Of a DNA stretch of 57,757 nt, positions 1-57,757 are shown in pieces. Location: NCBI GenBank assembly GCA_030835025.1, contig JAUQWS010000049.1, positions 1-57,757 on the forward strand, in the 5' to 3' direction. Origin of the DNA: Ignavibacteria bacterium. Its GTDB lineage: Bacteria; Bacteroidota; Ignavibacteria; Tepidaquicellales; OLB5. The notes under the pieces are model-generated. The model saw only the letters and a list, made by a program, of their open reading frames with translations, was not told the origin of the DNA and made no database searches. Made by a program: the position numbers and the translations under genes. The stretch's first letter is position 1, and each line of letters opens with the position of its first letter.

Positions 1-1410
1 CAATTTGGTGATTTTGTGAGATCACCCTTTTTCAATAAAAACGAGAATCTTATCAGGCTTTATGAAATACTCAAAAAAGAATACCCGGATTATAAATCGG
101 AAAGCTTTACAAAAGAAAGTGTATTTAAGCAGTTATATCCCGGTAAAAAATATAAGGATAATGAGATAAGAAGAAATTTTTCGGGCTTAATGGAGCTATG
201 CGAAAAATTTCTTGTTCAGCTGAATATTTCCGATCCTTTTTTATTTGAAACTACAAAGACTGTTTTGCATGAATTGGGTTCAAGAAACATTAATAAACTC
301 TTCAGAATTAAGTTGAAAAAAGCCGATGAACAATTTAAAAATTATGCTGATATCGATGAGGGTTACTTCAAGCAAAAATATGAAATTGAAAGCATTAAAA
401 GTAATTTAAGCGAAGAAAATTTACTGGATAATCGATTGCTTCTTTTTAAAAACCAGATGGCGCATTATCTTATCTCTATTTTAAAATTACACCAGGATTT
501 GAAAATTATACGGGTAATGGAAAACTATGATTATGAAAAAACCTTGTTTAATAAGTTTTTTGAAAGATTTGACCTTGCCGGTTTTCTTGCAGATATTAAG
601 CTGGAAGATGAAACATTATATAAAATTCTCAGTATCTATTATTTTAGATTTGTAATAAGTTTGGGAGAAGACAAATTTGACTCATATTACCATGAGCTAA
701 AAAAATTGATTTATGATAATCTCGATAAATTTTCCCGAAGAGAAAAATATAATGTCATGCTTTTTCTAAGCAATAGCGCATCAGAAAAACTTTCCTCTGG
801 CAAGGATTTTATTCTGGAAGTCCATGATATTAACACGAAAATAATTAAGGAAGGGCTTCTGAAGTTTGATGATGAGTTGTACATAGATCTGAATAAATAC
901 CGGGGAATCCTTGAAATTGCTTTAAAGCTGAAAAAAACTGACTGGGCGTTGAATTTTATAGAAGAGCATTTAACGAAGCTGTCTCCTGAGAAAATAGATA
1001 ATATAAAAAACTATTCGTATTCTATTCTTAGTTTTACAAAAGGCGATTTTCGCCATTCTCTTGAATTGATTTCAAAAATAAATAAGTATTACAATTTTCA
1101 TTTTGAATTTATTACAAAATCGGTAAAACTTAAATGCCTTTACGAATTGCGGTACATTGAAGACATATTTTATTCGCTGGATTCCTACAGGCATTTGCTA
1201 AAAAATAACGTTACGCTTCCTGAACCTTTAAAGATCCAGTTCAGGAATTTTATGATCTATTTTGAAAGATGCACTAAATTAAGACTGCAGGATAGAGTTT
1301 CTGAAGTTGAAGTTGAAATGCTTAAGGATGAAATTCTGAAAGTTGAGAGAATTCTGGAAAAAGACTGGCTGCTCCAAAAGGCAGATGAGCTTAAAAACGT
1401 TACAAATTAA
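1..1410 (+). CDS. Helical protein of unknown function, 5' end outside window
   Basis: Reading frame is open from base 1, so the gene is cut by the window edge. The GTG at 16 is not the start: residues encoded by bases 1-36 (QFGDFVRSPFFN) align with internal segments FGKFVASPYHN and FEKFIASPYFN of the two related genes at 15,018 and 20,596. About 18-20 N-terminal residues are therefore missing. Like its relatives it has a conserved N-terminal third with a LYPGKK motif, followed by an all-helical, TPR-like remainder and a charged C-terminal helix with the DWLL motif. No enzyme motif or signal peptide is visible, so it is probably cytoplasmic. Function unknown. The divergent operon that accompanies its two relatives, if present, would lie left of the window. 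Confidence 0.85.
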   Translation, partial: QFGDFVRSPFFNKNENLIRLYEILKKEYPDYKSESFTKESVFKQLYPGKKYKDNEIRRNFSGLMELCEKFLVQLNISDPFLFETTKTVLHELGSRNINKLFRIKLKKADEQFKNYADIDEGYFKQKYEIESIKSNLSEENLLDNRLLLFKNQMAHYLISILKLHQDLKIIRVMENYDYEKTLFNKFFERFDLAGFLADIKLEDETLYKILSIYYFRFVISLGEDKFDSYYHELKKLIYDNLDKFSRREKYNVMLFLSNSASEKLSSGKDFILEVHDINTKIIKEGLLKFDDELYIDLNKYRGILEIALKLKKTDWALNFIEEHLTKLSPEKIDNIKNYSYSILSFTKGDFRHSLELISKINKYYNFHFEFITKSVKLKCLYELRYIEDIFYSLDSYRHLLKNNVTLPEPLKIQFRNFMIYFERCTKLRLQDRVSEVEVEMLKDEILKVERILEKDWLLQKADELKNVTN

Positions 1411-1466
1411 ACCCGCAATTCCGTAACTGCCTATGGGGGCAGACAAAAAGTCATCAGATTACTATA

Positions 1467-1967
1467 TTATATCTTCCCCTGTTTGCGTAAAATAAGATCT
1501 ATCACTTCCCTCACACAGCCTCTGCCGGCTGATACTTTGCTGATGTAATGAACAACTTTTCTCACTTCTTTCACGGCTTCGGGCGGGCATGCAGATAGTC
1601 CGACCTGCTCCAAGAGCGGAATATCAAATGTATCATCACCCATAAAACAAAGGTTTTCATCTCTTAGGTTATACTTCAGTTTGATCTCTTTTGCAGCTTC
1701 GGTTTTATCGGCGCAATTCTGAAAAAGCTCCTCTATCTTAAGCCTTTCGGCGCGTATTTCGTTAGCTTTTGCGCTCATTCCTGAGATTATTGCAAATTTA
1801 AGCCCAAACTGCCTGCCTCGGTTAATGCCGAACCCGTCATGAGCGTTGAAGGCTTTAAGCATCTCTCCCGTTGAAGAATAGATTATTGAACCATCTGTCA
1901 AAACGCCGTCCAAATCCATCATGACAAATTGAATTTTGTGAAAATCTATCTTATCTGTTTTTTTCAT
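1467..1967 (-). CDS. kdsC: 3-deoxy-D-manno-octulosonate 8-phosphate phosphatase (KdsC)
   Basis: HAD-superfamily phosphatase that hydrolyses KDO 8-phosphate to KDO in lipopolysaccharide core synthesis, in the cytoplasm. The 166-residue protein shows motif I DLDGVLTD (residues 18-25; D18 nucleophile, D20 acid/base), a Thr/Ser-type motif II in the ISGMSA segment, the conserved lysine region around 90, and motif III MGDD (109-112) followed by DIPLL. The PPEAVKEVRKVV and GRGCVREVID segments are typical of KdsC. It has no cap domain, as in C0-type HAD enzymes that work as tetramers. ATG start. It is convergent with the truncated gene on its left and stands alone, away from other KDO genes. Its presence supports a Gram-negative LPS envelope. 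Confidence 0.93.
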   Translation of the reverse strand: MKKTDKIDFHKIQFVMMDLDGVLTDGSIIYSSTGEMLKAFNAHDGFGINRGRQFGLKFAIISGMSAKANEIRAERLKIEELFQNCADKTEAAKEIKLKYNLRDENLCFMGDDTFDIPLLEQVGLSACPPEAVKEVRKVVHYISKVSAGRGCVREVIDLILRKQGKI

Positions 1968-2147
1968 TTTTTACTGCCTTCCGGTTATAAATTGCTGATA
2001 TTTAGCCAGAACATAAATGCAAAAACATTATGCTTTCTTTGCAGCCAAGGGCTTCTATACACTTTCGAATCGTTATTTTGAAAAATAGGAATTATATTGT
2101 TAATATTAATTTGAATCAGACATTAGAATCCAAAATAGAGGCTGACA

Positions 2148-2591
2148 ATGAAAAAGATAATTCTCCTCATCTGCCTGACGGCAACAGTTTATTCACAAAA
2201 CATCGACGAATCACAAGTACCCGCAGCCGTAAAGACAAATTTCGCTGCAATGTATTCCGGTAAATCGGATGTAAAGTGGGAAATGGAAAACGGCAAATAC
2301 GAAGCCGAATTCACAGAGAATAAAGTTGAAACATCGGTTATGTTTGAATCAACCGGTGATTACGTTCAAACAGAGGTTGAAATTCCGGTTTCTTCCCTGC
2401 CGGAGGCTATCAGTAAATATGTTAGTTCAAATCTCGGGGGAAAGAAGATAAATGAAGCGACAAAGATCACAACTAATAACAGCGTGATAAAATATGAAAT
2501 AGGAATTAAGAATACTGACTATCTTTTTGATGAGAACGGCGGTCTTTTAGGCAGCGAGACCGAGAAAAATGATACTGACGATCTAAAGTAA
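2148..2591 (+). CDS. Secreted PepSY-like protein
   Basis: 147 residues with an N-terminal signal peptide (about residues 1-16, cleavage after the VYS segment). Two repeats of the pattern VPAAVKTNFAAMYSG...VKWEMENGKYEAEF and LPEAISKYVSSNLGG...IKYEIGIKNTDYLFDENGGLL match the putative beta-lactamase-inhibitor-like PepSY-like family common in Bacteroidota. In that family such periplasmic or surface proteins bind unknown ligands; no enzymatic role is implied. ATG start at 2148 preceded by a GAGG-like purine stretch. A longer overlapping frame beginning at 2030 is a shadow without family features. The gene stands alone between kdsC (opposite strand) and the next secreted protein. Confidence 0.85.
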   Translation: MKKIILLICLTATVYSQNIDESQVPAAVKTNFAAMYSGKSDVKWEMENGKYEAEFTENKVETSVMFESTGDYVQTEVEIPVSSLPEAISKYVSSNLGGKKINEATKITTNNSVIKYEIGIKNTDYLFDENGGLLGSETEKNDTDDLK

Positions 2592-2755
2592 TTTTCATTC
2601 CGCGGTATCGGGATAAATCCAGCTACAGATTTCACCGGTCCTGGGAACAGCGCTTTAGGCAAGAAGCCCAATATCACGAAATACGCTAATTGACAGCATT
2701 ATTGTAATCAGCTATATTTACATTAATCAATTCGGCTGTGTCATTAGGAGGAATT

Positions 2756-3379
2756 ATGGGTCTTAACCGGAATTTCTGTTTTTCAATTATATTATTTTCG
2801 ATATTTGCCCTCATTTCGATCATTTCGGCTTATTCGTTTTCGGGGGATTTCAGGAGTAATGAAACATATTTAACAACTCCCGAAATGAAAAAGATTGTCT
2901 GGCGGGAAGACGTATATGACGGGTCTCTGAAGGCATCTGTGAGTGTTATAAAAATAGATGAATCGTATTTTTCAACAGTAACGGACCCGGAAAAAGCGGT
3001 ATTGGGGTATCTTGCATCAACAATAGGCAATGAATGTTTTGCAGAAACCGGTAAGGAGAACGTGAAGTGCAAGCTCTTAACTGCACTCAACATGGATTAC
3101 CAGTGCTCAGATGCGAATAAGGCATTTTTGAAGAACTGGTTCCGTGATGATGCTGCAATTTTGAAGCAGATAGAGAACTGCAAACCCCTGATAGCAAAGA
3201 CAATTGAAAAAACTTTTGATGAAGTGAAAATTTCATCAGCGGATAATGTTATTAAAGTGAGTCTTAAAGGATTGAAGCTGAATATTAAAGAAAACTCTGC
3301 CAGCAAATGGAGCGAAAACTTAACTTTTAAGCTTGATGGCGATAAGCTTGCACTTACAGAAAGAAAAAAGAGCGAATAA
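2756..3379 (+). CDS. Hypothetical exported or membrane-anchored protein
   Basis: Not recognised. I chose the ATG at 2756 because a strong Shine-Dalgarno AGGAGG (2746-2751) lies just upstream. An in-frame GTG at 2738 would read through that ribosome-binding site. The 207-residue product begins with a hydrophobic helix (about residues 9-26) that is either a signal peptide or a membrane anchor. The rest is hydrophilic, with four cysteines in the middle (ECFAE, VKCKLL, YQCSD, ENCKPL) that could form disulfides after export. The second half has alternating beta-like stretches ending in ALTERKKSE. A TATATTTA-like -7 element lies upstream near 2713. Function unknown. Confidence 0.75.
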   Translation: MGLNRNFCFSIILFSIFALISIISAYSFSGDFRSNETYLTTPEMKKIVWREDVYDGSLKASVSVIKIDESYFSTVTDPEKAVLGYLASTIGNECFAETGKENVKCKLLTALNMDYQCSDANKAFLKNWFRDDAAILKQIENCKPLIAKTIEKTFDEVKISSADNVIKVSLKGLKLNIKENSASKWSENLTFKLDGDKLALTERKKSE

Positions 3380-3422
3380 TACCGGGTTAACGGTTAAGCA
3401 GCACAAGGGTAAAAAATTAAAA

Positions 3423-3439
3423 AGGGGGCAAAGCCCCCT
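3423..3439 (-). terminator. Rho-independent terminator of the TPR gene
   Basis: Perfect 7-bp stem AGGGGGC / GCCCCCT with an AAA loop. Read on the minus strand it is followed by a T-rich run (complement of the A-rich stretch 3410-3422), as expected for the end of the leftward gene at 3463-5466. The plus side has no good T run, so termination of the rightward gene here is less likely. Confidence 0.8.
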
Positions 3440-3462
3440 GATTATTAGTTAATGCGTGCCTG

Positions 3463-5466
3463 CTATTTATTGAAAATGTGTATTTCGGGGTTGACCTGCT
3501 TTTCAACGGGATCCGATTCATAAATAGTTTTTTCTTCTCCCATTATGGTACCCGTAAGTTTGGCTCCGCTTTCCAATCCCAGAATTCCTGTTAGTTTTCC
3601 TTCTGTCATAAAAGGACCTATTCCGGCATCTATTCCGATTTCGCCTTTGTTGCCCGAATCAATAATGGTACCGTCTTTGGCAACCTTAACAAATGCGCCA
3701 ATTTTCCCGCCTCCTTCGAAGCCGCCAATAAATGTTCCTTTTGCGAATATTCCGGCCCCAAATCCGAGAAAAAGGGTCACCTCTCCTGTTCTAAAATCTT
3801 TTTCATATCCGCCCACAATCAATTCACCGCCTTCAACCTCAAAAGTTTTGCAGTCCCATTTTACTTTAGCTCCTCCCAGTGGAATTTCGACCTTGAAAGG
3901 GCACACCGGTTCCGGAATAGAATCTAATTTTACCGGCTTAACTTTTTCGGGTTCCTTTTCTTTACAGTGAAAAGCGATGTATTCCGGCTGAGGGTAAAGA
4001 GACTGCAGCTTGCCCAAACCATTAAGCGCATCAAAAAATCCCGCAACCTGATTCACAAAGTACATTTTGTATTGTTCTTCATTATAAACAAAATGGTTCC
4101 AGTAAAGTGACTGGTTAGTCCATTCATACAGCTTGGGAAGCATCTGTCGCTGATAAGCGTCATGGTTTTTTGCTGATTTTTCCAGGTAGCTGGCAAGAAA
4201 ACCTCTTTGTTTCTCACATCCTTCATCACTGTAACCTACCAAATGAGATTGTTTTTCCAGCTCCGCATAATATTCGGTCTGGTTAGCAGCATATTCGTAC
4301 GAAAGAGCATTGATAGTATGTTCATAAAATTCATTATTGACGAGGTTCAGCATTAACAGCGCTTTTTTTGAAAACGGCGAATTGAAAAGATTCCCCCTTA
4401 TCCTGTCCGCTATCTGCGATAAGCTTTCATTTTCCACTTTATTGTTCTGTTCTGTGTTAACTTTTTCTTTTTTTTGCATCCATTCCCGGGTCATATTATC
4501 AAATTCCTCCCGGAGTTCCGAGGTCGGCAGTACCTTATCCATAGTATATGCGGGAGGCAGGGGTTTATATTTCTGCGGGTTAAAATACTCCGGCACATAT
4601 GGTTTGATATCACTGAACTTGATATCCATTTTATGTTTCTGCATAAGTCCGTCTGCAGTTTCTGAATAGCCGTTCTTTAATGATTTCTTGATATACGGTG
4701 TTGCTTCGGTGATCTTGCCTTCTTCTGTTAACAACAGTCCCACACCGCAGTTTGATTCTGAGTGGTCAGGGTCCATTTGCAGGCAAGCCCTGAAATACAT
4801 ACCGGCGTTTCCGGTATCGCCAAGTGAAAGGTATGATTGAGCAAGGTTATTCAAAATGAGTGTGTTATTATTCTGAATGAGAAGATACTGAAGAATGGGT
4901 ACGGATATCTGGGGATTTCCGGTTTGATGCAGGATAACGGCCATGTTATTCTGCAGCAGGATAAGTTCGGGTTTTGCTACAGCGGTTTTGATGGCAGCAT
5001 AAATTGCGGCTACCGGTTTTTTTTGCATCAGCAGGATCGAACCCAAATTAACATATGTTTCGGTGTTGCCGCTGTTTTTTGAGAGCAGTTCATCAACTTC
5101 CGAAATGATTTTAGGATCTATATTAGCTTTACATTTGGCAATAAGACCCGCGAGGTAACTGTTATATTGCTCTCCGGAAGACAGGGTTGGGATCTCGCTT
5201 AATATTTTTTCTTTTCTTTGTGGTATTTTCAGGTCATCCTCTGTTGAGCTGTTCAGGGTAACGCCTTTCTCATGCATTTCCTTTCCCATTTGCAGAGCCT
5301 CTTCGACCTGTTTTCGTTCCTCGGGGGTCATATCTTTCATCATTTCTTCGATCATTTTCTGCTGGTCGAAGTCCATGCTATCCTGCATTTGCCTGGCCAT
5401 AAGCCCGTTAGAATTACCTGCTGCAAAAAGCAGTAGTGTGATAGTAATAAAAATAGATTGTTTCAT
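3463..5466 (-). CDS. Secreted TPR-repeat protein of unknown function
   Basis: 667 residues with a signal peptide (about 1-24). A short Met/Glu/Gln-rich helical segment follows, with a MTPEERKQVEEALQMG stretch at about 50-65. TPR-like helical pairs lie at about residues 115-260 (for example NTETYVNLGSILL and TLILNNLAQSYLSLGD), then a long mixed region with several tyrosines. The C-terminal 150 residues are glycine-rich and beta-like (FLGFGAGIFAKGTF, GIDAGIGPFMTEG). There is no T9SS tail or lipobox. It probably acts in the periplasm as a protein-interaction scaffold; that is inference from the TPR repeats only. It follows the surface-protein operon in the same direction after a 94-bp gap holding a hairpin, so it may be a separate unit. 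ATG start. Confidence 0.85.
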   Translation of the reverse strand: MKQSIFITITLLLFAAGNSNGLMARQMQDSMDFDQQKMIEEMMKDMTPEERKQVEEALQMGKEMHEKGVTLNSSTEDDLKIPQRKEKILSEIPTLSSGEQYNSYLAGLIAKCKANIDPKIISEVDELLSKNSGNTETYVNLGSILLMQKKPVAAIYAAIKTAVAKPELILLQNNMAVILHQTGNPQISVPILQYLLIQNNNTLILNNLAQSYLSLGDTGNAGMYFRACLQMDPDHSESNCGVGLLLTEEGKITEATPYIKKSLKNGYSETADGLMQKHKMDIKFSDIKPYVPEYFNPQKYKPLPPAYTMDKVLPTSELREEFDNMTREWMQKKEKVNTEQNNKVENESLSQIADRIRGNLFNSPFSKKALLMLNLVNNEFYEHTINALSYEYAANQTEYYAELEKQSHLVGYSDEGCEKQRGFLASYLEKSAKNHDAYQRQMLPKLYEWTNQSLYWNHFVYNEEQYKMYFVNQVAGFFDALNGLGKLQSLYPQPEYIAFHCKEKEPEKVKPVKLDSIPEPVCPFKVEIPLGGAKVKWDCKTFEVEGGELIVGGYEKDFRTGEVTLFLGFGAGIFAKGTFIGGFEGGGKIGAFVKVAKDGTIIDSGNKGEIGIDAGIGPFMTEGKLTGILGLESGAKLTGTIMGEEKTIYESDPVEKQVNPEIHIFNK

Positions 5467-5527
5467 GTTTAGCTTGTTTTAAAATTGACCCTACTCTTTT
5501 GGCTTTTCGGTTCTGCCCCGTATTTTA

Positions 5528-5550
5528 AAGCGGTTTTACGGATTCCGCTT
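5528..5550 (-). terminator. Possible terminator at the end of surface-protein operon A
   Basis: Six-bp stem AAGCGG / CCGCTT with an 11-nt loop lies just past the stop codon of the leftward T9SS protein (5561). On the minus strand it is followed by TTTAAAATA, a weak T-rich tail. It would separate operon A from the TPR gene downstream. Confidence 0.45.
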
Positions 5551-5560
5551 ATTACACTTT

Positions 5561-6334
5561 CTATTTTACAAGTATCATTTTCAGTGTTTTGGTAAAATGC
5601 TGATTGCTTCCGCCAATTGATATACGGTAAAAATACGCACCGCTTGCAAGATTGGTCCCGTCAAACTCTGCGGAATAATAACCGGCAGTCTTATTTTCAT
5701 TCACGATCATAAGTACTTCTTTTCCGACGATATCATACAGCCTTATTGTGGTCATGCCATCAATGGGCAGCTGGTAATCTATTTTGCTCTTTGGATTGGA
5801 CGGGTTTGGATAGTTCTGGCTCATGGAAAACACAATCGGCGGAGCGATCACTACATCGCTATTGAGCGCGAAATATTCATAATTTCCGTTCAGATCTATC
5901 TGTTTTAGGCGATATTTATACCCGGCTGTCTGAAGCTTCTTATCCTGAAATGTGTAGGACTTGGGCTCCAAAGTGGTTCCGCTTCCCGGTACGAAGGATA
6001 TCTTCTTCCAATTGTCACCATCTTTAGATAATCTGCGCTCAACATCAAATCCGGAATTATTCAGTTCCGTTGCGGTAGTCCATTCCAGCTTCACGTCGTT
6101 CTTGGTAACTGAAGCCGTAAATGAAAGCATTGTAACGGGCAGCGGACCCTGGCATATGGTACCGCCTCCGGAGTAAGTCCCGTTAATTATTATGGCGTCA
6201 GCGCAAACATCTGCCCCTGTGCCGATATCTACCAATGCACCCGGCTCATAAGTGAGGTTGCTGAGCGTTTGGCTTTCAAGCAGTGTTGTTAACAGTGCAA
6301 CAAGTATCAGCAGAAGTATAATTATTACTCTCAT
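5561..6334 (-). CDS. Short T9SS-tail surface protein, partner of fibre gene (module A)
   Basis: 257 residues from the ATG at 6334. A longer frame starting at 6406 would overlap the upstream gene by 68 bases and put 24 odd residues before the signal peptide; the relative at 17,214 starts at the equivalent Met. Order: signal peptide (1-22); a segment with GTGADVCADAI and GGGTICQGPLPVT carrying two conserved cysteines; a FSA-type beta domain with LEWTTATELNNSGFDVER; a linker; and a C-terminal sorting domain from about 175 containing SQNYPNPSNPKSKI and ending FTKTLKMILVK. T9SS tails direct export across the outer membrane and surface attachment. It begins 4 nt after the stop of the fibre gene at 6339, so the two are translationally linked. 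Confidence 0.88.
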   Translation of the reverse strand: MRVIIILLLILVALLTTLLESQTLSNLTYEPGALVDIGTGADVCADAIIINGTYSGGGTICQGPLPVTMLSFTASVTKNDVKLEWTTATELNNSGFDVERRLSKDGDNWKKISFVPGSGTTLEPKSYTFQDKKLQTAGYKYRLKQIDLNGNYEYFALNSDVVIAPPIVFSMSQNYPNPSNPKSKIDYQLPIDGMTTIRLYDIVGKEVLMIVNENKTAGYYSAEFDGTNLASGAYFYRISIGGSNQHFTKTLKMILVK

Positions 6335-6338
6335 AGCC

Positions 6339-7886
6339 TTACTCCGTGGATAATTTGATTTCTTTAATGTTATTTTGCTGAATTTGGATAAGCTCCAGCT
6401 TAGCAAGACGCTCTTCGATGGTCTTCATGTTTTCGATCTCTGCCTTTAGCTTATCATTTTCAGCTTTCAGGTCCTGTATAGCCTTGACAACTACGGGCAA
6501 TAGATTTCCGTAGGTAGCTTCCCATTTCTCGGGGTTGTCCTTTAATACAAGGTTAAGCCAATCAGCGCCTTCTGAAGTTTGAACATCGTCAAGCTCCTGA
6601 GCTATGAATCCTGCTGTTGGAACTTCTTTCATTTTGCTTCCATCGGAAACATTGCCGTCGTACCATTCGCGTTTATCCCAGTTGAACTGGCGCGGTTTGA
6701 GTTTTGTGATGAAATCGAGACCAAGTGAAAGCTCGGTAATATTTTTCTTATCGCGCGCATCTGAAAGTGCTGTGATGGTTTGCACATTGCAGCGCAGAGA
6801 AGTAACAAAATTATCTCCAAGTGTAATTTGATTAGCAGCTGAAGTAGATGTTGGCGCTGCATTATAGCCGATTAACGTAAGGTTATGTCCGCCTAAAACA
6901 TCCTGCCCCGTTCTGTTTCCTATAGCAGTATTATTATATCCGGTTATATTAGAGTAAAGAGAATTGTATCCTATTGCAATATTGCTATATCCTTCAGTGT
7001 TAAAAGTTAAACTACCGATTCCTAATGCTGTATTTAGATAACCAATTGTGTTATTAGTTAAAGAGCTTCTTCCAATGGCGGTGTTGCCGCTACCGCTGGT
7101 GTTGGAGAGTAATGAATTTTGTCCCACGGCAGTATTATTATTTCCGGAAGTATTCCAACCCATAGAACCGTTTCCAACCGCTGTATTATTACCGCCAATG
7201 GTGTTTGAGTATAACGATTGATACCCTACTGCGGTATTGTAATGACTAACGGAATTGGAAAATAAAGACATATATCCCACAGCCGTGTTCTGGCTCCCGG
7301 TAGAGTTTGAAAACATAGAAGCATTTCCCAGAGCCGTGTTGTTACTTCCTGATGTGCCGGAGACCATGGATTGACTTCCAACAGCCGTGTTGCCATTACC
7401 TGTGGAGTTGGAATATAAAGAGAACCAACCCAATGCGGTGTTTTCGCCACCGGTGGTATTGGTACTCAAAGTATATGATCCCACTGATGTGTTGCTGTAC
7501 CCGGTCGTATTTAACAACAGGGCTTCTACACCAAAAGCTGTGTTGTTGGTTCCCGTCATATTAAAGTTACCGGAATTAATACCAAGAAATGTATTATTTA
7601 CCCCGTAATTATGCAGGAATCTATCTGTTCCTTTAAATAATACACCAACTGTTGAGCTGGTTGCTGAAGGCAATACCAGGCTGCGGTTCAATGATAAATT
7701 ACCTGTTGACTGGCTAAGGCTTAAGTAAGTTGTAGCATTGTCTTTCAGCGTAAACACGCCGCTTGAGCCAAGTGTGTTGGTAATATTTTGTGAGATTAAC
7801 AAATTACAGATTATCAAATTACAGATTACGAAGAAGATCAACATTGTTTTTCCCGATCGGACAGGGAATTTCACTGTGTTCAACAT
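6339..7886 (-). CDS. Tail-fibre-like surface protein with S74 chaperone domain (A3)
   Basis: 515 residues. A hydrophobic signal-like segment ends near residue 33 (NLLISQ). A conserved head follows, with NTLGSSGVFTLKD. About 13 tandem 17-residue repeats of the type TGxxNTAxGxxSLxSNT (about 105-340) come next, then a Peptidase_S74 domain beginning SDARDKKN. The Ser375/Lys380 spacing matches the Ser-Lys dyad (S-x4-K) of endosialidase-type intramolecular chaperones, which trimerise and then self-cleave just before the Ser. A leucine-zipper-like coiled coil ends the protein. Such proteins form trimeric fibres; the repeats probably make a beta-roll stalk (inference). Start is uncertain: ATG 7886 is 1 nt past the upstream stop, but Met15 (7844) would give a signal peptide like its relatives. 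Confidence 0.88.
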   Translation of the reverse strand: MLNTVKFPVRSGKTMLIFFVICNLIICNLLISQNITNTLGSSGVFTLKDNATTYLSLSQSTGNLSLNRSLVLPSATSSTVGVLFKGTDRFLHNYGVNNTFLGINSGNFNMTGTNNTAFGVEALLLNTTGYSNTSVGSYTLSTNTTGGENTALGWFSLYSNSTGNGNTAVGSQSMVSGTSGSNNTALGNASMFSNSTGSQNTAVGYMSLFSNSVSHYNTAVGYQSLYSNTIGGNNTAVGNGSMGWNTSGNNNTAVGQNSLLSNTSGSGNTAIGRSSLTNNTIGYLNTALGIGSLTFNTEGYSNIAIGYNSLYSNITGYNNTAIGNRTGQDVLGGHNLTLIGYNAAPTSTSAANQITLGDNFVTSLRCNVQTITALSDARDKKNITELSLGLDFITKLKPRQFNWDKREWYDGNVSDGSKMKEVPTAGFIAQELDDVQTSEGADWLNLVLKDNPEKWEATYGNLLPVVVKAIQDLKAENDKLKAEIENMKTIEERLAKLELIQIQQNNIKEIKLSTE

Positions 7887-7887
7887 A

Positions 7888-9519
7888 TTATTTTTCCGTT
7901 AGCTTAATTTCTTTTGTTTCTGAATTGATTGATCTAAGTTTTTCGACTTCAAGAGCAAGCAGATTTTGCATTTCTTCAAACTTTGCAAGCTTGTCTTTCA
8001 ATTCATTGTTTTCAGTTTTTAATTCTGCAATTTCATTATCCTTCTCGGATTTTAATTCTTGTATAGCCTTAACCATTACAGGTAAAAGATTCCCGTAAGT
8101 AGCTTCCCATTTTTCGGGATTATCTTTAAGTACAAGGTTAAGCCACTCTGCGCCTGCTGTGGTTTGAGCATCATCAAGCTCCTGGGCTATAAAACCAGCA
8201 GTTGGGGCTTCTTTCATTTTGCTGCCCTCGGAAACATTGTCATCATACCATTCACGTTTATCCCAGTTGAACTGGCGCGGATGAAGCTTCGCGATGAAAT
8301 CAAGGCCGAGTGAAAGTTCTTTGATATTTTTCTTATCACGCGCATCCGATAGTGAAGTGATGGTCTGTACATTACATCTCAGCGAGTTTACAAATCCGTT
8401 GCCCAGTGTGACCTGATCAATTGCGGTGGGTGAAGAAGGTGCGGCATCAATGCCTATACATGTTAAGTTTGCGCCTGTTGTTATTGTTGAGCCTGCATTA
8501 TATCCCAGGGCAGTGTTATAATTGCCGGTATTGTTCAATAGCGATTGATAACCATAGGCAGTATTGTTAAATCCTGCAGTATTAAACCGAAGCGAGAAAA
8601 AGCCAAATGCACAATTCCCTGAGCCTGTAGTGTTGCTGTTGAGTGAAGTATAACCGAACGCTGAATTATCATTTCCGGTGATGTTATTCCTGAGTGTAGA
8701 GCTGCCGAATGCAGAATTCTGAACCCCGGTTGTATTTTTGTTCAGCGTGTAGAATCCGTAAGCCGAATTACCGCCGCCCGTAGTATTGCTGTACATTGAG
8801 TTACTCCCGAAAGCAGAATTCCAGATGCCCGTTGAATTTGAAGTGAGAGAAAAGTATCCGAATGATGAATTGTCACTGCCGGTTGTGTTGCCGCGCAAAG
8901 ACATATAACCGAATGCTGAATTATAATTACCTGTTGTGTTACTGAAGAGTGAGCTAGCACCAAATGAGGAATTGCTGCTTCCGGTAGTGTTAAAATGAAG
9001 TGAAAAACTTCCAAAAGCAGAGTTTGATAGCCCTGTTGTATTATTCTTCATTGAAGCCGTACCAAATGCTGAATTATCGTTTCCTGTTGAATTGGTAAAA
9101 AGAGAATTCATCCCAAAAGCAGAATTTTGGAAACCGGTGGTTAAAGAACTTAGACTTTGGTAACCAACGCCGGTATTATTGCTGCCTTCAACCGAGACTG
9201 TTCCGCCAAGCGTGAAATTACCCGAGTTAATGCCGAGAAATGTATTAAATCCGGAAGTACCTGTACCCTGGTAATTGTGCAGAAAACTGTTTCCTCCCTT
9301 AAAAACCACACCGGTTGAAAAAGTTGTTGTATTAGGAAGCGCCAAACTGCGGTTCAAAGTTAAATATCCGTTTGACTGGTTAACGGATAGATAATCCGTT
9401 GCTGCATCCTTTATCTTAAATACGCCGCTTGTACCAAGTGTGTTGGTGATGTTCTGTGAGATTAACAGATTACAAATCATCAGATTACAGATTATGAAGA
9501 TGAATGATATTGACTTCAT
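7888..9519 (-). CDS. Tail-fibre-like surface protein with S74 chaperone domain (A2)
   Basis: 543 residues with the same plan as its neighbours: a signal peptide (ends near NLLISQ, residue 22), the NTLGTSGVFKIKD head, then about 14 repeats of 17 residues. Here the repeats have drifted to TGxxNSAFGxxSLxSNT, so Ser-Ala-Phe replaces the Thr-Ala-Val seen in A3. An S74 domain follows with the Ser391/Lys396 dyad, then a long C-terminal coiled coil (about 485-540). It lies 1 nt upstream of the next fibre gene and 24 nt downstream of a propeller gene, in one leftward operon. Bases 8366-8502 are identical to 11,244-11,380 of fibre gene A1, although flanking sequence differs. Confidence 0.88.
   Translation of the reverse strand: MKSISFIFIICNLMICNLLISQNITNTLGTSGVFKIKDAATDYLSVNQSNGYLTLNRSLALPNTTTFSTGVVFKGGNSFLHNYQGTGTSGFNTFLGINSGNFTLGGTVSVEGSNNTGVGYQSLSSLTTGFQNSAFGMNSLFTNSTGNDNSAFGTASMKNNTTGLSNSAFGSFSLHFNTTGSSNSSFGASSLFSNTTGNYNSAFGYMSLRGNTTGSDNSSFGYFSLTSNSTGIWNSAFGSNSMYSNTTGGGNSAYGFYTLNKNTTGVQNSAFGSSTLRNNITGNDNSAFGYTSLNSNTTGSGNCAFGFFSLRFNTAGFNNTAYGYQSLLNNTGNYNTALGYNAGSTITTGANLTCIGIDAAPSSPTAIDQVTLGNGFVNSLRCNVQTITSLSDARDKKNIKELSLGLDFIAKLHPRQFNWDKREWYDDNVSEGSKMKEAPTAGFIAQELDDAQTTAGAEWLNLVLKDNPEKWEATYGNLLPVMVKAIQELKSEKDNEIAELKTENNELKDKLAKFEEMQNLLALEVEKLRSINSETKEIKLTEK
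8366..8502 (-). repeat. 137-bp tract identical to 11,244-11,380
   Basis: By direct comparison these 137 bases match the tract in the fibre gene at 10,775 without a difference. Sequence on each side diverges at once. It codes for the junction between the repeat stalk and the S74 domain (from NAGST to the LRCNVQ segment). Confidence 0.85.
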
Positions 9520-9543
9520 TTAATTTATTGTTGAGATTTTTTC

Positions 9544-10761
9544 TTATTTAACTAAGATCATTTTGATAACTTTTGAAAATTCTCCTGCATTCAGTCTGCA
9601 ATAATATATTCCGCTTGAATTCTGCGACGCGTCAAAATCAACATTATATGTTCCCGCACCAAGGTATTCATTCACAAGTATTTTCACTTCTTTGCCGGAA
9701 ATATCAAATACAGTGAGTTTCACAAAACCGCCTTTTGGCATTTGGATTTTGACATTTGTCGTTGGGTTGAACGGATTTGGATAATTCTGGCTCATGCTGA
9801 AATCAACAGGAATTTCAGAAGATACCAGGCTCACTGATGTTATCATTTCTGAAAGAGTTCTCCGGTATACCATGCCGCTTAAGGCTCCGGCAAAAATATT
9901 TTGACCGCTTATAATAAGGGTATTAATAATAGTATTCGGCATACCGACTCCAACCGATGACCAGTTAGTTCCGCTATTGGTTGAGAGGAATATCCCTCCG
10001 CCGGATGAACCTGCAAAGATGTTTCCACCGCTTGCAGTAACAGTATTAATTATTAAGCCTGCAAGTCCGCCTGTATTGATCCAGTTGGCGCCGTTATTCG
10101 TAGTGCGGAAGACACCGCTGAAAGTACCGGCATAAAGATTTGTACCGCTTGCAGTAAGTGACTGGATAGCTGTGTTTGTTAATCCGGTATTAACCTGTAT
10201 CCAGTTAGTGCCGCTGTTTGAAGAACGATAAACACCGTCACCGCTTGTTCCTGCAAATAGCTCAGTGCCGATCACTCCCAATGCAAATATGAGATTACCT
10301 GATAATCCTCTGAAGCTCCACAAAGCACCGTTATTGGTAGAAAGAAATACTCCATCCCCTGTTCCAGCGATAAGGTTGGTTCCGGCAGCGGTTATAGAGT
10401 AAACGGTAAGATCTGTCAAACCGGTGTTTACTGATACCCAATTTGTACCGTTATTGGTTGAACGAAATACTCCGCCGGATAAAGTGCCTGCAAAAAGATC
10501 TGAACCGATGACAGAAAGGCCTAAGACGGCAGTGTCCAGTAATCCGTTATTTCTTGCAATCCAGTTTGTACCGTTGTTTGTTGATATAAATGCCCCGCCA
10601 TAATATCCGTTCGGACCGCCCCAGCTCCCCGCGAAAAGATTCGCGCCGTTTACGGCAAAACATCTTACTGATGCGCCTGGCCCGGGTCCGCCAGTTGAAA
10701 CCCATTGAGCCGTAAGTGAATTTGAAATTATGAAGAATAAAGTTAATATTAATGTTTTCAT
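9544..10761 (-). CDS. Beta-propeller (BNR/YCF48-like) T9SS surface protein
   Basis: 405 residues from the ATG at 10,761, where a clean signal peptide begins (MKTLILTLFF...SLTAQ). A frame start at 10,791 would add 10 charged residues before it and overlap the upstream gene. About six to seven repeats of FAGTxxGVFRSTNNGTNW, spaced about 42 residues, match BNR/sialidase-like or YCF48-like propeller blades. The C-terminal 85 residues are a T9SS sorting domain with FSMSQNYPNPFNPTT, VFDISGKEV and a final VIKMILVK. It is likely surface-exposed and binds a ligand or partner through the propeller; the ligand is unknown. It lies 13 nt after fibre gene A1. Confidence 0.88.
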   Translation of the reverse strand: MKTLILTLFFIISNSLTAQWVSTGGPGPGASVRCFAVNGANLFAGSWGGPNGYYGGAFISTNNGTNWIARNNGLLDTAVLGLSVIGSDLFAGTLSGGVFRSTNNGTNWVSVNTGLTDLTVYSITAAGTNLIAGTGDGVFLSTNNGALWSFRGLSGNLIFALGVIGTELFAGTSGDGVYRSSNSGTNWIQVNTGLTNTAIQSLTASGTNLYAGTFSGVFRTTNNGANWINTGGLAGLIINTVTASGGNIFAGSSGGGIFLSTNSGTNWSSVGVGMPNTIINTLIISGQNIFAGALSGMVYRRTLSEMITSVSLVSSEIPVDFSMSQNYPNPFNPTTNVKIQMPKGGFVKLTVFDISGKEVKILVNEYLGAGTYNVDFDASQNSSGIYYCRLNAGEFSKVIKMILVK

Positions 10762-10774
10762 TTTATGTTTTAAG

Positions 10775-12433
10775 TTATTTTTTTTCGCCAAGTGTTACTT
10801 CTTTTATGCCGTCATTTCGTGATTCAAGTTCTTCCATTTTCTTCACAAGCAGCTTCTGTATATGTTCATATTTCGCAAGCCGTTCTTCTAGGGTTTCGTT
10901 CCTATTTTTGAGCTCATCGTTTTCGGTTTTCAATTCCTGTATTGCTTTTACCATTACCGGTAAAAGATTTCCATAAGTAGCTTCCCATTTTTCAGGATTA
11001 TCCTTCAATACCAGGTTAAGCCACTCAACTCCTGCACTTGTTTGAGCTTCATCAAGCTCCTGAGCAATAAATCCCGCTGTCGGGGCTTCTTTCATTTTGC
11101 TGCCATCGGAAACATTATTATCATACCACTCGCGTTTATCCCAATTGAACTGGCGGGGATGAAGTTTTGTGATGAAGTCGAGTCCTAAAGTGAGCTCTGT
11201 AATGTTCTTCTTATCGCGTGCATCTGAAAGTGATGTGATAGTTTGTACATTACATCTCAGCGAGTTTACAAATCCGTTGCCCAGTGTGACCTGATCAATT
11301 GCGGTGGGTGAAGAAGGTGCGGCATCAATGCCTATACATGTTAAGTTTGCGCCTGTTGTTATTGTTGAGCCTGCATTATACCCCAAAGCCGTGTTGTAAT
11401 TACCTCTGTTGTTGAGCAAAGAACTATTTCCTACGGCAGTGTTTTGAAAACCCGCAAGGTTGTCATACATAGAAAGATAACCTATAGCAGTATTATTTGA
11501 GCCACTTACGTTTTTATACAATGAAGACATACCAAAAGCATTATTATAATTGTTATTGTTTTGATATAAAGAATTATGCCCTACGGCTGTATTATTGAAT
11601 CCTGTAATGTTGTTAAACAGTGAGTAATATCCCAGGGCAGAGTTAGAACTACCGGTCGTATTATAGTATAAAGCTGCAGTTCCAACGGATGTGTTTTCGC
11701 TTCCGGTAGTATTGGAATATGAAGATTCCGATCCCACCGCTGTGTTATTATTTCCGCTGGAGTTGGTATATAAAGAATATACACCTAAGGCTACGTTTTT
11801 TATACCTGTAAGATTAGAATATAAAGATTCCGTTCCTAATGCTGTGTTGTAGTTTCCGGTTCCGTTATTAGTTAATGAATTAAAACCTAAAGCAGTGTTA
11901 TTTTTACCGGAAGAATTTAACCACAGAGAATGGTTTCCAATAGCAACATTTTGAAATCCTGAAATATTGGAATTTAAAGCTGAAACTCCAATAGCTGTGT
12001 TTTCGTAACCAGTAGAGTTATTCTGTAAGGTGCCGGTTCCTAAGGCAGTATTGTGAGAACCTGAAGTAAGTCCGGCAAGCGAATAAGGTCCGATCCCTGT
12101 ATTAAATCTCGCTTGTGTTAACAAACTGAAATTACCCGCATTAATGCCCAGGAATGTGTTGTATCCAATTGATTCAGTGGTGTGATATGTGTGTAAAAAC
12201 CTATCCGCACCCTTATATATTACACCAAGGGTTGAGCCTGTGGTATTAGACAGCACCAAGCTACGATTCAACGATAGGTGACCTGTTGCCTGACTTAAAC
12301 TCAGGTAAGTAGTCGCATTATCCTTCAGTGTAAACACTCCGCTTGAGCCAAGTGTGTTAGTGATGTTCTGTGCGATCAGCAAATTGGAAATTACCAGATT
12401 GGATATTAGAATGAATATTGTTTTTGTTTTCAT
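10775..12433 (-). CDS. Tail-fibre-like surface protein with S74 chaperone domain (A1)
   Basis: 552 residues from the ATG at 12,433, which begins the signal peptide MKTKTIFILIS (the in-frame ATG 15 bases upstream lacks support). After the NTLGSSGVFTLKD head there are about 14 repeats of 17 residues (TGxxNTAxGxxSLxxNx); one is a residue short (NNYNNAFGMSSLYKNV). The S74 domain starts at Ser403, with Lys408 completing the Ser-Lys dyad. A coiled coil of about 60 residues follows. The family is known from phage tail spikes and from repetitive adhesin-like proteins of Bacteroidota; nothing phage-like (capsid, terminase, integrase) lies nearby, so I read it as a cell-surface fibre. Shares a 137-bp identical tract with A2. 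Confidence 0.88.
   Translation of the reverse strand: MKTKTIFILISNLVISNLLIAQNITNTLGSSGVFTLKDNATTYLSLSQATGHLSLNRSLVLSNTTGSTLGVIYKGADRFLHTYHTTESIGYNTFLGINAGNFSLLTQARFNTGIGPYSLAGLTSGSHNTALGTGTLQNNSTGYENTAIGVSALNSNISGFQNVAIGNHSLWLNSSGKNNTALGFNSLTNNGTGNYNTALGTESLYSNLTGIKNVALGVYSLYTNSSGNNNTAVGSESSYSNTTGSENTSVGTAALYYNTTGSSNSALGYYSLFNNITGFNNTAVGHNSLYQNNNNYNNAFGMSSLYKNVSGSNNTAIGYLSMYDNLAGFQNTAVGNSSLLNNRGNYNTALGYNAGSTITTGANLTCIGIDAAPSSPTAIDQVTLGNGFVNSLRCNVQTITSLSDARDKKNITELTLGLDFITKLHPRQFNWDKREWYDNNVSDGSKMKEAPTAGFIAQELDEAQTSAGVEWLNLVLKDNPEKWEATYGNLLPVMVKAIQELKTENDELKNRNETLEERLAKYEHIQKLLVKKMEELESRNDGIKEVTLGEKK
11244..11380 (-). repeat. 137-bp tract identical to 8366-8502
   Basis: Second copy of the identical tract described at 8366. 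Its left neighbour differs by the bases before TGTACATTAC and its right neighbour after GCCTGCATTATA. Confidence 0.85.
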
Positions 12434-12499
12434 GGCTGCCTTATACAAGTTGTGAACTGCTATGTTTATCTTTTACTAAAAAATGCTATTTTAGTTCTG

Positions 12500-14629
12500 T
12501 TATTTGATCAGAACCATTTTACGGGTCTGTGAAAAATCACCTGCGGTCATTGTATAAAAATATATTCCGCTGGAGTATTGTGATGCATCAAAATCAATTT
12601 TATATGTTCCCGCACTAAGGTATTCTTTCACAAGTACTTTCACTTCCTTGCCGGTTATATCAAATACGGTAAGTTTCACAAAACCCTCTTTTGGCATTTG
12701 GATTCTGACATTTGTCATTGGATTGAACGGGTTCGGATAATTTTGCGAAAGCGAAAATCCATCAGGTATGTTATTGCTAAGCGGCTGAATATTTGTAATT
12801 GCGCCTCCGTTAGTTGTCTTTAATATCATTGCGCCGGAGCCGGTAATATATCCCGTGCCGGAATCAGTAAATACCATATCCGTAACAGTATTGTTGGTTC
12901 CTGTATTGATATTATCCCAGTTCAATCCGCCGTTGGTTGTTCTTTTACAGTTCGCCTGCCCGTCCCATAAGCCCGCACCATAACCCGTGAGAGCGTTCGT
13001 AAAATACAGCGTACTGAAATTTCCCGCCGCGGCATTTATAACGCTCCAGTTAACTCCGGCATTGGTTGTTTTCAGAATATTCCCCTGTCCGCAGGAAGCG
13101 TAACCTGTACTTGCATCAGTAAAAAATATAGCCTGCGGAATCTGCGCTGAGCCTGTAACGCGCTCAACCCAGTTAAGCCCTGAATTAGTAGTTGCCAGAA
13201 TACCGGGGGTATATTTTAATATAAAACCATTTGCCGGATCTTTGAAATATATTTTGGTGAATGATTCAGCGGGAAAGCCTGTGTTAATAACAGACCAGTT
13301 TACACCTGCATTGATTGTTTTTATCACTACTCCGTTGGAGTTACATGCCGCGTAACCGGTGTTTTGATTAACAAATACCAGGCTTGAGATCTGTTCTGCG
13401 GTACCTGTTGACAAAGTGTTCCAATTATTTCCGCCATCGGTAGTTTTATAAACAATGTTTGTATATATTGAAAAATACCCTGTATTATTATCCGTGAACT
13501 CCAGGTTACCAATATTGGAATTAGAGGGCTGCGCCAGCATAAACCAGTTTGTTCCGCCGTTGGTAGTCTTCATCATTTCGCCGGCATAAAGCCCGGCATA
13601 ACCTGTACTTGCAGAGGGAAAACTGAGGCTGAAAGCATATGAGTTTGTTCCCGAAATCTGGGAGCTCCAGTTGGTTCCTCCGTTTGTTGTTATTAATTGT
13701 GTACCGTAACTGCCGGTAAGAAATCCTTTAGTGCCGTCTATAAAAAAAATGCCTTTTAGATCGTTATAGTTTGCCTGCTGCAGAATATTAACCGTCCAGT
13801 TAACGCCGCCGTTTGTAGTAGCAAGGTAACGCCTGCTATCACCTGCTGCGTATACGTTCAGAAGGTCACGGGAAAATATTTTATTTATAGTCTGATTATT
13901 TGTTGTTGTTAAAAGGCTCCAGTTAGTACCGCCATTAGTGGTTTTTACAATTTTACCTCCCCAGCCCCCGGCAAAGCCGTTTATGCTGTCAACAAAACTT
14001 ATTGCATATACGGGGTTTGTATTAACAGTGGCCTGAGCTGTCCAGTTGAGTCCCCCGTTTATGGATTTGTAAACATTTCCGTTAGCGGCTGCAATATATG
14101 CGGTTAATGCGCTGCTGAAACAAATATTGTGAAGAGATGCGGCAGCTACAGAAAGTGTATTCCAGTTCACGCCGCCGTTGGTTGTCCGCATCAGGAGTCC
14201 GCCGTAACCGCCTGCAAGCCCGGTGTTAGCATCTGCAAAATCCACCGCCAGGAAACCCGCGCCGTTGCTTAAATATGAAGTAACCCAGTTTATGCCGCCG
14301 TTAGTAGTCTTTAGAACTACCTGAGTATTAAATCCACCTGCAATAAAACCCGTTGCGGCATTCAAAAATGAAATTGAATTCAGGTTTTCGGTTGTGCCTG
14401 AGACCTGGCTAACCCAGCTTGAGCCGCCATTGGTAGTTTTTAAGATCGTGCCGTAATTACCAGCTTCGTATCCGGTGCTTGAACCAATGAACTGAACATC
14501 ATTTATATTGTTGCACTGCGGGAGCGGGTTTTGGGTGACCCAAACCGGCTGGGCAAATGTAAGCGGCAGAATAAACACAAACTGAAGCAGCACAGAATAA
14601 ATATAACAGCAGTATTTCGTTTTTTTCAT
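12500..14629 (-). CDS. Large YCF48/BNR-type propeller protein with T9SS tail
   Basis: 709 residues: a signal peptide (about 1-26, ending LTFAQ), then about 13 to 14 blades each with the signature TTNGGxNW preceded by a TGYxxG strand. These are hallmarks of the YCF48-like/BNR beta-propeller family. A T9SS C-terminal sorting domain follows (FSLSQNYPNPFNPMT, VFDITGKEVKVLV, ending RKMVLIK). It is probably a large surface-displayed double propeller; the ligand is unknown. The ATG overlaps the stop of the upstream ribbon-helix-helix gene by 4 nt (ATGA), so the two are translationally coupled and the regulator leads this operon. The tail is closely similar to that of the 9544 protein, a sign of duplication. 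Confidence 0.88.
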   Translation of the reverse strand: MKKTKYCCYIYSVLLQFVFILPLTFAQPVWVTQNPLPQCNNINDVQFIGSSTGYEAGNYGTILKTTNGGSSWVSQVSGTTENLNSISFLNAATGFIAGGFNTQVVLKTTNGGINWVTSYLSNGAGFLAVDFADANTGLAGGYGGLLMRTTNGGVNWNTLSVAAASLHNICFSSALTAYIAAANGNVYKSINGGLNWTAQATVNTNPVYAISFVDSINGFAGGWGGKIVKTTNGGTNWSLLTTTNNQTINKIFSRDLLNVYAAGDSRRYLATTNGGVNWTVNILQQANYNDLKGIFFIDGTKGFLTGSYGTQLITTNGGTNWSSQISGTNSYAFSLSFPSASTGYAGLYAGEMMKTTNGGTNWFMLAQPSNSNIGNLEFTDNNTGYFSIYTNIVYKTTDGGNNWNTLSTGTAEQISSLVFVNQNTGYAACNSNGVVIKTINAGVNWSVINTGFPAESFTKIYFKDPANGFILKYTPGILATTNSGLNWVERVTGSAQIPQAIFFTDASTGYASCGQGNILKTTNAGVNWSVINAAAGNFSTLYFTNALTGYGAGLWDGQANCKRTTNGGLNWDNINTGTNNTVTDMVFTDSGTGYITGSGAMILKTTNGGAITNIQPLSNNIPDGFSLSQNYPNPFNPMTNVRIQMPKEGFVKLTVFDITGKEVKVLVKEYLSAGTYKIDFDASQYSSGIYFYTMTAGDFSQTRKMVLIK

Positions 14630-14823
14630 TTTATAATTAATGTAATATTCTTTTTTAATTCGTCATGGAGCAATGTGCAGGCAGCCGATATCGCCCGGTC
14701 CTGGTCTGATTTCATTAATGCCTGTATTTTGCTTATCAGCGCATGAGTTTCGGGTTTTAATCTGTATCCCCTTGCTGTTTTGATTGTCTTTGGGTTTATC
14801 ATCTTCTTAGTTTTTAATTTCAT
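14626..14823 (-). CDS. Small ribbon-helix-helix-like protein leading operon A
   Basis: 65 residues, very basic N-terminus, then a strand-helix-helix pattern: RGYRLKPETHALISKIQALM followed by a loop SDQDR and a second helix AISAACTLLHDEL. This fits the MetJ/Arc ribbon-helix-helix fold, whose dimers put a beta-ribbon in the DNA major groove. The relative at 20,223 keeps the core (RGYRLKPxTHxxIxKLQ, DQDxAIxxACxxL). Both are first genes of leftward surface-protein operons, next to a promoter holding the same inverted repeat. I infer a DNA-binding autoregulator, but the fold assignment rests on pattern only. ATGA overlap with the next gene. Alternative: a small nucleoid or partner-binding protein. 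Confidence 0.75.
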   Translation of the reverse strand: MKLKTKKMINPKTIKTARGYRLKPETHALISKIQALMKSDQDRAISAACTLLHDELKKNITLIIK

Positions 14824-14868
14824 TTTCCGGTTTCTGCTTTGTTATTTTAAGTTACAGTTCATTCCTAA

Positions 14869-14911
14869 GTGCACGGGTACAAACATAGTGCGCGTGCACA
14901 CCCTGTGCAAA
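14869..14911 (-). promoter_or_regulatory. Operator and core promoter of surface operon A
   Basis: Inverted repeat GTGCACG (14,869-14,875) / CGTGCAC (14,893-14,899) with a 17-bp spacer. Read leftward there is TTTG (14,908-14,911), 20 bases, then TATGTTTG (14,880-14,887), a perfect Bacteroidota -33/-7 promoter. One half-site lies between the two elements and the other just past the -7, where a bound protein would block transcription. The same layout occurs at 20,449. The leader to the first gene is about 56 nt. Confidence 0.7.
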
Positions 14912-14960
14912 GATATTTTTAAACAAAATTAACCCATGACCTGCAAGTAAGTTATAATAA

Positions 14961-14973
14961 TATTGTTGATTTT
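14961..14973 (+). promoter_or_regulatory. Conserved TATTGTTGATTTT element before helical gene A
   Basis: The 13-mer occurs again at 20,541. In both places the first base is 62 nt after the last base of the inverted repeat and 55-57 nt before the helical gene. It may be the -7 region of the rightward promoter, though no good -33 TTTG is visible 19 nt upstream. Confidence 0.45.
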
Positions 14974-15017
14974 GGCCCAAAATCTTAGGAAATTACACCA
15001 AAAACTTAACCTGGAAA

Positions 15018-16478
15018 ATGAGAGACATAAAGCTTATAAATATTTTGAAGACTCTTTCTAAAGTAGAAATGAAGCGTTTCGGAAAGTTCGTTGCATCTCC
15101 GTATCACAACAGCGGAAAAAACTGCATGCCGCTATTTAAGCTGCTCGAGAAATCTCATCCTGATTTTAAGGAGGGGAATTATACTTATGAAGCTATTCAT
15201 AAAAAGCTATACCCGGGCAAAAAATTCAATAAACAAGTTACCTGGAATCTCACTTCAGCGATGGAAAAGATGACAAAAGAGTTTCTGAAACAGGAAGCGC
15301 TTAAGAAGGATGATTTCATTCAAATGGATCTGGCGCTCACGGAATTTGGCAGCAGAAAATTGTTGAATTATTACTCTAATGTTTTGATCGAAATGGAAAA
15401 AATGCTCGATAAAAGCAGCATTGATACTGAATATTTCAGCAAACAATACAAATTAAGGATCTTTAAACAGACCTATTACTTTTCGGTTGATAAAGTTCAC
15501 CTTATTGGAGATGCAACACATAAAACTGCAGAATGGGGGGCAATATATTTTCTTAGAATAATCGTAGGCGCCTTAAAAGATATGCTGATCCTGCGGGAAT
15601 ACTACAATTACAAAGTTGATGTGAACGTACCGCTTGCGATAGTGAAAAATCTTGACCTGAAAAGTGTTGTTGATTATATCAATAAGGAAAAATTTGAATA
15701 TGCCTTTTACATAGAGATCTATTATCATTCTCTAATGATGCTTCTTGAACCGAAGCAAACCTGGCATCTTGATAGATACAGAGAGCTGTTTGAGAAGCAC
15801 TTTAAGAATTTTGACAAAATTGAGCAGATTAGCATGATCACCGACATGGTCAATTATTGCATGTATTATCCTGAATTAGGAAATAGTAAATTCAAAAGAG
15901 TGATCTTTGAGTTAAATGAATTCCAGCTGAAAGAGGGTTTGGCATTTTTTCCGGATAATCAGTTATCCAAGACTAAATACCTGCAAAACCTTATGACTGC
16001 TTTAGCGGTCAATGAGACCAAATGGACCGAAGATTATATTGAAAAATATACTCCAAAACTCCTTCCCGAAATAAGGGAATCTATGAAATGCCTGGCTAAT
16101 GCTTTCCTCTGTTTTCATACTAAAGAATACCGGAAAGTGCTTGAGTATGTGAACAAAGTTGAATTTGTTGATATCCGCGATAAGATCCAAACAAGAGCAC
16201 TCTCTGCAAAATCATATTACGAATTAAACGAAACAGAAACATTGCTGCACTACATCGACTCTTCAAAACATTTCGTCATTAATAACCCATCCGTATCTGA
16301 GACGGAAGGAAAAAATATTCGCAATTTTTTCAAATATTTAACGAAGTTGATATATTTAAAAGAAAGCAATGATAATGTTGAAATAAGTATACTGAGAAAT
16401 GATGTAGAGAAAAATAAGGAACTCTCAAATAAAGATTGGCTGCTGGAAAAAATTCGTGAGCTGGAAAAAGTAAAATAA
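15018..16478 (+). CDS. Helical protein of unknown function, module A
   Basis: 486 residues, ATG start. No recognised domain. The N-terminal ~95 residues are the best conserved part among the three relatives: IKLINILKTLS, EMKRFGKFVASPY, a HPDF segment, KLYPGKKFNKQVTWNLTSAMEK and EFLKQ. This has the helical look of a DNA- or protein-binding module. The remaining ~390 residues form helix pairs reminiscent of degenerate TPRs (YRKVLEYVNKVEFVD, RALSAKSYYELNETETLLHYIDS). No signal peptide. It is divergent from operon A across a 194-bp shared promoter region with an inverted repeat, as in module B. An intracellular regulator or assembly factor for the surface proteins is possible, but that is inference from position only. 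Confidence 0.85.
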   Translation: MRDIKLINILKTLSKVEMKRFGKFVASPYHNSGKNCMPLFKLLEKSHPDFKEGNYTYEAIHKKLYPGKKFNKQVTWNLTSAMEKMTKEFLKQEALKKDDFIQMDLALTEFGSRKLLNYYSNVLIEMEKMLDKSSIDTEYFSKQYKLRIFKQTYYFSVDKVHLIGDATHKTAEWGAIYFLRIIVGALKDMLILREYYNYKVDVNVPLAIVKNLDLKSVVDYINKEKFEYAFYIEIYYHSLMMLLEPKQTWHLDRYRELFEKHFKNFDKIEQISMITDMVNYCMYYPELGNSKFKRVIFELNEFQLKEGLAFFPDNQLSKTKYLQNLMTALAVNETKWTEDYIEKYTPKLLPEIRESMKCLANAFLCFHTKEYRKVLEYVNKVEFVDIRDKIQTRALSAKSYYELNETETLLHYIDSSKHFVINNPSVSETEGKNIRNFFKYLTKLIYLKESNDNVEISILRNDVEKNKELSNKDWLLEKIRELEKVK

Positions 16479-16575
16479 GAAGAATGGAACTTCTGATGCA
16501 ATCCTGTGTTAAATATCTGTGCATTTTAAATTAAGCTTGTTTTTGTGATATTGGCTTAAGGGAAAGGATTCAATT

Positions 16576-17148
16576 ATGGAATATGCAATAGGGATTTGCC
16601 TTGGTCTGGGACTGGCAGCAAGCTGCGGTTTCAGGGTTTTTGTACCTCTGCTCATAAGCAACATTGCATCAATGGCCGGAGTGGTAAACATTGGAAGCGG
16701 ATTTGAATGGATGGCGTCCTGGCCTGCATTTGCCGTATTCGCAAGCGCGACTGTTGCAGAAATCATTGCTTATTACGTTCCCTGGCTTGATAATGCACTC
16801 GATACAATTGCCATTCCCCTTGCAGCAGTTGCCGGCTCATTGCTTTCGCTTTCATTCATGACTGACCTTCCTCCGATGATTCAGTGGACTCTTGGTATAA
16901 TTGTCGGCGGCGGCTCCGCTGCAGTGATCAAAACGGGAGCAAGCATGGCAAGGCTTAAATCAAGTGCATTCACCGCCGGGTTTGCTAACTGGATAATTGC
17001 AACTCTTGAGCATATCACTTCGATAGTCATGAGCGTGCTGACGGTCTTGATACCAATTGTAATGGGAATTATAGCGCTTGGAGTGCTGGGATATTTTGGC
17101 TACAGGTTGAGCCTGAAGAAGAAAACAGGGCCTGTGAAAAGGGGATAA
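16576..17148 (+). CDS. DUF4126-family membrane protein
   Basis: 190 residues with about four to five hydrophobic helices. The opening GLGLAASCGFRVFVPLL, the WMASWPAFAVFASATVAEIIAYYVPWLDNALDTIA stretch (broken here by its conserved Pro and Asp residues) and the glycine-rich GGGSAAVIKTGAS loop are characteristic of DUF4126, inner-membrane proteins of unknown role. Positive C-terminus (LKKKTGPVKRG). ATG start at 16,576 with a purine-rich GGGAAAGG upstream. It follows the helical gene A by 97 bp in the same direction and is convergent with operon B. Confidence in the family is high; the function is unknown. Confidence 0.85.
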   Translation: MEYAIGICLGLGLAASCGFRVFVPLLISNIASMAGVVNIGSGFEWMASWPAFAVFASATVAEIIAYYVPWLDNALDTIAIPLAAVAGSLLSLSFMTDLPPMIQWTLGIIVGGGSAAVIKTGASMARLKSSAFTAGFANWIIATLEHITSIVMSVLTVLIPIVMGIIALGVLGYFGYRLSLKKKTGPVKRG

Positions 17149-17160
17149 GAAAATGTTTAT

Positions 17161-17179
17161 GATAACACCAACAATGGGG
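17161..17179 (+). repeat. Short repeat GATAACACCAACAATGGGG
   Basis: Differs by one base from 26,581-26,599. Both copies lie 12-17 bases past the stop codon of a rightward gene. Here the left arm of the hairpin seen at the other copy is missing. Confidence 0.5.
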
Positions 17180-17213
17180 TATGTTTCACTATCGGTTTGT
17201 AATGTGATTCCTT

Positions 17214-17975
17214 TTACTTCACAAGCAGCATTTTCTTAGTAGAAGTGAAACCATCAGAAATGAAACGGTAGAAATAAACGCCGCTTGCAAGATTTGAGCC
17301 ATCGAACTCTGCAGTATAATACCCTGCATCTTTAATTTCATTTACAAGTGTTAATATTTCCTGACCCAACAGATTATACAGGCTTATGTGGACTTTGCCC
17401 TTAAGGGGGATTTCATATTCAATTTTGGATTTAGGGTTAGAAGGATTTGGATAGTTCTGCCCCAGCGCAAAAGTATTGGGCGGCTGGATGGTTATTGCTG
17501 ATTCAAGCTCAAAATACTCATAGCTTCCGTTGTAATCTATCTGCTTCAGGCGGTATTTATATGAACCGGTCTGGAGCTTTTTGTTTGTGAAAGTATAAGT
17601 AACGGGCTCGTTTGTGGTGCCGCTGCCCTGCGCAAATCCCGTCTTCTCCCATGAACTTCCATCCTTATCAACCCTCCGCTCAACGTCAAATCCTGAATTG
17701 TTCAGCTCAACTCCCGTTTGCCACGTTAGAACAACATCCACCCTGTTTGCAACCGAAGCGGTGAATGAAAGCAGGGTAACGGGAAGCGCTCCAAGGCAGA
17801 TAGTACCTGAGCCTGACCACGAGCCGTTTATCAGGATCTGATCGGCGCAAACATCAGCATTTGCTCCCACATCAACGCTGGAGCCTGCCTCGTAGGTGAT
17901 ATTGCTTGTCTGCCCTTTGGTGAGCAGCGTCAACAGCGTTATTAGGATAATTGCAAGTATTATGAGCGTTCTCAT
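17214..17975 (-). CDS. Short T9SS-tail surface protein, partner of fibre gene (module B)
   Basis: 253 residues and the counterpart of the protein at 5561. Signal peptide (1-22, ending TKGQ). A GANADVCADQILING segment and TICLGALPVTLLSFTASV share the two-cysteine motif. The LTWQTGVELNNSGFDVERR beta domain follows, then a C-terminal sorting domain with LGQNYPNPSNPKSKIEY and a final STKKMLLVK. It starts 5 nt after the stop of the fibre gene at 17,981, repeating the fibre-then-tail-protein order of module A. Since the fibre proteins carry no T9SS tail of their own, this protein may help anchor or export them (inference). Confidence 0.88.
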   Translation of the reverse strand: MRTLIILAIILITLLTLLTKGQTSNITYEAGSSVDVGANADVCADQILINGSWSGSGTICLGALPVTLLSFTASVANRVDVVLTWQTGVELNNSGFDVERRVDKDGSSWEKTGFAQGSGTTNEPVTYTFTNKKLQTGSYKYRLKQIDYNGSYEYFELESAITIQPPNTFALGQNYPNPSNPKSKIEYEIPLKGKVHISLYNLLGQEILTLVNEIKDAGYYTAEFDGSNLASGVYFYRFISDGFTSTKKMLLVK

Positions 17976-17980
17976 ATTCT

Positions 17981-19288
17981 TTATTCCTGTGTAAGTATAA
18001 CTTCCTTTACATTATTGCTTTGCCGAATTTGGTTGAGCTCAAGCTTAGCCAAACGCTCTTCGATAATTCTCATATTTTCGATTTCTGTTTTCAGCTTATC
18101 GTTTTCAGCTTTTAATTCCTGAATAGCTTTAACCATCACAGGCAAAAGATTTCCGTAAGTAGCTTCCCATTTTTCGGGGTTATCTTTAAGCACAAGGTTA
18201 AGCCACTCGACCCCGGCTGTCGTTTGAGCTTCATCAAGCTCCTGTGCAATGAATCCGGCTGTTGGCGCTTCCGTCATTTTGCTTCCGTCTGAAGTATTAT
18301 TGTCATACCATTCGCGTTTATCCCAGTTGAACTGGCGGGGATGAAGTTTTGTGATGAAATCAAGCCCAAGTGATAGCTCTGAAATATTTTTTTTATCTCT
18401 TGCATCAGAAAGCGATGTAATGCTCTGCACATTGCACCGCAGAGAGCCTACAAATTGGTTTCCCAGTGTGATCTGGTTACTTGCTGTAGGACTTGAAGGA
18501 TTAGCATCAATTCCGAGGAGTGTCAGGTTTTCTCCAGTTGTAACTGTTGAACCTGAATTGTAGCCGATTGCAGTATTGTAATTTCCTGTATTGTTGATAA
18601 GTGAATGGTGACCAATGGCTGTATTTTGCCATCCTGTAACATTATTGCGGAGCGCATCATAGCCAACAGCTGTATTCTGTGTTCCGGTTGTGTTGGAATA
18701 TAGGCTGTTGTTTCCCACTGATGTATTGTCGAAACCGGTTGTGTTATTGTATAGGGATGCTGAACCGAAAGCGGAATTATTATTGCCAGTTGTGTTTGAA
18801 CGCAAGGAAAATAGCCCTAAGGCTGAATTACCAAAACCGTTGTTAAGCAATAGAGATTCAAATCCCACTGCTGTGTTTTGACCCCCTGTGGTATTAAAGC
18901 GCAAAGAATACGCTCCGACGGCTACATTCACACTCCCAGTGGTGTTTGATGATAAAGAGCTGTAACCTATAGCTGTGTTCCACAAACCCGTAGTTGAGAA
19001 ATTACCTGAGTTAATACCAACAAAGGTGTTTTCTTGCCCGTAGTTATGTATAAACCTGTCCGTTCCTTTGAATATTACGCCGGTTGTTGAGCTTGTAGTA
19101 TTCGGAAGTACAAGGCTTCGGTTAAGGTTTAAATAACCGTTTGACTGACTGAGAGAGAAATAATCTGTTGCTCCATCCTTTATCTTAAACACACCGCTTG
19201 TGCCAAGCGTGTTGGTGATGTTCTGTGAGTATAGCAAATTGCAGATTATCAGACTGCAGATTATTGTAATTAATGTTTTTGTTTTCAT
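17981..19288 (-). CDS. Tail-fibre-like surface protein with S74 chaperone domain (B)
   Basis: 435 residues, the shortest of the four fibre proteins, with about nine 17-residue repeats against 13-14 in the others. Signal peptide (1-21, ending NLLYSQ), NTLGTSGVFKIKD head, repeats TGxxNTAxGxxSLxxNT, S74 domain with Ser294/Lys299, and a C-terminal coiled coil (IENMRIIEERLAKLELNQ). The head resembles A2 while the coiled coil resembles A3, so pieces may have been exchanged between copies. It follows the FecR-like gene by 24 nt and precedes the short T9SS protein by 5 nt. The dyad suggests self-cleavage after trimer folding, as known for phage endosialidase chaperones. Confidence 0.88.
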   Translation of the reverse strand: MKTKTLITIICSLIICNLLYSQNITNTLGTSGVFKIKDGATDYFSLSQSNGYLNLNRSLVLPNTTSSTTGVIFKGTDRFIHNYGQENTFVGINSGNFSTTGLWNTAIGYSSLSSNTTGSVNVAVGAYSLRFNTTGGQNTAVGFESLLLNNGFGNSALGLFSLRSNTTGNNNSAFGSASLYNNTTGFDNTSVGNNSLYSNTTGTQNTAVGYDALRNNVTGWQNTAIGHHSLINNTGNYNTAIGYNSGSTVTTGENLTLLGIDANPSSPTASNQITLGNQFVGSLRCNVQSITSLSDARDKKNISELSLGLDFITKLHPRQFNWDKREWYDNNTSDGSKMTEAPTAGFIAQELDEAQTTAGVEWLNLVLKDNPEKWEATYGNLLPVMVKAIQELKAENDKLKTEIENMRIIEERLAKLELNQIRQSNNVKEVILTQE

Positions 19289-19312
19289 GGTTATATACTT
19301 TATAAATTTTAA

Positions 19313-20203
19313 TTATTCTTCCCACCATTTTTCTTCAACGGAATCCAAAGGCTCTACAATTATTGATGATCCCGTGACTTTACACATGTTGCCTTCATCT
19401 ACAATTGTTGGCTTACGAATATCTCTTGTTTTTTCGACCCTTGATGACAATTCCATCATTTTTGTCCCGAATTCCTCTGCTGAAATTTTATTCTCAGAAA
19501 ATTGAATACTTAATTTTTCCAGCTCCCGTGCCATTGCTTCTTCTTCAGAGAAATTATAACCAATATTAGTAACTTCAACTGAACCTTCATAAACTCTGAT
19601 CACATCAATTGTATCGTCCCCATCAATTTGAACATCGTGCGAATAATGAGTCTTTGTATGTATTACGGATGACTTTATTCCGACTGTTCTAACCTTACTT
19701 TTCTTGCCCTTTTCTGATTTGAATTTCACTTTTCCCTTTTTGAGCTCAAGTGTTTCCTGCTCGTTTATTCGTTCACATAAATTCTGAAGGCGAGGTACAA
19801 TCAGATTTGAGTTTTCATTTACATATATATAGAACGAACCTGTAATATCATCAGGATTATCATTGGGCAGGTATGCATTAAGAACCAGTCCGGAACCAGC
19901 ATCAGTATAAACTGTTGTTCCTTCGATCAGAATATCTCCTTTTTGCAGCTTTTTATCAACAACAACATAAAGTGTTTCAAATTCTTTGGTGCATCCGCTG
20001 ATTACCTTAGGCTCCTTTATCATTCCAGTTGCAGTGCCAATTACATGAGCTACTTTAAAGAAACATCTATTACTGCCAAGGAATTCACGGTGTAATACTT
20101 CGTAATTTTCGCCGTCAAACAGAAGTGAATCGTGTCCGTCATTGAGTGCCGAAGCGCCGGCACAGAGCGTAATTGATAAAATGAAAAAGATAATTGTCTT
20201 CAT
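19313..20203 (-). CDS. Secreted FecR-like domain protein
   Basis: 296 residues from the ATG at 20,203, which begins a signal peptide (MKTIIFFILSITLCAGASA). An in-frame start at 20,245 would overlap the preceding gene and add 14 charged residues. The core (about 85-215) reads like a FecR/PKD-type jelly roll: LQKGDILIEGTTVYTDAGSG, ELKKGKVKFKSEKG, then DVIRVYEGSVEVTN. The C-terminal third is helical and acidic and ends in a WWEE motif. In classical systems FecR is an inner-membrane anti-sigma protein; this one is secreted, with no nearby sigma factor, so it is more likely a surface or periplasmic FecR-domain protein. It holds the slot that propeller proteins fill in module A. Confidence 0.75.
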   Translation of the reverse strand: MKTIIFFILSITLCAGASALNDGHDSLLFDGENYEVLHREFLGSNRCFFKVAHVIGTATGMIKEPKVISGCTKEFETLYVVVDKKLQKGDILIEGTTVYTDAGSGLVLNAYLPNDNPDDITGSFYIYVNENSNLIVPRLQNLCERINEQETLELKKGKVKFKSEKGKKSKVRTVGIKSSVIHTKTHYSHDVQIDGDDTIDVIRVYEGSVEVTNIGYNFSEEEAMARELEKLSIQFSENKISAEEFGTKMMELSSRVEKTRDIRKPTIVDEGNMCKVTGSSIIVEPLDSVEEKWWEE

Positions 20204-20222
20204 AATTGGATTAATTTTGGTT

Positions 20223-20417
20223 TCAAGCAGCCTTTGCTGAGCCATTCATTGTTTTTATTTCCTTATAAAGCTTTAAACAGGCATCGGCTATGGCCTTATC
20301 CTGATCACAATTTAGAATGCGCTGCAGTTTGGCTATCATCCCGTGCGTTGAGGGCTTAAGCCTGTAGCCGCGGGTTTTCTTTTGTTCTGAGGTATTAATT
20401 GACTTATTTCTTTTCAT
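20223..20417 (-). CDS. Small ribbon-helix-helix-like protein leading operon B
   Basis: 64 residues; basic N-terminal arm (MKRNKSINTSEQKKT), then strand RGYRLKP, helix STHGMIAKLQRIL, turn NCDQDK, helix AIADACLKLYKEI. This is the ribbon-helix-helix pattern shared with the 14,626 protein. It is the first gene of operon B and lies 19 nt before the FecR-like gene. Its promoter carries the same 31-bp inverted repeat as operon A, making it a candidate autoregulator. I see no toxin partner, so a toxin-antitoxin role is not supported. The two copies differ enough in sequence that cross-regulation is open. Confidence 0.75.
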   Translation of the reverse strand: MKRNKSINTSEQKKTRGYRLKPSTHGMIAKLQRILNCDQDKAIADACLKLYKEIKTMNGSAKAA

Positions 20418-20448
20418 TTTTTTTCCCGTTTTGTTCTTTACTTGTGCT

Positions 20449-20492
20449 GTGCACGGTTACAAACTTACTCAGCGTGCACGTGCCGCTGCAAA
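20449..20492 (-). promoter_or_regulatory. Operator and core promoter of surface operon B
   Basis: Same inverted repeat as at 14,869: GTGCACG (20,449-20,455) / CGTGCAC (20,473-20,479), total 31 bp. Leftward promoter TTTG (20,489-20,492), 21 bases, TAAGTTTG (20,460-20,467), matching TAnnTTTG. Bases inside the spacer are also shared (TTACAAAC against GTACAAAC). Confidence 0.7.
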
Positions 20493-20540
20493 GAAATTTT
20501 AGTATAGAACTAATAAGTCATAGTTAATAAGAACTTTAAA

Positions 20541-20553
20541 TATTGTTGATTTT
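20541..20553 (+). promoter_or_regulatory. Conserved TATTGTTGATTTT element before helical gene B
   Basis: Identical 13-mer to 14,961-14,973, again 62 nt from the inverted repeat. Likely part of the rightward promoter. Confidence 0.45.
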
Positions 20554-20595
20554 TGTTAAATTTTTAAGGATCTTGCGCATCAAAACCTAATAAGC

Positions 20596-22050
20596 TTGAA
20601 AGAGATAAAACTGATAGTTTTCCTTAAATCGCTCAGCCGGGAGGAAATGACACTTTTCGAAAAGTTCATTGCTTCGCCGTATTTCAATTCAGTCAGAAAC
20701 CACACCCGGCTCTTAAGTGAACTCATAAAATTCCACCCGGGATTTGATAATGCAGGGCTAAGCGCGGAGTATCTTCATGAAAGGATCTTCCCGGGAAAGA
20801 AGTTTAATAAACAGGTAATGTGGAACCTAAGCTCCGGGCTGGAAAAACTTGCACGGGATTTCCTCGTACAGCTTGCACTTAACAAGAATCCTCACACAAA
20901 GCACACGCTAATATTTGATGAGCTTCTTACCCGGGGTCTTCATAAGCAATACACAAGAGAGCTTGATGAACTTGAAAAGCTGCTTAGCTCCGCAAGAATA
21001 GACAGTACATACTACTACAATATCTGGCTGCTTGAGCAAAGCAGGATAACGTACTGGCAAAAGGCAAAAGGGCTTCAGAATGTGTTCGCAGAAAACATTT
21101 TCCGGTCTGGTGAATATCTTGCTCTTGAGTTTCTTCTGAAGCTTTACAAAGCTGCAAGTGACTCGTTATTCTTCAGAGATTCATACAACGAAAAAGATAA
21201 ACACGGAAGCCTTGAGGGTGTTCTTAAGAGCATCAGGCTTGATGAAATGGCTGAGCAATTCAGAAGAAGCACATCACCAAATGCAGGACTTATAGAATTC
21301 TATTGTAATCTAACACAAATTGCAGCAAATGTGAACAATCCAGATACTTTTTTTAGGGCGATGGATTTTCTTTTCAAGAACCATGAACTTTTCAAGATTG
21401 ACGAAAAACGGAACATTGTTTCGGTCCTTGAGAACCATTGTTTATTCCGCGCTGCGGAAGGAAAACTGGAGCTGAGAAAAGAGCTTTTTGCGCTGCATGG
21501 GTTCAGACTGAAAAACAATGTGCTTACATATGAGAACGGAAAGTTCAACAAGACGCATTTTATTCAGATAGTGAATAATGCAATTGTCCTGAAGAAGTAT
21601 AAATGGGTCAGGAAATTCATAAATGAAAGTTCGGATTCGCTTGTTGAAGAACACAGAGAACCTATTAAAGCTCTGGCTGAAGGATTGCTTTACATTGGAC
21701 TGAAGAAATACAATAAAGTAATTGAATCACTCAACCGGGTAGAATTCATAGATGCAAGAGATAAGGTCCAGGAGAAGAACCTGAGAGCAAGAGCATATTA
21801 CGATTTGGGCGAGCATGATACTCTGTTAAGCCATATTGATACGGCCAAACATTTCCTCAGGAAAAACAGAACTATCAGCGAAAGCCGGAAAGAATCTTAT
21901 GTTAACTTTTACAATTACCTGCAGAAACTTGCGGTTGCCCGCGAGAAAATGGATGACGTTTCAATAAACCAGCTGAAAAAAAAGATTATCAGCGAAAAAA
22001 GGATCCTGTTCAGGAACTGGCTACTGGAAAGAGTTGAGAGGCTGAAATAA
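20596..22050 (+). CDS. Helical protein of unknown function, module B
   Basis: 484 residues. The start is TTG: the residues that follow (KEIKLIVFLKSLSREEM) align exactly with the ATG start of the relative at 15,018 (RDIKLINILKTLSKVEM), and no ATG is nearby. Same architecture: conserved N-terminal block (EKFIASPYFNS, HPGFD, RIFPGKKFNKQVMWNLSS), then all-helical TPR-like repeats and a basic C-terminus with the NWLLERVERLK motif. Cytoplasmic by absence of a signal. Divergent from operon B across 178 bp. Function unknown; three copies in or at the edge of 22 kb mark it as a lineage-expanded family. Confidence 0.85.
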   Translation: MKEIKLIVFLKSLSREEMTLFEKFIASPYFNSVRNHTRLLSELIKFHPGFDNAGLSAEYLHERIFPGKKFNKQVMWNLSSGLEKLARDFLVQLALNKNPHTKHTLIFDELLTRGLHKQYTRELDELEKLLSSARIDSTYYYNIWLLEQSRITYWQKAKGLQNVFAENIFRSGEYLALEFLLKLYKAASDSLFFRDSYNEKDKHGSLEGVLKSIRLDEMAEQFRRSTSPNAGLIEFYCNLTQIAANVNNPDTFFRAMDFLFKNHELFKIDEKRNIVSVLENHCLFRAAEGKLELRKELFALHGFRLKNNVLTYENGKFNKTHFIQIVNNAIVLKKYKWVRKFINESSDSLVEEHREPIKALAEGLLYIGLKKYNKVIESLNRVEFIDARDKVQEKNLRARAYYDLGEHDTLLSHIDTAKHFLRKNRTISESRKESYVNFYNYLQKLAVAREKMDDVSINQLKKKIISEKRILFRNWLLERVERLK

Positions 22051-22154
22051 TTATCCCTGGCTATTTGGATTTAAAGCTTTCACGAAACTAGTTATCTTTA
22101 AATCTTTCCTAAAGGTTCAAAAATTTCATCATAAAGTATTGAAAAATCATAATA

Positions 22155-23828
22155 ATGGCAGATAATAAAATAATATTTTCAATGGTGGGTGTAAGTAAGA
22201 CCTTTCCTCCGCAGAAACAGGTTTTAAAGAACATTTACCTTTCGTTCTTTTACGGAGCAAAAATAGGCATCATTGGTCTTAACGGATCGGGTAAATCTAC
22301 CCTGCTTAAAATTATAGCAGGGGTTGAAGATAACTTCGACGGTGAAGTGCACTTTACCAAAGAGTACAGTATCGGACTGCTGGAGCAGGAGCCGTATCTT
22401 GATGAAACCAAAACCGTTAAGGAGATAATTCAAGAGGGTGCACAGGAAATTGTTGATATTCTGAAGGAATATGAAGAGGTGAATAATAAGTTCAGCGAGC
22501 CGATGGATGATGATGAAATGACAAAGCTGATTGAGCGTCAGGGCGAGCTTACCGAGCTTATCGATCACCATAACGGATGGGAGCTTGATGCAAAGCTTGA
22601 GCGGGCAATGGACGCTCTCAGGACTCCCGAAGGCGATGCACTTGTAAAGAACTTAAGCGGCGGTGAAAAAAGGCGTGTAGCGCTATGCCGTTTACTCTTA
22701 AAAGAGCCTGATATTTTATTACTTGATGAACCGACAAATCACTTGGATGCCGAATCAATTGACTGGCTGGAGCAGCATTTGAAGCAGTACAAAGGAACAG
22801 TCATTGCCATTACACATGACAGGTACTTTCTCGATAACGTTGCCGGGTGGATACTTGAGCTTGATAGAGGTGAAGGGATTCCCTGGGAAGGAAATTACTC
22901 AAGCTGGCTTGAACAGAAAACAAAACGGCTTGAGCTTGAAGAGAAGCAGGAATCAAAGCGCAGAAAAACACTTGAGCGTGAGCTTGAGTGGGTAAGGATG
23001 TCGCCTCGCGCAAGGCATGCAAAATCAAAAGCAAGACTTGAGAGCTATGACAAGATGATGAATGAAGATACCAAACAGAAGGAAGAAAAGCTTGAGATAT
23101 TCATACCAAACGGTCCGCGCCTGGGCAATAAAGTTATTGATGCTGTTCATATCAAAAAAGCATTCGGCGAAAAACTTCTTTTTGATGACCTGAACTTTTC
23201 GCTTCCGCCTGCCGGAATAGTCGGTATCATAGGTCCGAACGGCGCAGGGAAGACAACACTTTTCAGAATGATCCTCGGCACGGAAAAACCGGATGCGGGA
23301 AAGTTTGATATCGGCGAAACCGTACAGGTTGGATATATTGACCAGGCGCACGCAGAGATCGACCCGAACAAGACTGTGTGGGAAGCAATATCAGAAGGAC
23401 AGGAATTTATAGAGCTTGGAGGCAAACAGTTCAACAGCCGCGCGTATGTATCGCGATTCAATTTCAGCGGAACAGACCAAAGCAAGAAAGTCGGAGTGCT
23501 CTCCGGCGGTGAGCGTAACAGGCTGCATCTTGCACTAACATTAAAATCACAGGCGAATGTGCTTTTGCTTGATGAGCCTACAAATGATATTGACGTTAAC
23601 ACTTTAAGGGCGCTTGAAGAAGCGCTTGAGGATTTTGCAGGCTGTGCCGTGATAATTTCGCATGACAGGTGGTTTTTGGATAGAGTGGCTACTCATATAC
23701 TCTCGTTTGAGGGTGATTCCGAAGTATATTATTATGAAGGCGGATATACTGATTATGAAGAGAATAAGAAAAAGCGCCTTGGTGATGTTGAGCCCAAAAG
23801 AGTTAGATATAAAAAACTTGTAGGATGA
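22155..23828 (+). CDS. ettA: Energy-dependent translational throttle protein EttA (ABC-F)
   Basis: 557 residues, the usual EttA length. Two ABC ATPase cassettes without membrane domains: Walker A GLNGSGKST (41-49), signature LSGGEKRR, Walker B LLLDEPTNHLD, then the linker, then the second Walker A GPNGAGKTT, LSGGERNR and LLLDEPTNDID. EttA binds the ribosomal E site and gates the first steps of elongation according to ATP/ADP level. The insert between half-sites has the EttA-type arm, and the linker has the basic RMSPRARHAKSKARLESY segment. ATG start; a hairpin follows the gene. It follows helical gene B by 104 bp but is probably an independent housekeeping gene. Confidence 0.93.
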   Translation: MADNKIIFSMVGVSKTFPPQKQVLKNIYLSFFYGAKIGIIGLNGSGKSTLLKIIAGVEDNFDGEVHFTKEYSIGLLEQEPYLDETKTVKEIIQEGAQEIVDILKEYEEVNNKFSEPMDDDEMTKLIERQGELTELIDHHNGWELDAKLERAMDALRTPEGDALVKNLSGGEKRRVALCRLLLKEPDILLLDEPTNHLDAESIDWLEQHLKQYKGTVIAITHDRYFLDNVAGWILELDRGEGIPWEGNYSSWLEQKTKRLELEEKQESKRRKTLERELEWVRMSPRARHAKSKARLESYDKMMNEDTKQKEEKLEIFIPNGPRLGNKVIDAVHIKKAFGEKLLFDDLNFSLPPAGIVGIIGPNGAGKTTLFRMILGTEKPDAGKFDIGETVQVGYIDQAHAEIDPNKTVWEAISEGQEFIELGGKQFNSRAYVSRFNFSGTDQSKKVGVLSGGERNRLHLALTLKSQANVLLLDEPTNDIDVNTLRALEEALEDFAGCAVIISHDRWFLDRVATHILSFEGDSEVYYYEGGYTDYEENKKKRLGDVEPKRVRYKKLVG

Positions 23829-23852
23829 AACCGCAGGGGTCCCGCTGCGGTT
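23829..23852 (+). terminator. Hairpin after ettA
   Basis: Perfect 8-bp stem AACCGCAG / CTGCGGTT with an 8-nt loop, starting one base after the ettA stop. It is followed by AAAG, not a T run, so it may be an attenuating or mRNA-stabilising hairpin between ettA and the membrane protein gene. Confidence 0.5.
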
Positions 23853-23876
23853 AAAGAAAGAAACAAAACCCGAAAA

Positions 23877-24563
23877 ATGACCCGATTATTTGCTGATTTA
23901 CGAGATAACAACCGTTACACGGTTTCAATAGTCCTTGTGATTTCCTGCCTGCTGAGTGTTGCCCTGAATATTTTCAGAGTGTACTATTCCGGCGAGATAA
24001 CCTATGTTTTTCTGCTTTGGAACCTGTTCCTTGCCGGAATTCCGTACGTAATAAGCACATTCTTCCTGCTATATTACAGGAGCCTGAAGCCTGCTGTTGT
24101 TTTGTGGATGATTGCAGTAGTTTGGCTGCTCTTCTTCCCGAATGCGCCGTATATCGTAACTGATTTTTTCCATTTTGAGCCGCGTGATAATGTTCCCTAC
24201 TGGTATGATCTTTCTTTGATCATGTCACTTGCGTGGAACGGGCTGATGCTTGGATTTATCTCGCTGTATGATATGCAGACGGCTATAGGCAGAAGATTCG
24301 GGAATCTGAAGGGCTGGTTCTTCTCGGTAATATCGCTTGTGCTTGGCAGTTTTGGCATTTACCTGGGCAGATATGAGAGATTTAATTCCTGGGACGTAAT
24401 TGCAAATCCGCTGCACCTGATGCGCGATATTACAGATAAATTCCTGAATCCGTTTTCACACCCGCGCACTATTTTTGTTACAGCGCTTTTCTCTGTATTT
24501 CTTGGTATCGGTTATATTACTCTTGTTAAGCTCATCCGCCCGGAAAAGTCTTCACAAAAATAG
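23877..24563 (+). CDS. DUF1361-family membrane protein
   Basis: 228 residues with about six to seven transmembrane helices. The conserved LFFPNAPYIVTDFFHF stretch, with its helix-breaking NAPY and acidic TDF, followed by WYDLSL and LGRYERFNSWD, is diagnostic of the DUF1361 family of uncharacterised inner-membrane proteins. ATG start 48 nt after ettA, on the far side of a hairpin. The C-terminus is charged (IRPEKSSQK). No role is known for the family; nothing in the neighbourhood suggests one. Confidence 0.85.
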   Translation: MTRLFADLRDNNRYTVSIVLVISCLLSVALNIFRVYYSGEITYVFLLWNLFLAGIPYVISTFFLLYYRSLKPAVVLWMIAVVWLLFFPNAPYIVTDFFHFEPRDNVPYWYDLSLIMSLAWNGLMLGFISLYDMQTAIGRRFGNLKGWFFSVISLVLGSFGIYLGRYERFNSWDVIANPLHLMRDITDKFLNPFSHPRTIFVTALFSVFLGIGYITLVKLIRPEKSSQK

Positions 24564-24734
24564 ATATGTTCAAAAGCTGAAACTTTCCCCAAAATCTTCT
24601 TCTTAAGAGGCGATTTTATATAGTTTAACCCCCGGCAAACTAATTCTAAAAACATTCCCGAAATTTTTTCCATAAAAAATGAACACTGCGGTCTTTTTTT
24701 TAACAATAGTTATAGCTAATTTTATAGTAATCCA

Positions 24735-25307
24735 ATGGGTATTCTGAATTCACTGTTTAGAGGATTCCACCAGGCGGTAAATGGCGGAAAAGATGTACTG
24801 GAGCCTGTTGAGGGGATAAGCTTTGAAGATTGGGCAAAATCCAATGCAAAGCTTGCATCGGGAACAAGTGCTGATGAACTGGCTAAAGAGCTGGGCATCG
24901 ATAGGCCCCGGTGGGATAGAGCCAACGAAGAATGGCTTGCTAGATTAAAAAACGATAAGACCTTTACGCTTTCGGTGAAATATGCGGGCATTTTCAATAA
25001 AAATGCCGAAGGCAACTTACCTAAGAAGGAAAACTTCACCGAAAATACTTACCCTTTAGAAAAATACGTCGAAGTGACGGTGGCAATGGATTACCTTGGC
25101 AAACAGGGCAGAGATGCGCAGGATGTGCTGAAGGATTTCGGGCTTACAACAGCGGATTATTCAAACTTGGGCTCTTTCTGGAGCAAGAAGATATTGTTCT
25201 CTCCGCTCGGGGTTGGAACAAGGTTCCAAACCCTGATGATGGAGTACCGCGAGAAGTATGAAAAAGTGATCCGGGAAGACGGAACACACGACGATATAGA
25301 GTTTTAA
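24735..25307 (+). CDS. Conserved protein of unknown function (cluster gene 1)
   Basis: 190 residues, soluble, no signal. An N-terminal segment EPVEGISFEDWAKSNAKLASG (split by a conserved Gly) leads into GIDRPRWDRANEEWLARL. After a variable linker comes a second conserved block LGKQGRDAQDVLKDFGLTTADYSNLGSFWSKK and a helical end. The next gene is a clear duplicate. I recall similar proteins annotated only as a DUF (possibly DUF6620) but cannot confirm the name. First of five rightward genes, 24.7-27.8 kb, with short gaps, all unrecognised apart from zinc ribbons and a chaperone-like fold. The ATG start gives MGILNSLFRG, a Gly2 amphipathic N-terminus missing from its copy. Confidence 0.75.
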   Translation: MGILNSLFRGFHQAVNGGKDVLEPVEGISFEDWAKSNAKLASGTSADELAKELGIDRPRWDRANEEWLARLKNDKTFTLSVKYAGIFNKNAEGNLPKKENFTENTYPLEKYVEVTVAMDYLGKQGRDAQDVLKDFGLTTADYSNLGSFWSKKILFSPLGVGTRFQTLMMEYREKYEKVIREDGTHDDIEF

Positions 25308-25431
25308 GAGAAGCAATCAAGATAATAGTAAAGCTGTATCATAGGATATGGGCTGCCCGGTATTTTCACAATATCAGGCATCATAGTTAATAATTTAAAT
25401 AACCGATTTTAAGAACTTAAACAAAAAAATC

Positions 25432-25941
25432 ATGTCTATTTTAGATCCTGTAGAAGGAGTAACACTTGAAGACTGGGCAACAGCAAATGCAAAAATGACC
25501 TCGGGTACCACCAAGGAAGAAGTATGTACTCTTCTTGGTGTTGATGCACCTAAGTGGGACCGCGTAAATGAAGAATGGCTTTCAAGAATGAAGAACGATA
25601 CGTCGTTCACTATTTCAACCAAATATGCAGCAGCGTTCAACCAATCTGCCTCAGGAAATCTGGGCAAAGGTGCGGCAAGTGCCGGAGAATCTATTTCGTT
25701 TGAAAAGTACATAGAGGCAATGGTTGCACAGGATGTGCTGGGCAAACAAGGCAGGGATGCACAGGACGTGCTGAAGGATTTCGGCATGACAGTTGGTGAT
25801 TACTCAAACGTAAGCTCATACTGGAGCGGAAAAATGATGAGCGATTTTTCGCTGGCAATGAAAATGCAGACTCTGATGAACGAGTACAAGGCAAAGTATG
25901 AAAGCATGAAGACCGATTCACACAGCAACCTGGATTTTTGA
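25432..25941 (+). CDS. Conserved protein of unknown function (cluster gene 2, duplicate of gene 1)
   Basis: 169 residues, starting at the equivalent of residue 21 of the preceding protein. Shared blocks: LDPVEGVTLEDWATANAKM, APKWDRVNEEWLSRMKND, then LGKQGRDAQDVLKDFGMT...DYSNVSSYWSGKM, plus a C-terminal LAMKMQTLMNEYKAKYE helix. Tandem duplication is plain, including at the DNA level around the GRDAQDVLKDFG block. The copies have diverged mainly in the middle linker. Repeated W-D/W-S-x-R motifs after DxxKWDR suggest a structural core, not an active site. ATG start. Function unknown. Confidence 0.75.
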   Translation: MSILDPVEGVTLEDWATANAKMTSGTTKEEVCTLLGVDAPKWDRVNEEWLSRMKNDTSFTISTKYAAAFNQSASGNLGKGAASAGESISFEKYIEAMVAQDVLGKQGRDAQDVLKDFGMTVGDYSNVSSYWSGKMMSDFSLAMKMQTLMNEYKAKYESMKTDSHSNLDF

Positions 25942-26096
25942 CCCAGAGTTTTTATTAACGTTCTAACTTTCTGCTCATTTAGGCTTGGGGAGAGCAAAAC
26001 AGGTGCCTGCTTTCAAATCATTGGGATTAGCAGGCGCCGGCAGAACGTTATTTATTTGTTTTTGACTGATCTTTTGAACTAAACCAAATACTTAAA

Positions 26097-26564
26097 GTGT
26101 CAGCAGAATTTAACAAAGAAATTGATGCCGCTTTCCAGTCAGCTTACCACGCTGCAAAAGGCGGTGACGACAAGTGGCGGGCTGTAATGGAGTCATACGG
26201 CGCCGAACCGCTTACAGATGGCTTAAAGCAGGAATTGCTTAATTCTGAAATGAAAATTGCAAAGGGTGCTTTCCCAATTGAGCTGCGCAGGGTGTACCTT
26301 AAGATAGCAGAAAAGCATCCGAATGAGGCAAAGAACTTCAACATGGATGCAAAGGTACTGGAGTATTACCAGAAGATAAAACCGTTTTCGGGACTGGGTG
26401 ATATTTTCCAGAATGCATCGACGGGGACGCAGAAATACTCTCAGGGCCTGCAGAAAGCAAAACACAGCACAATGAAGTGCAAGAACTGCGGAGCTCCGAG
26501 ACTGGAAGAAATGCAGTACGATAACTGTATGTTCTGCGGCAGCGAGTTGTTTGAGAAAGCGTAA
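26097..26564 (+). CDS. Helical protein with C-terminal zinc ribbon (cluster gene 3)
   Basis: 155 residues. The GTG start at 26,097 gives MSAEFNKEIDAAFQSAYHAAKGG; no better upstream start is seen. Residues 1-105 are helical (VMESYGAEPLTDGLKQELLNSEMKIAKG). The last 30 residues hold a two-knuckle ribbon CKNCGAPRLEEMQYDNCMFCG, C-x2-C and C-x2-C, as in rubredoxin-like zinc ribbons. It probably mediates protein or nucleic-acid contact. It lies between the duplicated pair and a second zinc-ribbon protein, which suggests that the cluster products form a complex (inference). Confidence 0.7.
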   Translation: MSAEFNKEIDAAFQSAYHAAKGGDDKWRAVMESYGAEPLTDGLKQELLNSEMKIAKGAFPIELRRVYLKIAEKHPNEAKNFNMDAKVLEYYQKIKPFSGLGDIFQNASTGTQKYSQGLQKAKHSTMKCKNCGAPRLEEMQYDNCMFCGSELFEKA

Positions 26565-26571
26565 TCACTAG

Positions 26572-26599
26572 GTTGCTGGTGATAACACCAACAACGGGG
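26572..26599 (+). repeat. Hairpin with repeat GATAACACCAACAACGGGG
   Basis: GTTGCTGGTG (26,572-26,581) pairs with CACCAACAAC (26,586-26,595) with one mismatch around an ATAA loop. The right part recurs at 17,161. Lies 8 bases past the stop of cluster gene 3. Confidence 0.5.
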
Positions 26600-26621
26600 A
26601 AAAGTAAAAAAGCAAAAAAAT

Positions 26622-27374
26622 ATGGGACTATTTAACAGCGCAGATTCAACGCCTGAGGTTAAGGCAACAGTTGAAAGATGGAACGGTTTTCTGAAGAAGA
26701 TCGAAGCCAGGTATTACGAAGTATTACAGCAAACCGAAGCTCCGCTGGACGGAGTCATTGCAAATATCCAGTATGATAACGTAATAATTCACAATATTGC
26801 TAACGGCTTAAAGAACCAGACGGTTACCCAGCTTGGAGAAAAAGCCGATGGGGGCGCAAGCAAGTTTGAAGCGGAGATGAAAAAGCTCGGCGCGTCCAGC
26901 GATCTTATCTGGAGTGAGCGAAACAAGATCCACGTGCTTAAGAACTGGATGGAAATTGAATACCTGAAGTTCGAAGTAGGGCTGTTTGCCCGTGCCGCCA
27001 AGAAGATTCTTGAGAACGTGAATCACCATATTGATGAGAAAAAGATGCATCGCTGCACGCAATGCGCAGCAGATCTGAAGATAAACGTCTTTTCGTTCAT
27101 GGCTGTGAATATCAAATGCGAAAGCTGCGGCTCGGTGAACACTTACCAGCCCGATGACCGGGTGCGGGCTTTGGAGTGGTACGTGATAACTCCCTTAGCC
27201 GAAGAGTTTGCGTTTGACGAGAAGCTGAAAGCACGGACGGATAAGAGTGCGATGAAGGAATATTATAAGAAGTTCTACGGTTACTTAATGCAGAACGTGC
27301 CTGACAAGAAGCAGTATTATGAGCGTGATATGAATGAGCGGCTCACAAACCCGATGTTTACAAATTTTGCATGA
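26622..27374 (+). CDS. Zinc-ribbon protein of unknown function (cluster gene 4)
   Basis: 250 residues, soluble. The N-terminal ~140 residues are helical (EVKATVERWNGFLKKIEARY, VIANIQYDNVIIHNIANGL, LGASSDLIWSERNKIHVLKNW). A split zinc ribbon CTQCAADLKINVF ... IKCESCGSVNTYQP (about 145-180) follows, then a helical end containing REWY-type aromatics and a YYKKFYGYLMQ motif. The ribbon resembles those that bind partner proteins. It follows gene 3 by 57 bp. An ATG with an A-rich leader is the only plausible start. I do not recognise the family; the context suggests the same process as genes 1-3 and 5. Confidence 0.72.
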   Translation: MGLFNSADSTPEVKATVERWNGFLKKIEARYYEVLQQTEAPLDGVIANIQYDNVIIHNIANGLKNQTVTQLGEKADGGASKFEAEMKKLGASSDLIWSERNKIHVLKNWMEIEYLKFEVGLFARAAKKILENVNHHIDEKKMHRCTQCAADLKINVFSFMAVNIKCESCGSVNTYQPDDRVRALEWYVITPLAEEFAFDEKLKARTDKSAMKEYYKKFYGYLMQNVPDKKQYYERDMNERLTNPMFTNFA

Positions 27375-27410
27375 TATTCACCGGGTTTAAACCACCCCGG
27401 CCTCCGGCCA

Positions 27411-27431
27411 CCCCTCCTTAAAAAGGAGGGG
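27411..27431. repeat. Palindrome CCCCTCCTT-AAA-AAGGAGGGG
   Basis: Perfect 9-bp inverted repeat, one of at least five with the CCCCTCCTT / AAGGAGGGG core in this window (others at 40,469, 50,780, 57,223, 57,306). Sits in the 73-bp gap before cluster gene 5 and could fold in the transcript. Confidence 0.8.
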
Positions 27432-27447
27432 AACAATCAATTTAATT

Positions 27448-27798
27448 ATGAACGCTGATAGAAATATCATTAAAGAGAAGCTTCAGCAGCTTATTGATAG
27501 CGGCGGAGAGGCAATAGTATTTGCGCTGGGTGATTATTACGTTCAGGCTGCAAACTCAAAACCGGGGGAGCTGTATATCGAAGCGGTCTCGCACCATTAC
27601 CATTCATCCATAGATACTACACTTGAGGGCGGATTTATTGGATTGGGTTTCCATCTTGAAGAAGGCGGAAATTACAGCAAAAGCTGCCATGTTGGCGGAG
27701 CGGATGATATTGATAAGCTTGCTGATGATATTGTGAAGATATTCCGTGACCTGTACCGCGCAGGTGATAATGATCCCTTTGAAGTTACGGAAATGTAA
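27448..27798 (+). CDS. TY-Chap / YbjN-like small protein (cluster gene 5)
   Basis: 116 residues, acidic. The run YVQAANSKPGELYIEAVSHHYH, then a GLGFHLEEGGNYSKSCH segment, then DDIDKLADDIVKIFRDLY, has the strand-strand-helix order and the G(L/W)G-F plus N-Y/N-W pattern of the TY-Chap domains (type III secretion chaperone and YbjN-like folds). These domains are thought to hold or deliver partner peptides. No catalytic residues. If correct, this would be the chaperone-like partner of the zinc-ribbon proteins upstream. The family call is by pattern only. Confidence 0.6.
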   Translation: MNADRNIIKEKLQQLIDSGGEAIVFALGDYYVQAANSKPGELYIEAVSHHYHSSIDTTLEGGFIGLGFHLEEGGNYSKSCHVGGADDIDKLADDIVKIFRDLYRAGDNDPFEVTEM

Positions 27799-27961
27799 TT
27801 AAACTATAGTTCCCTCCAAACGAGTCTTTTGGACAAGGCGACTGTATTCAGTATAATTCATATTAAAGCCCTTAACGCTATTTCCACCGCGATTTACTTA
27901 AATAGTTTCTAAGATTTTATCTTATTATATTTATGTAAACAAAAAGGAGAATATTCTGTTT

Positions 27962-28345
27962 ATGAAGCTATTACTTGCAGCTGTTTCGTTTATAGTTTTG
28001 GTTCAGTTTACTTATTCAGACCAGCTTGCGTGGATAACCAAAGAGCAGGCAGAAAAAACCATTGAGTACTTTAAGGAAAACGAGATAAAGCAGGTACTTT
28101 TGTGGTGCGCGTGCTGTGACAACGACCGGAAGATGCTTGTGAACGTATCCGATATTTCATACAGGCCGGCAAGCGATCCGAGTTATTATGAAGTACTGAT
28201 AAAAGGCTTCTTTTATAACGGAGGCAATTTCAATGAAGCGGTTGACCTGGCTTATGTACACATACAAAAAGGCAAGAAATGGAAATGCCTGGGAACACTG
28301 CTAAAGTTTGAGTGCGATCCCTGTACAAAACCGTTTGTGTTTTAA
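27962..28345 (+). CDS. Secreted protein of unknown function with CACC motif
   Basis: 127 residues with a signal peptide (about 1-18, ending FTYSD). Mature part about 109 residues with four to five cysteines: the WCACCDNDRK motif, KCLGTLL and FECDPCTKPF at the C-terminus, likely disulfide-bonded or metal-binding after export. AAGGAG (27,944-27,949) lies about 12 nt before the ATG. Not recognised as a named family. It stands alone between the unknown cluster and an acetyltransferase gene. Confidence 0.75.
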   Translation: MKLLLAAVSFIVLVQFTYSDQLAWITKEQAEKTIEYFKENEIKQVLLWCACCDNDRKMLVNVSDISYRPASDPSYYEVLIKGFFYNGGNFNEAVDLAYVHIQKGKKWKCLGTLLKFECDPCTKPFVF

Positions 28346-28477
28346 GTAACAGAACCGGGATTAAAAAAGAACACGGATCAATCGGAACCGGGATTAATCA
28401 GATTAAAACACGTATACATCGATTTATAGACAAGCTGACTCAATTTAACCCATGTGTAGAAAATTTGTGAAAATACT

Positions 28478-29068
28478 ATGAAGATGCCGGATGTTTTGGA
28501 TGGCCGTCGAGTGAAGCTTTCAAAGCTTGAAGAATCACACATTGATGAGCTGTGGGATGCTGCGAAAGATGAAAATATCTGGACTTATTATACATTCCGC
28601 AGGATGGAAAATAAAGAGCGGTTCAGGGCTTTCATAATAGCCTCTCTGAATGAAGCTGCATCAGGAAGCGGTTATACATTTACAATAACGGATAAAGCCT
28701 CCGGAAAAATGAGAGGCGGGACGAGTTTTCTGGATATTAACCCGGATACCAGGTCGCTTGAAATAGGCAGAACATGGCTCGCGGCGAATTTACAGGGTTC
28801 GGGTATTAATTATGAATGCAAGTATTTGCTGCTCAGATTTTGCTTTGAAACACTGGGACTTATCCGCGTGTTTTTTAAAACAGACAGCAACAATAAACGC
28901 TCACAGAAAGCTCTTGAGAAGATCGGCGCGAAATATGAAGGTGTCTTGCGAAATCACATGATAAGAGAAGACGGCACTTTCAGGGATTCGGTTTATTACA
29001 GCATAATCGAAAGCGAGTGGGCTGATGTGAAGAAACATTTGGAAAGATGTAATTACGAAAACCGTTAG
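28478..29068 (+). CDS. GNAT-family acetyltransferase, RimJ/RimL type
   Basis: 196 residues. The opening LDGRRVKLSKLEESHIDELWDAA, MRGGTSFLDINPDTRSLEIGRTWL, a strand and helix that would form the acetyl-CoA site (ANLQGSGINYECKYLLLRFCFE), and the closing KTDSNNKRSQKALEKIGAKYEGVLR are characteristic of the RimJ/RimL subgroup, which acetylates protein N-termini or small amines. The usual Q/RxxGxG/A pyrophosphate-binding motif is here LQGSGINY, somewhat degenerate. ATG start; an alternative Met is two codons later. Substrate unknown. No operon partner. Confidence 0.85.
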   Translation: MKMPDVLDGRRVKLSKLEESHIDELWDAAKDENIWTYYTFRRMENKERFRAFIIASLNEAASGSGYTFTITDKASGKMRGGTSFLDINPDTRSLEIGRTWLAANLQGSGINYECKYLLLRFCFETLGLIRVFFKTDSNNKRSQKALEKIGAKYEGVLRNHMIREDGTFRDSVYYSIIESEWADVKKHLERCNYENR

Positions 29069-29137
29069 TGATCACAGAGATTTTTAAAAGTTTCCCGTTC
29101 CCAAGCTCTTGCCGGGGAACAATAAAAGGGTTAACAA

Positions 29138-29902
29138 ATGAATAACTTTAAAGTAAGGCTTGTAATCGGAGTTGTAATCGCTCTCATAGCGGTAATATCT
29201 TATTTCATGAAGACCGATGAGAATCCGGTAACGGGCGAAAAGCAGAAGGTCAGCCTTACTGTTGACCAGGAAATAGCACTGGGGCTTCAGAGTGCCCCTG
29301 AAATGATACAGGAGTTCGGAGGCGAATACCGCGATCAAAAACTTCGGGCATATGTAGATAGAGTTGGTGAAAAACTTGTTGAACAGACTGAAGCGGGCAG
29401 ATCACCCTATAAATTTGATTTTCACCTGCTGGCAGATGAGAAAACTGTTAACGCATTTGCGCTTCCGGGGGGACAGATATTCATAACTTATGCGCTGCTT
29501 AAGCGGCTTAAGAATGAGGACCAGCTTGCGGGAGTCCTTGGCCATGAAATAGGCCACGTGGTAAACCGCCACAGTGCAGAGCATATTGCGAAGCAGGAAT
29601 TAACGCAGGGACTTATCCACGCAACGGATATTGCTACCGGTGATGCCGGCATGATCTCGCGTTTTGTAGGCAGTATGATAAATATGAAATACGGACGGGA
29701 AGATGAGCTTGAATCCGACGAGTATGGAGTAAAGTATATGTTTGAATCAGGCTATAGGCCTGAAACAATGATAGACGTAATGCGAATTCTGCAGGATGTC
29801 TCCGGCGGAGGCAGACAGCCTGAGTTCATGAGCACCCACCCCAGCCCTGAAAACCGGATTCAAAAACTAAAGGAAATAATAGCCAAGTACAGGGATAAAT
29901 AG
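29138..29902 (+). CDS. M48-family zinc metalloprotease, membrane-anchored
   Basis: 254 residues. N-terminal membrane anchor or signal (about 6-24), then the Peptidase_M48 domain with NAFALPGGQIFITYALL (substrate strand), the zinc motif HEIGH (136-140; H136, H140 ligands, E137 catalytic) and the third ligand Glu190 in ELESDEYG (ExxSD in place of the usual ExxAD). The end has the STHPSPENRI motif seen in BepA/LoiP-like proteases. These act in the periplasm on misassembled outer-membrane proteins. No lipobox cysteine, so anchoring is by the N-terminal helix. ATG start 69 nt after the acetyltransferase. Confidence 0.9.
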   Translation: MNNFKVRLVIGVVIALIAVISYFMKTDENPVTGEKQKVSLTVDQEIALGLQSAPEMIQEFGGEYRDQKLRAYVDRVGEKLVEQTEAGRSPYKFDFHLLADEKTVNAFALPGGQIFITYALLKRLKNEDQLAGVLGHEIGHVVNRHSAEHIAKQELTQGLIHATDIATGDAGMISRFVGSMINMKYGREDELESDEYGVKYMFESGYRPETMIDVMRILQDVSGGGRQPEFMSTHPSPENRIQKLKEIIAKYRDK

Positions 29903-29984
29903 TATAATAATAGACTGTAAGAAATCTTCATTTTTGACTAATTTAGAGGTAAGATTTATCTTCTAAACTTAACTCTACTCTAAT

Positions 29985-30671
29985 ATGCAAACTCTTAAGA
30001 TTCTTCTCATTACATTCTTCTTGATCATAAATTGTTTCGCTCAGCATAAAGATACTCTTTCGGAACCCAATCCGCTCAAGTCACACAGGTGGTCTGTACA
30101 GTTTGAAGTTGGCAATGATTTCAGGCTGAGTTCGTTTGACGGTGTAATTGTTTCTTTGAAATACCATTTCTCTCCGCGCTTCGCTATCCGGTTCGGAGCC
30201 GGTTTAAATATCAGCAACAGCGACCAGACATTAAAGTTCAGGGATTATTACAGCGGCTTGACAGGCAGGGAATCTTATAATGATAACTCAAAAGACATTT
30301 TAATTACCGCAAATGTTCTTTTCTACCCGAACCCTGATGGTGTATTGAAAATCTTTTTCGGTGCAGGCCCCCGTGCAACTTACCGTTATGTTAACGACGA
30401 GCGCATTTATCTTGATGGTTACAAGGGGCATATTAACATAAAGGATTGGAGTGCCGGTATCAGCGGAGTTATGGGATGCGAATGGTTTCCTATGAATTTC
30501 ATAAGTTTGTTCGGTGAGTATTCCGTTTACGCAACTTTCGGGAAAACCGAAAGCAACGAGTATGTAACCGAAAATAGTACGGGCTATGCGGTTGAGTATT
30601 TTTTCAGGAACAGTGAGAATTTTATTTTCAGGGGTAATATTGCACGCTTAGGTGCATCATTTTATTTCTGA
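29985..30671 (+). CDS. Outer-membrane beta-barrel protein
   Basis: 228 residues; signal peptide (1-19, ending NCFAQ), then alternating strands with aromatic girdles (VQFEVGNDFRLSSFDG, VSLKYHFSPRFAIRFGAGLN, VLFYPNPDGVLKIFFGAG, FISLFGEYSVYATFG) ending in a C-terminal Phe (GASFYF), as in eight-stranded OmpA/OmpX-like or Opacity-type barrels. No peptidoglycan-binding domain. Possibly structural or adhesive. ATG start; it lies 25 bp before the META lipoprotein gene and could share its transcript. Confidence 0.82.
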   Translation: MQTLKILLITFFLIINCFAQHKDTLSEPNPLKSHRWSVQFEVGNDFRLSSFDGVIVSLKYHFSPRFAIRFGAGLNISNSDQTLKFRDYYSGLTGRESYNDNSKDILITANVLFYPNPDGVLKIFFGAGPRATYRYVNDERIYLDGYKGHINIKDWSAGISGVMGCEWFPMNFISLFGEYSVYATFGKTESNEYVTENSTGYAVEYFFRNSENFIFRGNIARLGASFYF

Positions 30672-30696
30672 ATAACAAACACAAACTAATCCAACA

Positions 30697-31110
30697 ATGA
30701 AAACAACAATCCCAATACTAATATTTACCTTTTTGATCTGTTTTGCAGGCTGCTCGTCCGTAAAGGATCTTGGCGGCTCCAAAGCTCTTACGGCGAACAG
30801 CTGGAAACTTAAAACAATGAATGGAAGCGAACTTAAGCTATCCTCCGTGAAAGAAGTCAGCCTGGTATTTGATAAAACGGGCAAGATAAGCGGCTTTGGC
30901 GGATGCAACAATTATTTCGGGGTTTATACTGCAAGCGGAGACGCTTTGACGTTTTCAGAGATCGGTTCTACCAAGATGGCATGTGACGATATGATGACTG
31001 AAAGCGACTATTTCAATCTGCTTAAAAAGACTGATAAATATGGAGTTACAAACAATGTTCTCACTCTTTACTCCGCGGGAGTTGCAGTGCTTACGTTTGA
31101 CAAAAAGTAA
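30697..31110 (+). CDS. META-domain lipoprotein 1
   Basis: 137 residues; lipoprotein signal with lipobox FAGC (Cys19), then the META domain: ANSWKLKTMNGSELKL, VSLVFDKTGKISGFGGCNNYFGVY, IGSTKMACDDMMTESDYFNLL. The GGCNNYFG and MAC motifs place it with HslJ-like META proteins, implicated in heat-shock, novobiocin resistance or motility in other bacteria, and often periplasm-facing outer-membrane lipoproteins. Followed after 51 bp by a tandem copy. ATG start. Confidence 0.88.
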   Translation: MKTTIPILIFTFLICFAGCSSVKDLGGSKALTANSWKLKTMNGSELKLSSVKEVSLVFDKTGKISGFGGCNNYFGVYTASGDALTFSEIGSTKMACDDMMTESDYFNLLKKTDKYGVTNNVLTLYSAGVAVLTFDKK

Positions 31111-31161
31111 TTGAAGAATGCCTGTGCTCAGGCTGTTTTGGGACTTTAAATATTTGACAGC

Positions 31162-31578
31162 ATGAAAACGCTTATCACGGTTTCGGTTTTGATCATTTCG
31201 TTTGTGCTCTCCGGTTGTTCATCGATGAAGGAGCTTGACCAATCAAAAACGCTTGAATCAAACACCTGGCTGTTAAGATCAATGAACGGCGGAACAATAG
31301 TGCTTTCTTCGGGGAAAGATATAACGCTTGAGTTCGAAAAAAACTCACAGGGTATAAGCGGATTCGGGGGGTGCAACAGGTATTTCGGGAAGTACTCCGT
31401 TAAAAATGATGGGCTTGTGTTTTCGGGTATAGGGTCAACTGAAATGGCATGTGATAATATGAATACTGAAACGGATTATTACAGGCTGATTCAGAAAACT
31501 GATAAGTATAAGATCGTATCAAATACGCTCAGCCTTTACAGCTCCGGCAAGGTCACTCTGACTTTTGAAAAGAAGTAA
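31162..31578 (+). CDS. META-domain lipoprotein 2, tandem copy
   Basis: 138 residues; lipobox LSGC (Cys19), then SNTWLLRSMNGGTIVL, SGFGGCNRYFGKYSV and STEMACDNMNTETDYYRLIQKTDKY, matching the previous protein along its whole length. The duplication is older than very recent: many synonymous and amino-acid changes, but the same length. Both copies keep the two cysteines of the META core. ATG start. The next gene is convergent. Confidence 0.88.
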   Translation: MKTLITVSVLIISFVLSGCSSMKELDQSKTLESNTWLLRSMNGGTIVLSSGKDITLEFEKNSQGISGFGGCNRYFGKYSVKNDGLVFSGIGSTEMACDNMNTETDYYRLIQKTDKYKIVSNTLSLYSSGKVTLTFEKK

Positions 31579-31628
31579 CTGAATTCAATTTCACTTGAGT
31601 ACCTGTAACTGCCTTTGTTTATGCTTGT

Positions 31629-32276
31629 TCAGGCTTTACCTTTGCCCGGACAATATGAACCTACTGCACATTCGCTGCACATTGGTTTGCGTGCATTGCA
31701 TATCTGACGACCGTGCTCTCCCGCAATGTGCGAATACTTCACTTGCTTATCATCCGGGATGATTTTTTTCAGGTCCATTTCTATCTTCTCGGGCACTTTG
31801 TTTGAAGTAAGTCCGAGTCTTTTTGAAACCCGCATCAGGTGAGTATCAGTCATTATTGCCGGAACGCCGAAACAATTTCCCAGAACAACGTTCGCGGTTT
31901 TCCTGCCAACTCCCGCAAGCTTCACAAGTTCTTCCATGGTCCGGGGGACTTCGCTGTTATGTTCATCAATAAGCATGCGGCAGCATGAAAGCACGCTTTT
32001 GGTTTTGTTACGGTAGAAATTTATTGCACGAAGCTTTGATTCAAGCTCTTCAGGTTTCAGGGTCAAAAAATCAGCAGGTGTTTTGTACGTTTTGTACAAT
32101 GGGACCATTGTTTCGTTTACTCTGTCATCGGTACACTGTGCAGCAAGGAGGGTGGATATCAGAAGCTGGAACGGGTTTTCATAAGTTAGATGGCAGGCAG
32201 CTTCCGGGTATTCCCGTTCAAGGATTTCAAAGATTTTCAGGGCACGTATTTTCTTTTTTTGAAGTGACTCACGCAT
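31629..32276 (-). CDS. nth: Endonuclease III (DNA glycosylase/AP lyase)
   Basis: 215 residues, the usual length. Removes oxidised pyrimidines and nicks the abasic site in base-excision repair. Helix-hairpin-helix LVKLAGVGRKTANVVLG with catalytic Lys126, and catalytic Asp144 in TDTHLMRVSKRLGL. The 4Fe-4S loop is C193-x6-C200-x2-C203-x5-C209 near the end, exactly the Nth spacing. The opening FQLLISTLLAAQCTDDRVN is a family hallmark. ATG start. Convergent with the META genes and divergent from the MarR operon. Confidence 0.95.
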   Translation of the reverse strand: MRESLQKKKIRALKIFEILEREYPEAACHLTYENPFQLLISTLLAAQCTDDRVNETMVPLYKTYKTPADFLTLKPEELESKLRAINFYRNKTKSVLSCCRMLIDEHNSEVPRTMEELVKLAGVGRKTANVVLGNCFGVPAIMTDTHLMRVSKRLGLTSNKVPEKIEMDLKKIIPDDKQVKYSHIAGEHGRQICNARKPMCSECAVGSYCPGKGKA

Positions 32277-32430
32277 AGGTTAATTTCTTAAAGTTTGCCG
32301 ATTCACAAATATATAAATCAGTTTTTAGCTAATGCTATGCTATTTTCTGAGATACCGGAAACAGGCGAATTTCGAATTGCGTGTAAGTTATTGTTTTTAC
32401 AAATATATCAATTTGTCTCGCATCTTACTT

Positions 32431-32450
32431 ATAATTGATATATCAATTAT
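32431..32450. promoter_or_regulatory. Perfect palindrome, likely MarR operator
   Basis: Twenty-base perfect palindrome with core TTGATATATCAA, 36 bp before the MarR gene. A second, weaker dyad ACAAAT / ATTTGT with a TATCAATT core lies at 32,399-32,416. A TATATTTG -7 element (32,465-32,472) follows, so binding would block it. MarR proteins typically bind such AT-rich palindromes. Confidence 0.65.
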
Positions 32451-32485
32451 TGATATGTAATTATTATATTTGTATTATTTAGGGA

Positions 32486-32914
32486 ATGGCAAATATATCC
32501 ATAAATCTACTTAATTCTATTGAACTCGCCCTAAAAGCTTACAGGCAGTCATCGCAAAAAGAGCTTTCGGATAAAGGAATTGACCTGACGCTTGATCAAT
32601 GGATGGTTTTGAACCAGATAAATGACAGTCCGGAGTTACGGCAGTATGATATAGCCGCCCGGCTCTCTAAGGAACCGGCATCGATAAACAGAATAATTGA
32701 CCTGCTCTTCAAGAAAGGGTATCTTGAGCGGGCAGAATCTCCCGATGACAGGAGAAGAACTTCACTTGCAATCACGATCAAGGGTGAAAGTGTCTTTGAA
32801 AGAGCTGCTTCGGTAATTTCAGCTCACCGTGAAGCTGCATTGAAAAATATCAACCCGCGCAGGATGAAAAGAGTAAGAAAAGTCATGAAGATCATAGTTA
32901 AGAATTGCAGGTAA
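32486..32914 (+). CDS. MarR-family transcriptional regulator
   Basis: 142 residues. Helical dimerisation N-terminus, then a winged helix: LTLDQWMVLNQINDS, QYDIAARLSKEPASINRIIDLLFKKGYLERAESPDDRRRTSLAITIKG (shown here as the recognition helix and beta wing), with the hallmark DDRR wing. Such repressors release DNA on binding small aromatic or oxidised ligands. First gene of a four-gene operon (gaps 3, 15 and -4 nt) with an acetyltransferase, a HAD hydrolase and a DoxX-like membrane protein. A palindrome upstream suggests autoregulation. ATG start. Confidence 0.9.
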   Translation: MANISINLLNSIELALKAYRQSSQKELSDKGIDLTLDQWMVLNQINDSPELRQYDIAARLSKEPASINRIIDLLFKKGYLERAESPDDRRRTSLAITIKGESVFERAASVISAHREAALKNINPRRMKRVRKVMKIIVKNCR

Positions 32915-32917
32915 TGC

Positions 32918-33391
32918 ATGACTGAAATAATACTCCGCACGGCAGATGAAAAAGATATCCCTGCAATCATTGAACTGTATCAAGGAACAGTGCGCAACGT
33001 TAATTCATTCGATTACACTCCCGAACAAACAAGCGTATGGGCATCGGGAGCGGAAAATACTGAGCGGTGGAAAACTGCCGTCAATGAACAGTACTTTGTA
33101 ATTGCTGAAATAGACGGTAGCATCGCCGGATTCGGTTCTATCGCTCCGGATGGTTATCTGGATTTTCTGTATGTTCACAAGGATCATCAGAGAGAGGGTA
33201 TCGGTACTGCTTTGCTTAGTGAGATAGAAGAAAAGGCAATAGGCCAGAATAATTCACAGATTTACTCACACGTGAGCAGCACGGCAAAAGGACTCTTTGA
33301 TCGAATGGGGTATATACACAAAGAAGATATTCGCGACATATACAAAGGAGTGCTTTTCGTAAATGCGCTAATGATAAAGAAGTTGAAATAA
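32918..33391 (+). CDS. GNAT-family acetyltransferase
   Basis: 157 residues. RTADEKDIPAIIELYQGTV opens the fold. The central FGSIAPDGYLDFLYVHKDHQREGIGTALLSEIEEKA carries motif A with the acetyl-CoA loop QREGIG; it is broken here as two named parts, DFLYVHKDHQREGIG and TALLSEIEEK. The C-terminal segment IYSHVSSTAKGLFDRMGY is typical of the YafP/ElaA-like group. Substrate unknown. ATG 3 nt after the MarR stop. Part of the MarR operon, so its substrate may be linked to whatever MarR senses. Confidence 0.87.
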   Translation: MTEIILRTADEKDIPAIIELYQGTVRNVNSFDYTPEQTSVWASGAENTERWKTAVNEQYFVIAEIDGSIAGFGSIAPDGYLDFLYVHKDHQREGIGTALLSEIEEKAIGQNNSQIYSHVSSTAKGLFDRMGYIHKEDIRDIYKGVLFVNALMIKKLK

Positions 33392-33406
33392 CATTAAAAC
33401 ACCGCT

Positions 33407-34063
33407 ATGAAATTCAAAGCAGTTCTGCTTGATCTTGTAGGTACAACGGTAAAAGAAAAGCCGAATACGATAATCGGCGCTTTTGAGCGTGCCTTTAAAG
33501 ACAACAATGTTGATGTTGATGATGCCTTCCTGAAGGCACACCGCGGGAGAGGGAAGAAAGAGATAGTTGAATCACTTGCAGAAACAAGGGGAATCCCTGA
33601 GAACGTTACATTGAAAATCTACGATGACTTCAGGCAGAACATTGAAAACGGGATTTCAGGTTTTTCGCCCGCTGCAGGGGCTTCTGAAGTTTTCTCATAC
33701 ATTAAGAACCTGCACATTAAGCTTGGACTTGGGACGGGCTTGCCAAGGGGTATATTTGACCTGATGCTTAAGAAGCTTGGGTGGGATAGCGCAGTATTTG
33801 ACTATGTTGGAATTGCCGAAGAGGTCGGAACCGGCAGGCCGGATCCCGGTATGATAATCCAAATGATGGAGAGGCTGAATATTAACAACCCTGATGAATT
33901 CCTGAAGGTTGGTGATACGGTTGCCGATATCAGAGAAGGGAAGAATGCAGGTGTGAAGACTGCCGTAATACTTGCCGGAACGCAGGATAACGGTTTGCTC
34001 AAAAAGGAAGAGCCGGATTACATTCTGGCTTCACTCGAAGATATAAAATCAATTCTGATATGA
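33407..34063 (+). CDS. Phosphonatase-like HAD hydrolase
   Basis: 218 residues. Motif I is LLDLVGTT, with the nucleophile Asp9 and a Leu-Val in place of the common x-D-G of HAD phosphatases. This is the pattern seen in phosphonoacetaldehyde hydrolase-like enzymes (DxxGTT). Cap residues HRGRGKKE follow. Motif II is GTGLPRG, and motif III/IV is KVGDTVADIREGKNAG. This fits the phosphonatase-like subgroup, which acts on phosphonates or small phosphate esters. The Lys of true phosphonatases that forms a Schiff base is not evident, so a phosphatase is more likely. Overlaps the next gene by 4 nt. Confidence 0.82.
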   Translation: MKFKAVLLDLVGTTVKEKPNTIIGAFERAFKDNNVDVDDAFLKAHRGRGKKEIVESLAETRGIPENVTLKIYDDFRQNIENGISGFSPAAGASEVFSYIKNLHIKLGLGTGLPRGIFDLMLKKLGWDSAVFDYVGIAEEVGTGRPDPGMIIQMMERLNINNPDEFLKVGDTVADIREGKNAGVKTAVILAGTQDNGLLKKEEPDYILASLEDIKSILI

Positions 34064-34674
34064 AAAAACTCAGAGAAAAAGTAACAGCGCAATTGTTCGT
34101 TGTATACCTGCGGTATCTTATCGGAGGTTCGTTTGTATTTGCAAGTATCGTAAAGATAAGAGGAGGGCGCTTTACTACTCTTAGCGGAGCAAATGAACCT
34201 ATTGACAGCGCATGGCATATGTTTGAAACTCTTTACGCATCGGGTCTATGGTGGAAGTTCCTCGGACTGGGCCAGCTGGTTGCGGGATTACTGTTAATGA
34301 CTCAGCGATTCTCTAAGCTCGGCGCGCTTTTGTTCTTCCCAATAGTGGCCAACGTATTTGTAATTACCGTATCATACGATTTCAGGGGCACTCCGTTTAT
34401 AACCGGTTTACTTTTGCTTGCAAATATTTTTCTCATCCTGTGGGATTGGGATGAGCTGAAAGTGCTTGTCAATAAGGTCCCCGCAATACCCGGAAAGATC
34501 CGGCTTGAAAATGACAGGGTTTGGGAGATTGCCGGAGTTGTGATGTTTCTCTTCACCGCCATATACAGGTATACAGTCACCGGTTATAATATCTTCTTCT
34601 GGGGTGCGGGCTGCCTTTTCATTGGCGCGGCTGCGCTGATATTTGGGCTGCGCAGAAAGAAGAATTATCTATAA
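34060..34674 (+). CDS. DoxX-like membrane protein
   Basis: 204 residues with about five to six membrane helices. YLRYLIGGSFVFASIVKIRGGRF near the start, LYASGLWWKFLGLGQLVAGLLL, then FPIVANVFVITVSYDF and GTPFITGLLLLANIFLILWDW follow the DoxX order of four helices, plus two extra at the C-terminus. DoxX proteins are inner-membrane proteins linked to redox stress or quinone chemistry in some species. ATG overlaps the stop of the HAD hydrolase (ATGA), indicating coupling. Last gene of the MarR operon. Confidence 0.75.
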   Translation: MKKLREKVTAQLFVVYLRYLIGGSFVFASIVKIRGGRFTTLSGANEPIDSAWHMFETLYASGLWWKFLGLGQLVAGLLLMTQRFSKLGALLFFPIVANVFVITVSYDFRGTPFITGLLLLANIFLILWDWDELKVLVNKVPAIPGKIRLENDRVWEIAGVVMFLFTAIYRYTVTGYNIFFWGAGCLFIGAAALIFGLRRKKNYL

Positions 34675-34727
34675 CCCCCCGATTCAACTCTGCATCAACC
34701 TTTCTATATGCAAAAATTGAGTTTACT

Positions 34728-34762
34728 TTTAAATTGTAATGAATAATTGCTATTTTGCATAT
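34728..34762 (+). promoter_or_regulatory. Bacteroidota-type promoter, shared -7 block
   Basis: TTTA (34,728-34,731), 19 bases, TATTTTG (34,751-34,757). The 14-mer GCTATTTTGCATAT (34,749-34,762) occurs again, reversed, at 51,306-51,319 in another promoter. It drives the acetyltransferase gene at 34,801. Confidence 0.5.
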
Positions 34763-34800
34763 CATTATACAGTTTTTACGAATTTTACTTATCTATTTTA

Positions 34801-35406
34801 ATGAGAGACCAGTGGGCAAAAGACCTTTTTGTAAGGGGTGAGAAAATAACCGATCACGATACCGTTTACGGGATAAATAAGCTTGCATTTGGCAGCGAAA
34901 CTGAACCGAAGTTAATAGCAGCTCTCAGGAAAAGCAAGTCTTTCGTCAGGGGTCTTTCGCTTGTTGCTGTAAAAGAAGAGAAGGCCCTGGGGCATGCTCT
35001 CCTTACCCGTGCATTCATTGTTAACCGCGGCAGAAGATTTAAGTGTCTGGTCCTGGGTCCAATGGCTGTTCTCCCCGAATACCAGAAACAGGGAATCGGC
35101 AAGAAGCTGATGGAAGAAGGGTTCGAACGTGCAAAAGAGCTTGGCTTTACCGCAATTGCCGTTCTGGGGCATGAAACGTATTATCCGAAATTCGGATTCA
35201 TTCCGGCATCACAAAAAAATATTAAGACATCGTTCAAAGTACCGGATGAGAATTTTATGATAGTTGAGCTTGTGCCGAATGCACTCAAAGGAATAAGCGG
35301 TATGGTTGAGTATCCCAGGGAATTCCTGAGGATATCCACCGCTGAACCGAAGCCCCCCGCTGTTGCCGAACAGACCGAAGTGAAAGAACAAAGTCCGGAA
35401 CAATAG
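34801..35406 (+). CDS. GNAT-family acetyltransferase, YhbS-like
   Basis: 201 residues from the ATG at 34,801. A TTG at 34,747 would add 18 residues and fall inside the promoter, so I reject it. LVLGPMAVLPEYQKQGIGKKL holds motif A (QKQGIG). Then come FTAIAVLGHETYYPKFGFIPAS, a motif typical of YhbS proteins (GHxxYYxxFGF), and FMIVELVPNAL. The C-terminal tail is proline- and glutamate-rich (KPPAVAEQTEVKEQSPEQ). Substrate unknown. Followed by the deacetylase gene after 28 bp. Confidence 0.88.
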   Translation: MRDQWAKDLFVRGEKITDHDTVYGINKLAFGSETEPKLIAALRKSKSFVRGLSLVAVKEEKALGHALLTRAFIVNRGRRFKCLVLGPMAVLPEYQKQGIGKKLMEEGFERAKELGFTAIAVLGHETYYPKFGFIPASQKNIKTSFKVPDENFMIVELVPNALKGISGMVEYPREFLRISTAEPKPPAVAEQTEVKEQSPEQ

Positions 35407-35434
35407 AGCATCAAATCCCAAATCTAACTCCGAT

Positions 35435-37933
35435 ATGAAAAAGTATTTTTGCACATTCTTTCTTGCTGCAGCGCTATATTTATGTACTTGCATTGATTCT
35501 GCTTCTGCAAACAACTCCTCCGCCTACGGGAATTCATCTGAGATACTGCAGGATCTTAACAGACTGAACGTACTCGGTTCTGTCCTTTATATTGCAGCGC
35601 ATCCTGATGACGAGAACACACGCCTGATATCTTATCTGGTAGGTGAGCGCAAAGTCAGAACGGCATATCTATCCTTAACCCGCGGAGACGGAGGTCAGAA
35701 TCTCATCGGCAAAGAGCAGGGCGAAATGCTTGGGCTGATAAGAACTCATGAGCTGCTTGAGGCAAGAAAAATTGACGGCGCAGAACAGTTCTTTACCCGC
35801 GCAAATGATTTCGGGTACTCAAAGAGTCCCGATGAGACTTTCGGATTCTGGAACAAAGACAGCATTCTTTCGGATGTTGTATGGATCATCAGAAAATTCA
35901 AGCCCGATGTAATCATAATGCGATTCCCCACAACAGGCGAAGGCGGGCACGGACATCACACTGCCTCGGCAATTCTCGCCGTTGAGGCTTTTGACGCGGC
36001 GGCCGATCCGAACATGTTTCCCGAACAATTAATGTACGTATCAACATGGAAGGCAAAAAGACTCTTCTGGAATACTTTCAACTTCGGAACAAATAACACA
36101 ACATCACCCGACCAGCTGCAGATAGATTGCGGTGTATTCAATCCACTGCTCGGCAGGTCATACGGCGAGATATCTGCTATGAGCCGCTCAATGCACAAAA
36201 GCCAGGGCTTCGGCTCTGCCTTATACCGCGGCAGTCAATTGGAATACTTTAAACTTATAAAAGGCGAGCCTTATACAAATGATCTATTTGACGGAATTGA
36301 TATAAGCTGGAGCAGAGTCAGCGGTTCGGAAGATGTAAAGGCTTCAGTTGATAAAATAATAAGCAGCTTTGATGTGTATTCGCCCGGCAGTTCGGTACCG
36401 CTGCTGTTGCAGCTTGATAAAAAATTGCTCTCATTAGATATTGACGACCCGGCATCATATTGGAGGCAAAAGAAGATCAATGAAGTGAAAGATCTTATTC
36501 TTGAGTGTGCGGGTATCTGGCTTGAAGCAGATGTTTCGGATTACTCAGCCGTTCCCGGCGGTAGTATAGGGTTGACGCTGGAGGTAATCTGCCGTAACCT
36601 GGAAGGTGTGAGGCTGAAAAGGATCGCGTTCAGCGGAAGTGCTGATACTACAGCTGACCTGCTGCTCGAGAAAAATACTTCATATAAACTATCACATGCT
36701 GAAAAGATCGACAAAATCGCAGAGTATACAAATCCGTACTGGCTTAACAGCAAACACTCTCCCGGTTTATATACAGCAGATGACAGGATGATGATCGGTT
36801 CCCCTGAAAGCAATCCCGGTTCAATTGTAGGGTTCTCGCTGGAGATCGAAGGCAGCATAATTTCAGTAATAAAACCGGTTGTTTACAAATCAACAGACCC
36901 CGTCAAAGGCGAGATCTACAGACCGCTGGAAATCCTTCCAAGGGTCACAATTAATCCCGAGGAAAAGGTTTATATTTTCACACCCGGCAGTCCAAAAAAA
37001 GTCCGCTTCCGCGTGAAAGCCAATGCTCCCGGCATAAGCGGAACAGTCGAATCGAAGATAACTCCGGGCTGGAAAATAAACATCAAAAATCCATCCTTTT
37101 CGATCAACGAAAAATCCGGAGAGTATATTGTTGATGCTGAGATAACTCCCCCGGAAAATGCGGTTTCTGGAATGCTGGAGCTTTCAGTATTAGCTGCCGG
37201 AGAAAGATTCACAAAAAGCATCCGCAGGATTGAATACGATCATATTCCTCACCGCTTTGTGCTATCGGATGCAGAAGTGAAGCTGGTCAATGTTGATCTT
37301 AATACCGGTGGGGTGAAACGCATTGGTTATATTCCCGGTGCAGGTGATGATGTTGCGGCAAGTCTCGTCCAAGCAGGGTATAATGTTACTTTTTTGAGTG
37401 ACGAATATTTAACCTCAGGCGACTTAACAAAATTTGATGCAGTTGTAAGCGGAGTCCGTGCCTACAATACCAATGAAAGGCTGCAGGTTCATTATACCAG
37501 ACTGATGGATTATGTCAACAAGGGCGGAAATCTGATTGTTCAATATAATACAAATAACCGCATCGGGCCAATAGTGGCAAAAATGGGTCCTTACAATTTT
37601 AACATATCGCGCGAAAGGGTCACAAACGAGAATGCAGAAGTCAGATTCCTGAAACCGGAACACAGGGTGTTAAATGAACCTAACAAAATTACTGCTGCGG
37701 ATTTTGAAGGATGGGTACAGGAACGCGGGATATATTTCGCAAGTGAGCTTGATCCTAAGTTTGAGGCGGTGCTTTCAATGAGCGACCCGGGGGAAGAGAC
37801 TAAAGACGGAAGCCTTGTAATTGCCAAATACGGCAAGGGACATTTTGTTTATACCGGACTCGTTTTCTTTCGCGAGCTGCCTGCGGGAGTGCCCGGAGCG
37901 TACAGGTTGTTTGCAAATCTGCTCGCGCTGTAA
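35435..37933 (+). CDS. Secreted PIG-L family deacetylase with C-terminal domains
   Basis: 832 residues. Signal peptide (about 1-25, ending DSASA). The LmbE/PIG-L N-acetylglucosaminyl deacetylase domain is at about 45-300: zinc motif AAHPDDEN (H56, D59) and the third histidine region GEGGHGHHTA (172-175). Family members cleave N-acetyl from GlcNAc in glycolipids or antibiotics. From about 360 to 600 there are Ig-like beta domains. The last ~230 residues (GYIPGAGDDVAASLVQAGYN, DAVVSGVRAYNTNERL, KGHFVYTGLVFFRELPAG) look like a glutamine-amidotransferase/ThuA-like fold. The multi-domain secreted form suggests polysaccharide or glycan processing. ATG start. A strong terminator follows. Confidence 0.85.
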   Translation: MKKYFCTFFLAAALYLCTCIDSASANNSSAYGNSSEILQDLNRLNVLGSVLYIAAHPDDENTRLISYLVGERKVRTAYLSLTRGDGGQNLIGKEQGEMLGLIRTHELLEARKIDGAEQFFTRANDFGYSKSPDETFGFWNKDSILSDVVWIIRKFKPDVIIMRFPTTGEGGHGHHTASAILAVEAFDAAADPNMFPEQLMYVSTWKAKRLFWNTFNFGTNNTTSPDQLQIDCGVFNPLLGRSYGEISAMSRSMHKSQGFGSALYRGSQLEYFKLIKGEPYTNDLFDGIDISWSRVSGSEDVKASVDKIISSFDVYSPGSSVPLLLQLDKKLLSLDIDDPASYWRQKKINEVKDLILECAGIWLEADVSDYSAVPGGSIGLTLEVICRNLEGVRLKRIAFSGSADTTADLLLEKNTSYKLSHAEKIDKIAEYTNPYWLNSKHSPGLYTADDRMMIGSPESNPGSIVGFSLEIEGSIISVIKPVVYKSTDPVKGEIYRPLEILPRVTINPEEKVYIFTPGSPKKVRFRVKANAPGISGTVESKITPGWKINIKNPSFSINEKSGEYIVDAEITPPENAVSGMLELSVLAAGERFTKSIRRIEYDHIPHRFVLSDAEVKLVNVDLNTGGVKRIGYIPGAGDDVAASLVQAGYNVTFLSDEYLTSGDLTKFDAVVSGVRAYNTNERLQVHYTRLMDYVNKGGNLIVQYNTNNRIGPIVAKMGPYNFNISRERVTNENAEVRFLKPEHRVLNEPNKITAADFEGWVQERGIYFASELDPKFEAVLSMSDPGEETKDGSLVIAKYGKGHFVYTGLVFFRELPAGVPGAYRLFANLLAL

Positions 37934-38044
37934 TGAATTGTTAAAATTCTGTTGATTCGGTTTATTTCGTTTCCTAATTAATCACTTTAATTATTAATTT
38001 ACCTCTTGTTACCTGCTTACGCAGGTATGACAGAGGCGAAAGAG

Positions 38045-38068
38045 AAAAAGGGGGCAAGCCCCCTTTTT
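38045..38068. terminator. Bidirectional rho-independent terminator
   Basis: Perfect 11-bp stem AAAAAGGGGGC / GCCCCCTTTTT with a 2-nt loop (hairpin likely opens slightly at the tip), with a T run on both strands. It sits between the convergent deacetylase and DUF2911 genes and should stop both. Confidence 0.9.
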
Positions 38069-38096
38069 CCCTCAATATACTGTGTTTTGAAAATCC

Positions 38097-38942
38097 TTAC
38101 TTTGTATTCTTTATATCGCTTAGCATTTTCTCGCCGTTTTTAATATACTCTTCGCTGTTGCCTTCTTTTGCAAGTGCCACTACCTGTTCTGCGCTGGCAG
38201 ATGCTCCTGTGTAATCCCCCATCTTATACTGTATCCTTGATTTAAGCATTACCATCCAATAGGCTTTCTGGTTGGATTCAATGGCTTTGTTCACCCATTC
38301 AAGGGCCTTGTTCAGGTCCTTGCCGTTATCATAATAATAACTTGCTGCCTGGAAATATGCAGGCTCCTCTGAAGCCATGTTCTCATCAATGCTCTTCATT
38401 ACTTTGGAGTCCACTTCGGCGGTAACGCTGAATGACACGCTAGTGTTTTCCCACGACAATGAAACATTGGCTGAAGTTATGCTGATATCGTTAATGCTTA
38501 TTGTGAATGTTTCAACTTTTTGAAGCGTAGATTTTACGGGCAGTTTAATACGTAGAAATTCCTCTTCGGGCTTATATTCATTTACGTTTCCGGCAAGCTT
38601 AAGGTCCTTATACAGCATAACTTCCCAGCTCTCGCTGTTCGGAATCGTATAAACCGCATAGGTTCCGGCGGGAACATTATTTCCCTCTATTTTGACGTCG
38701 TCTGTAAAAGTGATCTGGGTAGATTGATTAGCTCCGGTGCGCCATATCTTGCCGTAAGGTACAAGATCGCCGAATATAACCCTGTTACGGGTTGACGGTC
38801 TTGAATATTCAATCGTAATTTCAGAGATGCCGAAACTCTGTTTAACTGTTTGCTTCGGACTTAAGACGGGAACCTTAAGATCCTGCGCAAATGATGAGAT
38901 GCCGAGTGCTGCAAGTAAAAAAATGGTGATGAAGGCCTTCAT
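38097..38942 (-). CDS. DUF2911 secreted protein with C-terminal helical repeats
   Basis: 281 residues; signal peptide (1-19, ending SSFAQ). The DUF2911 domain contains SRPSTRNRVIFGDLVPYG, KIWRTGANQSTQITFTDDV and VPAGTYAVYTIPNSESWEVMLYKD, the family hallmarks. From about 190 there are helix pairs resembling TPRs (YYDNGKDLNKALEWVNKAIE, RIQYKMGDYTGASASAEQVV). The family is common in Bacteroidota and its function unknown; it is periplasmic or surface-located by its signal. ATG start. Single gene with a terminator behind it. Confidence 0.9.
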   Translation of the reverse strand: MKAFITIFLLAALGISSFAQDLKVPVLSPKQTVKQSFGISEITIEYSRPSTRNRVIFGDLVPYGKIWRTGANQSTQITFTDDVKIEGNNVPAGTYAVYTIPNSESWEVMLYKDLKLAGNVNEYKPEEEFLRIKLPVKSTLQKVETFTISINDISITSANVSLSWENTSVSFSVTAEVDSKVMKSIDENMASEEPAYFQAASYYYDNGKDLNKALEWVNKAIESNQKAYWMVMLKSRIQYKMGDYTGASASAEQVVALAKEGNSEEYIKNGEKMLSDIKNTK

Positions 38943-39246
38943 AAATTGATAGTTTATAGTTTATAATTGAAAGTTAATTGCTTTATCGGTCAAATGATTA
39001 ATCGGTTAAATAGTAAATTAACTCCATTAAGGGTCGTCTCAGGGGAACATCCTCTAGGAGCCCGGAAAACCGGCTTTTAAATACTTCATAAAATATTCGG
39101 TGATATAAACTAAGATAACAATAATACGTCATTTAAGTTTCATTGGAAACGGAATATTCCGTGATACCGAATTTGATTTATATTGCGGAGTATTATGGTT
39201 AATTTGCGCTATGTGATTTTATAATTCTCATTTGCGGGAGGTGTGT
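38943..39246. other. 304-bp gap, no gene seen
   Basis: Divergent intergenic region between the DUF2911 and CorA-like genes; AT-rich with no clear gene, RNA or repeat. A GGGAGG ribosome-binding site (39,236-39,241) lies at its right edge for the next gene. Confidence 0.6.
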
Positions 39247-40224
39247 ATGCTGCAAAGATTTGAACTTATAAACGGCGCCCTTAAGCAGGCTGAAAGCGAT
39301 AAATCCACGGTTTGGGTATATATAAATCCCGATAATGATGAAAATGAGCTGATATCCGTAACTCATGATATTGATAAGCACACGGTTGAGTCTGCACTTG
39401 ACCCGGACGAAATTTCGAGGCTTGAGTTTTTTGAAAACGAAATACACATCATATGGAAACGCCCGAAGAATTATCTCAGCTCCGATAATCTTCTCTTCGG
39501 AGTATCCTCTATTGGGTTATTCTTGCTTAAAGATAAGCTTGTAGTTGTGCTCCCCGAGGATATTGCGCTCTTTGATTCAAAGCAGCACTGCGGCACGCTT
39601 ATGGACATTATAATAAACTTCCTGTATAATTCTATCAGGCATTACCTTGATCATATTAAGGCGATGAAGATCATTTCCCGCGAAATTCAGGTTAAGCTCA
39701 ACACTTCAATGGAAAACGAATATTTGATACAAATGTTCAACCTGAGCGAGAGCCTTATATACTACATGAATGCGATAACTTCGAACTTAACGGTCCTTAT
39801 TAAGCTGCGGAATCATTTTGAAAAAGCGGGAAACGATCCTGACCGTTTGGAAAAAATGGAAGATATCATAATTGAAAACAACCAGTGCCAGAAGCAGGCT
39901 GAGATTTATTCTTCAGTCCTATCCGGACTAATGGATGCACGCGGGAATATCATAAATAACAATATGAATGTGCTTATCAAGAACCTTACAATGATAAACA
40001 TAATTTTCCTTCCGCTGAACCTTTTGGCAAGTATTGGCGGAATGAGCGAATACAGTATGATGACCGAAGGTGTTGACTGGCGGTTATCATACGGAATTTT
40101 TATGCTTGCAATGGCAGTACTTGGATTTATTACTCTCTGGCTGATCTACCGGATAAACAAAATGAGCCGCGCTCCAAAGCGTATCAAACAATCGTTAATT
40201 GCCAAGATAATGCGCAAAAAGTAG
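39247..40224 (+). CDS. CorA-like divalent-cation transporter with altered GMN motif
   Basis: 325 residues from the ATG at 39,247, which has GGGAGG 5 nt upstream; a TTG at 39,232 would lie inside that ribosome-binding site and is rejected. CorA/Mrs2-type layout: a cytoplasmic alpha/beta domain, a long helix (about 120-235), and two C-terminal membrane helices (IKNLTMINIIFLPLNLLASI and YGIFMLAMAVLGFITLWLIY). The periplasmic loop signature is GMSEYSMM (about 265-272) where CorA has GMN followed by an acidic region. The Asn-to-Ser change is unusual in this motif. It ends 2 nt from the convergent rsmG gene. Probable role: Mg2+ or other divalent uptake. Confidence 0.82.
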   Translation: MLQRFELINGALKQAESDKSTVWVYINPDNDENELISVTHDIDKHTVESALDPDEISRLEFFENEIHIIWKRPKNYLSSDNLLFGVSSIGLFLLKDKLVVVLPEDIALFDSKQHCGTLMDIIINFLYNSIRHYLDHIKAMKIISREIQVKLNTSMENEYLIQMFNLSESLIYYMNAITSNLTVLIKLRNHFEKAGNDPDRLEKMEDIIIENNQCQKQAEIYSSVLSGLMDARGNIINNNMNVLIKNLTMINIIFLPLNLLASIGGMSEYSMMTEGVDWRLSYGIFMLAMAVLGFITLWLIYRINKMSRAPKRIKQSLIAKIMRKK

Positions 40225-40226
40225 CC

Positions 40227-40856
40227 TCAGACAAATTCTGCAACAACAATTTTTCTTTCGCCTTTTATGCTTGTCGTAACATTCTTAATGTAAGAAAGCT
40301 TGCGGGTTTTATGGATTTCTCCTGCTATATCTCCCCCTTTGACAGAAATCAGTTTGCCGCCGGGTTTGATAAGGCTTTTTGACCATTTGCAGAGGTCCTG
40401 CAGTACCGCTACTGAGCGGGAGACGACGAAGTGGAAATGGTTAGCATATGAATTGACCTCCCCTAAATCCCCTCCTTCGTAAGGAGGGGACTTTCTTGTT
40501 GCAAGTTCTTCGGCTCTTGCGCATATCGCGGTCACGTTTTTAAGCTGTAATTGTTTAATAACATCGTTTACAACGTTTATCTTCTTTTGTATGGAGTCAA
40601 CGAGCACAAGGTTGACCTCCGGGTGGTGGATTGCAATTACGATTCCGGGGAATCCACCGCCGGTTCCAAGATCAAGAATATTCATTCCGGCTGTAAACTC
40701 GATTGCGTCAAAGAAAAGTCTGCTGTCTTCGATGAGGTCGAGTACATTCGGTTTTTTGCGTGATACCAGGTTTATTTTCTGGTTCCACTCCATAAGCAGG
40801 TCGTTGAATTCCTGCTCTTTGACCATTACTTGCCAGTTTTCATCATTACCTGACAT
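40227..40856 (-). CDS. rsmG: 16S rRNA (guanine527-N7)-methyltransferase RsmG, with in-frame palindromic insert
   Basis: 209 residues. Methylates G527 of 16S rRNA with SAM. The SAM-binding LDLGTGGGFPGI (61-72), LVDSIQKKINVV and the catalytic region VVSRSVA are clear. Between RAEEL and FHFVVSRSVA, where homologs have only a short loop, sits ATRKSPPYEGGDLGEVNSYANH. Its core SPPYEGGDLGEV is encoded by the palindrome at 40,469-40,489, a repeat element spliced into the gene without breaking the frame. ATG start. Near-origin gene, often next to mnmG. The gene should still be functional because the insert lies in a loop. Confidence 0.92.
   Translation of the reverse strand: MSGNDENWQVMVKEQEFNDLLMEWNQKINLVSRKKPNVLDLIEDSRLFFDAIEFTAGMNILDLGTGGGFPGIVIAIHHPEVNLVLVDSIQKKINVVNDVIKQLQLKNVTAICARAEELATRKSPPYEGGDLGEVNSYANHFHFVVSRSVAVLQDLCKWSKSLIKPGGKLISVKGGDIAGEIHKTRKLSYIKNVTTSIKGERKIVVAEFV
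40469..40489. repeat. Palindrome CCCCTCCTT-CGT-AAGGAGGGG inside rsmG
   Basis: Perfect 9-bp stem with a 3-nt loop. The surrounding insert covers about 40,452-40,496 and reads SPPYEGGDLGEV on the coding strand. Same core as the intergenic copies. Confidence 0.85.
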
Positions 40857-41197
40857 TGAGTTTAGCCTTTAAATGATTGATTTATCAATATATTAAGCCA
40901 CTGATTTTGAGTTGATTAACTCAATAACCGCAGAATTAAGGTTCAGCGGTGCTGGTGAATTCTGCTCCCGGTTGAAAACGGGACTTAATTCAAAAGTAAA
41001 AATGGTTAAACGGGTTGAATAATGCAGTATAAAAGTGTGTGGAAAGATTTATAAATTTTTACTGCTGTTAATAACTCTTATCTTTGTATTCAGTTCCACT
41101 GCTCAGCAGCATCTTTCAATCCATCCATCAGCAGCATTAGCGTTTGCAGCCCCGTACATTATAAACCAAATCATTCATAAGATAGCTATACCACAAA
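40857..41197. other. 341-bp gap with at most a doubtful small reading frame
   Basis: Lies between divergent rsmG and flavodoxin genes. A GTG-started frame from 41,035 runs to 41,277. It begins with a signal-like hydrophobic stretch (KFLLLLITLIFVFSS) but overlaps the flavodoxin by 80 bp in another frame. I do not accept it as a gene. No repeat or RNA recognised. Confidence 0.5.
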
Positions 41198-41677
41198 ATG
41201 AAAACAGCCATAATATACAAATCCCGCCACGGCACTACTTGCAAGGTTTCCGAAATGATAGCCCAAAAGCTCGATAACGGGAATGTCGCCGTGATCGATC
41301 TCACAAGTGATCCCGAACCGGTTATTTCTGTTTATGATAAGATAATCATCGGGGGTTCAATTCACGTTGGCAAAATACAGAAAGAAGTTCAGAAATTTTG
41401 CCAGAAGAATCTAAGAGCGTTGCTTAAGAAAGAGATCGGCCTTTTTATCTGCTGCATGGATCCGGACGAAAACGTAAGAAAGCTTGAGTTCGAAAACGCG
41501 TATCCCAAGATACTGCGCGAGCACAGCAAAGCAAACGGAATAATGGGCGGTGAATTCCTTTTTGATAAACTGAACTTTATCGAGAAGATCGCAGTAAAGA
41601 AAGTTGCCCACGAAAATAAGACCATTTCTAAACTGGATAATAAGGCAATAGAGGAATTTATAGAAGCGGTGGCGTAA
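41198..41677 (+). CDS. Flavodoxin-domain protein (HemG-like)
   Basis: 159 residues. FMN phosphate loop IIYKSRHGTTCKVSE at the start, then YDKIIIGGSIHVGKIQKEVQKFC and LFICCMDPDENVRK. These are typical of the flavodoxin-like menaquinone-dependent protoporphyrinogen IX dehydrogenase HemG and related flavodoxins. The C-terminus is shorter than in HemG of E. coli and lacks a clear membrane anchor, so I call it a flavodoxin-domain protein and not hemG itself. Its role may be electron transfer; haem synthesis is possible. ATG start. Confidence 0.8.
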   Translation: MKTAIIYKSRHGTTCKVSEMIAQKLDNGNVAVIDLTSDPEPVISVYDKIIIGGSIHVGKIQKEVQKFCQKNLRALLKKEIGLFICCMDPDENVRKLEFENAYPKILREHSKANGIMGGEFLFDKLNFIEKIAVKKVAHENKTISKLDNKAIEEFIEAVA

Positions 41678-41751
41678 GTTTTCGCTTGCGTTGTCTTTCC
41701 TGCTCATTCTGATTCAATAGCAGCGTTTTGAGGCTGGTAAAACGGGCAAGA

Positions 41752-43647
41752 TTATCCCTTTATGTAGACTGTCAGCACTGATGTATCTGATGGCGATACG
41801 CCGGCAATTCTCGACGCCTGGCCGATTGAGCGGGGTCTGACCTTATTAAGCTTCTCCCTGCCTTCTGTTGAAAGGGATCTGATCTTGTTGAAATCAAAAT
41901 CTTCAGGGATCACCACGGATTCAATTTTATTAAAATTCTCTGCCTGCTCTGCCTGCCGTGCAATATACCCTTCATACTGAAGCTCAATTTCAATTTGATC
42001 CATTACTTCCCTGTTCCCTCTCAACTGCGCTAACAGTTCATTTTCGCTGAAGCACTCAAGGTTCAGGAAGTCTTCCAGTCTGGTTTCGTTGCGCTTAATT
42101 ATCTGTGAAAGAGAATCAGACTGCCTTACGGGCTGAGAGTTTACCGATTCAAGATAAGGGTTTACGTCGCGCGGAGAAATATAGTTTGATTTGAAGTACT
42201 TTATTCCTTCGTTTATCAGCTTTTCCTTCTTAAGCATTCCGTTGTATACATCATCGGGAATAAGACCGAACATATTACCGTATTTCATCAAACGCCGGTC
42301 TGCGTTATCCTGCCTTAAGATTAGCCTGTACTCCGCACATGAGGTGAATATCCTGTACGGCTCGTCAGGAATCTTGTTTATAAGATCGTCTATCAATACG
42401 CCAATATATGCCTCATTGCGCTTTGGTATGAATGGCTCCTTACCTTGTATCTTAAGGGCTGCGTTGATTCCGGCTACAAGTCCCTGTGCTGCTGCTTCTT
42501 CGTATCCTGATGTTCCGTTTATCTGTCCCGCAACATAAAGCCCTTCAATGAGCTTAGTTTCCATTGTAAGCTTTGTCTGGTACGTGGGGAGGAAATCATA
42601 TTCCACTGCGTAACCTGCCCGAAGCATTTTTGCGTTCTCAAGTCCGGGTATAGTCTTCAATGCCCGCTCTTGAATATCTGCAGGCAGGCTTGAGGAAAAG
42701 CCGTTCATATAAACTATGTTTGTGTTGAGACCTTCGGGTTCCAAAAATATCTGATGCCGGCCTTTATCGGCGAATCGGAAGATCTTGTCTTCTATCGATG
42801 GGCAGTAACGCGGACCCGCACCTGTGATGCGCCCCGTGAACATCGGCGAGTCATCAAATCCCGTTCTAAGAATTTCGTGTGTATCACTGTTTGTATAAGT
42901 TAAGTAGCATGATATCTGCCCAAGCCTTGGAAAGCTGCCGTTTGAAAAAACTGAAAATGGTTTGGGTTCAATATCTCCCGGCTGTTCACTGCAAACTGAG
43001 AAATTGATAGTATCAAGTTGCAGCCTGGGCGGAGTGCCTGTCTTTAGTCTGCCTGTTATAAATCCTTGATTTATCAAATAGTTAGATAGTCCCTTTGCTG
43101 ATTGCTCGCCGAATCTGCCGCCTTCGGTCCGGTTGTGGCCTGTGTGCATAACTGCATTCAGGAAAGTACCGCTCGTAATTATCACCGCGCCACAGTCTAT
43201 CTTATCTCCTTGAGCCGTCACAATTCCCGCAATTCTACCGTTTCTATCTCGAATTAATTCGTCAACAGTATTTTGGATCATTGTGATATTCTCACAGCTC
43301 TGGATGTATCCTTTTGCAACCACGGAATACAGTTCGCGGTCATTTTGCGATCGGGGTGACCAGATTGCAGGGCCTTTTGATTTGTTCAGCAGTTTGAACT
43401 GGATTCCCGTGTCGTCGGCAATCCGCCCCATTACCCCACCGAGAGCATCTATTTCCTTGACAAGATGCCCTTTTGCGGAGCCGCCAATTGCCGGATTGCA
43501 CGACATTCTGCCAATGGCATCCAGGTCCATAGTAACCATGCCCACGGTACACCCCATTCTTGATGATGTCCACGCTGCTTCAATGCCAGCGTGACCGGCA
43601 CCGATTACAATTATATCGTAGTATTTATTTAGGTTATTCAAATTCAA
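41752..43647 (-). CDS. mnmG: tRNA uridine-5-carboxymethylaminomethyl modification enzyme MnmG
   Basis: 631 residues. With MnmE it installs the cmnm5 group on U34 of certain tRNAs. FAD-binding [12 protein letters not shown] (residues 15-26), the [23 protein letters not shown] motif (two parts: [12 protein letters not shown] and EIDALGG), the [14 protein letters not shown] stretch and the C-terminal [13 protein letters not shown] are hallmarks. The start is TTG at 43,647; there is no ATG between it and the FAD motif. A hairpin that contains an AGGAGG lies 12-35 nt upstream. The partner gene mnmE lies 264 bp upstream on the same strand, separated by parS-like sites. Confidence 0.95.
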
Positions 43648-43658
43648 TTTAAGTGTGT

Positions 43659-43682
43659 AGGAGGCTGGCTAGCCTGCCTCCT
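43659..43682 (-). promoter_or_regulatory. Near-perfect palindrome before mnmG
   Basis: AGGAGGC / GCCTCCT arms around TGGCTAGCCT, which is itself nearly palindromic (GGCTAGCC). On the minus strand an AGGAGG is paired with CCTCCT, about 12 nt from the TTG start. It may limit ribosome binding or simply be a member of the CCTCCTT repeat family. Confidence 0.5.
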
Positions 43683-43779
43683 TGGTCAAATATGAGTGGC
43701 AGACAAGTCAGTCACCTACGGAAGTGTGAAAAAAGATTTAGGAATCGTCTCTTAGGCCAAAAATTCAAAAGATACCTAA

Positions 43780-43795
43780 TGTTTCACGTGAAACT
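43780..43795. other. parS-like site 1 (TGTTTCACGTGAAACT)
   Basis: Fifteen of 16 bases match the ParB-binding parS consensus TGTTTCACGTGAAACA; only the last base differs. It is an almost perfect palindrome. Lies between mnmG and mnmE, close to dnaA, as expected of origin-proximal parS. Confidence 0.85.
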
Positions 43796-43823
43796 TAAAG
43801 TACCGCATTTTTGACAATTCTCA

Positions 43824-43839
43824 TGTTTCACGGGAAACA
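43824..43839. other. parS-like site 2 (TGTTTCACGGGAAACA)
   Basis: One mismatch (G for T at position 10) from the parS consensus, 28 bp from site 1. The pair in one gap makes chance unlikely. The parA/parB genes are not in the window. Confidence 0.8.
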
Positions 43840-43911
43840 TTATGCGAAAATCGAACAAAAACGCTATTTTCATTAAGATTGCCTCGCTGCTCCAGGCCTC
43901 GAAAATGGCAA

Positions 43912-45282
43912 TCACTTTCCTATACAGAACTTAGTGAAGATATTATTTAAGATATCAACATTTGCGGTTTTACCGATGATCTCCGAAACCGAATCCATGG
44001 CAGCCCTAATCTCGAACGAAATCAGTTCGTTACCGCCACCCTTCTGAATCTGCTCTTTTGCATTAACAAGATATTCACAAGATTTCAACAGGCAGTCCCG
44101 ATGCCTTTCATTGGTAATTATCATATCAGAGCTCTTAGTAGAATGGGTTAAAGACTTCGCCCTGTTTATTATCTCCAGTTCAAGAAACTCCATACTTTCT
44201 CCTGTCTTAGCTGAAACACATAAACCGGCATGTTTGCCGCTAGTGGATATATCAACTTTATTGTGTACCTTAATCACCTTTTCTTTGGGAACATCTTTAA
44301 CAAATTCATCGCCTATTGAGCCAGGATCTGTTAAGTCTTCAATCTCAAGTACAATGTCCGATTCCCCTATCTTAAGTTTTGATCTCCGCACACCTTCTTC
44401 TTCAACGGTATCAATAGTCTTTCTAATTCCAGCAGTATCTATCACATTGAATTGGATACCACCCAGAATAAGTGGTTCCTGAAGAAAGTCCCTGGTTGTC
44501 CCGGGGATTTCGCTGACAATCGCTCTGGATTCATTCAAAAAATAATTGAAAATACTTGACTTACCAACATTTGGCTTGCCAACGATTGCCAAATTGACAC
44601 CATTTTTGATAATTTTGCCGCTCTCGTAAGTTCTTGTTAAATCAGTGAATCTTGAAATCAGTTTGTTGATCTTTTTGAGCAGCTCGTCTCTTTCAACAAG
44701 GTCAATGCCCTCTTCGGAGAAGTCCAGTTCAAGCTCAAGCAGAGAGCAGTAATTGATAAGCTCTTCCCGAAGTGATTTGATCTTATTTGAAAACTCTCCC
44801 GTGAGCTGCTTCTTGGCAAGCAGATTCGCCTGTTCGGTTTTGGCTTTGATGAGATCAGCAACTGCTTCTGTCTGCGCAAGATCCATCTTCCCGTTCATGT
44901 AAGCACGCTTGGAGAATTCCCCCGGCTCAGCATGGTCAGCCCCCAAACTACTCAGTAAATTATTGATTTTACGGTAGATATAGCTGCCACCATGACTTGA
45001 AATCTCAACCACATCCTCGCCTGTGTATGAATTAGGTGCCCTAAATAAAGTTATTACTACTTCGTCAATAAGTTCATTCGTTGATATATCAAATAAATAT
45101 CCGTGCTGAGCGGTATGTGAAACAAGGCTCTCAATATGAACCGGTGCAAATTCCTGCGGTTTTTTAGATAATACCTTTTTGATGAGCTGAAAACTATCGT
45201 TTCCGCTCAGGCGAACGACGGTTATACCGCTCTCCCCCACAAGTGTCGCAGGAGCAAATATTATTCTGTTATCAAATGACAT
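43912..45282 (-). CDS. mnmE: tRNA modification GTPase MnmE
   Basis: 456 residues. Partners MnmG in tRNA U34 modification. The N-terminal domain binds the formyl-folate donor (residues 1-120), then a helical domain with an embedded Era-like G domain: G1 GKPNVGKSS (235-243), G2 TTRD, G3 DTAG (282-285), G4 NKVD. The C-terminal FCIGK carries the catalytic cysteine and the conserved Gly-Lys. ATG start with clean neighbours. Belongs to the cluster of origin-proximal housekeeping genes with mnmG and rsmG; between it and mnmG lie two parS-like sites. Confidence 0.95.
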   Translation of the reverse strand: MSFDNRIIFAPATLVGESGITVVRLSGNDSFQLIKKVLSKKPQEFAPVHIESLVSHTAQHGYLFDISTNELIDEVVITLFRAPNSYTGEDVVEISSHGGSYIYRKINNLLSSLGADHAEPGEFSKRAYMNGKMDLAQTEAVADLIKAKTEQANLLAKKQLTGEFSNKIKSLREELINYCSLLELELDFSEEGIDLVERDELLKKINKLISRFTDLTRTYESGKIIKNGVNLAIVGKPNVGKSSIFNYFLNESRAIVSEIPGTTRDFLQEPLILGGIQFNVIDTAGIRKTIDTVEEEGVRRSKLKIGESDIVLEIEDLTDPGSIGDEFVKDVPKEKVIKVHNKVDISTSGKHAGLCVSAKTGESMEFLELEIINRAKSLTHSTKSSDMIITNERHRDCLLKSCEYLVNAKEQIQKGGGNELISFEIRAAMDSVSEIIGKTANVDILNNIFTKFCIGK

Positions 45283-45457
45283 TTTTAGGACTCCAAAGAT
45301 ACCGAATAATGTTTCCGCTTACAATGAAGAGGGCTTTCCGGTAAGCAGGCCCCAAAACCCGCACATTCCCCTCGTTCTCAAGCTCCAGCCCGGGAAATCT
45401 GTTTTTAAGGTTTAGAATCTATCTTGAACCCGCAATCCAAATAAATTAATTTGCATA

Positions 45458-46117
45458 ATGAAAGTTATTCTAACGGGAGCTACTGGAATGGTCGGCGAGG
45501 GTGTTCTGCTGGAATGCCTGGATAACAGCGCTATAGAGAAGGTACTGGTTATTGGAAGAAGACCCTGCGGCTATACCCATCCAAAGCTAATGGAACTCGT
45601 TCAAAATGATCTTGCGAATTCATCTTCAGCTGCAGAACTCACCGGTTATGATGCATGTTTTTTCTGTGCGGGAGTTTCCTCAGTCGGTAAATCTGAAGAA
45701 GTGTATTATAGGCTCACCTATGATTTAACCACCGGGTTTGCTGAAACATTTAAGAAGCAGAATCCCAACAAACCCCTCACCTTTTGTTATGTCTCGGGTT
45801 ACGGCACGGATAGCTCTGAGAAAGGCAGATCAATGTGGGCGCGGGTTAAGGGAAAGACAGAAAACAAACTGATCGAACTGTTCGGCAACGGCGCGCATAT
45901 GTTCCGCCCGGGCTATATGAAGCCGGTAAAAGGACAGAAGAACATCCTTAAATTCTACTTCGGCTGGCAACTGTTCTATCCGGTAGTTAAATTACTTTTG
46001 CCGCGATTTACGTGTACCTTAAGGGAAGTAGGAAAAGCAATGATAAATACCGCTCAACAAAGCTATGATAAGCGTATATTGGAAGTCAAAGACATAATTC
46101 AGCTTTCGAAAACCTGA
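45458..46117 (+). CDS. NAD(P)-binding Rossmann-fold protein, epimerase-like
   Basis: 219 residues. N-terminal nucleotide loop LTGATGMVGEGVLLECL, then KVLVIGRRPCGYTHPKL (arginines suit NADP), a FFCAGVSSVGKSEE segment and FCYVSGYGTDSSEKGRSMWARVKGKTEN, with the YxxxK-like position replaced. This fits atypical short-chain dehydrogenases (NmrA/YwnB-like). The C-terminal segment looks membrane-associated (FYFGWQLFYPVVKLLLP). Substrate unknown. ATG start; followed 10 nt later by a lipoprotein gene, so possibly one transcript. Confidence 0.83.
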   Translation: MKVILTGATGMVGEGVLLECLDNSAIEKVLVIGRRPCGYTHPKLMELVQNDLANSSSAAELTGYDACFFCAGVSSVGKSEEVYYRLTYDLTTGFAETFKKQNPNKPLTFCYVSGYGTDSSEKGRSMWARVKGKTENKLIELFGNGAHMFRPGYMKPVKGQKNILKFYFGWQLFYPVVKLLLPRFTCTLREVGKAMINTAQQSYDKRILEVKDIIQLSKT

Positions 46118-46127
46118 TAATCACAAC

Positions 46128-46784
46128 ATGAAAACTTCATCCATATTTATTACCGTTTTGCTGATAATCGCGTTTGTTTTTTCCTCGTGCGGCAAAAAGC
46201 CGGTAACAACTGATACAAAGAACAAAACGGATTCTGTAAAAAAAGAAATATCGAAAGATGTAACCACCGATAAATCCGCACCGGGAGTGGATACTTTCAT
46301 AACGGCGGGATATATGTACTGGGTGCCGCCCGCAATAATTGATACCACCTGGTCGGCTGTTGTTCTGGGAGAAGTGTTAAGTATTGAGAAAAGAAAAAGC
46401 ACGGGCACAGATCCGAATAAAGCTGAAGTTTTCGGGATGGTAAAAATAAATAAGATCCTTTATTCTGTTCCCGCAGGTGATAAGAATATGGAAGGGCAGA
46501 AGTATATACGTACTGATGCGCTTAAGGGTTTTAAACAGGGCGATAAAGTGCTGATCTACTTTGTCCGTTATGAAAAAGGCTACGCCATCAAGCGCGGTAA
46601 TGTGCATAAGGTCTCAGGGCCTGAAGACGAGCTTGTTGGAATGACCGAACGCTTCCTTCAGAGCGGCCAGAACACAGAATATATTCTAAATGACCCGAAA
46701 GAATACAGGCTTTGGGGCAAGTATGATAAGGGCACCGCAAGCCGACTGATGCAGGATTACGAGGAAAAGCAAAAGGGCAAATAG
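46128..46784 (+). CDS. Lipoprotein of unknown function
   Basis: 218 residues. Lipoprotein signal with lipobox FSSC (Cys21) followed by a Lys/Thr-rich low-complexity linker (KKPVTTDTKNKTDSVKKEIS), then a soluble domain: YMYWVPPAIIDTTWSAVVLGEVLSIEKRK, KINKILYSVPAGDKNMEG and LIYFVRYEKGYAIKRG. The strand-rich core looks OB- or beta-barrel-like. No recognised domain. Probably anchored in the outer membrane. Its ATG is 10 nt after the NAD-binding protein gene. Confidence 0.82.
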   Translation: MKTSSIFITVLLIIAFVFSSCGKKPVTTDTKNKTDSVKKEISKDVTTDKSAPGVDTFITAGYMYWVPPAIIDTTWSAVVLGEVLSIEKRKSTGTDPNKAEVFGMVKINKILYSVPAGDKNMEGQKYIRTDALKGFKQGDKVLIYFVRYEKGYAIKRGNVHKVSGPEDELVGMTERFLQSGQNTEYILNDPKEYRLWGKYDKGTASRLMQDYEEKQKGK

Positions 46785-47262
46785 CCCAACCCGGCAATAT
46801 GCAACCCGTTTGCTTAGCTTGAAACACTAACCGTTTGAAAGCCTGAAGTTAGAAATTGATGAGTTTAGCATTAACGTAGCTATGGTATTTGGGAATTGAA
46901 CATTGACATAGCAACTTTTTTTAATTATTATGCAATGCGAGTCGGGGGATATTAGTGTTAATAAGTTGTGAATATATGTTGAGTACTTCACTTCTTATGT
47001 TTAAATCCTTCATTTTATGTTGAGAAAGAGGCAGAAAAGTTATTAACATTTACGTGTTAATAACCCCTTCGAAACAACATCAAGCCGATAAAAATCATAG
47101 CTTTACGTTTTCACAAAAGTTGTTAATTACTTTTTGAATACTGAATTATTTATACAGCTACGGCGCTTGTTTTAATCTTAATATTAAATTAACAGAGTTT
47201 ATTCTTTTAAAATAGAAAGTTAACAGAAATTGAGCGGCTACGAACTGAGAGAAGATCCCGCG
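46785..47262. other. Candidate replication-origin region left of dnaA
   Basis: 478-bp AT-rich gap before dnaA. Contains the 9-mer TTATTAACA (or complement) at 46,956-46,964, 47,040-47,048 and 47,055-47,063, the last two as arms of a perfect 10-bp palindrome GTTATTAACA/TGTTAATAAC (47,039-47,064). TTATTAACA is two bases from the classical DnaA box TTATCCACA. Also a long A/T-rich tract at 47,110-47,225 that could be the unwinding region. Position beside dnaA supports an origin role. Confidence 0.55.
47039..47064. repeat. Perfect 10-bp inverted repeat GTTATTAACA / TGTTAATAAC
   Basis: Loop TTTACG. Each arm contains the TTATTAACA 9-mer that also occurs at 46,956, 48,736 and 48,846, around dnaA. 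Possible paired DnaA sites. Confidence 0.6.
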
Positions 47263-48732
47263 ATGAACGAAAGTGTTGAAAGAAACACCGACCCTTCGAA
47301 AATTACAGATACTGCGCAGGAAGCATTTAACAACTGGACAAGGTTTCTTGATATTGTAAAGCTTAACGTTTCTGAGCTTAAGCTTAATACGTGGTTTAAG
47401 CCGATTAAGCCCGTTGCTTTCGAAAATAACATCCTCACCATTTCCGTTCCCAGCCAGGATTATTACGAAATGATAATTTCGCGCTTTGGCGATGTTGTGA
47501 CCAAGGCTATAAGATCCGTTCTGGGTGATGGCGGCAAGATTGTCTATGAGATCGATCAGCGAATATCATTTTCGCAGGAGCCGGAGCTTATCGATTCACC
47601 TCCTCCGGCAGCATTTGATCCGAACTATTACCGTCCCTCCGCTCAGCAAGAAACGGGTCCCGCTCTGAAGGTAAAGCTGGGTGAAGTTGAGAATGAATAC
47701 ACACAAAGATGTTTTTTGAATCCGGAATATACCTTTGAGAATTTTGTCAAAGGCAAGAACAATGAATTTGCAACGGCAGCGGCTATATCAATTGCCAACA
47801 AGCCGGGCGCGCAGTATAACCCCTTAATGCTTTACGGTGGCGTTGGGCTCGGCAAAACGCACTTAATGCAGGCGATCGGAAACCAGATCAAGGCCGGCAA
47901 CCCGGATATGAAGATTATGTACGTATCGGGACCGGAGTTCACAACAAATTTTGTACAGAGCATCCGCACGAACAAGGCACACGAATTCGAAAGGTATTAT
48001 AAATCTCTCGATATGCTCATCGTCGATGATATCCAGTTCCTTGAAGGCAAAGAAAGCACACAGGATTCATTCTTCCAGATATTTAACTCGCTCTACCAGC
48101 TAAGAAAACAGATCGTGCTTTCGTGCGATAAGCCGCCGCACCAGCTTGAGGGTCTTGAAGAGCGCCTTATTACCCGCTTCCAGTGGGGTTTGACGGTTGA
48201 CATCCAACCGCCGGATCTTGAGACAAGAATTGCTATATTGAACAAGAAGAGCGAAAAAGAGGGATTTGCGGTACCGTATGAGGTGCAGGAATTTATTGCG
48301 CTTAACATCAAAGATAATATCCGCTCACTTGAAGGCTGTTTAAAGAGCCTGATCTTTGATGCGGAATTGACACGCTCTCCCGTTAACCTTGATATGGCTA
48401 AGCGCAGCGTGCTTAAGTTTGGCGGCATTAAGAACCGCAGACAGAATATTGATATCAGTACTATCATTGCAACTGTTGCAAAATATTTTGGGATTGATGA
48501 ATCACTGTTAAGGCTTAAATCAAAACAGCAGGAAATTGTTCACGCACGGCACACTGCGATGTATTTAAGCAAAGAACTCACCCCCTCCTCTCTTCAAACA
48601 ATAGGCGCACACTTCGGCGGCCGAAACCATGCAACGGTTATTCACGCATGCAAATGCATAGAGGAAGTTATCAACAACGATAAAAACTTCAAAGATAAAC
48701 TCGAGCAGATCAAAGAGATGCTGTTAACATAA
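47263..48732 (+). CDS. dnaA: Chromosomal replication initiator protein DnaA
   Basis: 489 residues from the ATG at 47,263, which has GAGAGAAG nearby upstream. A TTG at 47,230 would extend it by 11 residues, and I cannot exclude that. Binds oriC DnaA boxes and unwinds the origin. Domain I: WTRFLDIVKLNVSELKLNTWF. Domain III: Walker A GGVGLGKTHLMQ (about 190-201), Walker B MLIVDDIQFL, sensor and arginine-finger regions. Domain IV: DNA-binding signature FGGRNHATVIHACK near the C-terminus. Full-length for the family. The flanking gaps hold candidate DnaA boxes. Confidence 0.95.
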   Translation: MNESVERNTDPSKITDTAQEAFNNWTRFLDIVKLNVSELKLNTWFKPIKPVAFENNILTISVPSQDYYEMIISRFGDVVTKAIRSVLGDGGKIVYEIDQRISFSQEPELIDSPPPAAFDPNYYRPSAQQETGPALKVKLGEVENEYTQRCFLNPEYTFENFVKGKNNEFATAAAISIANKPGAQYNPLMLYGGVGLGKTHLMQAIGNQIKAGNPDMKIMYVSGPEFTTNFVQSIRTNKAHEFERYYKSLDMLIVDDIQFLEGKESTQDSFFQIFNSLYQLRKQIVLSCDKPPHQLEGLEERLITRFQWGLTVDIQPPDLETRIAILNKKSEKEGFAVPYEVQEFIALNIKDNIRSLEGCLKSLIFDAELTRSPVNLDMAKRSVLKFGGIKNRRQNIDISTIIATVAKYFGIDESLLRLKSKQQEIVHARHTAMYLSKELTPSSLQTIGAHFGGRNHATVIHACKCIEEVINNDKNFKDKLEQIKEMLLT

Positions 48733-49041
48733 AATTGTTAATAAAACCATTTTAATGCAAAAGCTATCCACATATATACGGATGGCTTTTGTTTTTATAG
48801 ATATCGTGTTTGTGCCGTTAATAATAAGCTTAGTCATTAACAATTTTATTAACAAAAAAGCGGTCGCTTTCTTTTATTTTCATTCTAAATTTGAACATAA
48901 GTCATTAAATTTATACTTATCAACACCCCTGCTTCTACAGCTTTTTTATTTATATAATAAAGAATAAGTATAGTAGAGGAGCGGCTGATAAATAAGAATT
49001 GACAGTAGATAGTTGAAAAATGAAGTATAAATAAATGCAGA
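48733..49041. other. Candidate origin region right of dnaA
   Basis: 309-bp AT-rich gap between dnaA and recN. DnaA-box-like sites: CTATCCACA (48,764-48,772; one mismatch), TTATCAACA (48,917-48,925; one mismatch), and the TTATTAACA 9-mer at 48,736-48,744 (complement) and 48,846-48,854. A 70-residue frame at 48,755 overlaps these and looks spurious. Consistent with a split origin around dnaA. Confidence 0.55.
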
Positions 49042-50760
49042 ATGCTTGAAAAGCTTACAATAAAAAATTATCTGCTTCTTAAGAATATTGAGATGGATCT
49101 TTCGCCAGGGTTTAATATAATTACCGGCGAAACAGGCGCAGGAAAATCGATTTTGATAAACGCACTTATGCTGCTAATGGGCGGCAGGGCAGATTATTCC
49201 ATTATAAGCAGGAATAAAGAAAAGATGATAATTGAAGGGGTGGTGAGCATAAGTGGTGAAAATTCGAAAACTATAGCTAAAATTTTAAAGGAGCACGACA
49301 TAGAGAGTCTGGGAGCAGGTAATCTTATAATACGGCGTGAACTTTATAGTAAGGCATACAGCAGGTGTTTTGTTAATGACACACCGGTGGGAACCAATGA
49401 ACTTAAAGAAATTGGAGATGTGATAATAGATATTCATTCACAGAACGAACATCAGTCACTTCTGAGAAAAGAGCTGCACATTGAGCTGCTTGACTCATAC
49501 CTTGTAAAAAAAGAGGGGAAGAAGTTTTCGGATAAACTGAACAGTTATAAAAGCGAATACTATGACTTGCAGGAATATTTAAGCGAGTATGAATCAACCA
49601 GAAAAAGAAAGGATGAACTTGATAACAAGCGCAATTTTCTTGAGTTTCAGCTGAAGGAAATAAAAGACGTAAACCCCGAACCAAACGAAGATGATGCACT
49701 GGATAGCGAACTTAAAACAGGGGAGAATATTGAAGGTATCCAGCAGGGACTGGCAATTGCATACGGCAACTTATACGACGAAGCCGGCTCAGTAATTGAA
49801 AGACTTAAGGTAGTTGAAAAAGAGCTCGGCAAAATAGGGGAATATAACAGCGATATAGCAAAGATACTGAAAGATATTGCCGAAACAAGCACAACGCTGA
49901 ACGAAGCATCGCGCCAGATAGGTTCAATGAAAGATAATTTGTCATTTGACCCGGCAAGGGTTGAAGAAATACGCGAACGCCTGTATAAGCTGCAATTCCT
50001 TAAGAAAAAATACGGCGGCTCAATAGCGGAAGTCATTAAACTGCGCGAAGATCTGGAAAAAGACCTTAGCCTTGTTGATAACTTTGATGAAAAAATCAAA
50101 GACCTTGATAAAAAGATCATCTCAGCACGATCGAGCCTGCTGAAAAAAGCGCAGGAGCTTTCAAAGATCAGAAAAGACAGATCAAAAACCCTTGAAACCG
50201 AAGTTGTAAAAGTTCTCAATGAAGTGGGATTTGAAAATGGTGAGTTTAAATGTAACATAACCTCACCTCCGGCTCCCCTGCCCAAAGGAGAGGGGAGAGA
50301 TGTCCTTGGGGGTCTGGGAATAGACGACGTTGAATTTATGGTGAAGATAAATAAAGGTGATGAATTCACGCCGCTCCGCAAGACCGCTTCCGGCGGGGAA
50401 GTATCACGTATTATGCTTGCAGTTAAAACCGTGCTTGCAGATGCCGACAATGTAGATATACTTGTATTTGATGAAATAGATACGGGTATCAGCGGGCGCA
50501 TAGCGCAGAAGGTAGGCCGCGTTATGAAAAAGCTTTCCGAGTACCACCAGGTAATAGCAATTACACATTTAGCCCAAATAGCAGCCCTTGCATCAGAACA
50601 TTACGAAGTTTTAAAAGAGACAGAAGGCGAAGGAACGATCACCCGCATTCGTGCTCTGGATAAAAACGAAAAGGTGATAGAAGTTGCCAAGCTCTTAAGC
50701 GGCGAAAAGGTTACCGATGCAAGCATTAAGAGCGCAAAAGAATTGATGTTAGATAAGTAG
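49042..50760 (+). CDS. recN: DNA repair protein RecN, with in-frame palindromic insert
   Basis: 572 residues. SMC-like ATPase in double-strand-break repair. Walker A GETGAGKS (29-36), central coiled coil (about 160-390), signature ASGGEVSRIML, Walker B LVFDEIDTGISG and HLAQIAALA at the end. Before the signature, between FKCNI and LGIDDVEF, there is an extra segment SPPAPLPKGEGRDVLGG (about 408-424), encoded by a GC-rich palindromic repeat. It lies in a variable loop so the protein should still fold. ATG start. A CCCCTCCTT palindrome lies past the stop. Confidence 0.93.
   Translation: MLEKLTIKNYLLLKNIEMDLSPGFNIITGETGAGKSILINALMLLMGGRADYSIISRNKEKMIIEGVVSISGENSKTIAKILKEHDIESLGAGNLIIRRELYSKAYSRCFVNDTPVGTNELKEIGDVIIDIHSQNEHQSLLRKELHIELLDSYLVKKEGKKFSDKLNSYKSEYYDLQEYLSEYESTRKRKDELDNKRNFLEFQLKEIKDVNPEPNEDDALDSELKTGENIEGIQQGLAIAYGNLYDEAGSVIERLKVVEKELGKIGEYNSDIAKILKDIAETSTTLNEASRQIGSMKDNLSFDPARVEEIRERLYKLQFLKKKYGGSIAEVIKLREDLEKDLSLVDNFDEKIKDLDKKIISARSSLLKKAQELSKIRKDRSKTLETEVVKVLNEVGFENGEFKCNITSPPAPLPKGEGRDVLGGLGIDDVEFMVKINKGDEFTPLRKTASGGEVSRIMLAVKTVLADADNVDILVFDEIDTGISGRIAQKVGRVMKKLSEYHQVIAITHLAQIAALASEHYEVLKETEGEGTITRIRALDKNEKVIEVAKLLSGEKVTDASIKSAKELMLDK
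50263..50313 (+). repeat. In-frame palindromic element inside recN
   Basis: Codes for SPPAPLPKGEG and neighbouring residues. Arms CTCCCCT (50,273-50,279) and AGGGGAG (50,291-50,297) with an 11-nt loop. Similar peptides are known from interspersed palindromes in other genomes. Distinct in sequence from the rsmG element but of the same GC-rich kind. Confidence 0.75.
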
Positions 50761-50779
50761 TAAGGCATCTATTTAAGCT

Positions 50780-50801
50780 CCCCTCCTTTATTAAGGAGGG
50801 G
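50780..50801. repeat. Palindrome CCCCTCCTT-TATT-AAGGAGGGG
   Basis: Perfect 9-bp arms in the 56-bp gap between convergent recN and the CoA-binding gene. May double as a terminator hairpin, but T runs are weak. Confidence 0.8.
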
Positions 50802-50816
50802 AAGACAAGTTAAAAA

Positions 50817-51275
50817 TTAATGCGCGCCTATGCCCCAAACCCAGCGGTGCAGGTTATGCGGGAATCCGGGATTGCGGAAGAACATCATCATACATTCCCC
50901 GCTTACAACATTCATATCATTAGCATGGCAATAGGTTATTGCTGAGTGGCTTTCGGCACCCAGCTGCAGCCAGATATTCTTAACTCCGGCAGCTGCGGCC
51001 TGCTTGACAATAATTTCACTTTGTTTTGGGGGCACAACAACTATAGCGGCTTCGGGTTTTTCCGGAAGTTCATCAAAGGAATTGTAACACTTCACTCCGC
51101 TTACAACACTTGCAGTGCGGTGAATAGGGTAGACCTTGAATCCCCGCTCAACCATTGCCTTTAATATGTAATTGCCGAATTTCTTCTTTGTGGCGCTGGC
51201 GCCAAGCAGCGCAAACGACTTTAGTTTAAGGAAATCTTCGATTTTTGGAAGCTCTTTTTTCATGCTCAATTTCAT
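50817..51275 (-). CDS. CoA-binding domain protein (YccU-like)
   Basis: 152 residues. Rossmann-like CoA-binding fold: FALLGASATKKKFGNYILKAMVERG (loop ASATKKKFGN), VYPIHRTASVVSGVKCYNSFDELP, EAAIVVVPPKQSEIIVKQAAAAGVKNIWLQ and a C-terminal MNVVSGECMMMFFRNPG with conserved Cys. These are hallmarks of single-domain CoA-binding proteins similar to the start of succinyl-CoA synthetase alpha; the E. coli relative is YccU. Role unknown. ATG at 51,275, with a second Met four codons later. Promoter with TATTTTG lies 30 nt upstream. Confidence 0.9.
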   Translation of the reverse strand: MKLSMKKELPKIEDFLKLKSFALLGASATKKKFGNYILKAMVERGFKVYPIHRTASVVSGVKCYNSFDELPEKPEAAIVVVPPKQSEIIVKQAAAAGVKNIWLQLGAESHSAITYCHANDMNVVSGECMMMFFRNPGFPHNLHRWVWGIGAH

Positions 51276-51305
51276 TTCGGGTTTTGTTAAAAAAACAATT
51301 ATCTA

Positions 51306-51340
51306 ATATGCAAAATAGCCGTGCAGGCAAGTTTTTCCAA
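51306..51340 (-). promoter_or_regulatory. Promoter of the CoA-binding gene
   Basis: On the minus strand TTGG (51,337-51,340), 19 bases, TATTTTG (51,311-51,317). Shares the 14-mer GCTATTTTGCATAT with the promoter at 34,749. Confidence 0.55.
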
Positions 51341-51465
51341 TGATACCCGTCAGATTATAATATGATTTATGCGCGAATTAAATACGGCTATATTACGTAC
51401 TTTTTGCGCTGATTAATTGAACTTTTTGATGCAAATTTGTTTGAGAATTCAGAAACACTCAAAAA

Positions 51466-52713
51466 TTGAACTCCAAAGCCATACCCTACATACAGCTTTT
51501 TAACGCGTTTAATAAGGGGCCAACTCCCGGTGAAGATGGTACAGCCTATCCCTCTCTTGGAGTAAATATCGCCCGCAGGAAGTTCCGCTCCGGGGGCGCA
51601 CTAGTTCTGCCGGGAGCTATGGAATATCACTGCGCGCTTCATGATTTGAGGTTTAAAGCAGATAGGCCCTGCGCACCCCCCGACCATTTAGAGTATCCGG
51701 AGCTGCTGAAGATTCCCGATATTGATATCATCTGCAACAGGGAGTTTGAATACCTTATTATGACTCACGATACAAAAAGAGATTACGAAAACGCCATAAT
51801 AATTTTCCACGGGCTGAACGAAAAAAAGTGGGATAAATACCTGCCGTGGGCATATCGCCTTCTTAAGCAGACCGGAAAAGCAATAATACTTTTTCCGCTG
51901 GCATTCCACATGGACCGCGCACCCGCAGAGTGGGCAAATGCAAAACTTATGCAGCGCACCGCCGAAAACAGGATGAAAGAAAGCGGTTCAAACAGCCACA
52001 CATCGTTTGTGAACGCCGCCATCAGCACAAGGCTTGAAGAAGATCCGCGCAGGTTCTTCTGGACAGGGCTTGAAACATTTATGGATGTGCGCACATTGCT
52101 TAAACAGCTTAAAGAGGGCGGGGTTAAGGGATTTTCAAAAGGCACAGTTGCAGATATTATGGCTTACTCAATAGGCGCCTATTTTGCTTTGATATTTGCG
52201 ATGGCAGATCCCGAAGGACTATTAAGACGGGCGAAATTGTTTCTTTTTTGCGGCGCGGCTACGCTTGACCGGATGTATCCCATCAGCCGCTATATTCTCG
52301 ATGCCCGTGCATCCAGCAGGCTTAACAGCTTTTACCTTGAGCACGTTAACAACGGCTTTGCCGAAGAGGACCGGCTGAGGCATTACATTGAGACGGAGCA
52401 TTCAGGTGAAAGTTACTTTAAAATGATGCTGCTCTATCATTACAATAAGGCAGAAAGAGAATCAAGGCTCCGCGGGCTTGCCGGAAGGATCAGCGCCGTT
52501 GCGCTGAGGCAGGATGAAGTTGTTCCGCCCGCAGAAGTTCTGAACACCCTGAAAGGCGAGATGCGCGATATTGATATTCCCGTAGAAGTTCTGGACTTCC
52601 CTTATCCCTACACTCACGTAACTCCTTTTGTATTGCAGGAAAGATATTCCCATGAAGTCACAGAAGCGTTTGATGTGGTGATGACAAAAGCCGGTGATTG
52701 GCTGAAGGGATAA
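51466..52713 (+). CDS. Alpha/beta-hydrolase-like protein (probably DUF6051)
   Basis: 415 residues. TTG start at 51,466: the frame closes at a TGA 22 nt upstream and no ATG lies before residue 50. Strand-turn AIIIFHGLNEKKWDKYLPWAYRLL, AIILFPLAFHMDRAPAEWANAK and a nucleophile-elbow-like YSIGAYFALIFAMADPEG, with Ser in AYSIGA and not the usual GxSxG. C-terminal SAVALRQDEVVPPAEV (Asp) and FPYPYTHVTPF (His) complete a possible triad. I recall this pattern as DUF6051 but am unsure of the number. Function unknown; an esterase is possible. Confidence 0.75.
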   Translation: MNSKAIPYIQLFNAFNKGPTPGEDGTAYPSLGVNIARRKFRSGGALVLPGAMEYHCALHDLRFKADRPCAPPDHLEYPELLKIPDIDIICNREFEYLIMTHDTKRDYENAIIIFHGLNEKKWDKYLPWAYRLLKQTGKAIILFPLAFHMDRAPAEWANAKLMQRTAENRMKESGSNSHTSFVNAAISTRLEEDPRRFFWTGLETFMDVRTLLKQLKEGGVKGFSKGTVADIMAYSIGAYFALIFAMADPEGLLRRAKLFLFCGAATLDRMYPISRYILDARASSRLNSFYLEHVNNGFAEEDRLRHYIETEHSGESYFKMMLLYHYNKAERESRLRGLAGRISAVALRQDEVVPPAEVLNTLKGEMRDIDIPVEVLDFPYPYTHVTPFVLQERYSHEVTEAFDVVMTKAGDWLKG

Positions 52714-52781
52714 GTATTCAATAGATGCATTTTTTGTAAAGTTTGTGTGGATTGCGCCTGTCAGAGCCGGGCTTATAAAGC

Positions 52782-53003
52782 CTATTCACCCCACTCGAGA
52801 CAATACCAGTTAAAGTAGGTAAACTCTTTATTCTTAATGCAGAACTTTTGGCCGTAGGCATAGGTTACGGATCTGCCCTCGCTTTCGAGGTGTTGTATTA
52901 TTTGCGGGGCGTCCCAGCGCTTCATATTGCGGTAATAGAACTTGCAGTTCATACAACGAGTGCCCGCGGGAGCGAATTCAGGCAGAAGCAGATTAGAGGA
53001 CAA
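52782..53003 (-). CDS. Small cysteine-containing conserved protein
   Basis: 73 residues, TTG start (no ATG before residue 18). CMNCKFYYRN, then GQKFCIKNKEF and FNWYCLEWGE: C-x2-C, one Cys, and a last Cys in a W-Y-C-x2-W context suggest a zinc or disulfide knot. Same strand as and 37 bp behind the metallo-beta-lactamase-fold gene, so possibly cotranscribed. Not recognised. It could also begin at Met18. Confidence 0.55.
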   Translation of the reverse strand: MSSNLLLPEFAPAGTRCMNCKFYYRNMKRWDAPQIIQHLESEGRSVTYAYGQKFCIKNKEFTYFNWYCLEWGE

Positions 53004-53040
53004 TTTATAGTTGATAGCGGAAAGTTTATCGGTTAATTAA

Positions 53041-54102
53041 TTACGGCTCTTTTCTGTAAATGCTTCTTATTACAGGTACTGAAAAATAATTCGTGAAACT
53101 CCAGTTCGATTCATCGTCACCTGCAAACATGCTGCGGTACTCTTCAAAGTTCGTGATCTCTATGCATTCATCTACATTTAATCCTTTCGTGCGGCAATCA
53201 GTTACCTTACTGTAAGCAGAACCAAGAAGCGTTACCATATTATGCAAATACTTTTTATCATACAATACACTCCCGTGCCCCGGGACTATCACATCAAGCT
53301 CCATAGCGATAATTTCTTCAATTGTTTTGATCATCCCCGGGACATAGATCCCCAGCGCGTAAGGAACCGGTGCGACCACAACATCACCCGTAACCAATAA
53401 TTTTCTGGCGGGGATATATACCATTGCATCACCTATCGTATGCGCTTTTCCGCCCGGGGGATTGAATATACGCACCTCAAGATCGCCAAGGTAAATTGTT
53501 AAGGCAGAATCAAAAGTAATATCAGGCGGTGAATAAACCGGAAGCGGATGAGCTATGAACGATTCAATATCGCTTATTACCCTTTGCCGACGGGTTTTTT
53601 CATATTCCGTGAGCAGTTTGCCCTCAGAGTCTGTACCGGAGGCAAGCTCCTGCCTGAATGTTTTTATCTGTTCTTGTGATGTTCCGGGTTCCCTGCCAAG
53701 CGAATTTGGAACGAACTGGTCCATTTCCTTAAGGCAGTTGCTGTGCGCTATTATTGTGAGATCGGGGAATGCATCACGGAACGACTTGTTGCCAAGAATG
53801 TGATCGTAATGCCAGTGTGTGTTGACAATATATTTTACCGGCACATCTGTCAGCTTTTTTATTTCCGCAATCTCTTCTTCGGCGGTTTTGGGATCGGTCC
53901 GGGTATCAACCACAATCGCTCCCTGCGGAGCGATAATAAGAACTGAATTGCCGTCAACGTAATCACGCCCGGGTCCATGTGCAATAAATGCGTAAACATC
54001 ATCTGATATCTTAACTATATCAGTTTCGTTTGACCTCACCATGCAGGTCAACACAAAGAAAAAAAGGGCTATAGAAACCGCTGGAAAAATTTTCATTTTC
54101 AA
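53041..54102 (-). CDS. Secreted metallo-beta-lactamase-fold hydrolase
   Basis: 353 residues; signal peptide (about 1-23). MBL motif THWHYDHILGN (H96, H98, D100, H101), then IAHSN, a KAHTIGDAMVYIP stretch (third His) and VPGHGSVL. Exported MBL proteins of this type act on small esters, phosphodiesters or, rarely, beta-lactams. It has the extra segment (about 130-190) of the QueA-like or alkyl sulfatase-like group but no alkyl-sulfatase C domain. ATG at 54,102 with AAGGAG 10 nt upstream. Substrate unknown, so I do not call it an antibiotic-resistance gene. Confidence 0.87.
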   Translation of the reverse strand: MKMKIFPAVSIALFFFVLTCMVRSNETDIVKISDDVYAFIAHGPGRDYVDGNSVLIIAPQGAIVVDTRTDPKTAEEEIAEIKKLTDVPVKYIVNTHWHYDHILGNKSFRDAFPDLTIIAHSNCLKEMDQFVPNSLGREPGTSQEQIKTFRQELASGTDSEGKLLTEYEKTRRQRVISDIESFIAHPLPVYSPPDITFDSALTIYLGDLEVRIFNPPGGKAHTIGDAMVYIPARKLLVTGDVVVAPVPYALGIYVPGMIKTIEEIIAMELDVIVPGHGSVLYDKKYLHNMVTLLGSAYSKVTDCRTKGLNVDECIEITNFEEYRSMFAGDDESNWSFTNYFSVPVIRSIYRKEP

Positions 54103-54395
54103 TATGCTCCTTGGGAAAAATTGGTCGCAGAATTCTTTTGAATGTAACAGAGGGACTTAAAATGCTTTGCAAAGTTAAGCAAAAACTAAATCACTTAGTA
54201 GAGAGTAGTTAATTCGGGAAAGGCCAGCCAATATAGGAGTAGAATTAAGCGATGCAATATTTGACGAAAGAGTTTTCTATCAATTGGAATTTCTCTGAAA
54301 TACTGTTAAATTTGTTAAATTCACCCGCTTAAATTAATAAACCATAGAAACGAAATGACCCGGAGTTTACCCGCTTCGTTTCGCCCGCAGGCAGA

Positions 54396-56384
54396 ATGCA
54401 CGTACTTCAGGATATAGTAATAATACTCATTTCGGCTGTTATCATAATCCTGATATGCAGCCGGTTTAAGATACCCTCGGTTGTGGGTTTTCTGCTGACG
54501 GGTATGATCATAGGACCTTATTCACTTGGATTTATTAAGGATACGCATGTTATTGAGATCTTTGCAGAAATAGGCATACTGCTTATGATGTTCATAGTAG
54601 GTATAGAGTTTTCAATAAAAAAACTGCACCGCATCAGGAAACTTATTATAATCGGCGGGGGCGGGCAGGTTATTTTAACCGTAGTCGCAACTGTAGTTGC
54701 CGCAATGCTTCTTGGTTACAAATATGATTCTGCAATATTCTTCGGCTTCCTTGTATCGCTAAGCAGCACGGCTATTGTTCTTAAACTTTTGCAGGATAGG
54801 CGCCAGCTTGACTCACCCGCCGGGAAAATTGAGCTTGGCATTCTTCTCTTCCAGGACCTGTGCGTGGTGCCGATGGTGATTCTAACACCGATACTTGCGC
54901 TTCAGGGTGCCGGCGAAGGCGTGACGGACTCACTCATTAAAATTGGGATCGCTTTTGTTATAATAAATGTGGTATTCTTTGCAGCACGCTTCCTTATGCC
55001 GAAGGTTCTGCTTTTGATAGTGCGCACGCGCCAGAAAGAGATATTCATAATTGCCTCGCTGTTCATTTGCCTCGGTTTTGCATTCCTTACTGATTACCTT
55101 GGTCTCTCGCTTGCCCTCGGTGCGTTCATCGCAGGGCTTATAATCTCGGAGACGCGCTACAGCCACCAGGTTGTTGCCGATATTCTTCCATTCAAGGAAA
55201 GCTTCAACAGCCTGTTTTTCATATCAATAGGCATGCTGCTTGATTTCGGGTTTGTGATAGGGAATTTGCCGCAGGTGCTTTCGATGGGAATCGGAGTTTT
55301 TATTTTGAAATCCTTCCTTGTCTTTTCTCTTGTATTACTGCTTAAATACCCGCTGCGTGTTGCAGTTGTTGCCGGTATGGGGCTCGCGCAGGTTGGGGAG
55401 TTCTCCTTCATACTAGCGAAGCTGGGTTTAAGCTACGATCTGATCTCCCAAGATATATTTCAGGCATTTTTAGCTTCTTCAATTTTCACAATGATATTTA
55501 CTCCGTTCGCGTTCAATCTCTCTCCGGGCGCGGCTCACAGAATAGATAAGGGCAAGCTTTTTAAACCCCTGAAACGTCTGGTCGCAAAGCAGGGACCAGT
55601 GAACGACAACGAAGACAAAGAGGAACTGAAAAACCATGTAATAATTGTCGGCTACGGTTTGAACGGCAGAAATCTGGGACGTGTGTTAAGGAACAGGAAG
55701 ATCGGTTACGTGATAATTGAACTGAATCCGGACACGGTAAAAGAAGCTGCAGGGAAAAACGAGTATGTTGTTTATGGGGACGCAACCAGAGCGCATATTC
55801 TCGGAGAGGCAGGGATTCGCTATGCAAAAGTAGTTACCTTTGCCATCAGCGATCCGCTTGTGATAGATCACGCCGTTGCTACGGCAAGAACAATGAATCC
55901 GAATGTGCACATAATTGCACGAACAAAGTATGTCTCGGATATTGACCTGCTGTATGAGCTTGGTGCGGATACGGTGTTTGCAGAAGAATATGAGACTTCG
56001 ATCGAGATCCTGGCAAAAGTAATGATGCTGTACGGGCTTTCCAAAGAAGCAATAAACAGGGAGCTTAATGAACTTCACAAACAGCGATACGCACAGATAA
56101 GAGATAAATATGAAGAGGCGAAGATCGAGGATAAGATCCATCAGGTAATTCGTGAAGAGATAAATATTGATTCATACACTATCACAAGGAATTGCCGCTC
56201 TGAAGGAAAGACAATTGGTGAGCTTAACATTCGCGCAAATTCAGGCGCAACAATAATATCAATTGTTCGCGGAAGAGATAATTTTGCCAATCCTCCCGCA
56301 GAGATGAAACTGAAAGAGGGTGACATGCTTATCTTGATGGGTACAAACGAACAGGTCGAAAAGTCTATTGAAGTATTGAAATAG
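54396..56384 (+). CDS. CPA2-family cation:proton antiporter with RCK domains (KefB/C-like)
   Basis: 662 residues. N-terminal ~400 residues hold about 12-13 membrane helices with the CPA2 pattern: KIPSVVGFLLTGMIIGPYSLG, EIGILLMMFIVGIEFS, LGAFIAGLIISETRY, GLAQVGEFSFILAKLGLS. Then an RCK_N/TrkA-N domain HVIIVGYGLNGRNLGRVLRN with ELNPD (about 415-530), and a TrkA-C domain near the end (TIGELNIRANSGATIISIVRG). KefC-type proteins export K+ in exchange for protons under ligand control. ATG start. No glutathione-gating partner gene nearby. Confidence 0.92.
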   Translation: MHVLQDIVIILISAVIIILICSRFKIPSVVGFLLTGMIIGPYSLGFIKDTHVIEIFAEIGILLMMFIVGIEFSIKKLHRIRKLIIIGGGGQVILTVVATVVAAMLLGYKYDSAIFFGFLVSLSSTAIVLKLLQDRRQLDSPAGKIELGILLFQDLCVVPMVILTPILALQGAGEGVTDSLIKIGIAFVIINVVFFAARFLMPKVLLLIVRTRQKEIFIIASLFICLGFAFLTDYLGLSLALGAFIAGLIISETRYSHQVVADILPFKESFNSLFFISIGMLLDFGFVIGNLPQVLSMGIGVFILKSFLVFSLVLLLKYPLRVAVVAGMGLAQVGEFSFILAKLGLSYDLISQDIFQAFLASSIFTMIFTPFAFNLSPGAAHRIDKGKLFKPLKRLVAKQGPVNDNEDKEELKNHVIIVGYGLNGRNLGRVLRNRKIGYVIIELNPDTVKEAAGKNEYVVYGDATRAHILGEAGIRYAKVVTFAISDPLVIDHAVATARTMNPNVHIIARTKYVSDIDLLYELGADTVFAEEYETSIEILAKVMMLYGLSKEAINRELNELHKQRYAQIRDKYEEAKIEDKIHQVIREEINIDSYTITRNCRSEGKTIGELNIRANSGATIISIVRGRDNFANPPAEMKLKEGDMLILMGTNEQVEKSIEVLK

Positions 56385-56566
56385 ATGCTTAGTTTCTCTG
56401 ATGCTGGAGGAATAAGTTAGTTACTTCGTAAAAATCCTTTTACCGAAAAAAATCACAAAATACACAAAACCCCGAAAAAACCCTAAAAACAGCGAAAAAT
56501 CCAACAAAAGTCGAGCCTTAATGTCAAACTTCAACATAAAAGGATAACCCCCTTTAAATAAAACAC

Positions 56567-56597
56567 TTGCGAAATTGAAATTTTGGTATTATCTTTG
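56567..56597 (+). promoter_or_regulatory. Bacteroidota-type promoter of the secreted protein gene
   Basis: TTG (56,567-56,569), 20 bases, TATCTTTG (56,590-56,597), matching TAnnTTTG. The start codon is 40 nt downstream. Confidence 0.65.
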
Positions 56598-56637
56598 TTG
56601 CGGGAGTTTTTAATAAAAACTAATTAGTAGGGAAAAA

Positions 56638-57135
56638 ATGAAAAAATCCGCAATATTTCTGCTTTTTGCTGTGATTTTTTACGCTTTTCTGCAAAATTCC
56701 GCGTTTTGCGCACCACCTGAAAAAGCCGGTACGCTTAATGTTAAGATAAACGGAGTGCAGTATACGGCAGATCTTTTCACTGAATTCAACCCTTACGCAT
56801 TTGAAGTTACCGCAGGAAACAAGAATTACGAGATCAGGCTTTTGTGGAAATACGTAAACTCGCCTTCTGATATTTTTACAGGAACAACAGAGCTGAAAGA
56901 AGGCGGGACAATAGAAGTGCGTTACATTGATTTCCTTTCACCGCTGAATTTCTTAACACATGGCGGGCGCCTTACAGTAACAAGCAATGACGGGAAAAGG
57001 ATTACTGGCGAGTTCAGTTTTACTGCAACCGGAGTCGAGGGTCCGTGGAGCAGCTTTTACAATAAATCCGGTTCGGGTAGCACGTCCGAACGCTCATTAA
57101 ATGACGGGACATTTGAGATAGTTTACGGCAAGTAA
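56638..57135 (+). CDS. Secreted protein of unknown function
   Basis: 165 residues; signal peptide (about 1-25, ending FCAPP). Mature part is a beta-sandwich-like domain: LNVKINGVQYTADLF, YEIRLLWKYV, FTGTTELKEGGTIEVRYIDF, RLTVTSNDGKRITGEFSFTAT. It resembles small secreted lipocalin-like or DUF6252-like proteins that begin with VxINGxxY, but I am not sure of a family. ATG start after a promoter with a 40-nt leader. Single gene. Confidence 0.75.
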   Translation: MKKSAIFLLFAVIFYAFLQNSAFCAPPEKAGTLNVKINGVQYTADLFTEFNPYAFEVTAGNKNYEIRLLWKYVNSPSDIFTGTTELKEGGTIEVRYIDFLSPLNFLTHGGRLTVTSNDGKRITGEFSFTATGVEGPWSSFYNKSGSGSTSERSLNDGTFEIVYGK

Positions 57136-57222
57136 GCCGGTATAGAATAAGAGTTCCATTTTCTTTGATCACCGCAAACCATTGATTCTGATGGGGCGGT
57201 GATTTTTTTTGTATGAACCAAA

Positions 57223-57245
57223 CCCCCTCCTTTCTAAGGAGGGGG
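57223..57245. repeat. Palindrome CCCCCTCCTT-TCT-AAGGAGGGGG
   Basis: Perfect 10-bp arms, same TCT loop as the next copy at 57,306. Confidence 0.85.
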
Positions 57246-57305
57246 CAGGGGGAGGTAGATTAGCTGAAGCACTTAACCACCCCAATTTCAGCTAAAGCTG
57301 AAATG

Positions 57306-57326
57306 CCCCTCCTTTCTAAGGAGCGG
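57306..57326. repeat. Palindrome CCCCTCCTT-TCT-AAGGAGCGG
   Basis: Nine-bp arms with one mismatch (C for G). The repeat family members at 27,411, 40,469, 50,780 and 57,223 share its core. Confidence 0.75.
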
Positions 57327-57449
57327 CTGTTTGAAACCTTATGAATACCGGAAAAATCAGGCAATGGAGATTTGCCCACTTTTCACACCCGTTTGTTCGG
57401 CCATAGTTTTTCTATTTAACCATTAAACAAATAGAAGTATCTTGCCCTT

Positions 57450-57757
57450 ATGGATATAATATTTTTCAATACTTTGGGCAGAGAAAAGCAGGTTTTTGAA
57501 CCTATTAAGCCGGGCAAGGCGGGGCTTTATACCTGCGGACCTACCGTTTACGACTATCAGCATATCGGCAACTTCCGCACATTTCTGTTCGAGGATTTCT
57601 TAAAGCGCGTACTGATATACAACGGTTATGATGTAACGCATATTATGAACATCACCGATGTTGGCCACTTAGTGAGCGATGGCGATGAAGGCGAGGATAA
57701 AATGGAAAAAGGCTCTGCCCGCACCGGTAAATCCGTTTGGGAAATAGCGAAATATTA
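57450..57757 (+). CDS. cysS: Cysteinyl-tRNA synthetase, 3' end outside window
   Basis: First ~102 residues of CysRS; the frame runs off the window end. Charges tRNA-Cys with cysteine. [20 protein letters not shown] holds the zinc-ligand Cys29 and the class-I HIGN motif (38-41), then [20 protein letters not shown], both typical. ATG at 57,450 with [18 protein letters not shown], the normal start. No sign of a frameshift in the visible part. Confidence 0.95.

Follow-up and report, generated by a model that had tools for sequence, protein, structure and literature searches.

A helical protein family encoded opposite secreted-protein operons in Ignavibacteria, with a proposed role in their local regulation

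Two divergent modules on a single contig

The stretch of DNA analysed here (the window, 57,757 nucleotides) is the complete contig JAUQWS010000049.1 of an Ignavibacteria bacterium, and it carries three genes for related helical proteins, referred to below as H. H1 (15018-16478, forward strand) encodes a helical solenoid protein of 486 aa, and H2 (20596-22050, forward strand) a paralogue of 484 aa with a TTG start that is 33% identical to H1; these are the proposed local activators of modules A and B, respectively. H3 (1-1410, forward strand) is a third paralogue with its 5' end missing. An earlier note on this DNA had reported a third helical gene cut at the window edge, which proves to be a real H paralogue; because the window is the whole contig, the cut is the contig end, and the promoter and partner operon of H3 are therefore not visible.

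The same note described two loci of identical layout, each with a helical gene divergent from a run that is led by a ribbon-helix-helix (RHH)-like gene and holds an S74 gene followed by a T9SS-tail gene, and this description stands. On the reverse strand, the module A run starts with RHH-like protein A (65 aa, 14626-14823), a proposed auto-repressor whose gene overlaps the next by ATGA, and continues with its cargo: a YCF48/BNR-type propeller with a T9SS tail (709 aa, 12500-14629), an S74 fibre (557 aa, 10775-12448), a protein with a T9SS tail (415 aa, 9544-10791), a further S74 fibre (543 aa, 7888-9519), the last S74 fibre in the run (515 aa, 6339-7886) and, 4 nt behind the latter gene, a short T9SS-tail protein with its ATG at 6334 (5561-6334). 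Module B, also on the reverse strand, is led by RHH-like protein B (64 aa, 20223-20417), followed by a FecR-like protein (19313-20245), an S74 fibre (435 aa, 17981-19288) and a short T9SS-tail protein located 5 nt behind the S74 gene (17214-17975). The suggestion that such runs end with the S74 and tail pair holds strictly for module B but not for module A, where a same-strand gene (3463-5466) lies 94 nt past the tail gene.

Pfam matches above cut-off were obtained for the Peptidase_S74 domain of the module B protein (39.8 bits, cut-off 22) and for Por_Secre_tail (40.8, 37.2 and 43.1 bits, cut-off 27), while the module B FecR match falls slightly below its cut-off (22.8 versus 24 bits). All 12 of the 12 S74 domains found sit in same-strand runs starting opposite an H gene. 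In eight places of the genome a tail gene comes immediately after an S74 gene, including 6339/5561, where the gene caller picked a spurious ORF; three of these pairs end the run with a strand change, four precede further same-strand genes 14-323 nt on, and one is within module A. Of ten cargo proteins tested, three had no match; the rest were of propeller, Ig/cadherin, dockerin, amidohydrolase or protease-like type.

The genome contains 30 H matches, and relatives contain up to 53. Profile searches found no Pfam family above cut-off for H (matches listed to E 0.01 and to E 1). AlphaFold models show a confident TPR/PPR-like solenoid and an N-terminal helical domain, composed of helices throughout with no beta strand of at least three residues. 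The best Foldseek match of the solenoid (E 3.4e-3) indicates a resemblance to TPR folds, and the sequence also matches TPR/PPR proteins, mostly designed repeats; RapI and other Rap proteins are among the fold matches, which are weak and so no basis for membership. For the N-terminal domain there is no PDB counterpart by sequence and the best match by fold has an E of 3.5, with no known DNA-binding family or fold recognised in Pfam, PDB sequence or PDB fold comparisons. A relative of H is encoded in 0 of 363 pattern-matching stretches of viral contigs searched for a viral origin, and no paper on the family or on such a module was found in a search of titles and abstract openings in one library.

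Secreted operons and the promoter opposite H

Linkage was counted where the H gene had an intact 5' end and the gene caller had placed a neighbour upstream of it. A divergent run with a secreted product lies opposite 23 of 27 H genes in the window's own genome, compared with 16 of 134 control genes, and opposite 51 of 81 in the named loci (controls, 16 of 208). The corresponding figure for a further genome, G009, is 20 of 27 (controls, 8 of 130). The 20 stretches of G009 were hand-picked, 14 in H-rich parts of C1 with the H positions known and six evenly stepped on C2. When only T9SS or S74 domains are considered, the proportions are 18/27 versus 4/134 (own genome), 16/27 versus 1/130 (G009) and 31/81 versus 2/208 (named loci). 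The excess over controls supports the earlier suggestion of a surface-display module with its own regulation. As for the linkage expected of the family, most H genes are opposite a secreted run and most are without an RHH gene: in general an H gene faces a secreted operon, and RHH genes and S74-tail pairs mark subsets of modules.

The operons facing H share a promoter, gt.A.aa-N5-aaAAa.TtTCTTTG-N20-TAa.TTTg, in which TCTTTG outranks every other 6-mer compared, with 62 of 101 H-cargo gaps containing it versus 6 among 90 control gaps. A matrix built from other genomes marked 17 places of at least 17 bits in the own-genome stretches examined, 15 of them H-linked. Across 207 H genes (each with a distinct start, 200 nt of DNA upstream and a 60-bit match from model position 25 or below), and with a matrix refined on these same H regions, the promoter faces the cargo in 164 and faces H in one; among 419 control upstream regions it occurs three times in the same orientation and 18 times in the opposite orientation, facing the control gene. 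The 43 H genes at which it scores below 12 bits include second genes in tandem H runs, and also members from Saprospiraceae. The promoter is specific to H-facing genes and not a property of T9SS genes generally, with 29 of 36 T9SS/S74 first genes opposite H carrying it versus 6 of 60 T9SS/S74 genes unlinked to H.

In module A, the predicted promoter (29.5 bits) occupies 14878-14935 on the reverse strand, comprising an upstream element (14927-14933), TCTTTG at -33 (14908-14913) and a -7 box (14880-14887). That of module B (22.6 bits) lies at 20459-20516, also on the reverse strand, with the element at 20508-20514, TCTTTG at -33 at 20489-20494 and the -7 box at 20461-20468. GTGCAC boxes, the proposed RHH operators, flank the -7 box on its upstream and downstream sides in both module A (14894-14899 and 14869-14874) and module B (20474-20479 and 20449-20454). 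The -33 and -7 boxes are separated by N20 in 97 and N21 in 50 of 166 promoters; PMC9723704 was consulted for the -7 consensus. Of 162 promoters, 82 have their best-scoring upstream element at the expected distance and 80 do not; each other distance accounts for 1-8.

This arrangement bears on the direction of any control exerted by H. Divergent regulator genes are often repressors, and H appears to read the shared intergenic DNA, as would be expected if it acted locally on the divergent region as a DNA-binding repressor or with a dual effect. However, the element lies upstream of the -33 box at a preferred spacing and overlaps neither the -33 box, the -7 box nor the start site, which is activator geometry, and it is a different factor, the RHH-like protein, whose boxes lie over the -7 box. 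We therefore consider repression by H unlikely, and activation the probable mode.

Covariation between H residues and the upstream element

In an all-row covariation analysis, the top two of 27,318 pairs joined residue 77 to motif column 4 (Z of 21.3) and residue 76 to column 6 (Z of 19.5); residues 418 and 414, far from this site, also scored high with column 23 (Z of 12.9 and 11.4). Among 104 representatives of <40% identity, the six strongest of 10,362 pairs all involve residues 72-77. These residues, with which helix 72-97 begins, are proposed to recognise DNA; they are encoded at 15231-15248 in H1 and 20809-20826 in H2 (both forward strand). Alignment A5 omits seven of the 58 named loci due to partial, merged or broken matches (L072, L079, L112, L113, L117, L120 and L121).

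Sixty genes were held out, of which 12 were dropped for being at least 90% identical to a used gene and six of the other 48 had no site or not enough DNA. A single-residue rule fixed beforehand was correct in 24 of 41 held-out genes versus 26 of 41 for the majority base (permutation 270/10,000), and in 4 of the 13 where it predicted a base other than T. A single-residue code was rejected on this failure to beat the majority base, and a nearest-neighbour window test was designed thereafter. In this test residues 72-77 were the best of 476 six-residue windows, predicting the element at 0.728 versus 0.605 for the majority base and 0.524 for the median window, and 0 of 500 random residue sets reached the helix set for columns 2-8.

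Could the covariation be an echo of the shared ancestry of neighbouring DNA and protein instead of recognition? H paralogues and orthologues are indeed related, the single-residue rule failed to generalise, and nearest neighbours by full-length protein also beat the majority base (0.639 versus 0.605). An echo, though, should touch all residues alike, whereas the signal is strongest at 72-77 in the training set as well as the held-out one, is almost absent between H residues and the spacer DNA of the same promoters, and is kept in 81 independent sister pairs (P 8e-6), so that we regard this explanation as improbable. The proposed DNA reading by H is well supported by this sequence evidence, all of it computational.

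The earlier note had inferred that the module has a cytoplasmic partner in the helical protein, and the resemblance of the solenoid to protein-binding TPR folds and the ties of H genes to secreted genes would suit a chaperone, adaptor or immunity-like protein, with the promoter belonging to another common regulator. That role leaves unexplained why bases upstream of the cargo promoter covary with residues 72-77 above the rest of H, and why few T9SS genes other than those facing H carry the promoter. The shared promoter, the covariation and the held-out window test favour a DNA-binding regulator, and a partner role is very improbable.

RHH-like proteins, proposed mechanism and known systems

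RHH-like proteins A and B are 49% identical over 55 residues. The idea that such a protein is the general regulator of the module applies to a subset, 37 of the 207 H genes, and it is in this subset that GTGCAC boxes are found (36 of 37, versus 2 of the 170 H genes without an RHH gene). Of 38 RHH matches in eight genomes, 32 are divergent beside a listed H gene and the other six fall outside what could be checked; in further loci, 25 of 27 lie 25-573 nt from a divergent H gene. An exclusive association was rejected, since the matches at L095:19013 and L112:5727 have no neighbouring H gene, nor was an H fragment found near them. Small RHH proteins are commonly antitoxins, and those two matches together with a weak PF07704 match in 1 of 17 RHH-like proteins (E 0.016) would suit the antitoxin-like half of a toxin-antitoxin or plasmid-type unit present by chance. 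Against this, the RHH gene stands first in runs encoding secreted proteins and is associated with both H genes and GTGCAC boxes, and we judge this reading most unlikely.

Based on these observations, we propose, with a probability of roughly 0.8, that each H is a DNA-binding regulator, sequence-specific and private to the operon divergent from its gene, probably as an activator, and that the RHH-like protein is a probable auto-repressor. Located in the cytoplasm, H would use its N-terminal helical domain to read, through residues 72-77, the short element gtNAnAA, which lies at a preferred spacing on the upstream side of the cargo promoter's -33 box, and would probably activate cargo transcription together with primary-sigma RNA polymerase. 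From one paralogue to another, changes in these residues are accompanied by changes in the element, so the many regulators of one genome would read different addresses. The TPR/PPR-like solenoid (~385 residues) probably receives a signal. In the subset of modules that includes both in the window, the RHH-like product of the first gene probably binds GTGCAC around the -7 box and start site, and probably represses its own operon. The proteins made from the operon would be secreted or sorted by the T9SS, S74 fibres being frequent among them here, and presumably displayed at the surface. A broader reading, to which we give somewhat less than even odds, is that H constitutes an unnamed DNA-binding class with a helical reading domain unlike solved ones, which in this order has reached up to 53 copies in a genome as insulated activator-promoter pairs, each serving one T9SS surface operon, with a sensor solenoid that reports on the surface protein or the surroundings.

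Several known systems resemble parts of this scheme. SARP/BTAD regulators combine a winged helix with a TPR-like domain and, like MalT-type activators, often act as local activators of a neighbouring operon; H shares with both an N-terminal DNA-binding part (in H, a proposed one) and a C-terminal TPR-like solenoid. However, BTAD and Trans_reg_C are absent from the listed Pfam matches (E to 0.01 and to 1), and a BTAD-like winged helix was rejected for the N-terminal domain, as the models have no beta wing and the domain has no PDB match, by fold included. With winged-helix membership dropped, the DNA-reading claim for H rests on the covariation. The RRNPP peptide-sensing regulators (Rap, Rgg, PlcR) likewise have a TPR-type solenoid, and Rap proteins appear among the weak fold matches, but no Cro/C1-type HTH is among the 25 Pfam families listed for 55 H members, and the genes linked to H encode large secreted proteins. 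In polysaccharide-utilisation loci of Bacteroidota, the local regulators are hybrid two-component systems, ECF sigma/anti-sigma pairs or SusR. There are, as with H, many private paralogues per genome, each beside a surface operon under its control (for H, proposed control); in contrast, H is predicted to be cytoplasmic and to act as a one-component protein, its family has no name, and SusC or SusD was found in 0 of the 10 cargo proteins tested. Although no Pfam RHH family exceeds its cut-off for the pair in the window, the RHH-like proteins resemble ribbon-helix-helix autorepressors of the CopG, Arc and MetJ type in having 60-odd residues, being encoded by the first gene of the operon and having palindromic boxes, here proposed operators, paired across the promoter.

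To our knowledge, little is known of how individual cargo genes are switched in T9SS proteomes, which are large. If the proposal is correct, the ~30 copies in this bacterium, each with its own short DNA address and switching its neighbouring secreted set, would amount to a large and readable surface switchboard; the broader reading would make it addressable through a readable protein-DNA code. For dozens of paralogues in one genome, sequence is enough to propose the regulator together with its target and DNA address, which makes promoter specificity after gene duplication directly testable. A function is also proposed for a family without a Pfam model, one that is abundant in Ignavibacteria.

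Gene order and linkage to secreted operons

The gene calls bear out both loci described in the earlier note, coordinates included, each with a rightward gene of the all-helical H family (H1 in module A, 15018-16478, + strand; H2 in module B, 20596-22050, + strand) opposite a leftward cargo run led by a ribbon-helix-helix-like (RHH) gene. The third helical gene, said to be cut at the window edge, is H3 (1-1410), which runs into the contig end. H1 and H2 are 33% identical, and the RHH genes opposite them (65 and 64 aa, respectively) share 49% identity across 55 residues. The leftward order is RHH, a propeller with a T9SS tail, S74, a T9SS-tail protein, S74, S74 and a short T9SS-tail protein in module A, where an ATGA overlap joins the RHH gene to the next gene, and RHH, a FecR-like protein, S74 and a short T9SS-tail protein in module B. 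The short tail gene lies 4 nt (A) and 5 nt (B) behind S74, matching the reported 4-5 nt. That the operon ends with this pair holds for B but not for A, where a same-strand gene (3463-5466) follows after a further 94 nt. Outside the modules, the adjoining genes 24735-25307 and 25432-25941 have similar translations and appear by eye to be tandem duplicates.

In the genome containing the window (3.03 Mb on 136 contigs) there are 30 H matches, six RHH matches and 12 S74 domains; T9SS tails number at least 150, with 150 of the 255 candidates scored. Each of the 12 S74 domains belongs to a same-strand run starting opposite an H gene, with within-run gaps of at most 244 nt. A tail gene directly follows an S74 gene at eight places, including the window 6339/5561 pair; a strand change closes the run in three, one is inside module A, and the other four have further same-strand genes 14, 39, 94 and 323 nt on.

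Linkage was counted for H genes whose 5' end was complete and whose upstream neighbour had been called; that neighbour was divergent in 25/27 (own genome), 23/27 (genome G009) and 58/81 (named loci) cases. A secreted product, meaning a positive call by our signal-peptide heuristic among the first two genes or, among the first four, an S74 domain or T9SS tail, was encoded in the divergent run at 23/27, 20/27 and 51/81 H genes, against 16/134, 8/130 and 16/208 control genes of 300-700 aa (Fisher P 1e-13, 2e-13 and 9e-22, respectively). The control genes come from the same DNA and share its H-rich neighbourhoods, and the stretches were chosen around H genes. Some true cases were missed because the gene calls are our own and include spurious small ORFs. 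An H gene divergent from a secreted run is the rule; of the RHH gene and S74/T9SS pair that the earlier note expected opposite most copies, the RHH gene is present in only 37 of 207 H upstream regions.

In another MAG (L064:6652-8732, set against window 14626-16478), a counterpart of H1 is 82% identical and has a different first cargo, two S74 genes instead of the T9SS propeller, so the regulator was kept while the cargo changed. One divergent run in the own genome (G000 C41:2865-4817) is led by a protein starting with a fibronectin-type III domain (Pfam) and no evident signal peptide; two other run leaders (G000 C46:31652-33223 and C99:41813-42130) begin similarly by eye, again with no evident signal peptide.

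The cargo promoter and the RHH gene

The 6-mer most enriched between H and cargo was TCTTTG, read towards the cargo in 62/101 gaps against 6/90 control divergent gaps. TTTG is a known box at -33. Regions aligned on TCTTTG read gt.A.aa.....aaAAa.TtTCTTTG, then 20 nt, then TAa.TTTg. In a flavobacterium, the primary sigma factor is reported to use TAnnTTTG as its -7 box (PMC9723704). With the own genome left out of training, a matrix gave 17 places of at least 17 bits in 0.88 Mb of strand, 15 of them H-linked by script and the module A and B promoters both among the top seven; at 9 bits only 21 of 56 places were H-linked, so weak scores mean little. With a matrix refined on all regions, at 12 bits, a site pointed towards the cargo at 164/207 H genes and towards H at 1/207, and of 419 control upstream regions three had a site oriented as at the cargo, whereas in 18 it was reversed and pointed towards the control gene.

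The promoter preceded first genes opposite H in 29/36 T9SS/S74, 16/25 other secreted and 33/45 other cases. For the same three classes, frequencies were 14/92, 11/73 and 1/56 for later genes of these runs, 6/60, 5/217 and 3/543 for genes with no H link, and 1/19, 0/45 and 1/105 for edge genes, whose H link is indeterminable; directly before H genes themselves it occurred once in 137. One of the six unlinked T9SS/S74 genes with a promoter (contig C25) faces H once a small ORF is disregarded. With promoters located independently of the element, the gtNAnAA-type stretch upstream of TCTTTG, the element scored best at its expected offset in 82/162 and at each other offset within 12 nt in 1-8. At L064, L065, L081, L112 and G009 C1:427355-430167, two or three H genes stand in tandem, all pointing the same way, the inner copies being among the promoter-less H genes, and three similar H genes (L150, L194, L206) have a GTGGTGG-like stretch in place of TCTTTG.

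GTGCAC was found in 36/37 upstream regions with an RHH gene and 2/170 without (P 1e-36); both window modules carry two such boxes, 25 bp apart, either side of the -7 box. Pfam placed the RHH protein in no family, and the label is a putative one, read from the sequence pattern by the earlier note and by us. Of 38 RHH matches in eight genomes, 32 were divergent beside one of the H matches listed, including all 22 in G000, G002, G009, G012 and G028; for the other six (five in G011, one in G007) the H matches listed include no neighbour. In the examined loci, 25 of 27 matches (one place counted twice) were within 25-573 nt of a divergent H gene. For the match at L095:19013-19186, the 21 kb examined contained no H gene, and no H fragment lies nearby; for L112:5727-5888, the nearest H gene is 4.3 kb off, with no H fragment closer. 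At G000 C26:22394-24202 (L042:12420-14228) an RHH-like sequence and an S74 fibre form a single 602-aa open frame, its S74 part having an internal signal-peptide-like stretch; RHH matches also fall inside long open frames at G009 C1:1356079 (with a T9SS tail) and G011 C92:2178 (758 aa).

H would most likely be bound upstream of -33, recruiting or helping polymerase, and the RHH protein, the first product of the operon, would shut the operon again.

Covariation between H residues and promoter bases

Element similarity between promoters tracked H similarity, most with residues 51-100, and A-tract similarity most with residues 1-50, these correlations being small (0.13-0.14 at best). TCTTTG itself correlated with full-length H at up to 0.09, and the spacer showed almost nothing. 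The strongest of 27,318 residue-column pairs was residue 77 with motif column 4 (MI 0.51, Z 21.3), followed by 76/6 (Z 19.5), 73/4 (13.1), 418/23 (12.9), 72/6 (12.5), 74/4 (11.6) and 414/23 (11.4). Residues 418 and 414, which covary with column 23, lie outside the proposed recognition helix. With 104 representatives of <40% identity and columns 0-21, the top six of 10,362 pairs were 77/4, 72/6, 76/6, 73/4, 72/7 and 74/4. In the H1 model residues 72-77 start a long helix (72-97).

Asparagine at residue 77 accompanied T in column 4 in 54/73 cases, K accompanied C in 22/28, D G in 7/7, T A in 12/17 and V A in 8/10; with R the base was mixed. Predicted with rows of <35% identity, the column 4 base was given correctly by residue 77 in 105/152 cases, against 57 by the majority base, and in 81 independent sister pairs the base was shared in 50/60 with the same residue and 6/21 with a different one (P 8e-6). 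Across 23 promoters of the own genome, the element core takes 20 forms and the proposed recognition stretch 22, which fits insulated regulator-promoter pairs.

A one-residue rule was fixed before 60 further H genes were obtained, 48 of which were <90% identical to those used, 42 of these with a site. It failed for column 4 (24/41 right against 26/41 for the majority base T; permutation rank 270 in 10,000) and gave 26/41 against 22/41 for column 6; its misses suggest that the reading is altered by the neighbouring residues 73 and 74 and by an insertion of four residues. A nearest-neighbour test on helix residues, designed after this failure, with the element masked in site finding and a 45% identity ceiling on training rows, scored 0.697 over columns 2-8, against 0.605 for the majority base and 0.639 for full-length-protein neighbours. 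None of 500 random residue sets (0.52, sd 0.04) reached the helix set, although eight did so for column 6 alone. Of 476 six-residue windows, 72-77 was best (0.728), the next five overlapped it, and the best elsewhere reached 0.626. Since the stretch 72-77 was fixed beforehand by the training set, the held-out result replicates its location, not a simple code.

Fold, precedents and distribution of H

The three window H proteins had no match above cut-off in Pfam or NCBIfam. Against a 53-row H alignment, no Pfam family matched more than six members (best E 0.00058, mostly helical-repeat families), and one NCBIfam family matched one member (E 0.00065). The H1 AlphaFold model from this alignment (mean pLDDT 91.4) has 24 helices; the 50 listed of its 1027 Foldseek matches were, by title, largely helical-repeat proteins of the TPR or PPR kind or the like, and no listed match reached E 0.001. 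Residues 1-100 modelled alone (pLDDT 86.5) had no fold match (best E 3.5), and sequence searches with them gave no convincing match. We liken H to SARP/BTAD and RRNPP proteins in its way of working and do not claim family membership. Private regulators adjoining surface operons are a known kind. In one paper library, a search of titles and starts of abstracts found nothing on the H family or the module. What looks new is the family with its proposed DNA-reading domain, and how large the set of regulators is.

None of 363 pattern matches on viral contigs encodes an H relative. Of the 39 genomes searched as relatives, with the own genome counted, 36 had H matches, many at least 40; fuller counts were 53 (G009), 47 (G002), 39 (G012) and 45 (G028). 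Phylum-wide, matches occurred in 38/247 genomes, mostly in single copy and many through the C-terminal part only, these counts being lower bounds with at most six candidates scored per genome. At six of ten distant loci (L223, L224, L225, L227, L228 and L231 of L223-L232) the first or second divergent neighbour has a signal-peptide-like start; that at L230 is a signal-peptide-like neighbour of 79 aa. At L093 (Saprospiraceae) and L114 (Candidatus Parvibacillus), the protein opposite H combines a T9SS tail with Ig or cadherin-like domains. Distant proteins of other Bacteroidota (L233, L236, L241, L243, L246) have a similar LFQLIKSLTKAEKRYFKL-type start and a weak H match, mostly through the C-terminal part, and may be an ancestral form.
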